A stretch of 64,000 bases of DNA, taken from Astropecten irregularis (Eukaryota; Echinodermata; Asteroidea; Paxillosida; Astropectinidae). The translations under genes and the position numbers were made by a program. The stretch is taken from NCBI GenBank assembly GCA_963971285.1, contig OZ020254.1, positions 16,150,932 to 16,214,931 on the forward strand. Direction: 5' to 3'. The notes below the pieces were generated by a model that was not told the DNA's origin, made no database searches, and saw only the letters and a list, made by a program, of their open reading frames with translations. This document shows, in pieces, positions 1-64,000 of the stretch (position 1 is its first letter; each line of letters opens with the position of its first letter).

Positions 1-444
1 AAGAGAAGAAAGAATTTACTTCAACAATTTCTCTGATCTTACAACATCAATAATAGACACTCTACTGCCTGTAGGAAACATCAAATTATTCTTAGAAACT
101 GCTGTATGGATGTGTCACAAATACGTCAAATCATACATAAATTTTTTTTTTTAAGGAACATAAGACCTTCACACTAACTTGGCAGAGTCAGCTGTGTTGC
201 TAAACAAAAGGACATTGCAAAAGCTTATCACCATCTTAATATTTAACGTTCGTTCAGTTTTGCAACCTTTTTTTTTTAAAAGAACTTGTTATGTCATAAT
301 ATCTTTTATTTGTATGTTTCCCTTTTTTCAGTCAGATGGTATGTCTTAAATTATGCTAGGATGAGTTGCAACATTAGGCTTGCCATTCCTGAGGTTACAA
401 AACTTGCATGTTATTGAAAACAAATCTCAAGCTGTCTTTCTTAC

Positions 445-510
445 TTGTTGCAGCAGACGCTCTGGGGCCAGAATTGCCAGGAAGGTTCTTTGCAGCCACT
501 GGATGGTTTT
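445..510 (-). CDS. 66-nt exon, copy B of a tandem exon duplication (SET/recombinase-like gene)
   Basis: Minus-strand exon with a good pyrimidine-rich acceptor ending CTTGCAG and a GTAAG donor. It is 66 nt long and phase 1 on both sides, so it can be skipped or repeated without changing frame. In the phase set by the upstream exons it reads NHPVAAKNLPGNSGPRASAATS after a split Glu codon, a hydrophilic low-complexity linker without stops. A near-identical exon with its flanking intron lies at 1,008-1,073. The gene must continue past the left edge because no stop or poly(A) signal was identified. Function of this segment is unknown. Confidence 0.6.
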
Positions 511-1007
511 CTGCAAGGAAGAAATAGAAAGCACATTACACAGTGCTATTTAAAGCACTCAAATGAAACCAAAATGCTTTGGAGCCATCCATAAACTACG
601 TACGCATGAAGGGTTGAGAGGTGGGGGAGGTGGTTTCAGGCCAGTGCATACCATACGCAAATTAAACATTTGCATATCATCATATGACGTGCTACACAAT
701 AAAAAAATAGAATCCAGTATTGCAGCATGTATATGTGGAGTGAGAACAAAGGCCTGCAGAAGTGTTTCACATGTAGTTCATAATACTGCATCATTCCACC
801 CCTCCCCGTTTTTTGTCGGTTGATGGTTAATGAATCTTCATCATACACTTTCCCATGCATAGAACCTTTTTTTGTGAATTGCAAAACGATTTATTAAACA
901 CAGTATACTCCATCCTCTGTTAGTAGTAAACCGCAGCATTACTCATGACAAAGACAGGCCACACGTTTTTGTCTGAAAAAGGGGGCATTTAAAGTTGTCT
1001 TTCTTAC

Positions 1008-1073
1008 TTGTTGCAGCAGACGTTCTGGGGCCAGAATTGCCAGGAATGTTCTTTGCAGCCACTGGATGGTTTT
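1008..1073 (-). CDS. 66-nt exon, copy A of a tandem exon duplication (SET/recombinase-like gene)
   Basis: Duplicate of the exon at 445-510, with acceptor CTTACAG and donor GTAAG. It differs in two amino acids (Leu to Ile, Ala to Thr). The similarity runs about 145 bp, from 992 to 1,136, so it covers intron sequence on both sides and is a genomic tandem duplication of an exon with 563-bp spacing. The phase (2 nt at the start, 1 nt at the end) joins correctly to the 42-nt exon at 2,100-2,141. The two copies could be included together or used as alternatives. Confidence 0.6.
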
Positions 1074-1789
1074 CTGTAAGGAAGAAATAGAAAGCACATT
1101 ACACAGTGCTATTTAAAGCCCTCAAATGAAACCAAACAATATGCCCAGCGCTGGATTTCACCAAACGCTAAGACTAATCTTAAGATGAGTTGTCAGTTTC
1201 ACCATTGTGATTTGTATTGTGACATCACACTTTGCATATCAATTAGGATTAATTCACACTTGAGATCAGTCTTGGTGCGTCATGAAATCTGCCCCTGATG
1301 TGTGAAAGATACTGGCATGGGAACAGTACACTTCAATATTTACAAGGAGTTTTGGTATTCAGCCAACATTAAACATTTTTATCTCAACTCTTATCTACCA
1401 TTATCCAGTTAATGATAGTTTCAAATTATAGAACACCAAAAGTGCACAATGCTGATCATCATCTCATGTGGGCATTGGTGGACAATGACTTGCAATAATT
1501 ATATGGCATCAAGCACACAGTTTGGTTCTATCTGGGTCGCAGTAGTTTGTTCCACATGCTATACTACTGCACAAAAAAACTAGGGGTTGATTTCACAAAA
1601 CCCTGCGATCTATAGTAATTCATCTTATGAAGGATAACCCATTGTAGGGGGCCTATCCTATTTAGGGCTGCAATGCATCATAATGTCCTACGATTGACTG
1701 TAATTAAGTTATAGTGCAAGCAATATAATACTGCACTCCAAACAAAACCAACTGTATGCTTGATGAGCTAGGTACTTGTCAGATAACAT

Positions 1790-2000
1790 TACATTTTTTT
1801 CTGCCTGGAATGCTGATTTTATCCAGAAAAGAGTAGAACCAATTGACAAAAAAACATGTTTATCTTTAAAAAAATCAAAGATCCTGTGAACAGATTTTAA
1901 AATACTGTGGGCAGTTTCACTGTTTTCTCAAAAAGTGGGCACTGCAATTTTGCCCATGAATCAGCATTTCTTTGACAAAAAACAAAGTATGAAATTACCT
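1790..2000 (+). repeat. Dispersed repeat family R1, copy
   Basis: Similar to 30,320-30,560, 49,380-49,640 and, in reverse, 54,820-55,010. Shared landmarks are a motif like TTTCTGCCTGRAATG, a run of A-rich sequence, and TTCACTGTTTTCTCAAAAAGTGGGCAC split over two short blocks. No protein is encoded. It sits in an intron of the SET/recombinase-like gene. Confidence 0.5.
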
Positions 2001-2099
2001 TTAAATGACAATGATCTCCATACAATGGGGGTGTTACATACAGTAAAGAACCAGTACTTTTTGTCAAGAATAAAAACTATTAATTTTCTAAATGCTTAC

Positions 2100-2141
2100 C
2101 TTTATCATCTGCTTGCTGATCTTCATCATCAGAACATGGTT
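2100..2141 (-). CDS. 42-nt acidic exon of the SET/recombinase-like gene
   Basis: Minus-strand exon with acceptor TTTATTTACAG and donor GTAAGC. It is phase 1 on both sides and reads PCSDDEDQQADDK between split codons, with no stop in that frame. The leading AA completes a Glu codon with the final G of the exon ending at 3,149, and its last G completes a Glu codon with the next exon. This phase agreement is the main support. It is an acidic linker of unknown role. Confidence 0.6.
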
Positions 2142-2549
2142 CTGTAAATAAAACAAGATACATTTTAATTTATAAGACATTCATGGTTTAAACTAGAATG
2201 CACTCAGACAGCAAACCTCTGCCCAAGCACGTTGTGTCTTGGTTTTTCCATATCATAATGTAGGGACAAAATCACATCCGAGGATCAGATATATATACAT
2301 TTGTACAGAGAATCACAGGGCGGCTAAGTTATTTATGTAGAGTAGGACATCTAACAGCTGCTATGGGTCATTGGACAATACTGTGTACACAGGAAGTACA
2401 AGAGGGGCTGACCTGACGACAGTTACATGTTCTACGTACCATAAATAATGGAGGTGCTCTGTGAGTGACTGTTATAAATGATCCTTGGATGTGATTTTGT
2501 CACCACATACATGCAACCTGGCCAGGCACGACAGGATTGGTAACATGCA

Positions 2550-2770
2550 TGCGTCCAAACAGAAATGTTCACAGATTTACATATACCAGTAACTTTCAGG
2601 GTATGAAGACGGTGCTGGTAGAAACATACCGTTACAATTTTTCCAGCTGCATTGATCCAGAAATTTGTAAAATAACAACAAGTTTTGATCTCCCTGATAT
2701 TGATACCGTGAGTGTTTTCTACTGTTTTCTACAATTTCGGATGATGATATGAACTGAAATTTCACTACGG
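2550..2770 (+). repeat. Dispersed repeat family R1, other part
   Basis: Shares the block CAAACAGAAATGTTCACAG, a 'GGGTATGaAGAyGGTGsTGGTAGAAACATACCGTTA' type core and a TGATCCAGAAATT motif with 49,385-49,500. A weaker match lies at 39,120-39,190 and a reverse one at 54,900-55,010. No open frame is conserved between copies. Confidence 0.5.
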
Positions 2771-3148
2771 GTTTGTTGTTATTCTATGAAAATCATATTA
2801 TAAACAGTCTGCAGCTGTTCTGTCACCTTTACCAATCCTATTATGCATTTAAATTAATTTCATATTTTGTAAACCCTCACCCCACTCTGGTGCTTTATTT
2901 AATAATGGAAGAGGCCATGTGGTACTAGTGCAAAACTCCTTACGGGGAAATTGTTGTGCATGTGGCACATAGCATGCAGTGGTAGTGTGATCAAAAGTTT
3001 CTGTAAGTAAGCTTGTGAGTAAAAGGTTCTTGAGAAAAAGGAATGGATAAACTGTCTCAGGTAGTTATGAGTGATGTTGAATTGTTTCTTTCAATTATCT
3101 GGTGGCTCAATGCATGTATGGAACAATTGGAATGAACAAAATACTTGC

Positions 3149-5083
3149 CCTCAAGATTGACGTTAATGTCGTCTAGATTCTTTCCTGCAAAGCTGTTGAC
3201 CTCCCCCTTCTCAAGAAGCATCAGAATCTTTGCAACCTTTGCTGTCTGCAAGGTGTTTTCTGGTAGGCGATAGTACTCCCTGTGCACACGAATGTCATGG
3301 CCCATGAATGTTGCCAGTACATCCAGTTCATTATCCTTGAGACAGAGAAGTTGAGACAGGGTTGCCACATGCTTGCGAAGTTTGGTCGAAGTTACATATT
3401 CAGGGTGTTCTGCTCCAGACTTCACGACAAAAGTCTTGATGCTATCACAGCCACGATATGACGTTGAACATCCCGGCCTTGCAAACAGATACGGATTGCT
3501 TGGAAAACCCCAACAGCATCTCTCTTTGAGATAAGGAGTGTGATGCTTTGGACCATGGAAGCAGACAACAGGATTGGGACTTTTCGTCCCCGCTTTCCTC
3601 GGATTTCAACACGAGACAATTTGGTGCAAAGTCTTTGCTCCCACTGGGAGAGGCCCTGCATGACATCATCATTTACATCATTGCTTGCCTTATGGAACTG
3701 CGCAATCTCCATTCGTTCCACCTCTCCACTCCTCCTCCGGTTGAATAAGATCAGCTGGACAAGAATTGCCTTTGCAAGCATTGTATAGTCACTCTTCTGG
3801 GTTGTTTCTTGAAGTGCCTTCATCTTGTCTTGGATTGTATGTGAGACATACTGATGAACCTTCGCTACGTCATTTGACACAGGTAACATGCTTGGCTTGT
3901 TCCATTTCCTTTCATACAGCGTAGTCAGTGCGCCTTTGGATACCTTTGGTGACCAGCAAATTTTGCAGAGTTCTGCAAAGTTCTCAGCCTGCTTTTGGAG
4001 TTCTTCATCTCCCTCTTTTATTGCATCTGCCTTCACAATAAGAGCACATTTACCAAGTAAATGACCTAATTTCAGTGCCAGAGAAGGAGTTGCGTATCTT
4101 CCGGTTACAACATCAAGCCTAGCCACGTCATTCACAGCTTCTACTACATCGTCAAAAAACCTTGGATTGATGCAGTCTTTGAATGTGCTGATAGAGGGAT
4201 TCTTCTCCCTTGCTTTCATCAGAAGACGACCAACTTCCCTCATCTTCTGACTGACATGTTGATACTGGTTCTTGGCATGTTCTGCTTTCCCCAGAATGTG
4301 CATGCCAAGTTTGATTATCAGATCATCATTTCTTGCTGCTAGGCTTACACCATCTGGCGTCATGTGAGAGATGACCTTATCTTTGAAGGCATCAGAAACA
4401 GAAGTAGACATTGGCAACAACAAAGCAGACTGAGCTTTCAATGATTTACCAAGAGACTTTCCTTCAGTGTTCATTTTACAAGTCTTCTGATGTTTCCAAA
4501 GATCAGTTGCAATGAAGTACCCAAAACATCGACTACAGGGAAGATAGGCACTGGCTGGTGTCTCATAGGTGGGGCGTTTGTATGGAATGAGTATGCCTTC
4601 TTGCTTTGTGAGAACATCAACATTATGGGCATGATTTCCCTTATTCCTCAGTAACTCAAGATGATTTTTTCTTTGTTGTGACTTCAAAGGGAAGCTGAGG
4701 GCTTTAACTACTTCTGGCTCTTCTGCATGATGGCCCTCTAAATGCCTTGGAAGTTTGGGGGTTGTCTCCATACAGAAAACACAGTACTGCCATTTGTCCC
4801 ATTTTCTGCCTTCTTGGTTGTTGGTTGTCAAAACCCTAATCTTGGATGATGATGAAACAGAATCATCTTGTAGTGACTCTTCTGCAACTTCTGAAGACAA
4901 ATCATCCAGTTTGCCTGGAGACTGAATATGTTGAGCACTGTGATTAGAGGCCACTCTTTTTGGAAGGGGGATAATATCTGAATCATCCGTATCACTAGAT
5001 TCTTCAATCATGTCAGCTTGGTAGGTAGGGTCATCGCAAGAATCGTCTGATTCGCAGTCGCTAAAACTGATGGTAGAAGAGAC
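3149..5083 (-). CDS. Large exon: acidic linker, Cys/His motifs and tyrosine-recombinase-like domain
   Basis: The exon opens after a pyrimidine-rich acceptor (TTTTTATGTGCACTAG) at 5,084, about 70 nt before the first Met. It encodes an acidic stretch (CESDDSCDDPTY), a WxYCVFC...H...H motif, a CSRCFGYF...H...C motif, then a helical region and a tyrosine-recombinase-like fold: box I around RRRSGEVERM, box II around KLRKHVATL, and the GHDIRVHREYY segment carrying the candidate nucleophilic Tyr. The usual box II His (HxxR) is replaced. One reading-frame change near 3,498 (one base short) splits this exon into 529- and 122-codon frames; all else is intact, so sequencing error or a recent mutation are both possible. 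It ends phase 1 at an apparent GC-AG donor (GGGCAAGT). The domain resembles Crypton-type integrases; whether it is a host gene or a domesticated or broken transposon protein is undecided. Confidence 0.75.
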
Positions 5084-5089
5084 CTAGTG

Positions 5090-5510
5090 CACATAAAAAT
5101 TGTCAATGAAAACAAAATTAAAATGGAATTATTTCAAACACATTAGGAAATAAATTGAATATGGCATGATCATCATCTTGTTTATCATTCCTAAGGCCCT
5201 TGTCAATAGTTTTATCTTTTAGCAATGTGTAAAGAGACATTGAAAATGTTATTCACTCCCTCCAATGCAGTGTACATAACCAACTGAGCGAAAAGGAGAA
5301 AACAGAAACGTTTCTAATTGGGAGACAGCTAACCTCAACCAGAGCTAATGTGCTTCATGACCCCTGATGACAATTGGGTGACCATTGGCAAACATGTACA
5401 CCATAATATGAGGCTTGGTCCAAATGATAAAGTTTAACATGAATAGGACCAAGAGTTTTGAAGAAGCTTTCTTGTAATTTTGAAGAAAATGACCACTAGT
5501 GACTACGAGG
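5090..5510. other. Intron sequence left of the array, nothing recognised
   Basis: Sequence between the recombinase-like exon and the tandem array. I see no exon-like frame, repeat pair or structure here. Confidence 0.5.
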
Positions 5511-5822
5511 TAATCGTACTTCATCAGCAGCAGAAATGACACTGATGTGTCATTAACCATGTGTCACCATACAAGTGAGGATCTACAATCTACTACAATG
5601 TACTTCATTTTTGGCTGCAGATAACAGTCCATGACAAAGCACAAGCAATGCCAGCGAGACCAGAGGAGGTACCGGTAACAGCAGGAGAAATGACACTGCT
5701 CTTCCACCAATCTTGTGTCACAATACAAGTCAGGATCTTCACAATTTGTTTCAAATTATACGTCTCATTTCAAAGTTTCAGAGCAATTAACAACGTAAAG
5801 CAAGGATACAGATGACACTTAC

Positions 5823-5876
5823 CGGTACCTCCTCTGGTCTCGCTGGCATTGATTCTGCTTTGTCTTGGACTGTTAT
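5823..5876 (-). CDS. 54-nt mini-exon, copy 18 (last before the recombinase-like exon)
   Basis: Acceptor GTGGCATTAG and donor GTAAGTG bracket exactly 54 nt (phase 0) reading ITVQDKAESMPARPEEVP. The SET exon ends in phase 0 and the exon starting at 5,083 begins in phase 0, so the mini-exon can be spliced between them in frame. An inverted copy lies at 5,621-5,674. Confidence 0.6.
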
Positions 5877-6891
5877 CTAATGCCACAAATGAAAATTTCC
5901 AATTCAAAAACAAAGAGAATTACATTACGAACTAAACAATTCATCTCAAAGAATAACTGCTGTCATTGAACCTGTTTTACACTTCAAGTGAGGCTATACA
6001 TTATTCAGCTGAAGAAATGACACTGCTCTATCACTAATCATGTGTCACCATACAAGTGAGGATCTACAATCTACTTCATTCAGCAGCAGAAATGACACTG
6101 CTCTGTCACTAATCATGTGTCACCATACAAGTGAGGATCTAAAATGTACTTTATTCAGCAGCAGAAATAACATTGCTCTGTCACTAATCATGTGTCACCA
6201 TACAAGTGAGGATCTACAATCTACTTCATTCAGCAGCAGAAATGACACTGCTCTGTCACTAATCATGTGTCAAAATACAAGTAAGGATCTACAATCTACT
6301 TCATTCAGCAGCAAAAATGACACTGATGTGTCACTAATCATGTGTCACCATACAAGTGAGGATCTACAATCTACTTCATTCAGCAGCAGAAATGACACTG
6401 ATGTGTCACTAATCATGTGTCACCATACAAGTGAGGATCTACAATCTACTTCATTCAGTGGCAGAAATGGCATTGCTCTGTCACTAATCATGTGTCACCA
6501 TACAAGTGAGGATCTACAATGTACTTCATCAGCAGCAGAAATGACACTGCTCTGTCACTAATCATGTGTCACCATACAAGTGAGGATCTACAATGTACTT
6601 CATCAGCAGCAGAAATGACACTGCTCTGTCACTAATCATGTGTCACCATACAAGTGAGGATCTACAATGTACTTCATTTTTGGCTGCAGATAACAGTCCA
6701 TGACAAAGCACAAGCAATGCCAGCGAGACCAGAGGAGGTACCGGTAACAGCAGGAGAAATGACACTGCTCTTTCACCAATCTTGTGTCACAATACAAGTC
6801 AGGATCTTCACAATTTGTTTCAAATTATGCGTCTCATTTCAAAGTTTCAGAGCAATGAACAACGTAAAGCAAGGATACAGATGACACTTAC

Positions 6892-6945
6892 CGGTACCTC
6901 CTCTGGTCTCGCTGGCATTGATTCTGCTTTGTCTTGGACTGTTAT
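6892..6945 (-). CDS. 54-nt mini-exon, copy 17
   Basis: Same splice sites, phase and peptide as the consensus copy at 5,823. Inverted partner at 6,690-6,743. Confidence 0.6.
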
Positions 6946-7510
6946 CTAATGCCACAAATGAAAATTTCCAATTCAAAAACAAAGAGAATTACATTACGAA
7001 CTAAACAATTCATCTCAAAGAATAACTGCTGTCATTGAACCTGTTTTACACTTCAAGTGAGGCTATACATTATTCAGCTGAAGAAATGACACTGCTCTAT
7101 CACTAATCATGTGTCACCATACAAGTGAGGATCTACAATGTACTTCATCAGCAGCAGAAATGACACTGCTCTGTCACTAATCATGTGTCACCATACAAGT
7201 GAGGATCTACAATGTACTTCATCAGCAGCAGAAATGACACTGCTCTGTCACTAATCATGTGTCACCATACAAGTGAGGATCTACAATGTACTTCATTTTT
7301 GGCTGCAGATAACAGTCCATGACAAAGCACAAGCAATGCCAGCGAGACCAGAGGAGGTACCGGTAACAGCAGGAGAAATGACACTGCTCTTTCACCAATC
7401 TTGTGTCACAATACAAGTCAGGATCTTCACAATTTGTTTCAAATTATACGTCTCATTTCAAAGTTTCAGAGCAATGAACAACGTAAAGCAAGGATACAGA
7501 TGACACTTAC

Positions 7511-7564
7511 CGGTACCTCCTCTGGTCTCGCTGGCATTGATTCTGCTTTGTCTTGGACTGTTAT
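7511..7564 (-). CDS. 54-nt mini-exon, copy 16
   Basis: Consensus peptide and splice sites. Inverted partner at 7,309-7,362. Confidence 0.6.
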
Positions 7565-8505
7565 CTAATGCCACAAATGAAAATTTCCAATTCAAAAACA
7601 AAGAGAATTACATTACGAACTAAACAATTCATCTCAAAGAATAACTGCTGTCATTGAACCTGTTTTACACTTCAAGTGAGGCTATACATTATTCAGCTGA
7701 AGAAATGACACTGCTCTATCACTAATCATGTGTCACCATACAAGTGAGGATCTACAATCTACTTCATTCAGCAGCAGAAATGACACTGCTCTGTCACTAA
7801 TCATGTGTCACCATACAAGTGAGGATCTAAAATGTACTTTATTCAGCAGCAGAAATAACATTGCTCTGTCACTAATCATGTGTCACCATACAAGTGAGGA
7901 TCTACAATCTACTTCATTCAGCAGCAGAAATGACACTGCTCTGTCACTAATCATGTGTCACCATACAAGTGAGGATCTACAATCTACTTCATTCAGCAGC
8001 AGAATTAACATTGCTCTGTCACTAATCATGTGTCACCATACAAGTGAGGATCTACAATCTACTTCATTCAGCAGCAGAAATGACACTGATGTGTCACTAA
8101 TCATGTGTCACCATACAAGTGAGGATCTACAATCTACTTCATTCAGTGGCAGAAATGGCATTGCTCTGTCACTAATCATGTGTCACCATACAAGTGAGGA
8201 TCTACAATGTACTTCATCAGCAGCAGAAATGACACTGCTCTGTCACTAATCATGTGTCACCATACAAGTGAGGATCTACAATGTACTTCATTTTTGGCTG
8301 CAGATAACAGTCCATGACAAAGCACAAGCAATGCCAGCGAGACCAGAGGAGGTACCGGTAACAGCAGGAGAAATGACACTGCTCTTTCACCAATCTTGTG
8401 TCACAATACAAGTCAGGATCTTCACAATTTGTTTCAAATTATACGTCTCATTTCAAAGTTTCAGAGCAATGAACAACGTAAAGCAAGGATACAGATGACA
8501 CTTAC

Positions 8506-8559
8506 CGGTACCTCCTCTGGTCTCGCTGGCATTGAGTCTGCTTTGTCTTGGACTGTTAT
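8506..8559 (-). CDS. 54-nt mini-exon, copy 15
   Basis: Intact splice sites and frame. One amino-acid change from consensus, Glu8 to Asp. Inverted partner at 8,304-8,357. Confidence 0.6.
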
Positions 8560-9574
8560 CTAATGCCACAAATGAAAATTTCCAATTCAAAAACAAAGAG
8601 AATTACATTACGAACTAAACAATTCATCTCAAAGAATAACTGCTGTCATTGAACCTGTTTTACACTTCAAGTGAGGCTATACATTATTCAGCTGAAGAAA
8701 TGACACTGCTCTATCACTAATCATGTGTCACCATACAAGTGAGGATCTACAATCTACTTCATTCAGCAGCAGAAATGACACTGCTCTGTCACTAATCATG
8801 TGTCACCATACAAGTGAGGATCTAAAATGTACTTCATTCAGCAGCAGAAATAACATTGCTCTGTCACTAATCATGTGTCACCATACAAGTGAGGATCTAC
8901 AATCTACTTCATTCAGCAGCAGAAATGGCATTGCTCTGTCACTAATCATGTGTCACCATACAAGTAAGGATCTACAATCTACTTCATTCAGCAGCAAAAA
9001 TGACACTGATGTGTCACTAATCATGTGTCACCATACAAGTGAGGATCTACAATCTACTTCATTCAGCAGCAGAAATGACACTGCTCTGTCACTAATCATG
9101 TGTCACCATACAAGTGAGGATCTACAATGTACTTCATTCAGCAGCAGAAATGGCACTGCTCTGTCACTAATCATGTGTCACCATACAAGTGAGGATCTAC
9201 AATGTACTTCATCAGCAGCAGAAATGACACTGCTCTGTCACTAATCATGTGTCACCATACAAGTGAGGATCTACAATGTACTTCATCAGCAGCAGAAATG
9301 ACACTGCTCTGTCACTAATCATGTGTCACCATACAAGTGAGGATCTACAATGTACTTCATTTTTGGCTGCAGATAACAGTCCATGACAAAGCACAAGCAA
9401 TGCCAGCGAGACCAGAGGAGGTACCGGTAACAGCAGGAGAAATGACACTGCTCTTTCACCAATCTTGTGTCACAATACAAGTCAGGATCTTCACAATTTG
9501 TTTCAAATTATACGTCTCATTTCAAAGTTTCAGAGCAATTAACAACGTAAAGCAAGGATACAGATGACACTTAC

Positions 9575-9628
9575 CGGTACCTCCTCTGGTCTCGCTGGCA
9601 TTGATTCTGCTTTGTCTTGGACTGTTAT
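9575..9628 (-). CDS. 54-nt mini-exon, copy 14
   Basis: Consensus peptide and splice sites. Inverted partner at 9,373-9,426. Counterpart of copy 9 in the 4.36-kb duplication. Confidence 0.6.
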
Positions 9629-10493
9629 CTAATGCCACAAATGAAAATTTCCAATTCAAAAACAAAGAGAATTACATTACGAACTAAACAATTCATCTCA
9701 AAGAATAACTGCTGTCATTGAACCTGTTTTACACTTCAAGTGAGGCTATACATTATTCAGCTGAAGAAATGACACTGCTCTATCACTAATCATGTGTCAC
9801 CATACAAGTGAGGATCTAAAATGTACTTCATTCAGCAGCAGAAATAACATTGCTCTGTCACTAATCATGTGTCACCATACAAGTAAGGATCTACAATCTA
9901 CTTCATTCAGCAGCAAAAATGACACTGATGTGTCACTAATCATGTGTCACCATACAAGTGAGGATCTACAATCTACTTCATTCAGCAGCAGAAATGACAC
10001 TGATGTGTCACTAATCATGTGTCACCATACAAGTGAGGATCTACAATGTACTTCATTCAGCAGCAGAAATGGCACTGCTCTGTCACTAATCATGTGTCAC
10101 CATACAAGTGAGGATCTACAATGTACTTCATCAGCAGCAGAAATGACACTGCTCTGTCACTAATCATGTGTCACCATACAAGTGAGGATCTACAATGTAC
10201 TTCATCAGCAGCAGAAATGACACTGCTCTGTCACTAATCATGTGTCACCATACAAGTGAGGATCTACAATGTACTTCATTTTTGGCTGCAGATAACAGTC
10301 CATGACAAAGCACAAGCAATGCCAGCGAGACCAGAGGAGGTACCGGTAACAGCAGGAGAAATGACACTGCTCTTTCACCAATCTTGTGTCACAATACAAG
10401 TCAGGATCTTCACAATTTGTTTCAAATTATACGTCTCATTTCAAAGTTTCAGAGCAATTAACAACGTAAAGCAAGGATACAGATGACACTTAC

Positions 10494-10547
10494 CGGTACC
10501 TCCTCTGGTCTCGCTGGCATTGATTCTGCTTTGTCTTGGACTGTTAT
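10494..10547 (-). CDS. 54-nt mini-exon, copy 13
   Basis: Consensus peptide and splice sites. Inverted partner at 10,292-10,345. Counterpart of copy 8 in the 4.36-kb duplication. Confidence 0.6.
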
Positions 10548-11269
10548 CTAATGCCACAAATGAAAATTTCCAATTCAAAAACAAAGAGAATTACATTACG
10601 AACTAAACAATTCATCTCAAAGAATAACTGCTGTCATTGAACCTGTTTTACACTTCAAGTGAGGCTATACATTATTCAGCTGAAGAAATGACACTGCTCT
10701 ATCACTAATCATGTGTCACCATACAAGTGAGGATCTACAATCTACTTCATTCAGCAGCAGAAATGACACTGCTCTGTCACTAATCATGTGTCACCATACA
10801 AGTGAGGATCTAAAATGTACTTCATTCAGCAGCAGAAATAACATTGCTCTGTCACTAATCATGTGTCACCATACAAGTGAGGATCTACAATGTACTTCAT
10901 TCAGCAGCAGAAATGGCACTGCTCTGTCACTAATCATGTGTCACCATACAAGTGAGGATCAACAATGTACTTCATTCAGCAGCAGAAATGGCATTGCTCT
11001 GTCACTAATCATGTGTCACCATACAAGTGAGGATCTACAATCTACTTCATCAGCAGCAGAAATAACACTGGTCTGTCACTAATCATGTGTCACCATACAA
11101 GTGAGGATCTACAATGTACTTCAATCAGCAGCAGAAATGACACCGCTCTTTCACCAATCTTGTTTCTCAATACAAGTCAGGATCTTCACAATTTGTTTCA
11201 AATTATACGTCTCATTTCAAAGTTTCAGAGCAATTAACAACTTAAAGCAAGGATACAGATGACACTTAC

Positions 11270-11323
11270 CGGTACCTCCTCTGGTCTCGCTGGCATTGAT
11301 TCTGCGTTGTCTTGGACTGTTAT
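11270..11323 (-). CDS. 54-nt mini-exon, copy 12
   Basis: Intact splice sites and frame, with Lys6 to Asn. No inverted partner. Counterpart of copy 7 at 15,634, which has the same change. Confidence 0.6.
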
Positions 11324-12324
11324 CTAATGCCACAAATGAAAATTTCCAATTCAAAAACAAAGAGAATTACATTATGAACTAAACCATTCACCTAACAAAA
11401 TAACCTGAAGATAATGACGACCTAGTCCATTCAGCAGCAGAAATGGCATTGCTCTGTCACTAATCATGTGTCACCATACAAGTGAGGATCTACAATGTAC
11501 TTCATTCAGCAGCAGAAATAACACTGCTCTGTCACTAATCATGTGTCACCATACAAGTGAGGATCTACAATGTACTTCATTCAGCAGCAGAAATGACACT
11601 GCTCTGTCACTAATCATGTGTCACCATACAAGTGAGGATCTACAATGTACTTCATTCAGCAGCAGAAATGGCATTGCTCTGTCACTAATCATGTGTCACC
11701 ATACAAGTGAGGATCTACAATCTACTTCATTCAGCAGCAGAAATGGCATTGCTCTGTCACTAATCATGTGTCACCATACAAGTGAGGATCTACAATGTAC
11801 TTCGTTCAGCAGCAGAAATGGCATTGCTCTGTCACTAATCATGTGTCACCATACAAGTGAGGATCTACACTGTACTTCATTCAGCAGCAGAAATGACACT
11901 GCTCTGTCACTAATCATGTGTCACCATACAAGTGAGGATCTACAATGTACTTCATTCAGCAGCAGAAATGACACTGCTCTGTTACTAATCATGTGTCACC
12001 ATACAAGTGAGGATATACAATGTACATGTACTTCATTCAGCAGCAGAAATGACACTGATGTGTTACTTATCATGTGTCACCAACTCACCATACAAGTGAG
12101 GATCTACAATGTACATAATTCAGGAGCAGAAATGACACTGATGTGTCACCATACAAGTGAGGATCTACAATGTACTTCATCAGCAGCAGAAATGACACTG
12201 CTCTTTCACCAATCTTGTGTCACAATACAAGTCAGGATCTTCACAATTTGTTTCAAATTATACGTTTCATTTCAAAGTTTCAGACCAATTAACAACTTAA
12301 AGCAAGGATACAGATGACACTTAC

Positions 12325-12378
12325 CGGTACCTCCTCTGGTCTCGCTGGCATTGATTCTGCTTTGTCTTGGACTGTTTT
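12325..12378 (-). CDS. 54-nt mini-exon, copy 11
   Basis: Intact splice sites and frame, with Ile1 to Lys. No inverted partner. Counterpart of copy 6 at 16,689, same change. Confidence 0.6.
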
Positions 12379-13161
12379 CTAATGCCACAAATGAAAATTT
12401 CAAAAACAAAGAGAATTACATTATGAACTAAACAATTCATCTCAAAGAATAACTGCTGTCATTGAACCTGTTTATACTTCAAGTGAGGCTATACATTATT
12501 CAGCTGAAGAAATGACAATGCTCTATCACTAATTATGTGTAACAATACAAGTGAGGATCTACAATGTACTTCAATCAGCAGCAGAAATGGCATTGCTCTG
12601 TCACTAATCATGTGTCACCATACAAGTGAGGATCTACAATGTACTTCATCAGCAGCAGAAATAACACTGCTCTGTCACTAATCATGTGTCACCATACAAG
12701 TGAGGATCTACAATCTACTTCATTCAGCGGCAGAAATGGTACTGCTCTGTCACTAATCATGTGTCACCATACAAGTGAGGATCTACAATGTACTTCAATC
12801 AGCAGCAGAAATGACACTGCTCTGTCACTAATCATGTGTCACCATACAAGTGAGGATCTACAATGTACTTCATCAGCAGCAGAAATGACACTGCTCTGTC
12901 ACTAATCATGTGTCACCATACAAGTGAGGATCTACAATGTACTTCATTTTTGGCTGCAGATAACAGTCCATGACAAAGCACAAGCAATGCCAGCGAGACC
13001 AGAGGAGGTACCGGTAACAGCACGAGAAATGACACTGCTCTTCCACCAATCTTGTGTCACAATACAAGTCAGGATCTTCACAATTTGTTTCAAATTATAC
13101 GTCTCATTTCAAAGTTTCAGAGCAATTAACAACGTAAAGCAAGGATACAGATGACACTTAC

Positions 13162-13215
13162 CGGTACCTCCTCTGGTCTCGCTGGCATTGATTCTGCTTT
13201 GTCTTGGACTGTTAT
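13162..13215 (-). CDS. 54-nt mini-exon, copy 10
   Basis: Consensus peptide and splice sites. Inverted partner at 12,960-13,013. Counterpart of copy 5 at 17,526. Confidence 0.6.
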
Positions 13216-13937
13216 CTAATGCCACAAATGAAAATTTCCAATTCAAAAACAAAGAGAATTACATTACGAACTAAACAATTCATCTCAAAGAATAACTGCT
13301 GTCATTGAACCTGTTTTACACTTCAAGTGAGGCTATACATTATTCAGCTGAAGAAATGACGCTGCTCTATCACTAATCATGTGTCACCATACAAGTGAGG
13401 ATCTACAATCTACTTCATTCAGCAGCAGAAATGACACTGCTCTGTCACTAATCATGTGTCACCATACAAGTGAGGATCTAAAATGTACTTCATTCAGCAG
13501 CAGAAATAACATTGCTCTGTCACTAATCATGTGTCACCATACAAGTGAGGATCTACAATGTACTTCATTCAGCAGCAGAAATGGCACTGCTCTGTCACTA
13601 ATCATGTGTCACCATACAAGTGAGGATCAACAATGTACTTCATTCAGCAGCAGAAATGGCATTGCTCTGTCACTAATCATGTGTCACCATACAAGTGAGG
13701 ATCTACAATGTACTTCATCAGCAGCAGAAATAACACTGGTCTGTCACTAATCATGTGTCACCATACAAGTGAGGATCTACAATGTACTTCAATCAGCAGC
13801 AGAAATGACACCGCTCTTTCACCAATCTTGTTTCTCAATACAAGTCAGGATCTTCACAATTTGTTTCAAATTATACGTCTCATTTCAAAGTTTCAGAGCA
13901 ATTAACAACGTAAAGCAAGGATACAGATGACACTTAC

Positions 13938-13991
13938 CGGTACCTCCTCTGGTCTCGCTGGCATTGATTCTGCTTTGTCTTGGACTGTTAT
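13938..13991 (-). CDS. 54-nt mini-exon, copy 9
   Basis: Consensus peptide and splice sites. No inverted partner next to it. Confidence 0.6.
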
Positions 13992-14857
13992 CTAATGCCA
14001 CAAATGAAAATTTCCAATTCAAAAACAAAGAGAATTACATTACGAACTAAACAATTCATCTCAAAGAATAACTGCTGTCATTGAACCTGTTTTACACTTC
14101 AAGTGAGGCTATACATTATTCAGCTGAAGAAATGACACTGCTCTATCACTAATCATGTGTCACCATACAAGTGAGGATCTAAAATGTACTTCATTCAGCA
14201 GCAGAAATAACATTGCTCTGTCACTAATCATGTGTCACCATACAAGTAAGGATCTACAATCTACTTCATTCAGCAGCAAAAATGACACTGATGTGTCACT
14301 AATCATGTGTCACCATACAAGTGAGGATCTACAATCTACTTCATTCAGCAGCAGAAATGACACTGATGTGTCACTAATCATGTGTCACCATACAAGTGAG
14401 GATCTACAATGTACTTCATTCAGCAGCAGAAATGGCACTGCTCTGTCACTAATCATGTGTCACCATACAAGTGAGGATCTACAATGTACTTCATCAGCAG
14501 CAGAAATGACACTGCTCTGTCACTAATCATGTGTCACCATACAAGTGAGGATCTACAATGTACTTCATCAGCAGCAGAAATGACACTGCTACTGTCACTA
14601 ATCATGTGTCACCATACAAGTGAGGATCTACAATGTACTTCATTTTTGGCTGCAGATAACAGTCCATGACAAAGCACAAGCAATGCCAGCGAGACCAGAG
14701 GAGGTACCGGTAACAGCAGGAGAAATGACACTGCTCTTTCACCAATCTTGTGTCACAATACAAGTCAGGATCTTCACAATTTGTTTCAAATTATACGTCT
14801 CATTTCAAAGTTTCAGAGCAATTAACAACGTAAAGCAAGGATACAGATGACAGTTAC

Positions 14858-14911
14858 CGGTACCTCCTCTGGTCTCGCTGGCATTGATTCTGCTTTGTCT
14901 TGGACTGTTAT
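14858..14911 (-). CDS. 54-nt mini-exon, copy 8, weakened donor
   Basis: Consensus peptide. The donor reads GTAACT instead of GTAAGT, the only copy with a donor change, so its splicing may be weaker. Inverted partner at 14,656-14,709. Confidence 0.55.
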
Positions 14912-15633
14912 CTAATGCCACAAATGAAAATTTCCAATTCAAAAACAAAGAGAATTACATTACGAACTAAACAATTCATCTCAAAGAATAACTGCTGTCA
15001 TTGAACCTGTTTTACACTTCAAGTGAGGCTATACATTATTCAGCTGAAGAAATGACACTGCTCTATCACTAATCATGTGTCACCATGCAAGTGAGGATCT
15101 ACAATCTACTTCATTCAGCAGCAGAAATGACACTGCTCTGTCACTAATCATGTGTCACCATACAAGTGAGGATCTAAAATGTACTTCATTCAGCAGCAGA
15201 AATAACATTGCTCTGTCACTAATCATGTGTCACCATACAAGTGAGGATCTACAATGTACTTCATTCAGCAGCAGAAATGGCACTGCTCTGTCACTAATCA
15301 TGTGTCACCATACAAGTGAGGATCAACAATGTACTTCATTCAGCAGCAGAAATGGCATTGCTCTGTCACTAATCATGTGTCACCATACAAGTGAGGATCT
15401 ACAATCTACTTCATCAGCAGCAGAAATAACACTGGTCTGTCACTAATCATGTGTCACCATACAAGTGAGGATCTACAATGTACTTCAATCAGCAGCAGAA
15501 ATGACACCGCTCTTTCACCAATCTTGTTTCTCAATACAAGTCAGGATCTTCACAATTTGTTTCAAATTATACGTCTCATTTCAAAGTTTCAGAGCAATTA
15601 ACAACTTAAAGCAAGGATACAGATGACACTTAC

Positions 15634-15687
15634 CGGTACCTCCTCTGGTCTCGCTGGCATTGATTCTGCGTTGTCTTGGACTGTTAT
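15634..15687 (-). CDS. 54-nt mini-exon, copy 7
   Basis: Intact splice sites and frame, with Lys6 to Asn. No inverted partner. Confidence 0.6.
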
Positions 15688-16688
15688 CTAATGCCACAAA
15701 TGAAAATTTCCAATTCAAAAACAAAGAGAATTACATTATGAACTAAACCATTCACCTAACAAAATAACCTGAAGATAATGACGACCTAGTCCATTCAGCA
15801 GCAGAAATGGCATTGCTCTGTCACTAATCATATGTCACCATACAAGTGAGGATCTACAATGTACTTCATTCAGCAGCAGAAATAACACTGCTCTGTCACT
15901 AATCATGTGTCACCATACAAGTGAGGATCTACAATGTACTTCATTCAGCAGCAGAAATGACACTGCTCTGTCACTAATCATGTGTCACCATACAAGTGAG
16001 GATCTACAATGTACTTCATTCAGCAGCAGAAATGGCATTGCTCTGTCACTAATCATGTGTCACCATACAAGTGAGGATCTACAATCTACTTCATTCAGCA
16101 GCAGAAATGGCATTGCTCTGTCACTAATCATGTGTCACCATACAAGTGAGGATCTACAATGTACTTCGTTCAGCAGCAGAAATGGCATTGCTCTGTCACT
16201 AATCATGTGTCACCATACAAGTGAGGATCTACACTGTACTTCATTCAGCAGCAGAAATGACACTGCTCTGTCACTAATCATGTGTCACCATACAAGTGAG
16301 GATCTACAATGTACTTCATTCAGCAGCAGAAATGACACTGCTCTGTTACTAATCATGTGTCACCATACAAGTGAGGATATACAATGTACATGTACTTCAT
16401 TCAGCAGCAGAAATGACACTGATGTGTTACTTATCATGTGTCACCAACTCACCATACAAGTGAGGATCTACAATGTACATAATTCAGGAGCAGAAATGAC
16501 ACTGATGTGTCACCATACAAGTGAGGATCTACAATGTACTTCATCAGCAGCAGAAATGACACTGCTCTTTCACCAATCTTGTGTCACAATACAAGTCAGG
16601 ATCTTCACAATTTGTTTCAAATTATACGTTTCATTTCAAAGTTTCAGACCAATTAACAACTTAAAGCAAGGATACAGATGACACTTAC

Positions 16689-16742
16689 CGGTACCTCCTC
16701 TGGTCTCGCTGGCATTGATTCTGCTTTGTCTTGGACTGTTTT
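16689..16742 (-). CDS. 54-nt mini-exon, copy 6
   Basis: Intact splice sites and frame, with Ile1 to Lys. No inverted partner. Confidence 0.6.
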
Positions 16743-17525
16743 CTAATGCCACAAATGAAAATTTCAAAAACAAAGAGAATTACATTATGAACTAAACAAT
16801 TCATCTCAAAGAATAACTGCTGTCATTGAACCTGTTTATACTTCAAGTGAGGCTATACATTATTCAGCTGAAGAAATGACAATGCTCTATCACTAATTAT
16901 GTGTAACAATACAAGTGAGGATCTACAATGTACTTCAATCAGCAGCAGAAATGGCATTGCTCTGTCACTAATCATGTGTCACCATACAAGTGAGGATCTA
17001 CAATGTACTTCATCAGCAGCAGAAATAACACTGCTCTGTCACTAATCATGTGTCACCATACAAGTGAGGATCTACAATCTACTTCATTCAGCGGCAGAAA
17101 TGGTACTGCTCTGTCACTAATCATGTGTCACCATACAAGTGAGGATCTACAATGTACTTCAATCAGCAGCAGAAATGACACTGCTCTGTCACTAATCATG
17201 TGTCACCATACAAGTGAGGATCTACAATGTACTTCATCAGCAGCAGAAATGACACTGCTCTGTCACTAATCATGTGTCACCATACAAGTGAGGATCTACA
17301 ATGTACTTCATTTTTGGCTGCAGATAACAGTCCATGACAAAGCACAAGCAATGCCAGCGAGACCAGAGGAGGTACCGGTAACAGCAGGAGAAATGACACT
17401 GCTCTTCCACCAATCTTGTGTCACAATACAAGTCAGGATCTTCACAATTTGTTTCAAATTATACGTCTCATTTCAAAGTTTCAGAGCAATTAACAACGTA
17501 AAGCAAGGATACAGATGACACTTAC

Positions 17526-17579
17526 CGGTACCTCCTCTGGTCTCGCTGGCATTGATTCTGCTTTGTCTTGGACTGTTAT
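17526..17579 (-). CDS. 54-nt mini-exon, copy 5
   Basis: Consensus peptide and splice sites. Inverted partner at 17,324-17,377. Confidence 0.6.
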
Positions 17580-18301
17580 CTAATGCCACAAATGAAAATT
17601 TCCAATTCAAAAACAAAGAGAATTACATTACGAACTAAACAATTCATCTCAAAGAATAACTGCTGTCATTGAACCTGTTTTACACTTCAAGTGAGGCTAT
17701 ACATTATTCAGCTGAAGAAATGACGCTGCTCTATCACTAATCATGTGTCACCATACAAGTGAGGATCTACAATCTACTTCATTCAGCAGCAGAAATGACA
17801 CTGCTCTGTCACTAATCATGTGTCACCATACAAGTGAGGATCTAAAATGTACTTCATTCAGCAGCAGAAATAACATTGCTCTGTCACTAATCATGTGTCA
17901 CCAAACAAGTGAGGATCTACAATGTACTTCATTCAGCAGCAGAAATGGCACTGCTCTGTCACTAATCATGTGTCACCATACAAGTGAGGATCAACAATGT
18001 ACTTCATTCAGCAGCAGAAATGGCATTGCTCTGTCACTAATCATGTGTCACCATACAAGTGAGGATCTACAATGTACTTCATCAGCAGCAGAAATAACAC
18101 TGGTCTGTCACTAATCATGTGTCACCATACAAGTGAGGATCTACAATGTACTTCAATCAGCAGCAGAAATGACACCGCTCTTTCACCAATCTTGTTTCTC
18201 AATACAAGTCAGGATCTTCACAATTTGTTTCAAATTATACGTCTCATTTCAAAGTTTCAGACCAATTAACAACTTAAAGCAAGGATACAGATGACACTTA
18301 C

Positions 18302-18355
18302 CGGTACCTCCTCTGGTCTCGCTGGCATTGATTCTGTGTTGTCTTGGACTGTTAT
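18302..18355 (-). CDS. 54-nt mini-exon, copy 4
   Basis: Intact splice sites and frame, with Lys6 to Asn and Ala7 to Thr. No inverted partner. Confidence 0.6.
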
Positions 18356-19051
18356 CTAATGCCACAAATGAAAATTTCCAATTCAAAAACAAAGAGAATT
18401 ACATTATGAACTAAACCATTCACCTAAAAAAATTACCTGAAGATAATGACGACCTAGTCCATTCAGCAGCAGAAATGGTACTGCTCTGTCACTAATCATG
18501 TGTCACCATACAAGTGAGGATCTACAATGTACTTCATTCAGCAGCAGAAATGACACTGCTTTGTCACTAATCATGTGTCACCATACAAGTGAGGATCTAA
18601 AATGTACTTCATTCAGCACCAGAAATGGCATTGCTCTGTCTTTAATCATGTGTCACCATACAAGTGAGGATCTACAATGTACTTCATTCAGCAGCAGAAA
18701 TGGCACTGCTCTATCACTAATCATGTGTTACCATACAAGTGAGGATCTACAATGTACTTCATTCAGCAGCAAAAATGGCATTGCTCTGTCTTTAATCATG
18801 TGTCACCATACAAGTGAGGATCTACAATGTACTTCATTTTTGGCTGCAGATAACAGTCCATGACAAAGCACAAGCAATGCCAGCGAGACCAGAGGAGGTA
18901 CCGGTAACAGCAGGAGAAATGACACTGCTCTTTCACCAATCATGTGTCACAATACAAGTCAGGATCTTCACAATTTGTTTCAAATTATACGTCTCATTTC
19001 AAAGTTTCAGAGCAATGAACAACGTAAAGCAAGGATACAGATGACACTTAC

Positions 19052-19105
19052 CGGTACCTCCTCTGGTCTCGCTGGCATTGATTCTGCTTTGTCTTGGACT
19101 GTTAT
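19052..19105 (-). CDS. 54-nt mini-exon, copy 3
   Basis: Consensus peptide and splice sites. Inverted partner at 18,850-18,903. Confidence 0.6.
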
Positions 19106-20289
19106 CTAATGCCACAAATGAAAATTTCCAATTCAAAAACAAAGATAATTACATTACGAACTAAACAATTCATCTCAAAGAATAACTGCTGTCATTGAAC
19201 CTGTTTTACACTTCAAGTGAGGCTATACATTATTCAGCTGAAGAAATGACACTGCTCTATCACTAATCATGTGTCACCATACAAGTGAGGATCTACAATC
19301 TACTTCATTCAGCAGCAGAAATGACACTGCTCTGTCACTAATCATGTGTCACCATACAAGTGAGGATCTAAAATGTACTTCATTCAGCAGCAGAAATAAC
19401 ATTGCTCTGTCACTAATCATGTGTCACCATACAAGTGAGGATCTACAATCTACTTCATTCAGCAGCAGAAATGACACTGATGTGTCACTAATCATGTGTC
19501 ACCATACAAGTGAGGATCTACAATCTACTTCATTCAGCAGCAGAAATGACACTGCTCTGTCACTAATCATGTGTCACCATACAAGTGAGGATCTAAAATG
19601 TACTTCATTCAGCAGCAGAAATAACATTGCTCTGTCACTAATCATGTGTCACCATACAAGTGAGGATCTACAATCTACTTCATTCAGCAGCAGAAATGAC
19701 ACTGATGTGTCACTAATCATGTGTCACCATACAAGTGAGGATCTACAATCTACTTCATTCAGCGGCAGAAATGGCATTGCTCTGTCACTAATCATGTGTC
19801 ACCATACAAGTGAGGATCTACAATGTACTTCATTCAGCAGCAGAAATGGCATTGCTCTGTCACTAATCATGTGTCACCATACAAGTGAGGATCTACAATC
19901 TACTTCATTCAGCAGCAGAAATGGCATTGCTCTGTCACTAATCATGTGTCACCATACAAGTGAGGATCTACAATGTACTTCAATCAGCAGCAGAAATGAC
20001 ACTGCTCTGACACTAATCATGTGTCACCATACAAGTGAGGATCTACAATGTACTTCATTTAGCAGCGGAAATGGCATTGCTCTGTCACTAATCATGTGTC
20101 ACCATACAAGTGAAGATCTACAGAGTACTTCAATCAGCAGTAGAAATGACACTGCTCTGTCACTAATCATGTGTCACCATACAAGTGAGGATCTACAATG
20201 TACTTCATTTAGCAGCAGAAATGACACTGATGTGTCACTTATCATGTGCCACCATACAAGTGAGGATCTACAATGTACTTCATTCAGAA

Positions 20290-20655
20290 ATGAAACTACT
20301 CTTTGACATTACATTACACAATACATGTAATTTGAAACAAATTGTGTAGATCCTCAAATGTATGGTGAGACAAGATTGGTGACAGAGCTGTGTCATTTCT
20401 GCTGCTAAATAATGTAGATCCTCACTTGTTGTATGGTGATACAAGATTGACATTGCTGTATAATGTAGATCCTCACTTGATTGGTGACACATCAGTGTCA
20501 TTTCTGCAGCTGAATCAAGTAGATCCTCACTTGTATGGTGACACAAGATTGGTGACAGAGCAGTGTCATTTCTGCAGCTGTTATTCTTTGAGATGAATGG
20601 TTGAGTTGCTAATGTAATTCTCTTTCTTTTCGAACTGGAAATTTCCATTTTTGGC
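20290..20655 (-). repeat. Inverted, diverged patch of 75-bp units
   Basis: Here the units read GTAGATCCTCACTTGTATGG on the plus strand, the reverse of every other part of the array, and are irregular in length. It is followed by a diverged antisense mini-exon copy at 20,661. It looks like a local inversion or an inverted insertion that has since escaped homogenisation. Confidence 0.75.
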
Positions 20656-20862
20656 TGCAGATCGCAGTCCATGACAAAGCACAAGCAATGCCAGGGAGAT
20701 CAGAGGAGGTACCAGTATCAGCAGCAGAAATGACACCGCTCTTTCACCAATCTTGTTTCTCAATACAAGTCAGGATCTTCACAATTTGTTTGAAATTATA
20801 CGTCTCATTTCAAAGTTTCAGACCAATTAACAACTTAAAGCAAGGATACAGATGACACTTAC

Positions 20863-20916
20863 CGGTACCTCCTCTGGTCTCGCTGGCATTGATTCTGCGT
20901 TGTCTTGGACTGTTAT
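20863..20916 (-). CDS. 54-nt mini-exon, copy 2
   Basis: Intact splice sites and frame, with Lys6 to Asn. A more diverged inverted partner lies at 20,661-20,714. Confidence 0.6.
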
Positions 20917-21617
20917 CTAATGCCACAAATGAAAATTTCCAATTCAAAAACAAAGAGAATTACATTATGAACTAGACCATTCACCTAAAAAAATTACCTG
21001 AAGATAATGACGACCTAGTCCATTCAGCAGCAGAAATGGTACTGCTCTGTCACTAATCATGTGTCACCATACAAGTGAGGATCTTCAATGTACTTCATTC
21101 AGCAGCAGAAATGACACTGCTTTGTCACTAATCATGTGTCACCATACAAGTGAGGATCTACAATGTACTTCATTCAGCAGCAGAAATGACACTGATGTGT
21201 CACTAATCATGTGTCACCATACAAGTGAGGATCTACAATGTACTTCATTCAGCAGCAGAAATGACACTGCTCTGTTACTAATCATGTGTCACCATACAAG
21301 TGAGGATCTACAATGTACATGTACTTCATTCAGCAGCAGAAATGACACTGATGTGTCACTTATCATGTGTCACCAACTCACCATACAAGTGAGGATCTAC
21401 AATGTACATAATTCAGGAGCAGAAATGACACTGATGTGTCACCATACAAGTGAGGATCTACAATGTACTTCATCAGCAGCAGAAATGACACTGATGTGTC
21501 ACTTATCTTGTTTCAAATTACAAGTCAGGATCTTAACAATTTGTTTCAAAATACATGTCTCATTTCAAAGTTTCAGAGCAATTAACAACTTAAAGCAAGG
21601 ATACAGATGACACTTAC

Positions 21618-21671
21618 CGGTACCTCCTCTGGTCTCGCTGGCATTGATTTTGCTTTGTCTTGGACTGTTTT
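21618..21671 (-). CDS. 54-nt mini-exon, copy 1 (first after the SET exons)
   Basis: Intact splice sites and frame, with Ile1 to Lys and Glu8 to Lys. No inverted partner next to it. It is the copy nearest the SET exon and among the most diverged. Confidence 0.6.
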
Positions 21672-22254
21672 CTAATGCCACAAATGAAAATTTCAAAAAC
21701 AAAGAGAATTACATTATGAACTAAACAATTCATCTCAAAGAATAACTGCTGTCATTGAACCTGTTTATACTTCAAGTGAGGCTATACATTATTCAGCTGA
21801 AGAAATGACAATGCTCTATCACTAATCATGTGTCACTATACAAGTGAGGATCTACAATCTACTTCATTCAGCAGCAGAAATGGCATTGCTCTGTCACTAA
21901 TCATGTGTCACCATACAAGTGAGGATCTACAATGTACTTCAATCAGCAGCAGAAATGACACTGCTCTGTCACTAATCATGTGTCACCATACAAGTGAGGA
22001 TCTACAATGTACTTCATTCAGCACCAGAAATAACACTGCTCTGTCACTAATCATGTGTCACCATACAAGTGAGGATCTACAATGTACTTCATTTTTGGCT
22101 GCAGATAACAGTCCATGACAAAGCACAAGCAATGCCAGCGAGAGCAGAGGAGGTACCAGGAGGTACTGTGTACAAAAGGACAATTATTATGCAGCAGAAA
22201 TGAAGCCGAATGCACAGCACAAGTTGTGATAAAATACTCAATATTAACACTTGC

Positions 22255-22287
22255 CTCCTCTGAAGTGGGTGGCAATTCTACTGTTAT
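22255..22287 (-). pseudogene. Relic-like mini-exon copy at the right edge of the array
   Basis: Minus-strand sequence reads ITVELPPTSEE in the same register as the array mini-exons (ITV...EE) and is followed by GCAAGTG where the others have GTAAGTG. The base before it is TG instead of AG, so it lacks the acceptor. Similarity to the array spacer extends a little to both sides. It may be an old, unhomogenised copy or the ancestral form; the match is short, so this is tentative. Confidence 0.3.
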
Positions 22288-22389
22288 CAGGTTAAAATCT
22301 TAAAATCTGTTATATCAAATCGAATTGAAAAATGCCATTCATCCTATCTACGATATAGTGAAGATCTCCTTCAAACATCTAACTAAGGC

Positions 22390-23042
22390 GTGCGTGCAAA
22401 ATAGAAACGGTTGCTTAACCGTGGACCGATTGCCAAACGGTTGTACTGCCAACCGATTAAAAGGCTCACACCAAACGGTTAACGCCTGAATGCACTCAGA
22501 ATTGCCCTCCACCAGCCCTCTGCTGGCAGACAAAAGAGTGGCAAGTATAAAGCATTGTTGTCATTGTTTGTGGAATTGCTGTAAGGAATCTAGCTTTTAG
22601 AGATGCTTTCCTTAAGTATAAAGGCAGATAAAAATATCAACTCTTTTCTAAACAGATGCAGGAATAGACAAATTATGTACATGTGTATATTATAGAAAAA
22701 ATCAAATCAATTGAGAAATACATCAAGTTGGGGAAAACCAAACCATGCAGGCAGACCAAAGCAAGCAGAAAAGGGAGAACAATATGACCAATAATCCCCA
22801 TGCTGGCAAAGGTTAAACTACAGGGGATTAATGTCAGCTTGGTGTTTGAAGCAAGGGATTATCACAGCCCATTGTTAACTGATGTCCCTGGCTAGGTTCA
22901 TTCTTTTTCAGCCATTCTCAGCCTAAGTGGGGTGGCTTCGGTTTGGACCTCCCCAAACAATCCTTTCAAGCTTCCCAGGATATGAATGACCGTTTGGGGC
23001 AACCGTTCCACGGTTAAGATACCGGTTCTATTTTGCACGCAC
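22390..23042. mobile_element. MITE of about 650 bp with long terminal inverted repeats
   Basis: Left end GTGCGTGCAAAATAGAAAC and right end GTTCTATTTTGCACGCAC are inverted copies. The similarity goes inward about 50 bp through the AACCGTGGA and CAAACGGT motifs. The interior has no transposase. A TAA beside each end may be the target duplication, which would fit a Harbinger-type element. Confidence 0.7.
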
Positions 23043-23086
23043 TAAGTTTTAATATGTGATGCTGCAGCTTAACTGGCTTTACTTAC

Positions 23087-23300
23087 ATGTTTGTTCCAAG
23101 GCAGCTCGGCTTCCTTGATTCCATAGTCATAAGATATTTCTTCTCCTGCATGTATGTTTTTAATTGAAAAAAGGCACAGTGTCGGGCTTCCATCCATTTG
23201 GAGTACTTTCATTTTGGCATTCCTTTCGTTTTTTCTCCCATGGTTTACAAGTCTTCCAATGTTGCTAAAATTATCACTGGGTTCCTCTGAGGCATCCACA
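23087..23300 (-). CDS. SET-domain exon 3 (C-terminal half of a KMT5A-like SET domain)
   Basis: Acceptor CTAAATCCAG and donor GTAAGT bound a 214-nt exon (1 nt completing a Cys codon, then 71 codons, phase-0 end). It encodes CVDASEEPSDNFSNIGRLVNH with the SET cofactor motif GRLVNHG (GRLINHS in KMT5A), and GEEISYDYG, which has the conserved catalytic-region Tyr. The NHS serine is Gly here. Lysine methylation with S-adenosylmethionine, perhaps of histone H4 as in KMT5A, is a family inference only. No post-SET cysteines follow, as is usual in KMT5A. The next in-frame sequence downstream is either a mini-exon of the array or the exon at 5,083. Confidence 0.8.
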
Positions 23301-23344
23301 CTGGATTTAGGAAAGAGACATTTAGAATAATAATAATAATAATA

Positions 23345-23620
23345 ATAATAACTAGAGGTTTATGGCTGTTTGAAACAGCACATAAGGCTTTTCCGTATGT
23401 GATATAATCTGCTTCTCAACTTAATATTGATAAGATGCTACTCAGTTCTGAATAAACTTAATGTCTCAAACGGTTATTGTTTTTTGTTGATTTTTAAAGA
23501 TTCTGATTCTTAAATTCAGATCGCTTGTAATATGACAGTTGATGATGTCATGACGACGTCAATGAAGTGGAGGCCAATAATTGGTGGTTGTTGATTGTGA
23601 GTGGTTGACTCGTGAAGACG
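23345..23620 (+). repeat. Dispersed repeat family R2, partial copy
   Basis: Shares the GGTTTATGGCTGTTTGAAAC / AACAGCACATAAGGCTT block and a TCAAACGGTTATTGTTTTTTG-like block with 63,777-64,000 and 56,890-57,430. A short (AAT)n run precedes it at about 23,326-23,350. Confidence 0.55.
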
Positions 23621-23710
23621 GAATGGTCGCGACTTGATTCCACTACCAAAACCTGTCTTCTCCGCAATAAAAATTTGCACACAGCTATTAAACTAAACGG
23701 GAGCTACTGG

Positions 23711-23892
23711 TACAGTGGAACGTCGCTATAACGAACATGCCGGGATGCACTGAAATTGTTCGTTATAGTGGTCGTTCGTTATAGTGAACACTATTCAGCA
23801 TGCCTATACATTGTACATACAAAAATTGGAAGCCAAGATGATAGCCAAATGTTTGGTATAGCTGTGTTCGTTATAGCGGCGTTCCACTGTAC
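23711..23892. mobile_element. Mariner-like MITE, about 180 bp
   Basis: Ends are inverted: ACAGTGGAACGTCGCTATAA on the left, and the reverse of ACAGTGGAACGCCGCTATAA on the right, followed inward by CGAACA. Both ends abut TA, the usual target of Tc1/mariner elements. A second, more diverged copy is at 41,345-41,528. No transposase inside. Confidence 0.7.
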
Positions 23893-23946
23893 AATATATA
23901 CTCTGTTTGTCTCTTTTATTGAAGTTGTAACAAAATAGTCACTTAC

Positions 23947-24115
23947 CACATTCTTATGCTGTTTCCTCTATTTTGTGTGACCTTGAAGTAATACCTGTAT
24001 CCAGTCTCTTCTTCTAAGTCTCTCCTTTGTCCCTCTGCTGCTGTTATGTAATCACCATCGTATGTCATTAAGAATGCCCCCTTTTCAATATCCTTCCTAG
24101 CAAAAACTCCCCGAC
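23947..24115 (-). CDS. SET-domain exon 2 of the KMT5A-like gene
   Basis: Acceptor ATTTCTTCCATAG and donor GTAAGTG bound 169 nt (2+165+2). It reads RGVFARKDIEKGAFLMTYDG then ...ETGYRYYFKVTQNRGNSIRM. RGVFA, the E(Y)xG-like TYDGDYI and the YxYYF segment match the start of the KMT5A SET domain in order. The split codon TG|T gives the Cys of CVDAS in the next exon, as in KMT5A's CVDAT. Confidence 0.8.
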
Positions 24116-24119
24116 CTAT

Positions 24120-24735
24120 GGAAGAAATATAATGTACTTCTTTTTAGTATTTACTCTCTTATGCAAAATTCACTCTGTTTCAATAACTTACAGACGAACG
24201 TCCACTAGAGTCATTGTGATGTATAAGTCTGTACTGCAATGGGACATGTGCATTTCTTGCAACAACATTTCTTTTTCCCAAAGACTATTTTCATAGTAAT
24301 CAGGCCAATTCACACTACACATGAATTGAAGAGCAAATCCAATTTGCATACGTACATATGCAAGTACGTAATGTAGGACATCATAATAATAATAAGGGGT
24401 TCCAAAAATGCATCTCCTCCTTCGATCACTCAAATTCGCCAAATGACCAAATAAAACAGTAATTTGACTGCAACATGTGGGCAACCTGTGTGTACCATGG
24501 CTAACTTTGCTCAGTCAACATACACAGACTGACAAAGAACACGCGACTTAAATGCAAACACCTCAAGAAATATTTGTGGCAACTCCAGTAATTCCGTGAG
24601 ACATTCGGCAAACAGTTGGGTTCCAGTTGGGCTTTATGAGGATTTTATGAAAATTAGTTATTTGTACGTGTCAAATGATATCAGTCAGTAAATAGACAAA
24701 ACAAGTCCATGTACATGTCTATATTTAGCCACAGA
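24120..24735. other. Intron, nothing recognised
   Basis: Between SET exon 2 and the G/C-tract MITE. No convincing exon or repeat pair was seen. Confidence 0.4.
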
Positions 24736-24743
24736 AGTAAGGG

Positions 24744-25049
24744 CAGGCGCGGTTCTACGGGGGGGGCTAGGGGGGGCTGTAGCCCCCCCCCCCCCCAAAT
24801 TTTGTCTAGCCCCCCCAAACAAATGCAAGTGAAAAAAAAAATTATTGAAAATACTGGATTTTTTCAGTTATTAAGCGCCAATTACATAAAAACGCGTTGT
24901 GTGGCCTATAATGTGCATGTTTTTCGACCCCTAATAAGACATAGCAGAAGAGAGTGTTAGAAGAACCCAAAATATTGGGTCTTCTAGCCCCCCCAAAAAA
25001 TAATGGCTCTTCTAGCCCCCCCAAAATTTTGGCTCTAGAACCGCGCCTG
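24744..25049. mobile_element. hAT-type MITE with G and C tracts
   Basis: Terminal inverted repeats CAGGCGCGGTTCTA / TAGAACCGCGCCTG are perfect over 14 bp, and the element is flanked by an exact 8-bp direct repeat AGTAAGGG (24,736-24,743 and 25,050-25,057), the duplication length of hAT transposons. The interior has runs of up to 15 C and repeated TAGCCCCCCC motifs. Perfect ends and duplication suggest a fairly recent insertion in the intron. Confidence 0.85.
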
Positions 25050-25348
25050 AGTAAGGGTGAACAAATAATGGACTTGATAAGAAGACTAGTCAGTGCAAGC
25101 AATGACCAATTATTATATAGTTTCAATGCACGGGCATTTACGATGATGAACAATTTTCTTCATGTTTTAGGACACTGATTTGTTGTGGTATGAGTCGTAC
25201 GACACAGCGTGGATTGCTGCCAGTGCCAGGGCTCGCTGTTTACGCCGGAACGATTACACAGCGGTGCATTAAACTTTTCATTTTGCTTACGGTAATAATG
25301 GTACGTTCCGAAAAATACAGTACATACATGTATGTCCCTAACATGTAC

Positions 25349-25461
25349 CTTTCCACGGAGTCTCCTTGACATAGAATTCATTTTCATGGTCACCTCGGTT
25401 CCTCTTTGCCTCTCGTACATGACTGTTTTCATCCTGTTTGACGCGTTTCCTTAACTTTCGT
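25349..25461 (-). CDS. SET-domain exon 1 with basic N-terminal region
   Basis: Acceptor TTATTGTAG and donor GTACATG bound 113 nt (1+111+1). It reads RKLRKRVKQDENSHVREAKR followed by ...ENEFYVKETPWK, and the split Gly codon gives WKGRGVFA with the next exon, as in KMT5A-like proteins (GKGRGVFA). The basic N-terminal stretch could be a nuclear localisation signal (inference). The frame is open only in this phase, and the phase match to the next exon supports it. Confidence 0.7.
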
Positions 25462-25469
25462 CTACAATA

Positions 25470-27560
25470 AATAAAGGGTGGGGAAACAAAAAAAATGTAT
25501 AAACTACATTACTGAAATACTGATTTTCATAATATACAATAATAAGTAATTTAATACAGTAAGACAATGACACTGTACATGTTTTTTTATTTGAATGTAA
25601 ATCATGTAACAATCATGGACAATGAAAATCATGTCCCCTTCAGAGAGTACATTTTGTACATGTTTTAGGATAAGACTTCTAATTGCCATTTGCACTATGC
25701 AAAATCAGTCTTTCTCCCTAGCATTATCATTATTTCAGAGACACAGACTCTATATGCAGGGCAATAGTCAAGGGCAAGCCTAGTTTATAGTTACAGACTC
25801 TCTTGACAAATTCTCACTTACCATCCTGGCATCCTATCATCCTATCATAATAAATTGAGATGTTTTAAACCTTTTCACTTTTTAATTTATGAAAAAATGA
25901 AATATGATTTCAGGTTTTTTTTTCATGGATTTTACTGTTGTCAGGTTTATGCACAGGTTATCCTAGCCGTGAATTTGCATTGTATGCAGAGTTTCAGGTT
26001 TTTGGATGATAGGTGCAGCTCAAAAAGGCCTCAAAGTTTGGCAAAGTTTGACTACGAGTTGACCTGTTCCCTTATAATGTAGAGTGGGCAAAGGGACTTC
26101 CACTTCCAGAAAATGGCTTAAAAGTGTTCTTTTTTTGGCAATATTCACAACTATCTGTGTACCGAATGTCTGCAATTGAGTTTGAGAAACCACAGGGAAA
26201 GTACTAGTAGTAGGCCCTAGTACTGTCATAAGTTATGGAGCTTTCATGGCAAACCATTCTTGCGCAGCGTGTGGGAAGTTCTCACAATGTATGTGCGAGC
26301 ACTGTTGTAGGCGGTAAGGCCTATCAACATTTATCATTTTTCGGATTAAATCTTGTTTAACAGCATGCATATGGGCCTAATAATAGTTCGGTAAGGGTTA
26401 CTTGAATTTGTACGATAGCTATAAAGGAAAATAAAACAACTTTTTGCAAAGTTACTTACTGCCGAGATCCAAAGAGCAGAATTGTCACAAACTTTCAATT
26501 TGAATATTAAGACAGGACAACTTCAGTAAAACTTTCAAACTTAAACTTTGCTTTTTCACATTGTGGAATTGATATGCCGACAGTGGACGTCGGCATATTT
26601 AAAAATGATGAGTACCAGCGAGGCAGCGCTACGTGAGTGTGATTTCAGGACACCCGACGCGACAGGCATAATTATATGTTATTTTGGTGCCATATAAAAC
26701 TGGTTCCCATTGAGACCGTTCTTGCATCAGTCATAAGCAGGAAAGCAATAGACCTTTCTTTTGCAATGTCACAGCCCGACTTTTTGCCAACCAGCATGGC
26801 GAAAACTATGGAGAGCCATCAAAGTCAGGCGTACAAAATAACCACAATTTGTATCTAATTTGTACCCAACGTTTCATAAACATTGAAAGATATTGCTGAA
26901 TGTAGTGGAAACAACACAATCAATCAATAAAAGTATGTATTTTGTACAGCTATGGCAAGTTTGCAAACATGTTGAATTTTGTCACGTCGTCCATCGAGAA
27001 GGCGAAATGATTTGCAACATGAAATTATTTGGGGCTACTAGCCTCAAACATAGGGCTGTAGATGGCTCTCTTTTAAAATCTGTCTGTGAATGGTGACTGG
27101 ACAGAGACCGATTTTACATGTGTGGGGCTTGCCTAGGGCCTACATTTGAAATCTTCAAGATAGAGAGGATTAGCAAAAGTACATAAGGACATGAGGAATT
27201 ATAGTGGTTCCCAAAACTGGAAAGGACAAGTGAAGTGGTTTCTAAAACTATAAAGGTATAGGAAAGGAAAGCAACTTTGTAGTACAGCTAAGTTAAGTTC
27301 TACTGCTCCCAAATGATATTATAAAATGATATTTTTTTGGATATGATCTGGCGATAGTTCGGCAGATCATAATATCATATCCAAATGTTGAAAAACGGAT
27401 CCAAGTTACTCGGAGTAAAACAGTAGGCCCTAACACTAACCAAGTTAACAACACTTAGGCCCCTAGGCCTATAATATACCAATACGTTAAAACTAAAAGT
27501 TAATCACCGACAGACTGACACTGCCACCTACACCATGTTCAGATGTTACCAGGCTAGTAC
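25470..27560. other. Intron with element fragments
   Basis: No exon was found. It contains a solo end of the 59-kb element family near 26,745-26,815, a fragment resembling the interior of the 27.6-kb MITE near 26,405-26,465, and a short palindrome at 26,575-26,600 (ATGCCGAC...GTCGGCAT). Confidence 0.4.
26745..26815 (+). repeat. Solo terminal sequence of the 58.9-60.1 kb element family
   Basis: CAATAGACCTTTCTTTTGCA then a CAGCCCGA...TTTTGCCAACCAGCATGGCG stretch matches the reverse complement of 60,045-60,123 (CCAACCAACATGGCG there). No matching second end nearby. Confidence 0.6.
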
Positions 27561-27569
27561 TAAAAATAA

Positions 27570-28092
27570 GGGGATTGTGATAAGACGGGTACCAAAACTA
27601 TAAAGGAAAGGAAAACTGCTTTTTGAGAAGTTACTTACCTAAACATACCTTGGTTGTGTCCTCTTCTACATTATTAGCAAGGTTAGTTTTGTGGAAAGAG
27701 GGCAGGGCTTTGATTTTTGAGGGAAATTAATGGGGTAAAAACAGTAACGAAGATGGAACATTTCACGGCCGCACGGACGGCCACAGACGAGAATGGTCTG
27801 GTTTCCACTCTGACATTTTCAAGAGTCTTTATCTGTTGGGTCTGGGCACTAGACTAACCAGACCAGACAAAATAGCCTCACGTGATCAGACGGGCTGTTT
27901 TCAAGTTTGCAAGAAGCGCGTAAGAAAATTGCATTTTTACAATGAAATGTTGCACAAATTTCTTCAATCTAGGATTTTAAGTACCCAGGAACATTTGCTG
28001 AAAGTCAAAAGTATCGTTTTTGAAGAGTAGAAGATATCAGAGAGGTATAATAATCAATGTGTTTTTGGGATCCCGTCTTATCACAATCCCCC
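27570..28092. mobile_element. MITE family M3, complete copy of about 520 bp
   Basis: Ends are inverted: GGGGATTGTGATAAGACGGG on the left and CCCGTCTTATCACAATCCCC on the right. The interior has a GTGGAAAGAGGGCAGGGCTT motif and a TTTTTGAGGGAAATT motif shared with 28,218-28,490 and, reversed, with 42,780-43,180. No transposase. Confidence 0.75.
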
Positions 28093-28217
28093 AAAATGGA
28101 ATAGGCCTAGTAAATTATGTTAGGCCTAACAAAAAGTAACAACTAGGGGTTAGTATCTTTTAGTCGACATGATTATTTTCAGACAATTTATAGCTTCTAC
28201 AGTTAAGCAATTCACCT

Positions 28218-28490
28218 AAATATGTTGGTTGTGATGTCCTCTTGAATATGAGCAAGGTTAAATTTGTGGAAAGAGGGCAGGGCTTTGATTTTTGAGGGAA
28301 ATTATGGGGTAAAACTGCCTGGTACTCAGGACAAAATGGCATCGCGCAACTGACAGGCTGTGTTAAGTTCACAACAAGTGGGTAAGGAAATTGTATTTTT
28401 ATGCTAAAAAATTGTAAAAATATGTTCAATCTAGGGTTGTCAGGACTCAGGAACATTTGCTTTAAATAACAAATCTCATTTTGGAACTGT
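28218..28490 (+). repeat. MITE family M3, partial copy
   Basis: Contains the same AAAGAGGGCAGGGCTTTGAT core and the following AGGACTCAGGAACATTTGCT region as 27,570-28,092, but without the terminal GGGGATTGTG ends. Confidence 0.65.
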
Positions 28491-28586
28491 AGAAGCTATT
28501 TAAAAACTGAAAATAATCCTGTGGACTAAAACTATAGGCCTACCACTGTACCAGTACTCAGTAGTACAGTATAGTTAGTACCACTT

Positions 28587-28722
28587 CCAGCCTACGAATA
28601 CGATACGAGTAGTGACAGTTAATGGTGTTGTCAATAAAGTCATGGTGGTAGTTGCTACCGATTTTAGACTAAGGCCTAACTGTTACTGTTACCCCACTAC
28701 TCGTATCGTATTCGTAGGCTGG
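28587..28722. repeat. Perfect 28-bp inverted repeat with an 80-bp loop
   Basis: CCAGCCTACGAATACGATAC followed by GAGTAGTG at 28,587-28,614 is exactly reversed at 28,695-28,722. It may be the pair of ends of a tiny element. Confidence 0.7.
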
Positions 28723-28779
28723 GAGTGCATGTACTACTACTACTACTAGGCCTACTGGAGTACTGGTACAGTGGCATGG

Positions 28780-29225
28780 TAGGCCTGTTGCAACGAATCT
28801 ACGAATTCGACGAAACTAGATCATAAACGCCCTCTATCATCCGATTCCTAATTTCGGTACCGAATTTGCAAATCTGTTAAGTGGACTCGTTGCCAGTCCC
28901 CATCACATTGTTGATGTTAAGTAAACAAAAACAAATGAACGTGAACAGACGTGAACGTGGGCCGTGGGCGATGTGTTTTTAAAATTTTAGCCTCGCTGTC
29001 CATCGAAATGATTAAATTTCACCCAAGTTGTTGTTTTTTGCCACAAATCTAATAAACAACAACTAAATAAACCAATATACTGAAAATAATGCCTTTTTAA
29101 CCTGACCACGAAAATCTCTGAACACAAGAACGGATTTGAAAATCCATCAACGAAACTGGGATTCCTAGTTTCGTCGCACCGGATTTGCAAATCCGACGAT
29201 TCCAAGATTCGTTGCAACGGGCCTA
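28780..29225. mobile_element. MITE of about 445 bp with inverted ends
   Basis: Left TAGGCCTGTTGCAACGAATC and right GATTCGTTGCAACGGGCCTA are inverted copies, with further inverted similarity inward at GACGAAACTAG / CTAGTTTCGTC. A GGATTTGCAAATCC palindrome is present near the right end. No coding region. Confidence 0.65.
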
Positions 29226-29427
29226 CTAGTACTACTCAGCTACTGTACTATAGTACTAGTACTATACTATTACTACCATGACTACTGGTAGGCCTAGCCT
29301 AAGTTAGACCTAAACCGCCTAACCGTACACGTACACTATTTATTAAGGGTCGAAAACGGATATAATTGGCCGACATCATCAGTAAAACTAGACTAAAAGG
29401 TGAGTATTTAATGAATAATGTACTTAC

Positions 29428-29435
29428 TGATACAT
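29428..29435 (-). CDS. Candidate first coding exon (8 nt) of the SET/recombinase-like gene
   Basis: Minus strand ATGTATCA is followed directly by a strong donor, GTAAGTAC. It leaves two bases that complete a Gln codon with the first base of the exon at 25,461, so the protein would begin MYQRKLRKR. The phase fits and the sequence just upstream (29,440-29,900) is richer in CpG, as expected near a promoter. The coding part is too short to prove by itself; another first exon in between cannot be excluded. Confidence 0.35.
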
Positions 29436-29439
29436 GTTC

Positions 29440-29900
29440 CAGTTTGCTGCGATGTATAGCCTACTTTTAATTCCCAATCCTCGGAGCGCTACCACGGCGT
29501 GGATTTATTTAGCGCGGAATCAACGCATGGCCAGGACTGGTTACACAGCTCCTCCAGGCCTATTTCCTTGATATCGATGTACTTAGCAAGCGCCCGACTA
29601 AAACTGGTGCCCTGCATACTACACGTAACGCAATCAAGCACGGCTGGTTCCCGACGCGATGTGTGTTTGTGGACTCGTGTTTGTCATGTAATGGAATTGT
29701 GTTCAGTGGCCCACGCTAAATTCACATTTCATCGCGCTTTCGAGGACGACCTCGGAAAGACGATAAAAGGTGATTTTCCGGCATGCTTTCTTCACTGGCG
29801 GCAATTTTACTTTCGAGGACGAGTGTTTTGTCCTCGGTAGACAATTTCGTCCTCGGAGAATTGGTGTGTTTTCAGGTTTCGGTCCTCTAAAGTTAGGCAA
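29440..29900. promoter_or_regulatory. CpG-richer region, possible promoter of the SET/recombinase-like gene
   Basis: Several CG-bearing motifs (GGAGCGCTACCACGGCGTGG, TTTCGAGGACGA repeated twice, TCCTCGG repeated four times) in an otherwise AT-rich area, just upstream of the candidate first exon. No TATA box or start site can be fixed. Confidence 0.25.
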
Positions 29901-30319
29901 TACAAGAGCAAACAAACAAACAAACACCCCAACACCTCAACAAACAAATGAAACCACTAAGCCTTTAGAAACAGAAACATTTAAGTTTAAATTTAAATTT
30001 GAATTGCAATCTTGAGCGGGAGAAATGGTAGGGCGGAAGACCAGATCATTATACATAATTCCTGTTCTTGTTTATCATCTGCTAAGTACATTGTACAGTG
30101 TTGTTCATTATTCTTGTTCTCTGTATGTGCGAACCAACCTTAGACAATATTAATATAGCAGTATGTAACGCGTGTTAAAAAGAGGTCAAAAATGTGTTAC
30201 TGTATAAACGTGGAACTGAAACTTGTACAGCGTTGTTAATTCCCCATATCCAAAGGTACTTTCACACTTGTGTAACATACCGAAATATAAATCTCCAAAA
30301 TAAATAAATTTAATTTACC

Positions 30320-30570
30320 TTAAAAGGGTATAAAGATAGTGATGGTAGAAACATATTGCAAAAAAATGTTCTGCCTGAAATGCTGCATTTATCAAGAAGA
30401 GAGTGAAAGTAATAACCAAAAACAATTTTGATCTTCAAAAAGATTTAAAAAACGGTGAAAAGATAAAAAAAAAACGTGGCCGTTTTTCACTGTTTGCTCA
30501 AAAAGACGGCACTGTATGGGACCGGGAATGTCTCAGATGACATTTGTTCTTTCTATTTTTGCCCATAAAT
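30320..30570 (+). repeat. Dispersed repeat family R1, copy
   Basis: Matches 1,790-2,000 and 49,420-49,640 through GATGGTAGAAACATA, TCTGCCTGAAATGC, TTTTTCACTGTTTGCTCAAA and GGCACTGTATGGGAC. Confidence 0.6.
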
Positions 30571-30867
30571 CTTTAATTCTTTGAAAACAACCAAAGAAGC
30601 ACCATGTTCTTTCGTTACCTTCTTTGATCCAGTAGTGAGTCTTACGTACCGTGCTCGCACCTGACCCGTGCTCCTGTTGCAAGGTCTGCGTCGAGATTCT
30701 CGTTGAACATTATGTTTACATTTGTTGAGAAACCAGGAGTCTTAAACAAGTTCGATTCTATAGATGTTCTACCAATGCCATGCTATTTATATCCGTATGC
30801 GTGTATTTACGTTTTTATGAATCTTAGGCCGTATCTCAAATCTCTGGCTGCGACCGCAAATAATATT

Positions 30868-30946
30868 GAATTATTTAATGTTGTATTTTTTTTAATAATA
30901 ATTATAATAATTTAATGTTGTATTTTTTTAATAATAATTATAATAA
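30868..30946 (+). repeat. Short tandem duplication of an AT-rich 40-bp unit
   Basis: ATTTAATGTTGTATTTTTTT followed by AATAATAATTATAATA occurs twice in a row. Confidence 0.7.
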
Positions 30947-31119
30947 TGTTGAACCGGACTACATACTGGGTTGTAAACTGGCACCCCTTCAAATCTGTCC
31001 TAATTTTTTTCCAAAGGCCGGTTCAGCCATAGGACCAGTGCCAAACAATTTGAAAGATTACATCCCGTGCAAGACGTGCATATTTCTGTCTTTTACTTAT
31101 TTTGTTAGTCAAATATAAA

Positions 31120-32030
31120 ATGGTGTAAGTTTGCTGCTTTGCTAAGCATTTTGACGGTTTAAACGAGAACAAAAGTTATTGCTTTATTTATTTATTTTAT
31201 GAGTTAGGAGGGCCTGACGCGTTTCGATCCTTGCCCTAACCCCCATGGGTCCCAACATATACAAACAAGATTGTACTTAATGGTAACTTAATAGTTTGGT
31301 TTTTACCAAAGGAAATGCATATTCAAGGGAATAAAATATCAAGAAAGATACAGTGACAGTCATATGTGAAATTTCACCGGTCATCTGGTGCCTTATCTGG
31401 GGCAGATCCTGCTTTCAGGAAACAGGGGAATGAAAGTCATAGAGTGCCATTTCGATGAAATCAAGTCCTATACTGAGTCACAATCATGCAGAGGATGAGG
31501 CCTGAAAAACGTATCGAGGGATGTGTAATGGCTAGTAACAATTTGAGAACAGTCTCCAATCAATTAACAAAATATACTTTTTTTTTTCGAGATTTGTTTT
31601 TCAACGTTTTGCCGAAATTAATAGCAACATTGGTCAGAGATTCAATGCCAGATCCGTCACTGCCACTTTTGTTGGTGAAAACAGTATATTTTCAAATCTA
31701 ATTTTACAGGGTAACATTATAAGGCCCCATATGTTTATGCATCCTTGTTAACAGTCCTAATGAGAGCCGATCCTGCTTCTCGTAGTGCAAAGCATGGATT
31801 ACATTGAAAATTAAAACAGAACTTTATATTTTACTGTGGCCAGACCTACACAGAGGGCGCTATTGATAGTGACAATGGGATCACAGCCACTGCACTTCTT
31901 GTCGCCAATAAAACAAATACTCTGATTTTGGCATCATTTATTACTGCCAAAGGTATGATTCACACTTTATTTTCACTATCATGTTGTTATTCAATTATCA
32001 TAGATAAAGGAGTATTACTTTTTGAAACTG
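31120..32030. other. Intergenic, little recognised
   Basis: A block at about 31,405-31,475 (TTTCAGGAAACAG... and CATTTCGATGAAATCAAGTCCTA) recurs at 61,435-61,495. No gene was recognised. Confidence 0.4.
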
Positions 32031-32039
32031 TCTTCCCCA

Positions 32040-32640
32040 AGATGAGGATTGAAAGGATTAAAAGTTGTATTTGACATATGTGTCAATAGTTAACAACTCT
32101 GTAAATACACACTGTACATGAAGTATTATTTGTTAAACTGCATCGTCATTCCATTGTCCTAAGCATAGTTAGTGTGAGAAAGTCTCTTGAATCTTGAAGT
32201 AAATGATGTTAAATTGAATGTCAGGATTATGAGAAGTTTAGACAAGTTGAATATGAGGCTGAAAAGGAAGACTAAAGTTTGATGGTATCCTTTATGGTGA
32301 CTATGTCACCCATGTACAGTGTGTAACAAAGCACATGTATGTGGAAAGGCTATCCAGACCCTATTGAAGTGCATTATTTACTTGTACTATTATTTACTAT
32401 GTATTAGGAAACTATGCTCGCTCTTAATTTCTTAGTTAATGTATTAAGTTAAATGATTCATTGAATCGTTAAGGAATTTGTTTGAGATACAGATAGTGTG
32501 GTGTGCTGAAACTTTCGGTGATCAAAAAGTGATGTTTTCACTGATTGTTCTTGCACTTTCTAGGAATAGACATAGCAAATACATTTATGTTACTGTTAAA
32601 TAGTTATAAAATATAAGCTGCACAGGAGACGGAAACAAAT
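32040..32640 (+). repeat. Dispersed repeat family R4, copy 1
   Basis: About 600 bp similar in order and content to 46,003-46,700: AGGATTAAAAGTTGTATTTG, ACTGCATCGTCATTCCATTG, GAATATGAGGCTGAAAAGGA, CACTTTCTAGGAATAGACA. The copies differ by substitutions and an internal length change. No protein is encoded and ends are not defined. Confidence 0.65.
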
Positions 32641-32649
32641 GTTGTTTCA

Positions 32650-33590
32650 CTATTTTAATAAAATTATATAATTTGGTTGGACAAATGTATATCTTAATGT
32701 TCTGGGCCATGCGTAAGGAAAGTTACGTTTCTCAAGTGAAGCAAATGCTCATGGTTACAGGTCTGTTTACCTGATATTGAGTGGATTGTGGATTCTATGT
32801 GGATAATAATAAGATTGGGTGAATCAATAGGAAAACAATTTTCTTTTCTCAAATGAAGCCATCTTGCTTCGTTTATTTACATTTGTCAATATTTACAAGA
32901 AAAATTTAGAAGTATACAAATACATCCGATTAATTTTTCAAAACTGTTGACAAAATCGACTTCGTTTAACAATGCAAAATAAATCTCTGAAATAATTCTC
33001 CAAAATATGGGAAAGATCCTGATTCCAATTCATCATTATAGAGTCAATTCTAATTCTTCAAGATGATAATATAAAAAAGAAAATTCAAAAGTCAATACAT
33101 TTCCATTTGTACACAGTATTGACTATAATCTTGGTATCCCTTTAATACGTGTTCAAACAAGACGTGATCTTGATGTTGCAAATATTTACATCTAGGCCTA
33201 ATTGTCCATATTATTTCATACAATTGACTACTTGATCTTTAACCATAGCCCAGTATACGATTAATATCGTTCAAGTCAAAGTTTTTATTTTACATGTATT
33301 TTTTTTCGCGAATTCTCCCAACGAAAATTCACGAATTTAGCGTTTTACTACACGAAATTAAATGCTGGATTGATTCAACATCCTTTTCGTATATTCCACT
33401 TATTGTCAGAGCTTCTATCATTCTGAATAATTTACTTTTTGTGGGAAGGATTTATTTTACATTTAACATCCTACTCAAATGATTACATGGTCCATGTGTG
33501 TTAATTTTACATAATTTTAGGGCTTATACGTGCTGTTAGGTTTGATATGATTTCATTGCAAAGTGAACAAAGATAATTAGCGATTGGGGT
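32650..33590. other. AT-rich intergenic stretch, nothing recognised
   Basis: No open frame with protein similarity and no repeat partner seen. Confidence 0.4.
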
Positions 33591-33602
33591 CACTACCAAC
33601 TT

Positions 33603-33737
33603 GGGGCTGGATGGCTTAATTGGTAGATCGCCTGTACAGTATTCACGAGGTCGCCGGTTCGAGTCCCGCTCCAGTCATTTTTTTCACTTTTCAATGACTT
33701 TTAATTCAGTCAGTTTCCCTTGTGGTTATTTGATGTT
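33603..33737 (+). mobile_element. tRNA-derived SINE
   Basis: Begins with a tRNA-like head: A box in TGGCTTAATTGGTAGATCGC, B box GGTTCGAGTCC, and pairing acceptor arms GGCTGGA / TCCAGTC. The anticodon stem does not pair, so it is not a working tRNA. A non-tRNA tail ends TTTCCCTTGTGGTTATTTGATG. The same tail occurs at 50,550-50,600 and 54,684-54,710 (both reversed). Confidence 0.7.
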
Positions 33738-33759
33738 TAGATATCATTTTACCAGCATA

Positions 33760-34440
33760 TAATAATATTACATGCATAGGCTAGCTCATCAAAAGCAATA
33801 AGAGCGTTACATTTAAAGATGTATTTGAACATTTTAACCAGATAGTTTACACATGAAACCTGTTCAAGGCGAACGTTATTGACAATAACATTAATATCAG
33901 GTTGCATGACCCTTTCTTGCAAGTTTCTGAGCAGAGCCAATCAACATACAATTAGATTTATTAGCATTCAGACAGAGTCTGTTATTGTGGAGCCACTGAG
34001 TAGTACTTTCCATATCTTGATTCAAGCAATGCTTTAAGTTCTCAATAGTTTTCCCGGCATAACAAAAACTAGGTATTATTTGCACAATGTCTGGTTTTGA
34101 TTGATCTTTGTCTCAGGTTCAAATCATTAATCCATTCTGCTTTTGCTGAAACTCTCTCATTGTTCATTGCGGCATGAACATCAGAAACATTCATAAACAA
34201 CTCTTTAAACAAACACCAGGCTGTATTAGGACTGTCAGCTCTATATAATAAATACCAAGGTTGAGCAATAAGATCACTAACAAAGGCTTGTACATACCCA
34301 TAATGCTACATTGTACCTTGAGACTTACGTGATGTAAAGATCAGGGAATGGTCACATAAGTTCAAATCAACAGCTCCACGATTAAGTTACTGACTGGGTT
34401 GATTGGTCATAAAGTGGTCAATACAAGTACAACTTTGATC
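33760..34440 (-). mobile_element. LINE remnant (endonuclease end to part of the reverse transcriptase)
   Basis: Minus-strand translation gives pieces typical of LINE ORF2: CIDHFMTN then LCDHSLIFTSRK (end of the AP endonuclease, SDH-type motif), then QAFVSDLIAQPWYLL...SPNTAW (linker), then IENLKHCLNQDMESTTQWLH and LCLNANKSNCMLIGS (reverse transcriptase after the catalytic motif), then VNNVRLEQVSCVNYL. Stops and frame changes interrupt it and the catalytic YxDD part is missing, consistent with an internal deletion of an old copy. Jockey/CR1-like class is likely but not settled. Confidence 0.7.
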
Positions 34441-34449
34441 AGTCACTGT

Positions 34450-35310
34450 TATAGATACATCTGGTATCTGGATAATTTGATAAACATTAACAATTCTCAG
34501 TTTTATTATTTACACCCTACCCTTCATGCTAAATTTGTAACTATTTTTTTTTTGTATTTTATCAACCAAATGTTGACGTCGGTAGTAAGGTATATTAAAT
34601 CGGCCGAGCTATTAAATGTTGTCATACTCGACAAACATGTTTTGATGAAAACGCGTGGCTCATTTATTGAGGTAAAAGCCTAGTCTTTACTGAACATTAT
34701 TGAACTTTCCCTAAATGCAGGAAAGCTTGCATATGATTGTATGTGAGATGTAAGGCTTGAAGAAACCTCAAGAGTAGAACGTAGGAATGGATGGTATTTT
34801 ATCGAATCACGATAGTAATATATATTCACACACATGTAAATTATGTATAATTATTGTAGCAAAAATATACATCTACTATTGTCCGGAACACTGAAACACG
34901 ATGCAGTATGCAAAACAATCAAATAAGAAACCAGAATCGAACCTAAACAGGTTGGATTAAAAAGGTGTTCTAGCCCAAATGCTACAAGAATTGTTTGTTT
35001 TTTGCAGCTATAGGCATATACCGGTAAGTGTTTTCTTATAATAATTTGTGCAGTTTGTACGGTATATAAACAGGGACGTACATGACATATACTAAATTTA
35101 TTGTAAATAGAGAAGTATAATATTCCACATTGAATTCACCTTGTCCACCAAACTGAAGTTCTCTTGCATAATTTTTTTTATTACAATTTACAGTCTGCAA
35201 CTTCAAGCCAACATATTATTAAACAATGTCCCTCACCTTGCTGGTTATGCTATCACACATTACATCAATGCATGGTTAATTATTAGAACTGAATCTTCAT
35301 TTACACAATA
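34450..35310. other. Intergenic, nothing recognised
   Basis: AT-rich, no supported gene or repeat. Confidence 0.4.
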
Positions 35311-35325
35311 CTTGATAAACTCAAC

Positions 35326-35396
35326 TTGATTGATTGATTGATTGATGGATTGGTTGGTTGGTTGATTGGTGATTGATTGATTGATTGATTGACTGA
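35326..35396 (+). repeat. TGAT-type microsatellite
   Basis: Imperfect (TTGA)n with a TTGG-rich middle, about 70 bp. Confidence 0.9.
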
Positions 35397-35554
35397 TGAC
35401 GCGGTTTGGGTTCTTTGGATTATGTGGGTTTTTTTTAAATTGTGATCGTGCTCTCAAGTATTTCATCTTGTGACATGACATTTAAGTGAATTGCTTGACT
35501 ACTTCATTTCGGAACACCCCAGATTCAGTGTCATTGAGATGAGGAAAGTTTTGG

Positions 35555-36127
35555 CCAACAACCTGCTTATTAACAACTTCATCGAGGCCAATGCTATCCA
35601 GGGATAGGCAGGCTAGTTTAGGAAGATCCTGGACATAAACATTATCATGATGTTATCAATATGGAGAACCAAACCATGCCCAGCTGCAGGATGTTCATCT
35701 TACCCGGTACCTCATAGCCAACATCTATTAAACTGCAATTCCTTCAAGGATGGAGTATCAATAGGAGCTAGGTCGGTCACGTGGCCATGTATGTCAATAT
35801 CAGACGGATCGAAACGATATAACTCGCACTGCTTCATTCCCTTGACTAAGTCGATGGCTTCATTCATAGCATTATATCCCATTCATTGTGAACTTTAAAC
35901 GCCCCACTAGTTTCAATACCGATTGCATAAATGCAGATTATCATCGGCATAACAGTGCGACTTTTTATCAATATATACTTCTAATACTATTCGATCACGC
36001 AGCACCTGATCAATCAACCCAAGTGTATCCAGTAGGTATTGCATTGTTTCTTTTCCCTTCAGCAAACAGGACGTTAAGAATTTCTATTAGCTTGTCGAAG
36101 CTAATGATGCCGCTAAGAATAGCATTC
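35555..36127 (-). pseudogene. Out-of-frame third LRR-like unit of the NLR gene
   Basis: Directly downstream of the NLR stop codon, the minus strand again carries the same repeat unit seen twice inside the NLR exon: FLKNAILSG, LRDRIVLEVYIDKKS and, further on, the LRR-like leucine pattern. It is not in the frame of the upstream NLR sequence; one shift lies near 36,140 and there are further changes inside. Either the gene has recently lost its C-terminal part or the unit was never used. Confidence 0.6.
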
Positions 36128-36128
36128 T

Positions 36129-39070
36129 TCAGAAATGACGTGGCGTCATTTCGATAGGACTAGCGACCTTCCAAGTCAATTGCTTAATAACACCATTGTT
36201 ATCAATTGATAGCCGCTCTAGTTTAGGAAGACCCTGGACATGATCAGTGAGCCTTTCCTTTGCCTTCAAACCGAATGCATTGTTATTAAGACAGAGCCCT
36301 TGCAAACCATGCCCAGCAGGGAGGATTCTGATCAGATCTGGAACGTCATCGTCTACCAGCTCACATCTATCAAACGACATTATCCTCAAGTATGGAGTAA
36401 CGATAGGAGCCAGGTCAGTCACTTCGCCATGAATATCGATATTAAGCAAACTGAAACTTAACAAATTGCACTCCTCCAATCTTTTGACTATGTCGATGAC
36501 TTCATGACATGATCGGCCATTCATTAATAGCATGAGTTTACCCTTCAGTAGCCTGTGTTGTATGAATGCAGACATATCTTCTGCACTATAGCGCGACTTC
36601 TTATCAACATGTAGTCCGAGTGCTATTCGATCACGCAGCCCCCGATCAATCGACCCAAGTGTATCCAGGATGTGTTTCATATCTCTGTTCCCTTCAGAAG
36701 ACAGGATGTACCGAACTAATATTGGCCTGTCGGCATAAATTTTGCCGCTAACAATGACATCCTTCAGAAGTGTTAGGTCTTCACGCGCTGAGATAACGAT
36801 AGGACGAACAGCTTTCCAAATCAGTGGCTTAACAACATCTTCACCGAGGCCAATGTTATCTAGTGATAGATTGTCTAGTTCAGGAAGACACTGGACATGA
36901 TCAGTCAGACATTTCACTGCATCCAATCCGAATACATTGTTATCAAGATTGAGCACTTCCAAACCATGTCCAGCAGGGAGGATTCTGACGAGATGTGGTA
37001 CGTCATCGTCTACCAGCTTACATTTATTAAACCGCAACCCCCTCAGAGATTGAGGAACAATATGATCCAAGTCATTCACATGGCCATGGATGTCGGTATT
37101 AAACACAGTGAAAGCATCCAATTTGCACTTTTTCATTCCCCTGACTGTCGAAGTGACTTCATGGCAGGATCGCCCATCCATTACTAGCATGAATTCCCCC
37201 ACTAGTTTAGATACCCCCACTAGTTTAGATACCCCCACTAGTTTAGATACCCCCACTGGTTTAGATACCCGTGGCATAAACGCAGACTTATCCTCTGCAT
37301 CATAGCACGACTTCTTATCAATATATACTTCTAATGATATTCGATCACGCAGCACCTGATCAATCAACCCAAGTGTGTCCAGGAGGTGTTGTATATCTCC
37401 TTTCCCTTCAGCAGGCAGGGTGAGAATAACATCACTTGAACTGATATTACCACTCAGGAAAATATCCTTCAGAAGCCTCAGATCTTCAGCTGTTGTACAC
37501 ATAGTAAATAGATATGCATGGATCAGTGATGGGGGGATGCACTGTATGTAGTTGTGCAGTGCTATTAGGTCCTCCCCATTCAGAACTTCTACTGTGCTTG
37601 ATGGGTTTAGTTTGCTTACCAACTCCTTTGATCCAGATTCAAATAAAAGCAACCGTGCCAATCTGTGCAGTCTTTCCTCATCATGACCCTGCATCTTCCT
37701 GATATGTTCCAGAATGAACCCAGCAGCGAGCGGAGACATGCCACAAACAAACCGAAGGAGATATTCCATGTCGAATACATTGTCTAAGGTGATCTGTTTC
37801 AATTTGAGAAGGAACTTTTTTTTGTCAGAATGAAACATCTTTGTTAGACAGTATGCTGCAAAGTATTCTTGGAAAGACGTGTGGAGGAAACTTACGACGT
37901 CCATCCCTTTCAAACCACTTGTTACTCTTTCCTTTTGAAGGAGACCAAATCTACACCCATCTTCCAACGTAGACTTTCCATATCTATGGATTTCTTGTGC
38001 TTTGAAATAGAGGTTTTTTTGTCTTGGATCTAGTAAACCATCCAAAGCGAGATGTCCCAGATTTCTCCGAACTGACTCCATTTGCTTTGTGTTTTCATTC
38101 ACTCTCTTACGTTGGTTGAAAAGAGCATCTACAAACTCTGTAAAGAGTGATGTCAATGTTTCAGGCAAAGATTCTGATTGATTATCCCAAAGTATGCACA
38201 GAAATTGTGTGATGAGTGGAATATGTGCCAGTGAGTGTAGCAATGGGTTTGATTGTAACCTAGCAATTAATGAAATCGCCGGGTCGGTGTTGTCGTCAAA
38301 GTAAAATCGGATGTACTTGTACATTGTCTCAGATGTGAATCCCAATGCTTGAACCCTGGCATAATTAGGGTATCCGTTAATGACATAATCTTTCATATCT
38401 GGTCGTGTTGTTACCAGGACAAAGCTATTTACCAAGACTCTGTTATGCAAGATATTCTTGACTGTGTAGATACCTTCTTGGGATTCTAAAACATCAGCTG
38501 GAATCTCGTCCAATCCATCTAATAGAAATGCCGTGTGTGTTTCGTGATCATGAATTATCTCTTTTAAATCCTGCTTTTCAAGTTTAGTATCATACCGCAA
38601 AAGCTGATCAAAAATAGCCTGTAAGACACAGCTTGTCTGTTGCATTTTTTTCAACTGAACCCAAAACACAAGTTTAAATGTTGAAACCTGACTTTTACCG
38701 CATACAGTGCTGTCATATGCAATCTTCTGACACAAGATCGATTTACCAACCCCAGCTCCACCGCAACAAACCACCTTCAAGCTCCCAACCTCTTTCACAT
38801 TGAACAAATCTTCCAGTGATATGGGTTCTGTGTGAAATCTGTCCAAAATCTTAAGCTCCCCAGATATTTTTTCCTTGAGTTTGCGTTTTGTTTGTGATTC
38901 CAGACGAAGTTCTAAAGTACAAAATCCCTTCTCAATATTTACTCTTTGAGCTGGATCGGCTGGATGGATGGAGATGGTGCTTGCTGTATCCTTGTAGAAC
39001 GTGGAAAGTTCTTTCTGGAGAAAGTCTAATCCTACACGGTGGGTAAGTCTCGGAGTTTCTGAACCATTGT
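36129..39070 (-). CDS. NLR-type receptor: NACHT domain exon with C-terminal LRR-like units
   Basis: The true exon starts at 39,070 after acceptor TTCGTTTTCAG, not at the Met 76 nt upstream. It begins in phase 1 (NGSETPRLTHRVGLDFLQ). Within about 980 residues are a Walker A (GGAGVGKS), a Walker B (FLLDGLDEIP), a sensor-type VLVTTRPD, and the winged-helix/NACHT-associated region with the FLHTSFQEYFAAYCL motif typical of animal NLRs. Two related C-terminal units of about 200 residues follow, each with a LLKDxxxSG start, LRDRIxL...DKKS, and an LRR-like stretch (LNLDNNVFGL / LCLNNNAFGL). Family knowledge: cytosolic ATP-dependent innate-immune sensor. The first unit contains an 18-bp tandem repeat (VSKLVG). 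The stop at 36,129 follows a frame change inside a third unit. Confidence 0.85.
37195..37270 (-). repeat. In-frame 18-bp minisatellite in the NLR exon
   Basis: Four copies of CCCACTAGTTTAGATACC, encoding (VSKLVG)n in the protein. Being a multiple of three it leaves the frame open, and it lies only in the first C-terminal unit. Confidence 0.9.
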
Positions 39071-39109
39071 CTGAAAACGAAAAAATGAAAGGTGTGTAGT
39101 CGGACCAGA

Positions 39110-39235
39110 TACTTGGTAACATACCCAAACAGAAATGTTCACCCATTTACGTATAACTTTAATGGTATGAAGGTGGTGCTGATAAAACAAAGAGCAAAAA
39201 CAGTTTTGAATTCGGGGTAAGATCAAAACCTAGCT
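39110..39235 (-). repeat. Dispersed repeat family R1, short copy inside an NLR intron
   Basis: CCAAACAGAAATGTTCAC then ACGTATAACTTTAATGGTAT and GAAGGTGGTGCTGATA match the block at 49,385-49,450. It lies in plus orientation in the intron between the two NLR exons. Confidence 0.45.
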
Positions 39236-39422
39236 TTAATTGAGTCGGGTTTTCGATATTTTCTTGTTTTTCAAATGTCCGATTGAGCTCACATTTTCCC
39301 AATTGTTCTTTTTCGTCTACATGTTTGATAAGACAAAGTGTCAATGTTGTTCTGTGACCTTTGTCAATCATGTATTATACCTTTAATCACCTGAAGAAAA
39401 AGTGAATAATAAGGAATTGTAC

Positions 39423-39611
39423 CTTTGTGAGGTGTTTCCATATGGATATTGATAGTAGGTTGTTGTACTGATCCCATAAAGACCGGCATATTATGACCAG
39501 ACACATCCACCTTCTCCACAGCCACAGCGAGGTTGATCTGCTGGCGATTGGACACGTTCAGAACGTTTGGTTGGAGCTGAGAAGGTCCCGGATACTCTGG
39601 ACACAACTGAC
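39423..39611 (-). CDS. NLR gene, short exon upstream of NACHT
   Basis: 189 nt, phase 1 on both sides, with acceptor CATTCCAG and donor GTACAA. It reads QLCPEYPGPSQLQPNVLNVS and then ...INLAVAVEKVDVSGHNMPVF to METPHK, with no stop. The last G joins AC of the exon at 39,070 to give Asp. No domain was recognised; the alternating hydrophobic pattern suggests beta structure. Confidence 0.65.
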
Positions 39612-40155
39612 CTGGAATGAGCGTTGAATGGAAGTACTTATTGCGTTACAGGGTGACATTTCCATAGGGTTGTGTTCAAAACATCCTTACCTATTTTCAA
39701 ACATCCTCTAAAACCGATGGACTTGAAATTGACATATGTTCATATTGAGAGCATTCTCTTTCTTATATACATGTATTAAAATCTGGACAGTAGAAATATG
39801 TCTTCAAAAGGTAGATAGGACGTTCATACATCTCCAAATGTCGCCTTTCGGTAGCATACGAAAGGTAAGAATATTACTATGCATATATTATGTACTGAAT
39901 ATAAACGCAAGAAGTCGATCTACACTACACCACTGACTATGGTTTGATTCGAAAGTAGGACGGATATTTTTCAATTCATTTTTCCTCATTTTCTGTCAAC
40001 TGCTCTGTGGATGCCACTTCTTTTATATTCACTGGTTTCCCATCAAACATGTATGTGTTTCAAATTTATACTCATGATGGTTTGAAAGAAAGAAAAAAAT
40101 TGTCTCGCAACCTTAGAATAACTTAAAAAAATATTTACAGTCAATAAAACCTTAC

Positions 40156-40929
40156 TTCCAAGCGGATTTTCTGAAAGCCGAGTGGATTGGCTGGTTGTAT
40201 ACTCTGTGTGTTGGGGATTCCTCGCCGTTGATATAGCTGTAATCTCTCCACTAGTACTGGCAGCATCCTTGTCTTTAGAGTCAGGATCCATCGTTGCTAT
40301 AGCTGAAGTCTCTCTTGTCTCTCCACTAGTTTTGGTATCATCCTTGTGTTTAGAGTCAGGATCCATCGTTGCTGTAGCTGTAGCCTCTCTTGTCTCTCCA
40401 CTAGTACTGGTATCATCCTTGTGTCTAGAGTCAGGATCCATCGTTGCTGTAGCTGTAGCCTCTCTTGTCTCTCCACTAGTACTGGTATCATCATTGTGCT
40501 TAGAGTCAGGATCCATCGTTGCTGTAGCTGTAGCCTCTCTTGTCTCTCCACTAGTACTGGTATCATCCTTGTGTCTAGAGTCAGGATCCATCGTTGCTGT
40601 AGCTGTAGCCTCTCTTGTCTCTCCACTAGTACTGGTATCATCATTGTGCTTAGAGTCAGGATCCATCGTTGCTTTAGCTGTAGTCTCTCTTGTCTCTCCA
40701 CTAGTACTGGTATCATCCTGGTGTTTAGAGTCAGGATCCATCGTTGCTATAGCTGTAGTCTCTCTTGTCTCTCCACTACTACTGGTATCATCATTGTGCT
40801 TAGAGTCAGGATCCATCGTTGCTATAGCTGTAGTCTCTCTTGTCTCTCCACTAGTACTGGCATCATCCTTGTGTTTAGAGCTAGGATCCATCGTTGCTGT
40901 AGGTGATCTGCAGTAGTCCACTGTTGGCT
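40156..40929 (-). CDS. NLR gene, exon of nine 25-residue repeats
   Basis: 774 nt, phase 1 at both ends, acceptor ATGATGCTTTAG and donor GTAAGG. After EPTVDYCRSPTA come nine tandem units of 75 bp (25 residues, like MDPDSKHNDDTSTSGETREA), then a unique tail ending RLSENPLG. The segment is acidic, Ser/Thr-rich and surely disordered, a linker with many possible phosphorylation or O-glycosylation sites. Because the unit is 75 bp with few stops, three other frames are also open; the splice phases favour this one. The exon upstream of it, which should carry the receptor's N-terminal domain, was not found. Confidence 0.7.
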
Positions 40930-41344
40930 CTAAAGCATCATAGAAAAATAACATTGTAACTTAGTGGTGTCTTGGGTAGTAATAACTATTCAACATTTCT
41001 ATTCTACAGTCTTATAAATGCCATGGCTTCAATTGAATCGCAACCAGTCCTCAAAACAAACATTTTAATATGCAGCTATGGAATTATGTAGTGTTCATAA
41101 ATGAGAAGTGAAGTAGTTAGCCTTTGAAATAGACGTAATTATAAAAACAAAAAAAAATGTGCGCACATATTTGTGATTTGCGATGTTTCTCCTATGCCAC
41201 CATAGTAAGACCAACCAAAAAAGGGGCCGTTTGCTTTTGTTTGGTATGAAACCCGAAAATAAAGAGTCAATATCATCATTTTCATTTGGGGGCAAATGAT
41301 TTTTACAGCTTTTAATGAAATTTTAAGGTCAAAGGTCTATGTAT

Positions 41345-41528
41345 ACAGTGCAATGCAACTATAACGAGCACTGCTATACCGTACATCCTCTTAGGCTCCT
41401 TTTTTCATATACATGTACAATGTATAATGTATAAAAATGAACATTGTTCACAATATCAAACGACCATTATAACGAACAATTTCTGTGCATCCCGGCGTGT
41501 TCGTTATATAGCGGCGTTCCACTGCGTA
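41345..41528. mobile_element. Mariner-like MITE, second diverged copy
   Basis: Inverted ends ACAGTGCAATGCAACTATAA and reverse of ACGCAGTGGAACGCCGCTAT; interior shares ACGAACAATTTCTGTGCATCCCGGC with the copy at 23,711 in reverse order. Confidence 0.65.
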
Positions 41529-41529
41529 T

Positions 41530-42770
41530 TTAGTCATTTCCTGGCCTGCTTTTCCACTTGTTTTGGATAAATGAATCAATCGTCCATTTTGGAAAACAAA
41601 TTAAGGGCCTCCTCCTTCCTTTTTTCCCAAAAGGCAGGACGCTAAACGTTGTTGTTGTTTTTTTCAATGATCACCCCACATGTGTGGTATTCTATCTATG
41701 TTGTTGTATTGCGTTCAAATGTTATTCCTAACAATGGCAAATGGCGAGTCTTATTTATTTGCATGGTCGTCCTTGGAATGACTTTACAATATAGGACGCA
41801 TGCATTGTCAAGCGGGAAACTCTTAGTGGGGCTAAACAAATAAATGCATAAATAAATAAACCCAAATCAAAACCAAAACAAAACTAGAAAAGTATGTCTG
41901 TTGAAAACAGAATATAAGGTTTTTTTCCGAATAATGATACGCCTTAATGCCATACATACCAAGGCATTGCACAGTGTAGCTATTGGGTTTCAATGGATTT
42001 ATTGGTAATTATTGGTTATTTATATGGATTTCATGGTTGAAATTACTGCGAACACAGAGTAAGGGTGTAAACGAGGAAGTAACTACACAATTTACCCTAA
42101 CAGCTGTGCTGTGTATATAAGTGGCATTTTTCTTCATGTGAGTCGTGTGCATAAATAGGTCTGTAACTCTCCAGGGGGTTATTCATATGAGGTGCTGTAT
42201 TGATACTACTGACAATGGTAGTGGCCAGGTTCACTAAGGTTCAGTTGATTTCATTGTTGAAGTTTACCTTGAAATCGATAACATGCCAACAGATTGAGTT
42301 CATGTAAAATGTACTTGCACTTGCAGCAAGAATCTTTGTGCGAAGTCGACGTTTGCATTGTAGTAAATATCACGTTATCACTGAATGTTGTTAATACGCA
42401 TAAGTGTATACTTATTATTTAGTTTTCATGCTAGGTAAGTTTTTGTTTTCGTCAGTTTGGTCAGTTTCGGGACCTTTAATCGATATCTATGAGACAAAAC
42501 TTCGGGTCTAGTTCTCATGTTATTTACCTGTAATGTATACAAATGGAGAGGTTGGCTACATAATTATAAGAACTAGGTTTTAATTTGTTTTAATTTGTTC
42601 ATGTGTAAAACAAAATGTGACGTAAGCAAGGTCTTTCGTTCCGAAAAGTGGGGTGCTAAATTATGTGCCTAAAATACCTCCGTTTTCTTTATTCAATATT
42701 TTTTTGCAATGATAGACAAGTTGGGGTTTATAACAATACAGATGTATTGAACATCACATGAGTTTTGATT
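41530..42770. other. Intergenic or NLR intron, nothing recognised
   Basis: No exon with matching phase or known domain was found on either strand. Confidence 0.4.
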
Positions 42771-42779
42771 ATAGTTAAC

Positions 42780-43180
42780 CTTTAAAACCCTACGGTGTAG
42801 AAATCTGTGCAACATTTCAGTGTGAAAATACAATTTTCTTACGCGCTTACGGTTGCGAACTTCAAAACAGCCCGTCTGTCATTTTGTCTGGTCTGGCTAT
42901 ATAGTCTAGTTAGTCTAGTCCCCTGACACAACATATCAAGAGTCCTCAAAATGAGAGCCGCAGGAACCAGACTATTTTCTTGTCTGCGGCCGTCCCTGCG
43001 GCCGTGAAAAGTCGTGAAAAATCTTCGTTACCGTTTTCTCCCAACATTTCCCTCAAAAATCAAGGCCCTGCCCTCTTTCCACACAATCAATCTTGCTAGT
43101 AATATTGAAGAGGACACCGCAAAGGTATATAAGGGTAACAAACTTTGCAAGAAGTTGTTTTTATTTCCATTAGGCCTATA
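42780..43180 (-). repeat. MITE family M3, inverted copy
   Basis: Reverse complement shows the GTGGAAAGAGGGCAGGGC, TTTTTGAGGGAAAT and GACGGGCTGTTTT blocks of the element at 27,570-28,092 in the same order. Confidence 0.65.
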
Positions 43181-43189
43181 GTTATCGTA

Positions 43190-43760
43190 CCCTTCCAGAA
43201 GGGGTCCTAACGCTTACCAAAAAAGGAGGAACTTGAAAGTAAATTTTGTGAAAAATCATGCATTATCTCAACTCACCCCCATGAAATGGTAAGCTCCCCC
43301 CAAAATCCTCCATGTAGCTATGCCCTGTATACCTATGTTGCCTTGTGAAATTCTGATCACTTGAGAGTGTTGGATTAAATAAAAATAATGAAGTCATAAA
43401 TGAATAAATTTATTGGAACAAAATGTTTCCAAAATAAGGCTCAGATTGCCCCAGAGCATATCTAGAACCCTGACCTTCCAGGGCCCTTAAGCGGGCCCTG
43501 GACCCCGGCCGCAAGGACTTCGCGCTTCGCGCTTCGTGCTCATTTTCAGGAGCGGATCAAGGATTTATCTTTTTTTTTTTCTTTTTTTTTCCCTTTTTTT
43601 TTTTTTTTGCTGGAAGAAAAAGGGGGCGTGCGCCCCCTGGATCCGCCCCTTCATTTCTCATATTTAAAAAAGAAATTCCGGGTGCCCCTCCACAAAACTC
43701 CAAGGCCCCCCAGTGCCCCCCCTGCTGAAAAAAATCTTAGCTACGCCGCTGTACACCCGA
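43190..43760. mobile_element. Patchwork of GC-rich transposon ends
   Basis: Contains GGAGCGGATCAAGGATTTAT, later GGATCCGCCCC, a long poly-T/pyrimidine run at 43,568-43,609, and TTAGCTACGCCGCTG, which is the type of terminus seen again at 58,404 (CAGTAGCGTAGC). Several short elements seem to be nested; their limits cannot be set by eye. Confidence 0.45.
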
Positions 43761-44534
43761 TTCTCAGAGGCTATTCCTCTGAAACAAATTACTGCTTAAA
43801 CGATGGTAGGCGCCTTGGTGTAATTCTTTACGAGATACGGACTGACTTTATTAGATATTTAATCATGTCTGGGTTCCAATTTCATGTCAGGAATATTAAG
43901 ACAGGTCATGAAGGAACTATGAATTAGACAACTTATGTGCATCTAGCGCCTATCATCCTCAATCATAGATAGGGAGCAGTACATAATCATCCCCAGACAC
44001 TCACAACCATGTTCCGAACTTTATGTGTATAGAATATCAAGAAGATTGGGATAACCATTGGTAATATTTGCCACAGAGGCGTACCTAATGAGTCAACAGG
44101 ATTTACTGCCATAGTTTACGACCACGAGGTTAGAGGCCCGCCCACTCAAACTCATTAAAGAGATTTCTAGATGAGGATAAAATAATACCTGTTTTATTAT
44201 GTGTGTACTTTCAAAGTGTGAAATGGCAAGCGGAAATCTCGAGACATTACAAAAAGCAATGAAGATGCAATTTGCTAGGAAAGCTAGGACCCGATAGATT
44301 TCAACCTGTATAGATAAGGTTTTGCTGTAACAGATACCAGGTGACCATCTTTTAGCGAGATATGGCTGTCCGTGTCAGTTATAGAGAAGTTTGAACGGTG
44401 TGAATTATACTAATCAGAATGAAATATTAATTGATTTGAATTTATGATCTGGAAAATTACGTTTCACAACCATTAGCGTTACGGCACACCCAAAAGTCAT
44501 GGTGCTAGAAGGCTCACGGAGGAGCCATAAGGCC

Positions 44535-44990
44535 TTTTCACACTACGCTTAAAAAACTCTCAACCACTGAGACATTTTCTCATGGTTGCGAAATCTCACA
44601 AAACGGTTTACGCTGGCCGTTTTTGCGTCCTTTCACATGCCACAGTGTAACATTTCGCAAGCCTCCCTTGAGACGGAACGCGGATGATCGATAAACTGTG
44701 CATTTGATAAATGTAAACGCTGCTATTACCATCATAACGCTGAGGTTGTGCGTGAAGCGCGTGGTCTGCAAAGGCCATGTAACACATAGAAAACTCACCC
44801 CTGCACATTGCAAAGCACTTTGCAAGGGCCTCTTGAAAAAATTGTCGTAGGTCTGGACCTCCTTCAAAATCTCTCAAGGATTCACCAGGGACATCGGTAA
44901 CTCTCAAGCATTGGTGTCCTTTCACACGATTACACTTTTGTAAGATTTTGCAACCGTGGTTGAGAGTTTTTTTGGCGTCTATAAGTCTAG
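44535..44990. mobile_element. Non-autonomous element with diverged inverted ends, about 450 bp
   Basis: Left end CCTTTTCACAC... AAAAACTCTCAACCAC ...GGTTGCGAAATCTCACAAAA is inverted at right as TTTTGTAAGATTTTGCAACC ... GTGGTTGAGAGTTTTTTTGG. No transposase; the open frame of 157 codons across it is fortuitous. Confidence 0.55.
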
Positions 44991-46002
44991 AACTATATTT
45001 GTACTTGCAATCCCATTTTGTGGATTTATTTTCAAGTTCTGCCTCTCTTGAAAATTCACGAATTATATTGTAATTTTTCACAATTGTCCATACAACATAA
45101 AATTATTTATTTAATATTAACTGAAATCAGGTGAGCAAGCAAACAAGCAAATCTAACACATTATATGTTTATACTTACATGTACACTGGTGCATTGATGA
45201 TGTGTGTTGAGTCAATGGTGGCAAGTCACTGTGCGCCAAGTTCACTCCGTCACCTTTCAGTTGATTGTAGCTTCATGACTTTGCAAACTTGTTGCATAGT
45301 GAACAGTGCATGTAGTGGAGTCATGAGGAACAATATGCGACTGCCATACCATCATGTAACATAGTCTACCAGGTACTGCAACATGTAGTGCATAAACCTG
45401 CGGACGAATACAGATAAAGTACCTAACTGTAGTCATACAGGATCTCCATTTTGCTTGCAGTAGTCCCCATCTTATGTAGTTTTGTGCACAAGTTTCTTTA
45501 TGGTCAAACCTTAGTCAGTTGCAGTCATTATGTGAGTCACGTTCAGTGACAGTATTACCAACATAGCACGGTAATCAAAGGCGTGGACTTTTAGGTCCGA
45601 TCATTCAAACTTCTAGTCTAAAGTATGCACAATAAACCGATACTATACTGCATTCTAACGACCGTCTGTAAATCGTGGTTTCAAACACTATTTCAGGTAC
45701 AGCAGTCTGTAATGAAGTGAACACGAACACTGTATGAACAGACGGAACTATTTTCTGATGATCACCTCACCTGTATGGAATTATATTATGTACTATTGAA
45801 AACCACCCTTGTGTTTACATAACTATATATAATTCCTGATGATGTCAGTGGTTATTTTCTTGCACTATACTAGTCTAGATTGCAAGACGTAGTTATCTTT
45901 ATGCGCGATAACCCGCCACCACGAGAGGGCGTATCATGACAATCCGCTAGCGACGCACGAGTGCACGACTACTAACTTGGACTTCGATAACTTCGATTGA
46001 AA

Positions 46003-46700
46003 TGATTAAAAGTTGTATTTGACAGATGTGTAAAATTGTTAACAGCTATGTCAATACACACTGTACACAGAAATTATAAGTGTTGAACTGCATCGTCATC
46101 CCATTGTCCCAAGCATTGTAAGTGTGGGAAAGTCTCTTGATTCGGTGGAACATTATATGATTCAGTGGAAGAATAGTTGAATATGAGGCTTAAAAGGAAG
46201 ACTTAAGGTTATCCTTCATGGTGGTTATGTCACCCATGTATAGTGTGCAACAAAGGACATGCATGTTGAAAGGCTTGCCGGACCCTATTGAAGTTCGTGC
46301 TGTACTTTACTTGCATGTACTAGAACACTATAGACGTCTTTCTATTTCCCGTCATATACCGGAAACAGATAAATTTTTGCCGCCGGATAATTCAGTGAAC
46401 ATTTCAGCGGTATTTATCCTAGTCTGGAAAGGATAATGCCGAAGAAACGTTCCGGAGAGCGGCAATACAAAATGACCGTTCACCACTTTTCTGCTCTATT
46501 TCTGTTCTAATATGTTATCCGCAAAGAAACCAGATACTAGATTTCTGGAAAGAAAACGCCCTATGTCTCAATTTTGTAGATTCAGTTTTGAACTAAATGA
46601 TTCATTGCACTAATGAAAGTAGCGCTGATCAAAAAGTGAAGGTTTTCACTTTCTAGGAATAGACAAACAAATGTTATTGTTAAATATTTATAAAGTATCA
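46003..46700 (+). repeat. Dispersed repeat family R4, copy 2
   Basis: Second copy of the repeat at 32,040-32,640, with the shared blocks in the same order and an extra segment between about 46,320 and 46,580. Confidence 0.65.
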
Positions 46701-46917
46701 TCTGTACAGGGCACAGACCCGACGGCACGAAGGAGGAGAAGCGACATTTGCGGTCTGCCCTCAGAACTAATAATTATCCTCTTTCCTTCCTACAGAGAAC
46801 CACGAAGACACGGCCAGGGCCAGCCAAGCAGCCGAGGGAGTTCAAGTCCACTGCTGTCCTCCCGTTTTCTCAACCTGCATGGATTCCGCACTGTCGTCAA
46901 GTCTGCAACGACCCTAA

Positions 46918-47610
46918 AGGCCCGGTCCCACTGGCTGGTGGTCACAAAACGTATGCATAAAGGACACAGCGGACGAGCATTTCCGTTCTGTTTTCGCAAA
47001 TTTTCGGGGGTGGCTCCATCCGTTTTCATCCGCTCCAGAATTGTCGAAAATTTGCGAAAACAGAACGGAAATGAACGGACGTAGGTAGTAAGTAGCGGGG
47101 ATGTTAAACAGATGTTCATCGGAAGCCTAGCGGATGAAAGCGGATGGAAGTGGATGACAGCGCTTTGTCCGTTTTGAATACCTTATATACGAAATGCATA
47201 CGCTTACATCCTTTCTATTTCCGTGCTACTATTAACGATGTATAGACGTTCCATGTACCTTATCTTTCCTCCCTCTTTCTGTAGTGGATGTGCGTTGTGA
47301 GGATGCCCAGAGGATGCAGAGAGGATATAGCGGACGTTTAACGGATGATAATGACATAGAACGTTTATTGCTCGTATGTGTCGCGGATTTACATCGTACA
47401 CGGCGGAAAGTTCATCCGTTCTAAACGGTTTGTGCAGCTCAAAACTTGTTGCGCGGATGAAATAATAGTGGACGGATGCTCGATGGATAGAGCGTATGAG
47501 ACACGTATGCAATGAGTAACACAACGGATGCATAGCGTTTTTCAACGGATGGCAAGATTTGTTTACGTTTTACATCCTCTTTGCATTGCGGTTTCCGACC
47601 GCTGAGCATT
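46918..47610. mobile_element. Harbinger-like MITE, one end clear
   Basis: Starts AGGCCCGGTCCCACTGGCTG, a terminus typical of Harbinger/ISL2EU-type elements, with an internal palindrome of about 24 bp arms at 46,983-47,070 (CCGTTCTGTTTTCGCAAATT and its reverse). The rest is rich in CGGATG motifs. The opposite terminus was not identified. Confidence 0.45.
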
Positions 47611-48129
47611 TTTCTTTTTAATAATGATCTATACATTGTTGAATTTGGAACTGTTTATACAGAGAAAATATTCACAATTTTACCACCTTTTGCAACAAGT
47701 CACCTTCTATGCATGTGCACTATTACTCTTGAGCATGTTGTTGCATGAACCAATACCGTAGGCCAACATTCACTCTCCATTCCTATACGAGAAAGCAAAT
47801 TGCACTGTTACCAATCTCAGATTTACCGTTGGGATTTTCATTACGATGTCAGCAAGCCAAGTTAAGGGGAAATCTGTAGAGTTTTTAGTTCTGGGATATC
47901 AGTCACAATTTGCAGTGAAGACGAGGTGTCAGTGTAAATGTTGTGGCATTTCAAATGTAAATTGGATGTACTCCTAACAAGGCATGAATGGGCCCATGTT
48001 CAAGTTGGGACTTAGTGCAACAATCAGTGTTTGTGGACCATAACGGTTATTTTCATTTCTAAGAACTGATTTGTAACTTGAAGTAATGTTCTTAAATGTA
48101 TAGACTGAACAAATTCAACAATATACCAG

Positions 48130-48320
48130 CATACAGATACAATTTTGGTTTTACTTGCTTGTTGCAAACTTGAAAACAGCCTCTCAGCCACGTCATGCCA
48201 ATTTTTTCCCCAAACTATCTAACGGTTTAACCCCTCAATTTTCATAAACAAATCAAAGCAGTACCCTCTTTCCAAATATGTTTACCTCGCTAATGTTCAA
48301 GAGGACTTCAGAAGTTTTCA
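48130..48320 (-). repeat. MITE family M3, highly diverged fragment
   Basis: TTGCAAACTTGAAAACAGCC, then CCCTCAATTTTCATAAACAA and ACCCTCTTTCCA resemble the reversed M3 element, with much divergence. Confidence 0.3.
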
Positions 48321-49374
48321 CAACAAATGTATTTACGGGAGTTGGTGCACAGTATAAGCTATTAAAGTCTGGACATAACCGTAGAAGACTCATGCCTACA
48401 AATCCCAACATTGTACATTGTACTGTACATAATGCACAGCACACACGACAAGCGAGTGAGACATCCGAATTTTAAGCCTTGAAAAATCGACCATTATTCC
48501 CAGAGCAGCCATTGCTGCTTTGAATAAAGTCCCCTCGACTAATTGTTCATGCAAGTTACAAATGACAGCAATTTGGAGGTATTGCGACTTCATGTTTCAC
48601 CGCAAACTTTTCACAAACGTGATATTAAATCATATAGGCAATCATGAAGTATGGTGTACATAATTTTGAAGGTCATATCATATTCATAGAGTGCTCAGTT
48701 AAGAAACCAGACTTTGTTGTTGCCGCAAATAGATATGCCAATTTCCAGGGTTTACGTATTTATCAGCTCCTCTTCTGTTGGCGGGCTGCGAAGTGTCAAC
48801 TTTTCTTATTAGACTACAAGTATTATTTTTACGATTTGTTATCGTATCAACGATAAAGCCTTAGTCGTGTGCAGCGCCACCTACTGGTGGTTCCGGGAAC
48901 ATTGCGTCTAGCCTTGGACCAAGACGGTAACGCTCGGACTCGACCGTGCCTATGGTGCATGCAGCGTGTGCCGATTTCTATCTACTTAATTTCACAAGCA
49001 GTTAGTATTACCATGGTATTACCATCTTGGGAATCTCCTACAAACCGAGGCGCGGCCTTTGTATGAAAAAAGGGTAGCTTATTATGAATATACACAATTC
49101 ACTCTGGTATGCAAAACAGGCTGCAAAACAGGCCGTGGGAGCGTTGAAGCAGCTGAGATATAAGCAAAGGAGATTTGCTTCGAGGTCTGACAGTCAAGAA
49201 CACTTTCGGCAAGGCTTTTAACAGTCAGAGCTGGATCCGTGCTTGTTAAATAGGGCTCCGTGCTCGAGCTATTTATAGAATACGCCCTTCGTTATCGACA
49301 GCTATAGTTATACCCGGATGTTCGGACAAACATCACAACGTTTACGTGTAAGTTAAAGGTAGTATAATACTTTG

Positions 49375-49640
49375 GTAAGAGACCAAAACAGAAATGTTCA
49401 CAGATGTACGTATAACTTACAGGGTATGGAGATGGTGGTGGTAGAAACATACCGTTAAAATGTTTCCGTCTGAAATGGTGTATTTATCCAGAAATTAGTA
49501 AAACAATGACCGGAAATCTTTTTCATCTTTTAAAAGATCAAAAATGAAAGAGAAAAGACTTAAGAAATACTGTGGATGTTTTTCACTGTTTTCTCAAAAA
49601 GTGGGCACCGTATGGGACTGAAATTTTCACAGATGACTGT
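49375..49640 (+). repeat. Dispersed repeat family R1, most complete copy
   Basis: Contains both halves of the R1 family in one piece: CAAAACAGAAATGTTCACAG through GGTGGTAGAAACATACCGTT to GTTTTTCACTGTTTTCTC and GGCACCGTATGGGACTG. It lies directly before the Penelope-like fragment. Confidence 0.6.
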
Positions 49641-49644
49641 TACT

Positions 49645-50220
49645 GTGCCTGTCTATCTCCTGACCAGATTGCCGACCTAGTTCTACGAGCAAACCTCAGG
49701 CATGCACGGCCATGGGATATCCTATATCCCCAGCCCTCGCCAACATCTTACATGGAGGAATTTGAAACATATATATACCATCACCCGGCGGACTTCAAAC
49801 CCTCCCTTTGGCTACGCTATGTTGACGACACTTTCGTCATATGGCCCCACGGACAAGACCGGCTACAGGAGTTCCTGACCTACCTGAACCAACAATTAAC
49901 ACCCTTCCATCAATTTCACCATGGAACAGGAACAGGCAGGCCAACTCTCATTCCTTGACGTCCGGCACTCAAGGAACCCTGACGGCACCCTCAAGCACAG
50001 CGTCCATCGGAAACCAACCCACACAGACCGGTACCTCAACCAGCGTTCGTTCCATCACCCTGCCATCAAGTCATCAATCAACCAGACTCTCGTCAGACGG
50101 GCATACCACACATGCCACGAGGACCATCTCCCACAAGAACGTCATCACATCAAGAGCGCTCTTATCCTCAACGGCTACCATCACAAGAACATCGACCTCC
50201 GAGATCCCCGTATGTATTAA
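49645..50220 (+). mobile_element. Penelope-like retroelement fossil
   Basis: Translation shows the late part of a Penelope-type reverse transcriptase: a MEEFE segment, the RYVDDTFVIWPHG catalytic motif, then SFLDV...DGTLKHSV and RKPTHTDRYLNQ segments. It lacks its 5' part and is broken (at least one break). No terminal repeats were recognised. It is an old, inactive piece. Confidence 0.75.
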
Positions 50221-50339
50221 GTGAAATATCACAACACTTGATTTGTGCTACATCAGCACCCCGGGAGCAGTCACCTGGAAGTGCAAAAATAGCACTTGAA
50301 GAGCTGATTTTAGCACTTGTTTTTTTAGAGTGATATGCG

Positions 50340-50605
50340 CGACACAACTTCAACTGGTCTTCAACTGGTACAGGCGCTCTACCAACTGAGCCATTCAGCC
50401 CTACGTTGGTGGTTCGTTTGGCAGTCAGAAGCCATGAAACCACGCACACACCGGCACACCCCAGGGATCATTTCAATGATACACGCAGCAATGCTACAAC
50501 CTGGGAACGGTAAATGGGGGACCACTCAAAGAGGATACGGCTTTTTAATTAATATAATCATCAAATAACCACAAGGGAAACTGACTGACTGAGTTTTTCT
50601 CTGTC
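50340..50605 (-). mobile_element. tRNA-derived SINE fragments
   Basis: Minus strand shows an A-box-like GGCTCAGTTGGTAGAGCGCC at about 50,370-50,395 without a B box, and, nearer 50,600, the tail TTTCCCTTGTGGTTATTTGA of the SINE at 33,603. The two pieces do not form one element. Confidence 0.45.
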
Positions 50606-51899
50606 CACTTTTCAAAAACACATGCGCATCTGCGCATAAACACCGGTAATACTTTAATCTTCCACGTGTTGAACTACGGCTGTTTCCTGTCAGCTGAATA
50701 AAAGTTTTTTGTTTGTAGTCACATTTACTAAACAACATTTTGCAAATTCCTTAAACAGTCGTCTGTTGTGCAAAACCGACGGAAGAGGCTCTCAGAACTT
50801 TGAAACTAACCTTTTGAAATCTGTCAAAAAGTAGTTATAAGCTACCAATTTGGACCGTCCATCATATTATTTTTTTTTTTATGTTTACATCATAAAACTC
50901 AATTTATAATTAGTCCCTCCAGATGGCTAAATCGGCTGGGCCATGGACTAATTATCTCTTCGGTTAGTTCCAAAGCGTCGCGCGTGGCCATTATCTGTAA
51001 TTTTGCCACTATTAGCGCGATGCCGGAAGTACATGTATAGCATACATGTATTGTATTGTATTGTGCAGTGTACGATACTGCATTTGCAATGGTATAAATT
51101 GGTCATTCGTTACGGGTCATCCATATCCATTAGATACCAATTCAACAGGAATTTTCTCGTGGCTCCCCTGTAAATCCAGAGGATGGAATAAAAGTAAAAG
51201 TTAAATAATTCTTAGGAGATTCCCAAAACGGTAAAACCAACTGCTGGTGAAATTAAATCACGAGAGGGCGCAATTGAAATCGGCACGCGCGGCATAATGG
51301 GCACGATCGAGTCCGGTGCCGAGTTTTGCCGTCTTGGAACAAGTCTACGGCGGACTTGACGCCGCGGCCCGCTGGTAGACTGATTTGAGCCGACATTCGA
51401 GCGGCATTTGGCTTCATATTAACAAATATGAGTCAGGGTCGCTTTTTCTGAACAGTGTTGGTATCCTGAAGTGCCCTGGAGAAATTCACGAATGTGAGCA
51501 ATGTTTGCCTCATGCCAAAGCACACGTTAAATGGCCATTAACCGTTTATCAAGGATTGCACATTGGTAATGGAGTCAATCATGTGATACATTTACGATTA
51601 CGATTACTAATCTCACACCACTGAATGATGTTTTTTTTCTCGATAACGGCAACCAAGACTGTTCAATATCAAGTGTTTGCCGCCCTCTGACGGCAATTAA
51701 TAACTAATTGCCATACTAGAATCAAAATACGAACAGCCTTATCTTCGGCTTTGGCAGCGATGTAAAGGGTAATTCTGTCCCCGTGGTAAATGTTTTGATT
51801 CCACTGCTGGGAGAGGAGTGTGCATGAGTACAATACAGGTAATAATAATAACAATTGTTTAAGAAGAAGAGTGTATTCATTAGCAACATCCAAACAACG

Positions 51900-54800
51900 A
51901 TTCATGCCTATAAGTTAAACAATGAAAACGTTTAAGCATTTAACACACAGACACAGGAAAAATGTATTCAAAACGCAAAACATGTTTGTTACCACATACT
52001 CTTTAAATATTTCATTTATTTCAAAATATCCTTCATCTGACAAACTAGTATTATGAATCATTATGTTCACTGCCTATCTTGGTGTAACAATCACAATCCT
52101 AAGTTTGAGAAAACATTCATTCATTGATTGATACAAATGAAGAATTACAAGAAGAAGTTGCCGAAAATCTATGTTTGTGTCATTACAATTAATTTGTTTT
52201 AAAATCATGTTATAAATGCATATTTAGGAATGAATATTAAAATCTTCGTATTTGAATAATTAACATAACAGAAGGTAAGTGGCATCACAGTTGTAAGACA
52301 CATGTTTATATTCCAAGCATGTGTTAACCTCAGTTTCTTTGATAAGAAATAACATAAATGTATTCACACTAAGTGTTAATCATTGATAGATCCAAAGCGT
52401 TACGTCTATTCATATCTTCAATTAAAATGTTTCTTCTCTTTGTCAAACATTTTTTTAACATTATTTTTCAAAAATGATTCAAACAGAATTTAAAGCTTTT
52501 TTTTTCTCGACAAGATTATCATAAAACATCATTTTAATCTAGAATCAAAGTGCTATAGCATTTTTTTTGCATTTGTCAAATAACATTGATATAGCATTAT
52601 GGTTTACAATTTGGATCGATCATGGATTAATTTTGACTACAATTAATAAATGAAAGTATTAAAAGCTTATATAAATTTCATTTTCATTTTACTGAAATGA
52701 ATACAATTGAACAATTAAAATTTATAAATATCACTGAAAAGATGAATGCTATTTCTAGTTAAAATAATTATTATGTGTAAACCATTGATTGATTCAAACT
52801 ATATGGGCCCCTTTTTTGCTCATCAAAAACATATCAAGACATAGTATCTTGATAACTTGGATCCATAATGAATTAAAAAGTGCCAAATGGCTATGAGGTA
52901 ATTTTGTGTACATTTTATAAACATAATCAAAGCTAATTGCGTGAAATTTGACTTTCATTAAATTAAGAGAAAATGCAAGTAACTAAATTATCAACTTAAT
53001 ATTAAAATAATACTCGAGTAACAGTTTCAATAGACAATGTTAAACCATATCCTCTAATATTACAGCAGTCACCTTTGTGCTTTCTTATGTACTTTCTCAT
53101 GTACATTGTATTTCATGTCTCCCAACAAAGATTCAGTAAATTTAAGACTAATCATTATTTCCCTTATTTGATTGCACTCAGCCTATTTAAATGTATGAGT
53201 AAATTCTTTCACCCTAATATAATGTAAAAGTAAAGGGAGTACACTTCAGAGTACTAAAAGGTAGGGTACATTATTGATCAGCATCAAAGGTAAATATTTA
53301 ATTGATCACTTTGTAGATGTATATTTTAAATAAGGACACTACTTGAATAGTTTTTTTCTGAAATAAACATAAACAAAAAATGAAATGAATGATATCACAC
53401 AACTCAAATGATTCATAATAATAAATTCCATAAACTTATCTTTTGAAACGTGACTATCTATTTTACCATTTATATTATAATTCAAATTTTTTTTACACAG
53501 AGAGAATCCAGCAATATCATTTTTAACTCACATTTGAACAACACATTCATTCACAGGCCTGCTAAATATACCATTATGCAAGTTTATCTAGATTAAATTT
53601 CACTGTCACCAATATTGAGATGCTCAAAACAGTACCTTCTACAAAATGTATTTCAATACAGCTCTAAATACAGGCTAGTATACATGCTTTTCAAGTAAAG
53701 GAGTATATAGTTAAGTCCTAAACACAGTCAGTCTATCTGTTCAAACGTTAATTTTCACAGGACAAGGTATTCTACAGAGGTTTCCCTGTCTGTTTCCCAT
53801 CTGTGTGATTTTCACTTGAAATCGTCAAGTCCCTAGTTTAGATTGTTGGAATTATATCAGTGTACAATGTATTTTGTGGTGTGACATAACAAATTATGTT
53901 GAACATATAACGGCTAAAAACTCATGGTTTGCTCAATGAACCTAGAATGGGATACCATATTGGAGACATTGAGAAATTCACTATGCGCTTAAAAATAAAA
54001 CACATTTCAAGGTGAATTTTGGGAAAATCTAATTTCCTCTACAAAAAGTAAAATTCCATTTCTGATGCTATTTTGGTTTTAGACTTTTCAATGTTCATTT
54101 TTGAATACAATGTCCTTCCCAAACATTTACTTAAAAAAAAAGCATTTATGTAACATTGTGTCTCTATTCATGTTATCATTGTCCAGTCACTTCATTAACT
54201 CTCTTCACTCAACTATACTAAAAAATCTTACTCAAATCAACTTCAATCTCGATTTAGTGTTGTGCTTATCAAACAAATAACACAATATAAATACACAGCA
54301 ATACAAATCACAACCAAAATTTGGAACAATACTAAAGTAAAACTTGATTAACACATTCCAAACACTGTAGAACCCATGCCTACATTTAAATATGACCTAA
54401 CGCCACTGCAGCAATATTGAAAAATATACCCTTAAGAAACTGCTTTTGATAATGGTGCAAACATTTCAGGCTTGTGGCAGTAATCATTATTTTGTGAAAA
54501 AGAATATTATTCCTTTATACAAACTGTACTTAATTTTAGCGTCATTCTTTATCTAAATAAAGTTAAGTTATCTAAATAAATAAGTAATCGGTCTGGTCTG
54601 TTTAATCAGTGTATGCATCTTTGGGAGAGGTAACAGAACAGCGGTCACATTGAAATATGAAATGTATGAAATAATCAACCCTATCATCAAATAACCACAA
54701 GGGAAAAATTGCCGCTCCAGTCAATTTTTCTTTGTAAATTTTCAATGAAAAAATAAACCTGTGCAAGTTTTAACTCAATCGGGTATCTGTATCCCGAGAA

Positions 54801-55230
54801 AATAGGAAAAAAACCGACTCAATTTATTTTTAAAGAAGGATTCTTGATCTTGCTAAGATCAAAAATGTTTTTGGTGTCTAGTTTTACTCTTTTCTTGATA
54901 AATATATATTATAAATAATTTAACGATATGTTTCTACCAGCACAATATTCGTATCCTGAAAGTTATACATGTACATAAATCTGTGAACCTTTCTGTTTTG
55001 GTTGTTACCAATGCTGTACATGGCCTCTAATGGGTAAATGCTGTTTTAGCTCTTTGAATTGTATTTCAATGTTAACAACCAATGAATGTAACTCATATGC
55101 CCTTACTGCCTTGAGCTCAGATTAGGCTGAGAAGCTAAAGTAACTTATAGTGAAATACCGAGTGAATTTGGCATGAATTTCTAAAGATTAATATGCGGAT
55201 CAGTCTTCCTGCTGCTCTGAGACCCTATTG
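51900..55230. other. AT-rich stretch downstream of the FReD gene, nothing coding
   Basis: About 3.3 kb with no open frame above background. It may include a long 3' UTR of the FReD gene. At 54,684-54,710 there is a reversed SINE tail and at 54,820-55,010 a reversed R1 copy (AGAAAGGTTCACAG, CTGGTAGAAACATA on the minus strand). Confidence 0.45.
54820..55010 (-). repeat. Dispersed repeat family R1, inverted copy
   Basis: Reverse complement carries CCAAAACAGAAAGGTTCACA, ATAACTTTCAGGATACGA, TGCTGGTAGAAACATATCGT and the following AT-rich core. Confidence 0.55.
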
Positions 55231-55239
55231 TGTTTTTGT

Positions 55240-56223
55240 TCACATTATTTCCCTAATTTTCATGGTACAATTCTTAAGTGAATAATACTCTCCCTTCCAT
55301 TTCCGCCATTGTAGACCTCTTCGACGTCCTACACTACCTTGATTGTAGTATTTGCCATTGAGGTGAGAGGCAAGGCAATTCTTGAACCACCATGCCCCTT
55401 CCCATATCTCTGCACAACTTCCACTTGACTTAGCGTCATTGTCCAGGTCTTTCGTTGTGAATTTCTGTGAAGCATGATATGCCATCGAATCTCCTGCCGT
55501 ACTGTTAGCATTAAATGAGCCAATATTTAGTGTGTATTTCTCACCTGTAACTCTAAAATCACCATACTCAGCCCAGGCAGTCACGCCCTCCCAGTCCCCC
55601 ATGTCTATGTACAATTTCCACTCTCCATTTTCCGTCATCTTATTTATTTTTTCCATTCCTAGCCAGAACTCACCCGATAAATTGCCAAATCCAGATTGAT
55701 AGTCAGCCCAGTCACGGTAAAAGTCAACAGAGCCATCTTGACGCCTCTGGAATACTATCCAGCCTCCATCATTTGTTGTCATGTCACAGTATACTTGTAT
55801 GCCATCACTCATTGAAACGGGATAGATGGTATATATTCCATTGTCATGGTGACCAGCTTGGTGCAACATCTTACAGGTTTGGTACTTTTTGATTTCAGCT
55901 GAAAGGAATGAAGTTTCATAGTTATCATCATAGTAGGCACTTCCCTTCAGCTCAGCAAAGATAGAATAATCCAGCTCCCTACTTTTATTATTCATCTGGC
56001 AGTAGTGATTACTCTCATGATAGTTGAATGACAAACATTGCGGATCCATAGAGCAATCTCTCCCACAGATCACCGCAGAAGATGTAGTCTTTGCTTGATA
56101 AACATGATGCAGCAAAGCACGATTGTTGGCCTTAAAGTAATATGGAGTGAACTGAGTCAGACATTCCCCTTGACAGTTTCCCACCGTAACAGTGAGCAAC
56201 AAGTAAGCAATGGCAACTCTCAT
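55240..56223 (-). CDS. Secreted fibrinogen-related protein with N-terminal apple/PAN-like domain
   Basis: Single coding exon of 327 residues starting at MRVAIAYLLLTVTVGNCQG, a clear signal peptide (residues 1-19); an in-frame Met 16 codons upstream (56,271) is possible but would put extra residues before it. The exon opens after an acceptor (TTTCTGATTGACAG) at 56,275, so a 5' UTR exon lies upstream. Residues about 20-95 form a Cys-rich apple/PAN-like domain (C-GRDCSMDPQCLSFNYH). Residues about 115-327 are a fibrinogen C-terminal domain: GIYTIYP, DMTTNDGGWIVFQRRQDGSV, FGNLSGEFWLGMEKI, the calcium-site DLDND, SGSCAEIWEGAWWFKNC and GKYYNQG. Known role of such FReDs: calcium-dependent lectin-like recognition in innate immunity, clotting or agglutination. 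The proximity to an NLR is suggestive only. Confidence 0.92.
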   Translation of the reverse strand: MRVAIAYLLLTVTVGNCQGECLTQFTPYYFKANNRALLHHVYQAKTTSSAVICGRDCSMDPQCLSFNYHESNHYCQMNNKSRELDYSIFAELKGSAYYDDNYETSFLSAEIKKYQTCKMLHQAGHHDNGIYTIYPVSMSDGIQVYCDMTTNDGGWIVFQRRQDGSVDFYRDWADYQSGFGNLSGEFWLGMEKINKMTENGEWKLYIDMGDWEGVTAWAEYGDFRVTGEKYTLNIGSFNANSTAGDSMAYHASQKFTTKDLDNDAKSSGSCAEIWEGAWWFKNCLASHLNGKYYNQGSVGRRRGLQWRKWKGEYYSLKNCTMKIREIM

Positions 56224-56889
56224 CTTGGAGGTCAGCAACGGCACAGTGGTTTGAATAGTATGTCTGAACACTCTCTGTCAATCAGAAATATTACAATTTA
56301 GAATGCTTCTTCAGCGTTATTTGTCACAGCAAGTGCTATTCCTACAGACAACAGTTGGTCCTCGATCCTCTCATAGACTTTCACCGTTTACACGCTCTGA
56401 ATTGTCCTGCGAGAAGTGACTGCATAACCCATTTGTCTGATGATGTATACGTGTACAACTCTGGGAAGTCAAAGTCACTGTAGAATATGAACCAATCACA
56501 GCATGAGATCTGTAACATAATAAATATTAATAACTCCAAGAGATATGTATGGTATGGTGTAAAGTACTGACCACGAGCTGGCAAATTGAGGTTGTGCATG
56601 GAATTGAATGACTGATGTTTGCCTCTTTCTGTTGCTGGAGATTCAGCAGTGAGATTTAATACTTTATCGTACAGGGGTACATTTCTATTAATGACATAAG
56701 TCATGTAATAGGCAATGTGACCAAGAGCCTCAACATTTACACACCGTGTACTTTGAAAGTTTATTTGGATAAAATATTCCAAACATCAGTAGTAATAATG
56801 AATATTCTCATAGAGTTGAGAGTTTAAACATTGGATGAGATCCAAATAAGATCACGAACGGACACACAATTAAATGTTCACACGTGCAA

Positions 56890-57430
56890 CAGGACTGAAA
56901 CTTACAATACAATGCTTCTTAAAGTAGGCATTCCCGTTCCTTGAATAATTAATGCATGTATTCTCTATGAGATAGTTACTACTCACGCAATATAAAATAA
57001 AAACTATACATCTATAGCTCTTGCCAACAGCACATAGGGCTTTTCTGCATCTGATATTATAAATTGATATACAGATATTAACTGCTTTACAAAGAAAGGA
57101 ATCCCTTAATGGACAATTGTAAAACAGAATCATGATCCTAGCTTTTACAACTGTGGAATGAGGAGCTACGTCCTGTTTGACCGGAAGTAGAGGTCACAGA
57201 GGTCAAGCAATGTGTCTCAAAGAAAGACCTTGCCTTACATTAACTTTTGATGAAAGAATCATGACCCTAGCTCATACCACTTTTAAATGAGGAGCTACTT
57301 CCGGTTTGACCGGAAGTAGAGGTCACAGAGGTCCACCAACGTGTCACAAAGAAAGGCCTTACCCAACATTCATATTTGGCGAAAGAATCAACTTAATATC
57401 TCAAATGGTTGATTTTTTGTTGATTTTTGA
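56890..57430 (+). repeat. Dispersed repeat family R2, long copy
   Basis: From AATACAATGCTTCTTAAAGT through TCTATAGCTCTTGCCAACAG and GAGGAGCTACTTCCGG to TCAAATGGTTGATTTTTTGT it matches 63,310-63,700 in order. The hairpin CTACTTCCGG-TTTGA-CCGGAAGTAG is perfect at 57,295-57,319 and imperfect near 57,160-57,192. Confidence 0.75.
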
Positions 57431-57464
57431 TGATTAAATTCAAATTGACTGTAAATTTAAATGT

Positions 57465-57905
57465 GATCAAAGTGGGGTTTAGAATGTCCCTGTGCATTGT
57501 CTATAGGAATTCCATCGACAAGAAGAGGAAGAGGAAGAAGACAAAAAAACAAAGGCTTTTCGCTTGCGCGAAAAAGCAAAAAAAATACAGAACAAAAACA
57601 AAGGCTTTTCGCTTGCGCAGGCACGGTAGATGCTTAGCACAGTATAATCAGCTGATATTTACTTAGCGTGAAAACTAGCTCGCAATATTTTTTTGCTGAA
57701 GCAGCTCCACGTTATTCCTCGGCAACATCTACCTAATAGGGACTTTGTAAAGACCTAGTTTGGTTAGGATTAGCTGATAAGATAGGATCAAAGTGGGATT
57801 AAGAATGTCCCTGTGCATTGTCTATTGGAATTCCATCGACAAGAAGAGGAAGAGGAACTGAGAATACAAAAAAAGGCTTTTCGGTTGCGTGAATATACCA
57901 ACAAG
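57465..57905 (+). repeat. Local direct repeat of about 110 bp
   Basis: GATCAAAGTGG..., GAATGTCCCTGTGCATTGTC, ATTCCATCGACAAGAAGAGG and AGGCTTTTCGCTTGCG occur at 57,466-57,560 and again at 57,786-57,890. Confidence 0.75.
57636..57712 (+). repeat. Repeat of about 90 bp shared with 60,579-60,667
   Basis: GGCACGGTAGATGCTTAGCA, TATAATCAGCTGATATTT and TTAGCGTGAAAACTAGC are common to both places. Confidence 0.7.
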
Positions 57906-58149
57906 TAGCACAATACAATGAATGTACAGAGTGTAAAAATCATTCACCGTCAAATGAATTTAGACATTAGAGTGCTCTACCATGTACCCTCAAGTTTGTG
58001 GTAGTATAGTGTCCGCCATGACATATGACATCATGGGCGAATCACAACAACATAATTATGGACCTCTTACGTGTACATGTATATTCAGGATTATTATGGT
58101 AATGGACAACTGTCTTGAAAATGGCCCCATTAAATAGACAACATGAAAA

Positions 58150-58300
58150 CGACAGGTAAAAAAGGTAGAAAAGTAATCGAAAATCAATTCATCTACGTGA
58201 AGACCTGCTCGGAGTCAGTTATACATTATATAGATGAGAATATAGAGTCAAGGTCTCCATCCATATTAGTCTATTAAAAGCAATGAAGGCAGTCATATAG
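58150..58300 (+). repeat. Repeat shared with 62,826-62,985
   Basis: AGAAAAGTAATCGAAAATCA, CTCGGAGTCAGTTA, ATTATATAGATGA, ATAGAGTCAAGGT and CCATCCATATTAGT occur in the same order at both sites. Confidence 0.75.
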
Positions 58301-58903
58301 GCCAGCTACTAGAACATCAATCTTACTACGTGTATCAGAAACAGGTGTATACAAACATGATGCATGCATATTGGCCTACAATATAAAAGGCACACAATTC
58401 AAGCAGTAGCGTAGCGAGCGGAGGGGGGCAGGGGTCAGACTGCCCCCGGACGACATAAATGGGGACGGAGATTCCAAAAAATGGGGACGCGAAAAAAAAA
58501 AGAGAAGGAAGGGGGGAAGGGAATGGAAGGGGGTTGACGGAAAGGGCATTTTTTTTTCAATCGAAAAGTCGCATTTTAGAGCAATTAAAAACGATATTTG
58601 GACGAATTAAACATAAAAGTGCGAACAAGTAAAATTTATCATCTTTCCAGATGGTTTCTTTTCTTCGAGTTTCGAGTTGAATTTTCGAGTTTCGAGTTAA
58701 ATTTCCGAGTTTTGAAGAAAGTTTTCGAGTTTGTAATTCTCGCTAAATGACATGCATAGTTTCATCTAGCACATTGCATTACTCACTATTTCTGCTTGCT
58801 TTATAACCAAGTGTTGCAGCTACGAGAAATGATTTTTTTGTCAACAACACACCCTCCCAACTGTGAAAGCAATGCAGACTACGAGCCTTCATATAGACCG
58901 TTG

Positions 58904-60122
58904 AATAGACCTTTCTTTTGTTTTCAAACATTAATATGCTGGTTGATAACACGGCCAAATGTGGCACATTATTTCGTCTTCTTGACAGACGGCGTGACCA
59001 AATTCAATATAACTTGCAAACTTTCCATAGCTGTATATAATATACAAATACATGATACCAGTGCTTGTGTTGTTTCCATTACATTTCAGTATATCTTTCA
59101 AGGTTTATAAAACTGTGTTCAAATTGTGGTTATTTTTTTATGCCCGGCTTTGATGGCTCAGCATTGTTACTATGGAACGCAGTATCTGCGTTCGTCGTCA
59201 AACAAACTCCTCGTCGACGTGATGCATCAAACGACTCGTCGTTGAAGGTGATCTATTCGACGTGAACGTTAAACCACCCGGCGAAGACTGCAGTCTACTC
59301 GACGCAAACGTTAAACGATTCGGCGAAGAGGGCAATTCATTTAACGCAAACGTTAAACAACTCGGGGAAGACTGTCCAGTCGACGCAAATGCTAAACGAC
59401 TCGACGCGAGGCTCAATTTATATTTGACGCAAACACCAATCCGTGTGACGCACGCATTAAACGATTCGACACGGCGTGTCATCAAACGTTGAGGCCGCGT
59501 AGTACGAGCTATCGCCAAAACATGGCGATATCACACACAAAATAATATAATCTCAAGATTAGTGTCAGTCAGTCCTGTCAGTTCGTAAAACGGTATCATT
59601 GTGAATGTCAGTGTCTTGTCGAGGTATGGAATCTTTCCTCCATTTAAAATCTGTTGGAATATGTTTGCTTGTATAGGCCCTAACATTGCGTATAGTAAGT
59701 TCTTAATCTGATTTCTTTCCCTGTTTGTTTTTGTTTTGGTGTGTATACATCGGCAACTTACGTCACTGACATGAGGCTTCGCACATTTTCAGTGCAGCGC
59801 ATGTGTGCAATATAATAGTGTTTTCCCATGTCCCCGTGACCCTATATGGACATTCCTATGAACTGGTGAATACATGCCGAAAAAAAAGGTGCGATCCACA
59901 AAGGGAGTTATTTTAATATGGTAAGGAAATAACCTGTTCGCCTCTGTTCGCCGAGTCGTTTAACGTTCACGTCGAATAGATCACCTTCAACGACGAGTCG
60001 TTTGATGCATCACGTCGACGAGGAGTTTGTTTGACGACGAAGGCAGCTACGGCGTTCCATACGTTTCCGCCATGTTGGTTGGCAAAACCTCGGGCTGTAC
60101 CGTTGCAAAAGAAAGGTCTATT
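58904..60122. mobile_element. 1.2-kb DNA transposon-like element with long internal inverted repeats
   Basis: Outer ends AATAGACCTTTCTTTTG and its inverse CAAAAGAAAGGTCTATT. Further in, 59,171-59,274 and 59,958-60,061 are 104-bp inverted copies with about three mismatches. Between them (59,262-59,475) are four or five units of 39-44 bp with the core GACGCAAACGTTAAACGA. No transposase was found, so it would depend on another element. A solo end lies at 26,745. Confidence 0.75.
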
Positions 60123-62799
60123 GTGTTAAAGAGTAAAGATAACGTCATAACGTAAAATAGGGACGATATACTGACGTTTGCCCCACCGGAGTGACAATGC
60201 TGGCAACGCGCCTGAATTCAAGACAGCCATACAGGGCAGTAACTGGGAAATCAATCAGCTGCGTGTTATGGACTTCTTACGTGTACAGTACATGTACATG
60301 TACATGCAGTTATATTTTAATCAATGCCTGGTAGAATCAGGACGTACTCAGGGTTTTCACAGAAAACGTTGAAGAGAAAATCAATCAGCTTTTGTACAAT
60401 TAGCTGGAGCAGGAAATTATGAGTGACAGGCGAGCAGGATGCAACCAATTATCCTAACGCCCCACTTATCAATAAATCCCCTTTTTTCTTTGTCATTGCC
60501 AGTTGCAAGCAAGATGTGTATTAACCATACACCTGTGCAATTCAAAGCAAGGTTACTGTTACTGAATTGATAGAAGGCAGGCACGGTAGATGCTTAGCAT
60601 AGTATAATCAGCTGATATTTGCTTAGCGTGAAAACTAGCCCGGCAATATTTTTTTTGCTGAAGCAGCATGAAACTGGTCATTTGTTTGTTATGATTTGTA
60701 TCATGACTGGCATAGTCCTAACCTGCCTTTCAATTCCCGAGGCAATTCTAAGTTGCAGCAGGAAATGGCGAGAAAATGGCAGGGTGGGAGGATGTTAGAA
60801 ATTATTCCCCTATTGAAAAAAAAAAATCAATAAACCTCCTTGTCCTTGCCATTCCCGGTCAAAGACAAGGCCATTCAATTTAAATCACTTATGTAATTGT
60901 GCAGGGATTTCTGGTTGTATCGAGTTCAAAGCACGACTTATTGTTTAAGATTGAGAGTACAAAAATTGCCTTCATTTTTTTGATGGCTGCTTCGTAATTG
61001 AAGAGATTCGTGAAATTGCAAGCCATGGACCCAAATGGTTGCCAAATTCTAATTAGAACACTGTCAAATATTCAGCGAGCAATATTGAAATTGAGGGTTG
61101 ATCTTATACATGCCAATGGCTCGAATTAAAACAAAAAGTAGCAGATGCTTCTCATTAAATACTTCTATATTTTTTCTATATTTCTAGTATTTACCATAAG
61201 GTGAAGCTTATATACTGGATTTCATATTCATAAAATGAGCATTTTGGTATAGAATGCTAGACTTGGAAATTTCTGTGTGGTTTCTTGGTTAAATACATAT
61301 TCATTTGTCATCGGCATACAGACTAGTTTGATGTTAATGTGATTACATGAACAATTTAAGTGCACAAACATTGTCAGTGGCTGTATGGCTCAGTGCAGGC
61401 GAACAGTTGAATCCATGGCCGGGGTGAATCTAACCTTCAGGAAACAGTGGGGTGAAAATCAAGAAGCCATTTCGATGAAATCAAGTCCTAAACAATTCCT
61501 GAAGCAATCATGATGAAGGTGGATCTGATAAACGAAACTAAGAACTAGGTATGTATGTAGGTTCGATGTTTCTAGATTTTTCTCAAATTATAGGACATAA
61601 AATATGGCACACAATCAAATACACGTGTGAAAAATGGTTTGAAAAATGACTGGAATGTTAAAGGGTACAAATTGTTGGGGTCTCCATTATTTTGTACTGA
61701 GATTAATAATAGCATTATCCAGCGACTAGCCCCGCAAAGCCACGCTCTAGATCTGCCACTGGAACCCTTCCACAACGTAACATCAGGAGCAGCATGTTGG
61801 ACGAAAAGGTGACGGGTAGCCGAGCCAAAACGATAAACGCGTGTACAATAGCCATCACAACTGTGTAACATTATAAACCGTTGTTTTCCTCCCTGCACCT
61901 TCAACAAATTCCATGTAGGCAGCCATTCATGCCACGCACAAGTAATCACAACGACGTACGTTTAAACCTGGTCTGGAGCAAGCTTAAACAATCAAAAGTA
62001 TATCCTTAATGCAGTTTGTGTTTCATACTACTCTTTATGAATACGTATTGAAGGAGATGCTTCTACTTTTAGTATCTGCTCGATGTCTTGAAAGAGATAC
62101 TTTTCCTCAAGCATTTGCTTAAAAGTGTAAGCACGTCCTTCCCTTTACATAAATATAGAGAGTGCTAAATACTTGAAAAGTATAAGCATTATGGTACTTT
62201 TTTTTTAATACGACACAAGAAAGAAGATTATAATTACCTGCCCAAGCAACTTTACAGGGATTGATCATTGTATTGAATTCAGGCCAAGACGTAATTGCGA
62301 AAATAATGGCATGGATGAAAATAACACCCAGTACATTGATTCTGTCTTATTATGCTTGATTTAAAGCAAATCAGATGACGTTATCAGTTTATTGCACTAG
62401 AAAAGGCGCACAGAGGGTCTCATCATTGTTCGTGTGTTAAATACGAATGATACAACTCTGTCACTTCAAAAACTGACAGCAAATTCCAATCAGCTCTATT
62501 TTTGAGATGTTGACATCATCTTGTGTTGGGAAGTAAAATTAATTTTCCCAGTTTTAAGCCGGGTGACCTAGTACCTAAGCAATGGCTACTATTTTTCAGC
62601 AAACGCCTGGTCAGTTCTTAGTTATATATTCATGTATAACATATAATCACTGCTATCTTAAATGAGCTCAGCTTTGAATGATGTACAAGTTAACGTTCTG
62701 AAGGTAAAGTGCAGAATTTGAGATCTTCAATTCAAATAGTGCAGGTGAATGAATGCAATTTGACTTTATGATGCTAATGAGCAACTGGCAGAGTCCATG

Positions 62800-62990
62800 A
62801 ATATAAGGCCATATTTGATACACAACCTGAACACGACAGGTAAACAACGTAGAAAAGTAATCGAAAATCAATCCTTCTACATGAAGGTCTACTCGGAGTC
62901 AGTTAAACATTATATAGATGATAGTATAGAGTCAAGGTATCCATCCATATTAGTGGAACAGGGCGCAGTGAAGGCAGTCATTTTTACGTG
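62800..62990 (+). repeat. Second copy of the repeat at 58,150-58,300
   Basis: See the entry at 58,150; same block order. Further shared sequence (CATACAGGGCAGTAA, CTGGGAAATCAATCAGC) links 60,228-60,262 to 63,098-63,130, so the two regions look like parts of one longer duplicated or mobile sequence. Confidence 0.7.
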
Positions 62991-63309
62991 TATCTGAATC
63001 AATTATATACAAACAAAACATGAGGCAAGCATATGGGCTTATGATATACAAAGGGTCTCCGTGTATCAGTGAAACAGTACATAATTCAAGGCAATCATAC
63101 AGGGCAGTAATAACTGGGAAATCAATCAGCCCCATGACATTTCTGGTCAGGGTATAAGCAATATGTAATCAGTGATTGACTTGGTAAATGCCAAGGACCC
63201 TGGTGAATATTCGCATTACATGTACTAAATTATCTTCACGTAATTGTGCTATGCATTTATTGGCAATCAAAAAAAGTAAGTAGGTAAAAATACATGTAGC
63301 TATATTGAA

Positions 63310-63760
63310 AATTACAATACAATGCTTCTTAAAGTAGGCATGCCCGTTCCTTGAATAATGCATGTATTACCTATGAGATAATTACTACTCACGCAATATA
63401 AAATAAAAACTAGACACCTATAGCTCTTGCAAACAGCACATAAGGCTTTTCTGCATATGATATTATAAATTGATATACAAATATTAACTGTTTTACAAAG
63501 AAAGGGATCCCTTAATGGTCAAATGTAAAACAAATCATGATCCTAGCTTGTACCACTTTGGAATGAGGAGCTACTTCCGGTTTGACCTGAGGTAGAGGTC
63601 ACAGATGTCAACCAACGTGTAACAAATAAAGGCCTTACCCAACATTCACATTTGGCGAAAGAATCAACTTAATATCTCAAATGGTTGATTTTTTGTTGAT
63701 TTTGATTATTAAATTTAAATTGCTTGTAATTTGACACTTGATTACGTTATTCATCTACAA
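63310..63760 (+). repeat. Dispersed repeat family R2, long copy 2
   Basis: Matches 56,890-57,430 in order, including AGCTACTTCCGGTTTGACC. The hairpin is imperfect here. Confidence 0.75.
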
Positions 63761-63769
63761 CTAGCTAAT

Positions 63770-64000
63770 AGACAAACTAGAGTTTATGGCTGTTGAAAAC
63801 AGCACATAAGGCTTGTCCGCATATGTTATAAATTGCTTGTCAATTATAACTGTGTCAGAAATAAAGACCTTGCATAACATTGACTTTTGGTGAAAGAATC
63901 ATGATCATAGCTCTTACCACGAGCTACTTCCTGTTTGACCGGAAGTAGAGGTCGCAGAGGTCAAGCAATGTAAAACAAATGAAAGACCTTGCCTGCAGCT
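63770..64000 (+). repeat. Dispersed repeat family R2, third copy, cut by the window edge
   Basis: AGTTTATGGCTGTTGAAAAC, AGCACATAAGGCTT, GAGCTACTTCCTGTTTGACC and GGAAGTAGAGGTC repeat the family signature directly after the previous copy. Confidence 0.65.

Follow-up and report, generated by a model that had tools for sequence, protein, structure and literature searches.

A young intronic satellite that probably multiplied one exon-like segment between two parts of a candidate gene in Astropecten irregularis

Within positions 5823-21671 of a stretch of Astropecten irregularis DNA, between two parts of a candidate gene, lie 18 minus-strand exon-like segments of 54 nt, raising the question of whether these are cassette exons, as proposed in a preliminary description, or a repeat that carries an exon-like segment along with it. 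The window, by which we mean the whole stretch analysed, comprises 64,000 nt (assembly GCA_963971285.1, contig OZ020254.1, positions 16,150,932-16,214,931 of the forward strand), and all positions given below are counted within it.

All 18 segments were recovered where they had been described: AG precedes each of them, GTAAGT follows 17 and GTAACT follows one (14858), and the phase-0 reading is stop-free in 18/18, with the reported variants at positions 1, 6, 7 and 8 seen again. Every one of the 18 repeat units contains one segment with AG/GT edges, a length divisible by three and a compatible phase. With hits accepted up to E 1e-3, an nhmmer scan of the window recovered the same 18 on the minus strand and added none. 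Only six distinct sequences are found among these copies, which should therefore be regarded as one segment multiplied. No convincing match that would make the segment a piece of another coding exon was found elsewhere in the window, and the 0 matches of its pattern in a viral contig collection say little, this collection not being aimed at eukaryotes.

While the 18 sense copies of the preliminary description stand, its picture of the array was incomplete, in that 12 plus-strand copies, a minisatellite and a higher-order pattern had been missed (Table 1). Each unit consists of a core of approximately 220 bp (segment, splice sites and flanks, with limits set by eye) and a variable number of copies of a 75-bp minisatellite, the 150 matches of which fill the remainder of the units. 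Three subfamilies of units (A, B and C) follow one another in recurring order, one unit is inverted (its core matches the sense core at 122/143 nt), and the units vary in length and in private changes. Two blocks of 3,444 bp (10494-13937 and 14858-18301) are identical at 3,438 positions and differ by 6 substitutions with no gap; extending the comparison to 4,364 bp brings this to 48 differing sites and 340 gap columns. The four-unit block repeats at higher identity than single A, B and C units, as is the case in higher-order satellites. The plus strand of the minisatellite also carries an open frame of up to 354 codons, which was rejected as a true coding repeat, no consistent signal being obtained: in the 108 ungapped copies out of 150 matches, there were 17 silent, 35 replacing and 1 stop among the distinct changes, compared with 47:169:9 expected, and 48:250:3 when counted by copy.

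The 12 additional copies, found by nhmmer on the plus strand of the window, bring the total to 30 cores (18 minus, 12 plus), on which two methods agree. All 12 plus-strand copies are open, with AG before 12/12 and GT after 11/12, and they comprise three distinct sequences, ten copies being identical over 54 nt and two diverged. For eleven, the distance to a minus-strand copy is exactly 202 bp, and 7 of the 18 units have no partner at this distance. By position, 11/18 units therefore form tandem inverted repeats with long near-perfect arms (75 nt and 91% for the two pairs that were measured), the antisense copy being of a short form in ten units and of a longer old form in one. The example hairpin listed in Table 1 covers the segment, reaching 17 nt beyond it upstream and 4 nt beyond it downstream; its predicted energy is -142.7 kcal/mol compared with -72.8 (sd 5.16) for 200 shuffles, none of which was as low (z -13.55), and the predicted structure would bury the segment plus the splice-site edges. 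Five stretches of 4.3-4.4 kb were folded to minimum energy: 13 of the 18 segments pair with an antisense copy over 46-51 of their 54 nt in one fold or more, and 5 are unpaired with any antisense copy in all of these folds. No co-evolution of the hairpin arms was found: over 11 pairs, segments differ from their own partners by a mean of 3.64 mismatches in 54 and from other antisense copies by 3.78, and, except for the pair 20863/20661, own partners and other short-form antisense copies match equally well.

Table 1. Positions of the repeat copies, hairpin and candidate gene parts in the window.
Feature	Positions	Strand	Remarks
75-bp minisatellite	5524..22090	+	150 matches: 147 on this strand, 3 on the other (20345-20580)
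Old inverted unit	20345..20718	+	Inverted minisatellite copies and inverted core
Higher-order repeat	10494..18301	.	Blocks 10494-13937 and 14858-18301
Sense copy 1	21618..21671	-	Subfamily C; 54-nt exon-like segment, KTVQDKAKSMPARPEEVP
Sense copy 2	20863..20916	-	Subfamily B
Sense copy 3	19052..19105	-	Subfamily A
Sense copy 4	18302..18355	-	Subfamily B
Sense copy 5	17526..17579	-	Subfamily A
Sense copy 6	16689..16742	-	Subfamily C
Sense copy 7	15634..15687	-	Subfamily B
Sense copy 8	14858..14911	-	Subfamily A; donor GTAACT
Sense copy 9	13938..13991	-	Upstream A, downstream B-like
Sense copy 10	13162..13215	-	Subfamily A
Sense copy 11	12325..12378	-	Subfamily C
Sense copy 12	11270..11323	-	Subfamily B
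Sense copy 13	10494..10547	-	Subfamily A
Sense copy 14	9575..9628	-	Subfamily A
Sense copy 15	8506..8559	-	Subfamily A; E to D
Sense copy 16	7511..7564	-	Subfamily A
Sense copy 17	6892..6945	-	Subfamily A
Sense copy 18	5823..5876	-	Subfamily A
Antisense orphan	22105..22158	+	Lacks both a sense partner at 202 bp and a following GT
Antisense copy	20661..20714	+	Partner of 20863; most diverged, belongs to whole inverted unit
Antisense copy	18850..18903	+	Partner of 19052
Antisense copy	17324..17377	+	Partner of 17526
Antisense copy	14656..14709	+	Partner of 14858
Antisense copy	12960..13013	+	Partner of 13162
Antisense copy	10292..10345	+	Partner of 10494
Antisense copy	9373..9426	+	Partner of 9575
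Antisense copy	8304..8357	+	Partner of 8506
Antisense copy	7309..7362	+	Partner of 7511
Antisense copy	6690..6743	+	Partner of 6892
Antisense copy	5621..5674	+	Partner of 5823
Example hairpin	5604..5893	-	Arms of 75 nt each, 91% complementary, separated by 140 nt
SET gene exon	25349..25461	-	Boundaries inferred from AG/GT and frame
SET gene exon	23947..24115	-	Boundaries inferred from AG/GT and frame
Third SET gene exon	23087..23300	-	Ends ...PWNKH; donor GTAAGT, phase 0
Recombinase-like open frame, first part	3422..5083	-	553 codons; no family match
Recombinase-like open frame, second part	3057..3605	-	Other frame; tyrosine-recombinase-like motif by eye

When scored with a position matrix written from general knowledge, the GTAAGT donor of the segment (7.1) lies above every one of the SET-exon donors (1.1, 5.5 and 4.6), while its acceptor is weak (-1.8 compared with 1.2 to 3.7), and 10 of the 12 antisense copies score equally well as exons of the other strand (5.7 vs 5.3 summed). 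Outside the array, no pseudo-exon on either strand has both sites at least as strong as those of the segment, because the GTAAGT donor is unusually strong; under a looser test, which allowed a length of 30-150 nt and required an equal or higher summed splice score with neither site below -2, 13 phase-0 open pseudo-exons are found in the approximately 47 kb outside the array, both strands included. That the repeat itself is beyond chance is obvious, and for a single ancestral segment the answer depends on the test chosen.

As had been noted for every difference between copies, the amino acid is changed by all five differences among the sense copies, a silent outcome being possible for 37 of 154 non-stop changes. 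Variable columns are not significantly fewer in the segment (5/54) than in the flanks (41/248, p=0.21), nor significantly fewer than in the outer flanks alone (25/173, p=0.49), and differences from the old inverted copy are equally frequent in the segment (8/54, 2 of the 8 silent) and in the flank (13/86). These comparisons gave no sign of coding constraint and no evidence of selection on the encoded peptide, at a low power set by the 5 variable sites in sense copies and the 8 relative to the old inverted copy, and the caution about selection voiced in the preliminary description was right. Intron sites -40 to -1 and +1 to +27 show fewer variable columns than the outer flanks (1/67 vs 25/173, p=0.002, changes private to copy 21618 being dropped), as do these splice-proximal sites and the segment taken together when all changes of copy 21618 are kept (6/121 vs 36/173, p=0.00008), on limits that were picked after the data had been seen, excluding four variable columns that lie beyond -95, in a block made up mostly of gaps, and ignoring the 6-nt gap of subfamily C within -40 to -1. 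This low variation beside the splice sites could reflect selection on splicing.

The proposal of a SET domain upstream of the array is borne out by matches to PF00856 (E 9.7e-20) and, best among PDB entries, to 4ij8 (KMT5A; E 2.6e-17, query 9-165 to chain 13-165), the alignment reaching the C-terminal residue of this chain; by sequence comparison, this half is confirmed as KMT5A-like. Phase 0 likewise holds on both sides of the array as described, 23087-23300 ending in it and the frame from 5083 opening in it. Of the proposed recombinase-like domain only a motif readable by eye remains, something like R...LRKH...GH...Y across two frames, which we take to resemble the tyrosine recombinase of Cryptons; no relevant Pfam, PHROG or PDB match was obtained and the frame is broken, switching between 3422 and 3605. 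The first frame matched 0 families in Pfam and 0 in PHROGs, and the second matched 0 PHROGs, one unrelated Pfam family (E 0.11) and four unrelated PDB sequences (E at least 0.3). The first frame and a portion of the second were modelled from single sequences, with mean pLDDT values of 37.5 and 34.8, a quality insufficient for a fold search, and no relatives were confirmed for the first frame in viral or genome contigs or for a portion of the second (3105-3542) in viral contigs, these collections not being aimed at eukaryotes. In the Rfam search at gathering threshold the single match was a tRNA at 33605.

Beyond the SET donor there are five codons and then a stop, with ATTAAA at 23053; this SET exon is therefore possibly terminal and the SET-recombinase fusion only a candidate. 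It is conceivable, if rather doubtful, that the SET exons and the recombinase-like frame belong to separate genes, or that the latter is a mobile-element relic, with the array lying between them. This would agree with the stop and the ATTAAA, with a SET part that aligns up to the final KMT5A residue, and with a recombinase-like frame that is broken and has an ATG at codon 25, but not with the phase-0 GTAAGT donor of the SET exon or with a next frame that starts in phase 0 after AG. We consider it unlikely that the segments form a functional cassette array, in which a real exon would be spliced in variable copy number between the SET and recombinase domains and set the length of the linker. The frame-preserving geometry on which this reading was originally based (54 nt, phase 0 on both sides, GTAAGT in 17/18) does stand, pseudo-exons matching both splice sites are absent outside the array, variation is lower beside the splice sites and the tandem 81-base exons of Schistosoma provide a precedent; however, the 18 copies are not independent instances, coding constraint was undetected, the acceptor is weak, the antisense copies (10/12) are equally good as exons on the opposite strand, predicted hairpins cover the segments and the recombinase-like frame downstream is broken. 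That the array is self-locking, antisense-driven RNA folding and copy number together setting the count of 18-residue pieces in a SET-recombinase linker, is scarcely probable.

The twelve antisense copies, 11 of them at a fixed distance, and the measured arms also recall the architecture of Drosophila hp-CG4068, and the array might be a tandem hairpin-RNA locus, whose near-identical hairpins would be diced to siRNAs or edited and would act on their own gene or on related transcripts. This is quite improbable, given that own partners are barely better matched than other antisense copies, that 7/18 units are without a partner at 202 bp and that peptide and unit searches across the remainder of the window yielded no convincing target. 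Near-identical long repeats are a known assembly difficulty, and with 3,444-bp blocks so nearly the same an assembly artefact could account for part of the copy number and order, which we regard as very unlikely since unit lengths and private changes differ and the blocks themselves are distinguishable, both at the 6 sites and over the extended 4,364 bp.

The array is probably a young intronic higher-order satellite that has multiplied one exon-like segment, with little function and with the segment often hidden in a hairpin. Such an array would have grown by unequal exchange between minisatellite copies, and the splice signals, length and frame would therefore have been carried along passively. 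In the pre-mRNA, most segments would pair with a nearby antisense copy. The resulting hairpin would extend from the 3' splice site through the segment into the beginning of the 5' splice site; the segments would therefore mostly be skipped, and 18-residue pieces may occasionally be included in frame. Selection does not appear to act on the number of copies or on the peptide they encode. Counterpoints to the satellite reading are the donor strength, the 0 equal pseudo-exons, the quiet splice-proximal sites and the 5/18 unpaired segments; an ancestral real exon would also yield the symmetric length and the right phase.

Judging by title, the closest precedent is that of Schistosoma mansoni, from which Davis et al. 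in 1988, as cited in PMC10526429, reportedly described tandemly repeated 81-base exons, likewise short, tandem and divisible by three in length, although that title speaks of transcripts whereas the Astropecten array is known here from DNA alone. Many tandem hairpins are also found in hp-CG4068, for which the relevant passages of PMC10317233 give 20 copies in D. melanogaster and 9 in D. simulans, copy number of this type evolving fast; in Astropecten, by contrast, it is an exon-like segment within a candidate protein gene that makes up the arms, and 11/18 units are paired. Inverted Alu pairs, as treated in passages of PMC11263572, are intronic inverted repeats that form double-stranded RNA and have splice-like sites, and resemble the present array in being intronic and in having such sites, but here the exon-like segment itself is inverted and the array is tandem, not dispersed. 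The SET part resembles KMT5A (SETD8) in its SET domain, with 4ij8 as best match, and differs in that a splice donor comes after it, and then possibly the array and a recombinase-like exon. Likeness to Crypton transposons is limited to motifs seen by eye, with no profile match and a broken frame, and the term 'SET domain' is absent from the main text of PMC3212892, a paper on Cryptons. Literature searches combining Crypton with KMT5A, or tandem array with cassette exon and identical exons, returned nothing, which does not imply absence from print.

If any of the copies are spliced, the locus would constitute a natural experiment, with 18 near-identical cassettes differing partly in the presence of an antisense partner approximately 140 nt away, and would allow hairpin control over exon choice to be measured directly. 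If none are spliced, it would be a case of a minisatellite multiplying a perfect-looking exon without selection, and a warning for gene annotation.

All 18 of the 54-nt minus-strand segments (sense copies) claimed in the preliminary description were recovered at their positions, each stop-free with AG on the 5' side and GT on the 3' side (donor GTAAGT in 17, GTAACT in one), and a separate profile scan reproduced this count with zero extra copies on that strand. The claimed phase 0 on both sides of the array, the satellite holding these segments, was confirmed as well, the three SET exons joining as a single 165-codon frame that ends in phase 0 and the frame from 5083 beginning in phase 0. Profile scanning of the plus strand added 12 segment copies absent from that description: 11 have a sense copy (the partner) exactly 202 bp away, and one, at 22105, is an orphan with no sense partner at this distance. 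These antisense copies are also 54 nt long and open, with AG in 12/12 and GT in 11/12; scored for splice sites with a matrix drawn up from general knowledge, they do as well as the sense copies (summed score 5.7 in 10/12, against 5.3 in 17/18 sense copies).

Hairpin arms, measured in two pairs, are 75 nt long with 91% complementarity and cover the segment plus 17 nt on its upstream and 4 nt on its downstream side. One sense/antisense pair folds at -142.7 kcal/mol, compared with -72.8 in shuffled sequences (z -13.55). When longer stretches were folded, 13 of the 18 segments were placed against an antisense copy and five were not, the segment's own partner being paired in at least one fold for eight of those 13; segments 13162 and 19052, both folded twice, took a different partner in the other fold, and the pairing partner is therefore not fixed.

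The array unit consists of a core of about 220 bp (limits set by eye) and copies of a 75-bp minisatellite (150 matches across the array by profile scan), and the sense units fall into subfamilies A, B and C, whose order recurs. Only 6 substitutions over 3,444 bp separate 10494-13937 from 14858-18301; comparison of the extended 4,364-bp block gives 48 substitutions and 340 gap columns. Three segment changes at the same sites and an altered acceptor are common to the older inverted unit (see table) and the other antisense copies, which suggests that the latter are probably its shortened descendants. Because the 75-bp period is a multiple of three, the minisatellite reads open along the plus strand; this frame gave no consistent sign of coding selection.

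Features in and around the array
Feature	Position (strand)	Description
SET exons	25349-25461, 23947-24115, 23087-23300 (-)	
Recombinase-like frames	3422-5083, 3057-3605 (-)	
Older inverted unit	20345-20718	core 122/143 nt identical to sense core; three inverted minisatellite copies
Minisatellite frame	19242-20306 (+)	open up to 354 codons
tRNA family match	33605-33677 (+)	32.7 bits, threshold 29
NACHT domain frame	36132-39146 (-)	1005 codons
18-bp tandem repeat	37196-37270	within NACHT frame
Second 75-bp tandem repeat	40243-40902 (-)	unlike the array's in sequence; near NACHT frame; open as 25-residue repeat, 305-codon frame
Open frames	49548-50224 (+)	reverse transcriptase pieces by eye (YVDDTFVIW); perhaps a retroelement relic
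PAN and fibrinogen C-terminal domains	55243-56277 (-)	

The proposed gene joining SET and recombinase parts stood in its first half, the SET domain being KMT5A-like, and fared worse in its second, which had no Pfam or PHROGs match except one unrelated Pfam at E 0.11; the second recombinase-like frame gave four unrelated matches to PDB sequences (E 0.3 or worse). We take this part to resemble a tyrosine recombinase only through motifs read by eye. Its reading frame shifts between 3422 and 3605, and is therefore broken, or mis-sequenced there. A candidate SET-recombinase fusion is plausible; alternatively, the SET exon, which meets a stop five codons past its donor, with an ATTAAA at 23053, can be read as a terminal exon.

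Splice-signal evidence for a real exon is mixed. The segment donor outscores all three SET-exon donors, and its acceptor is weaker than theirs; 13 phase-0 open pseudo-exons (30-150 nt, both strands, about 47 kb outside the array), some of which may be real exons, have as high a summed score, and none outside the array has both sites as strong. Compared with the outer flanks, variation is lower at the intron sites adjoining the segment (1/67 vs 25/173, p=0.002) and across the whole core (6/121 vs 36/173, p=0.00008), both with limits set post hoc; this low variation beside the segment would make constraint on splicing possible. Constraint on the peptide was not seen. The five variable segment columns are all replacing, as had been described, and in a test of little power the segment did not differ from its flanks (5/54 vs 41/248, p=0.21). 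Set against the outer flanks, the segment alone showed no difference (5/54 vs 25/173, p=0.49). The older inverted copy differs at 8/54 segment and 13/86 flank sites, two of the eight being silent, again with little power.

The array is like the tandem repeated exons of Schistosoma in layout, going by the title of that paper, and like tandem hairpin-RNA loci in folding; known here from DNA, it is assignable to neither. Most likely, a young intronic satellite has multiplied one exon-like segment together with an inverted copy of it, and inclusion of the segment in mRNA is possible, probably minor, and would be limited by the predicted hairpins.
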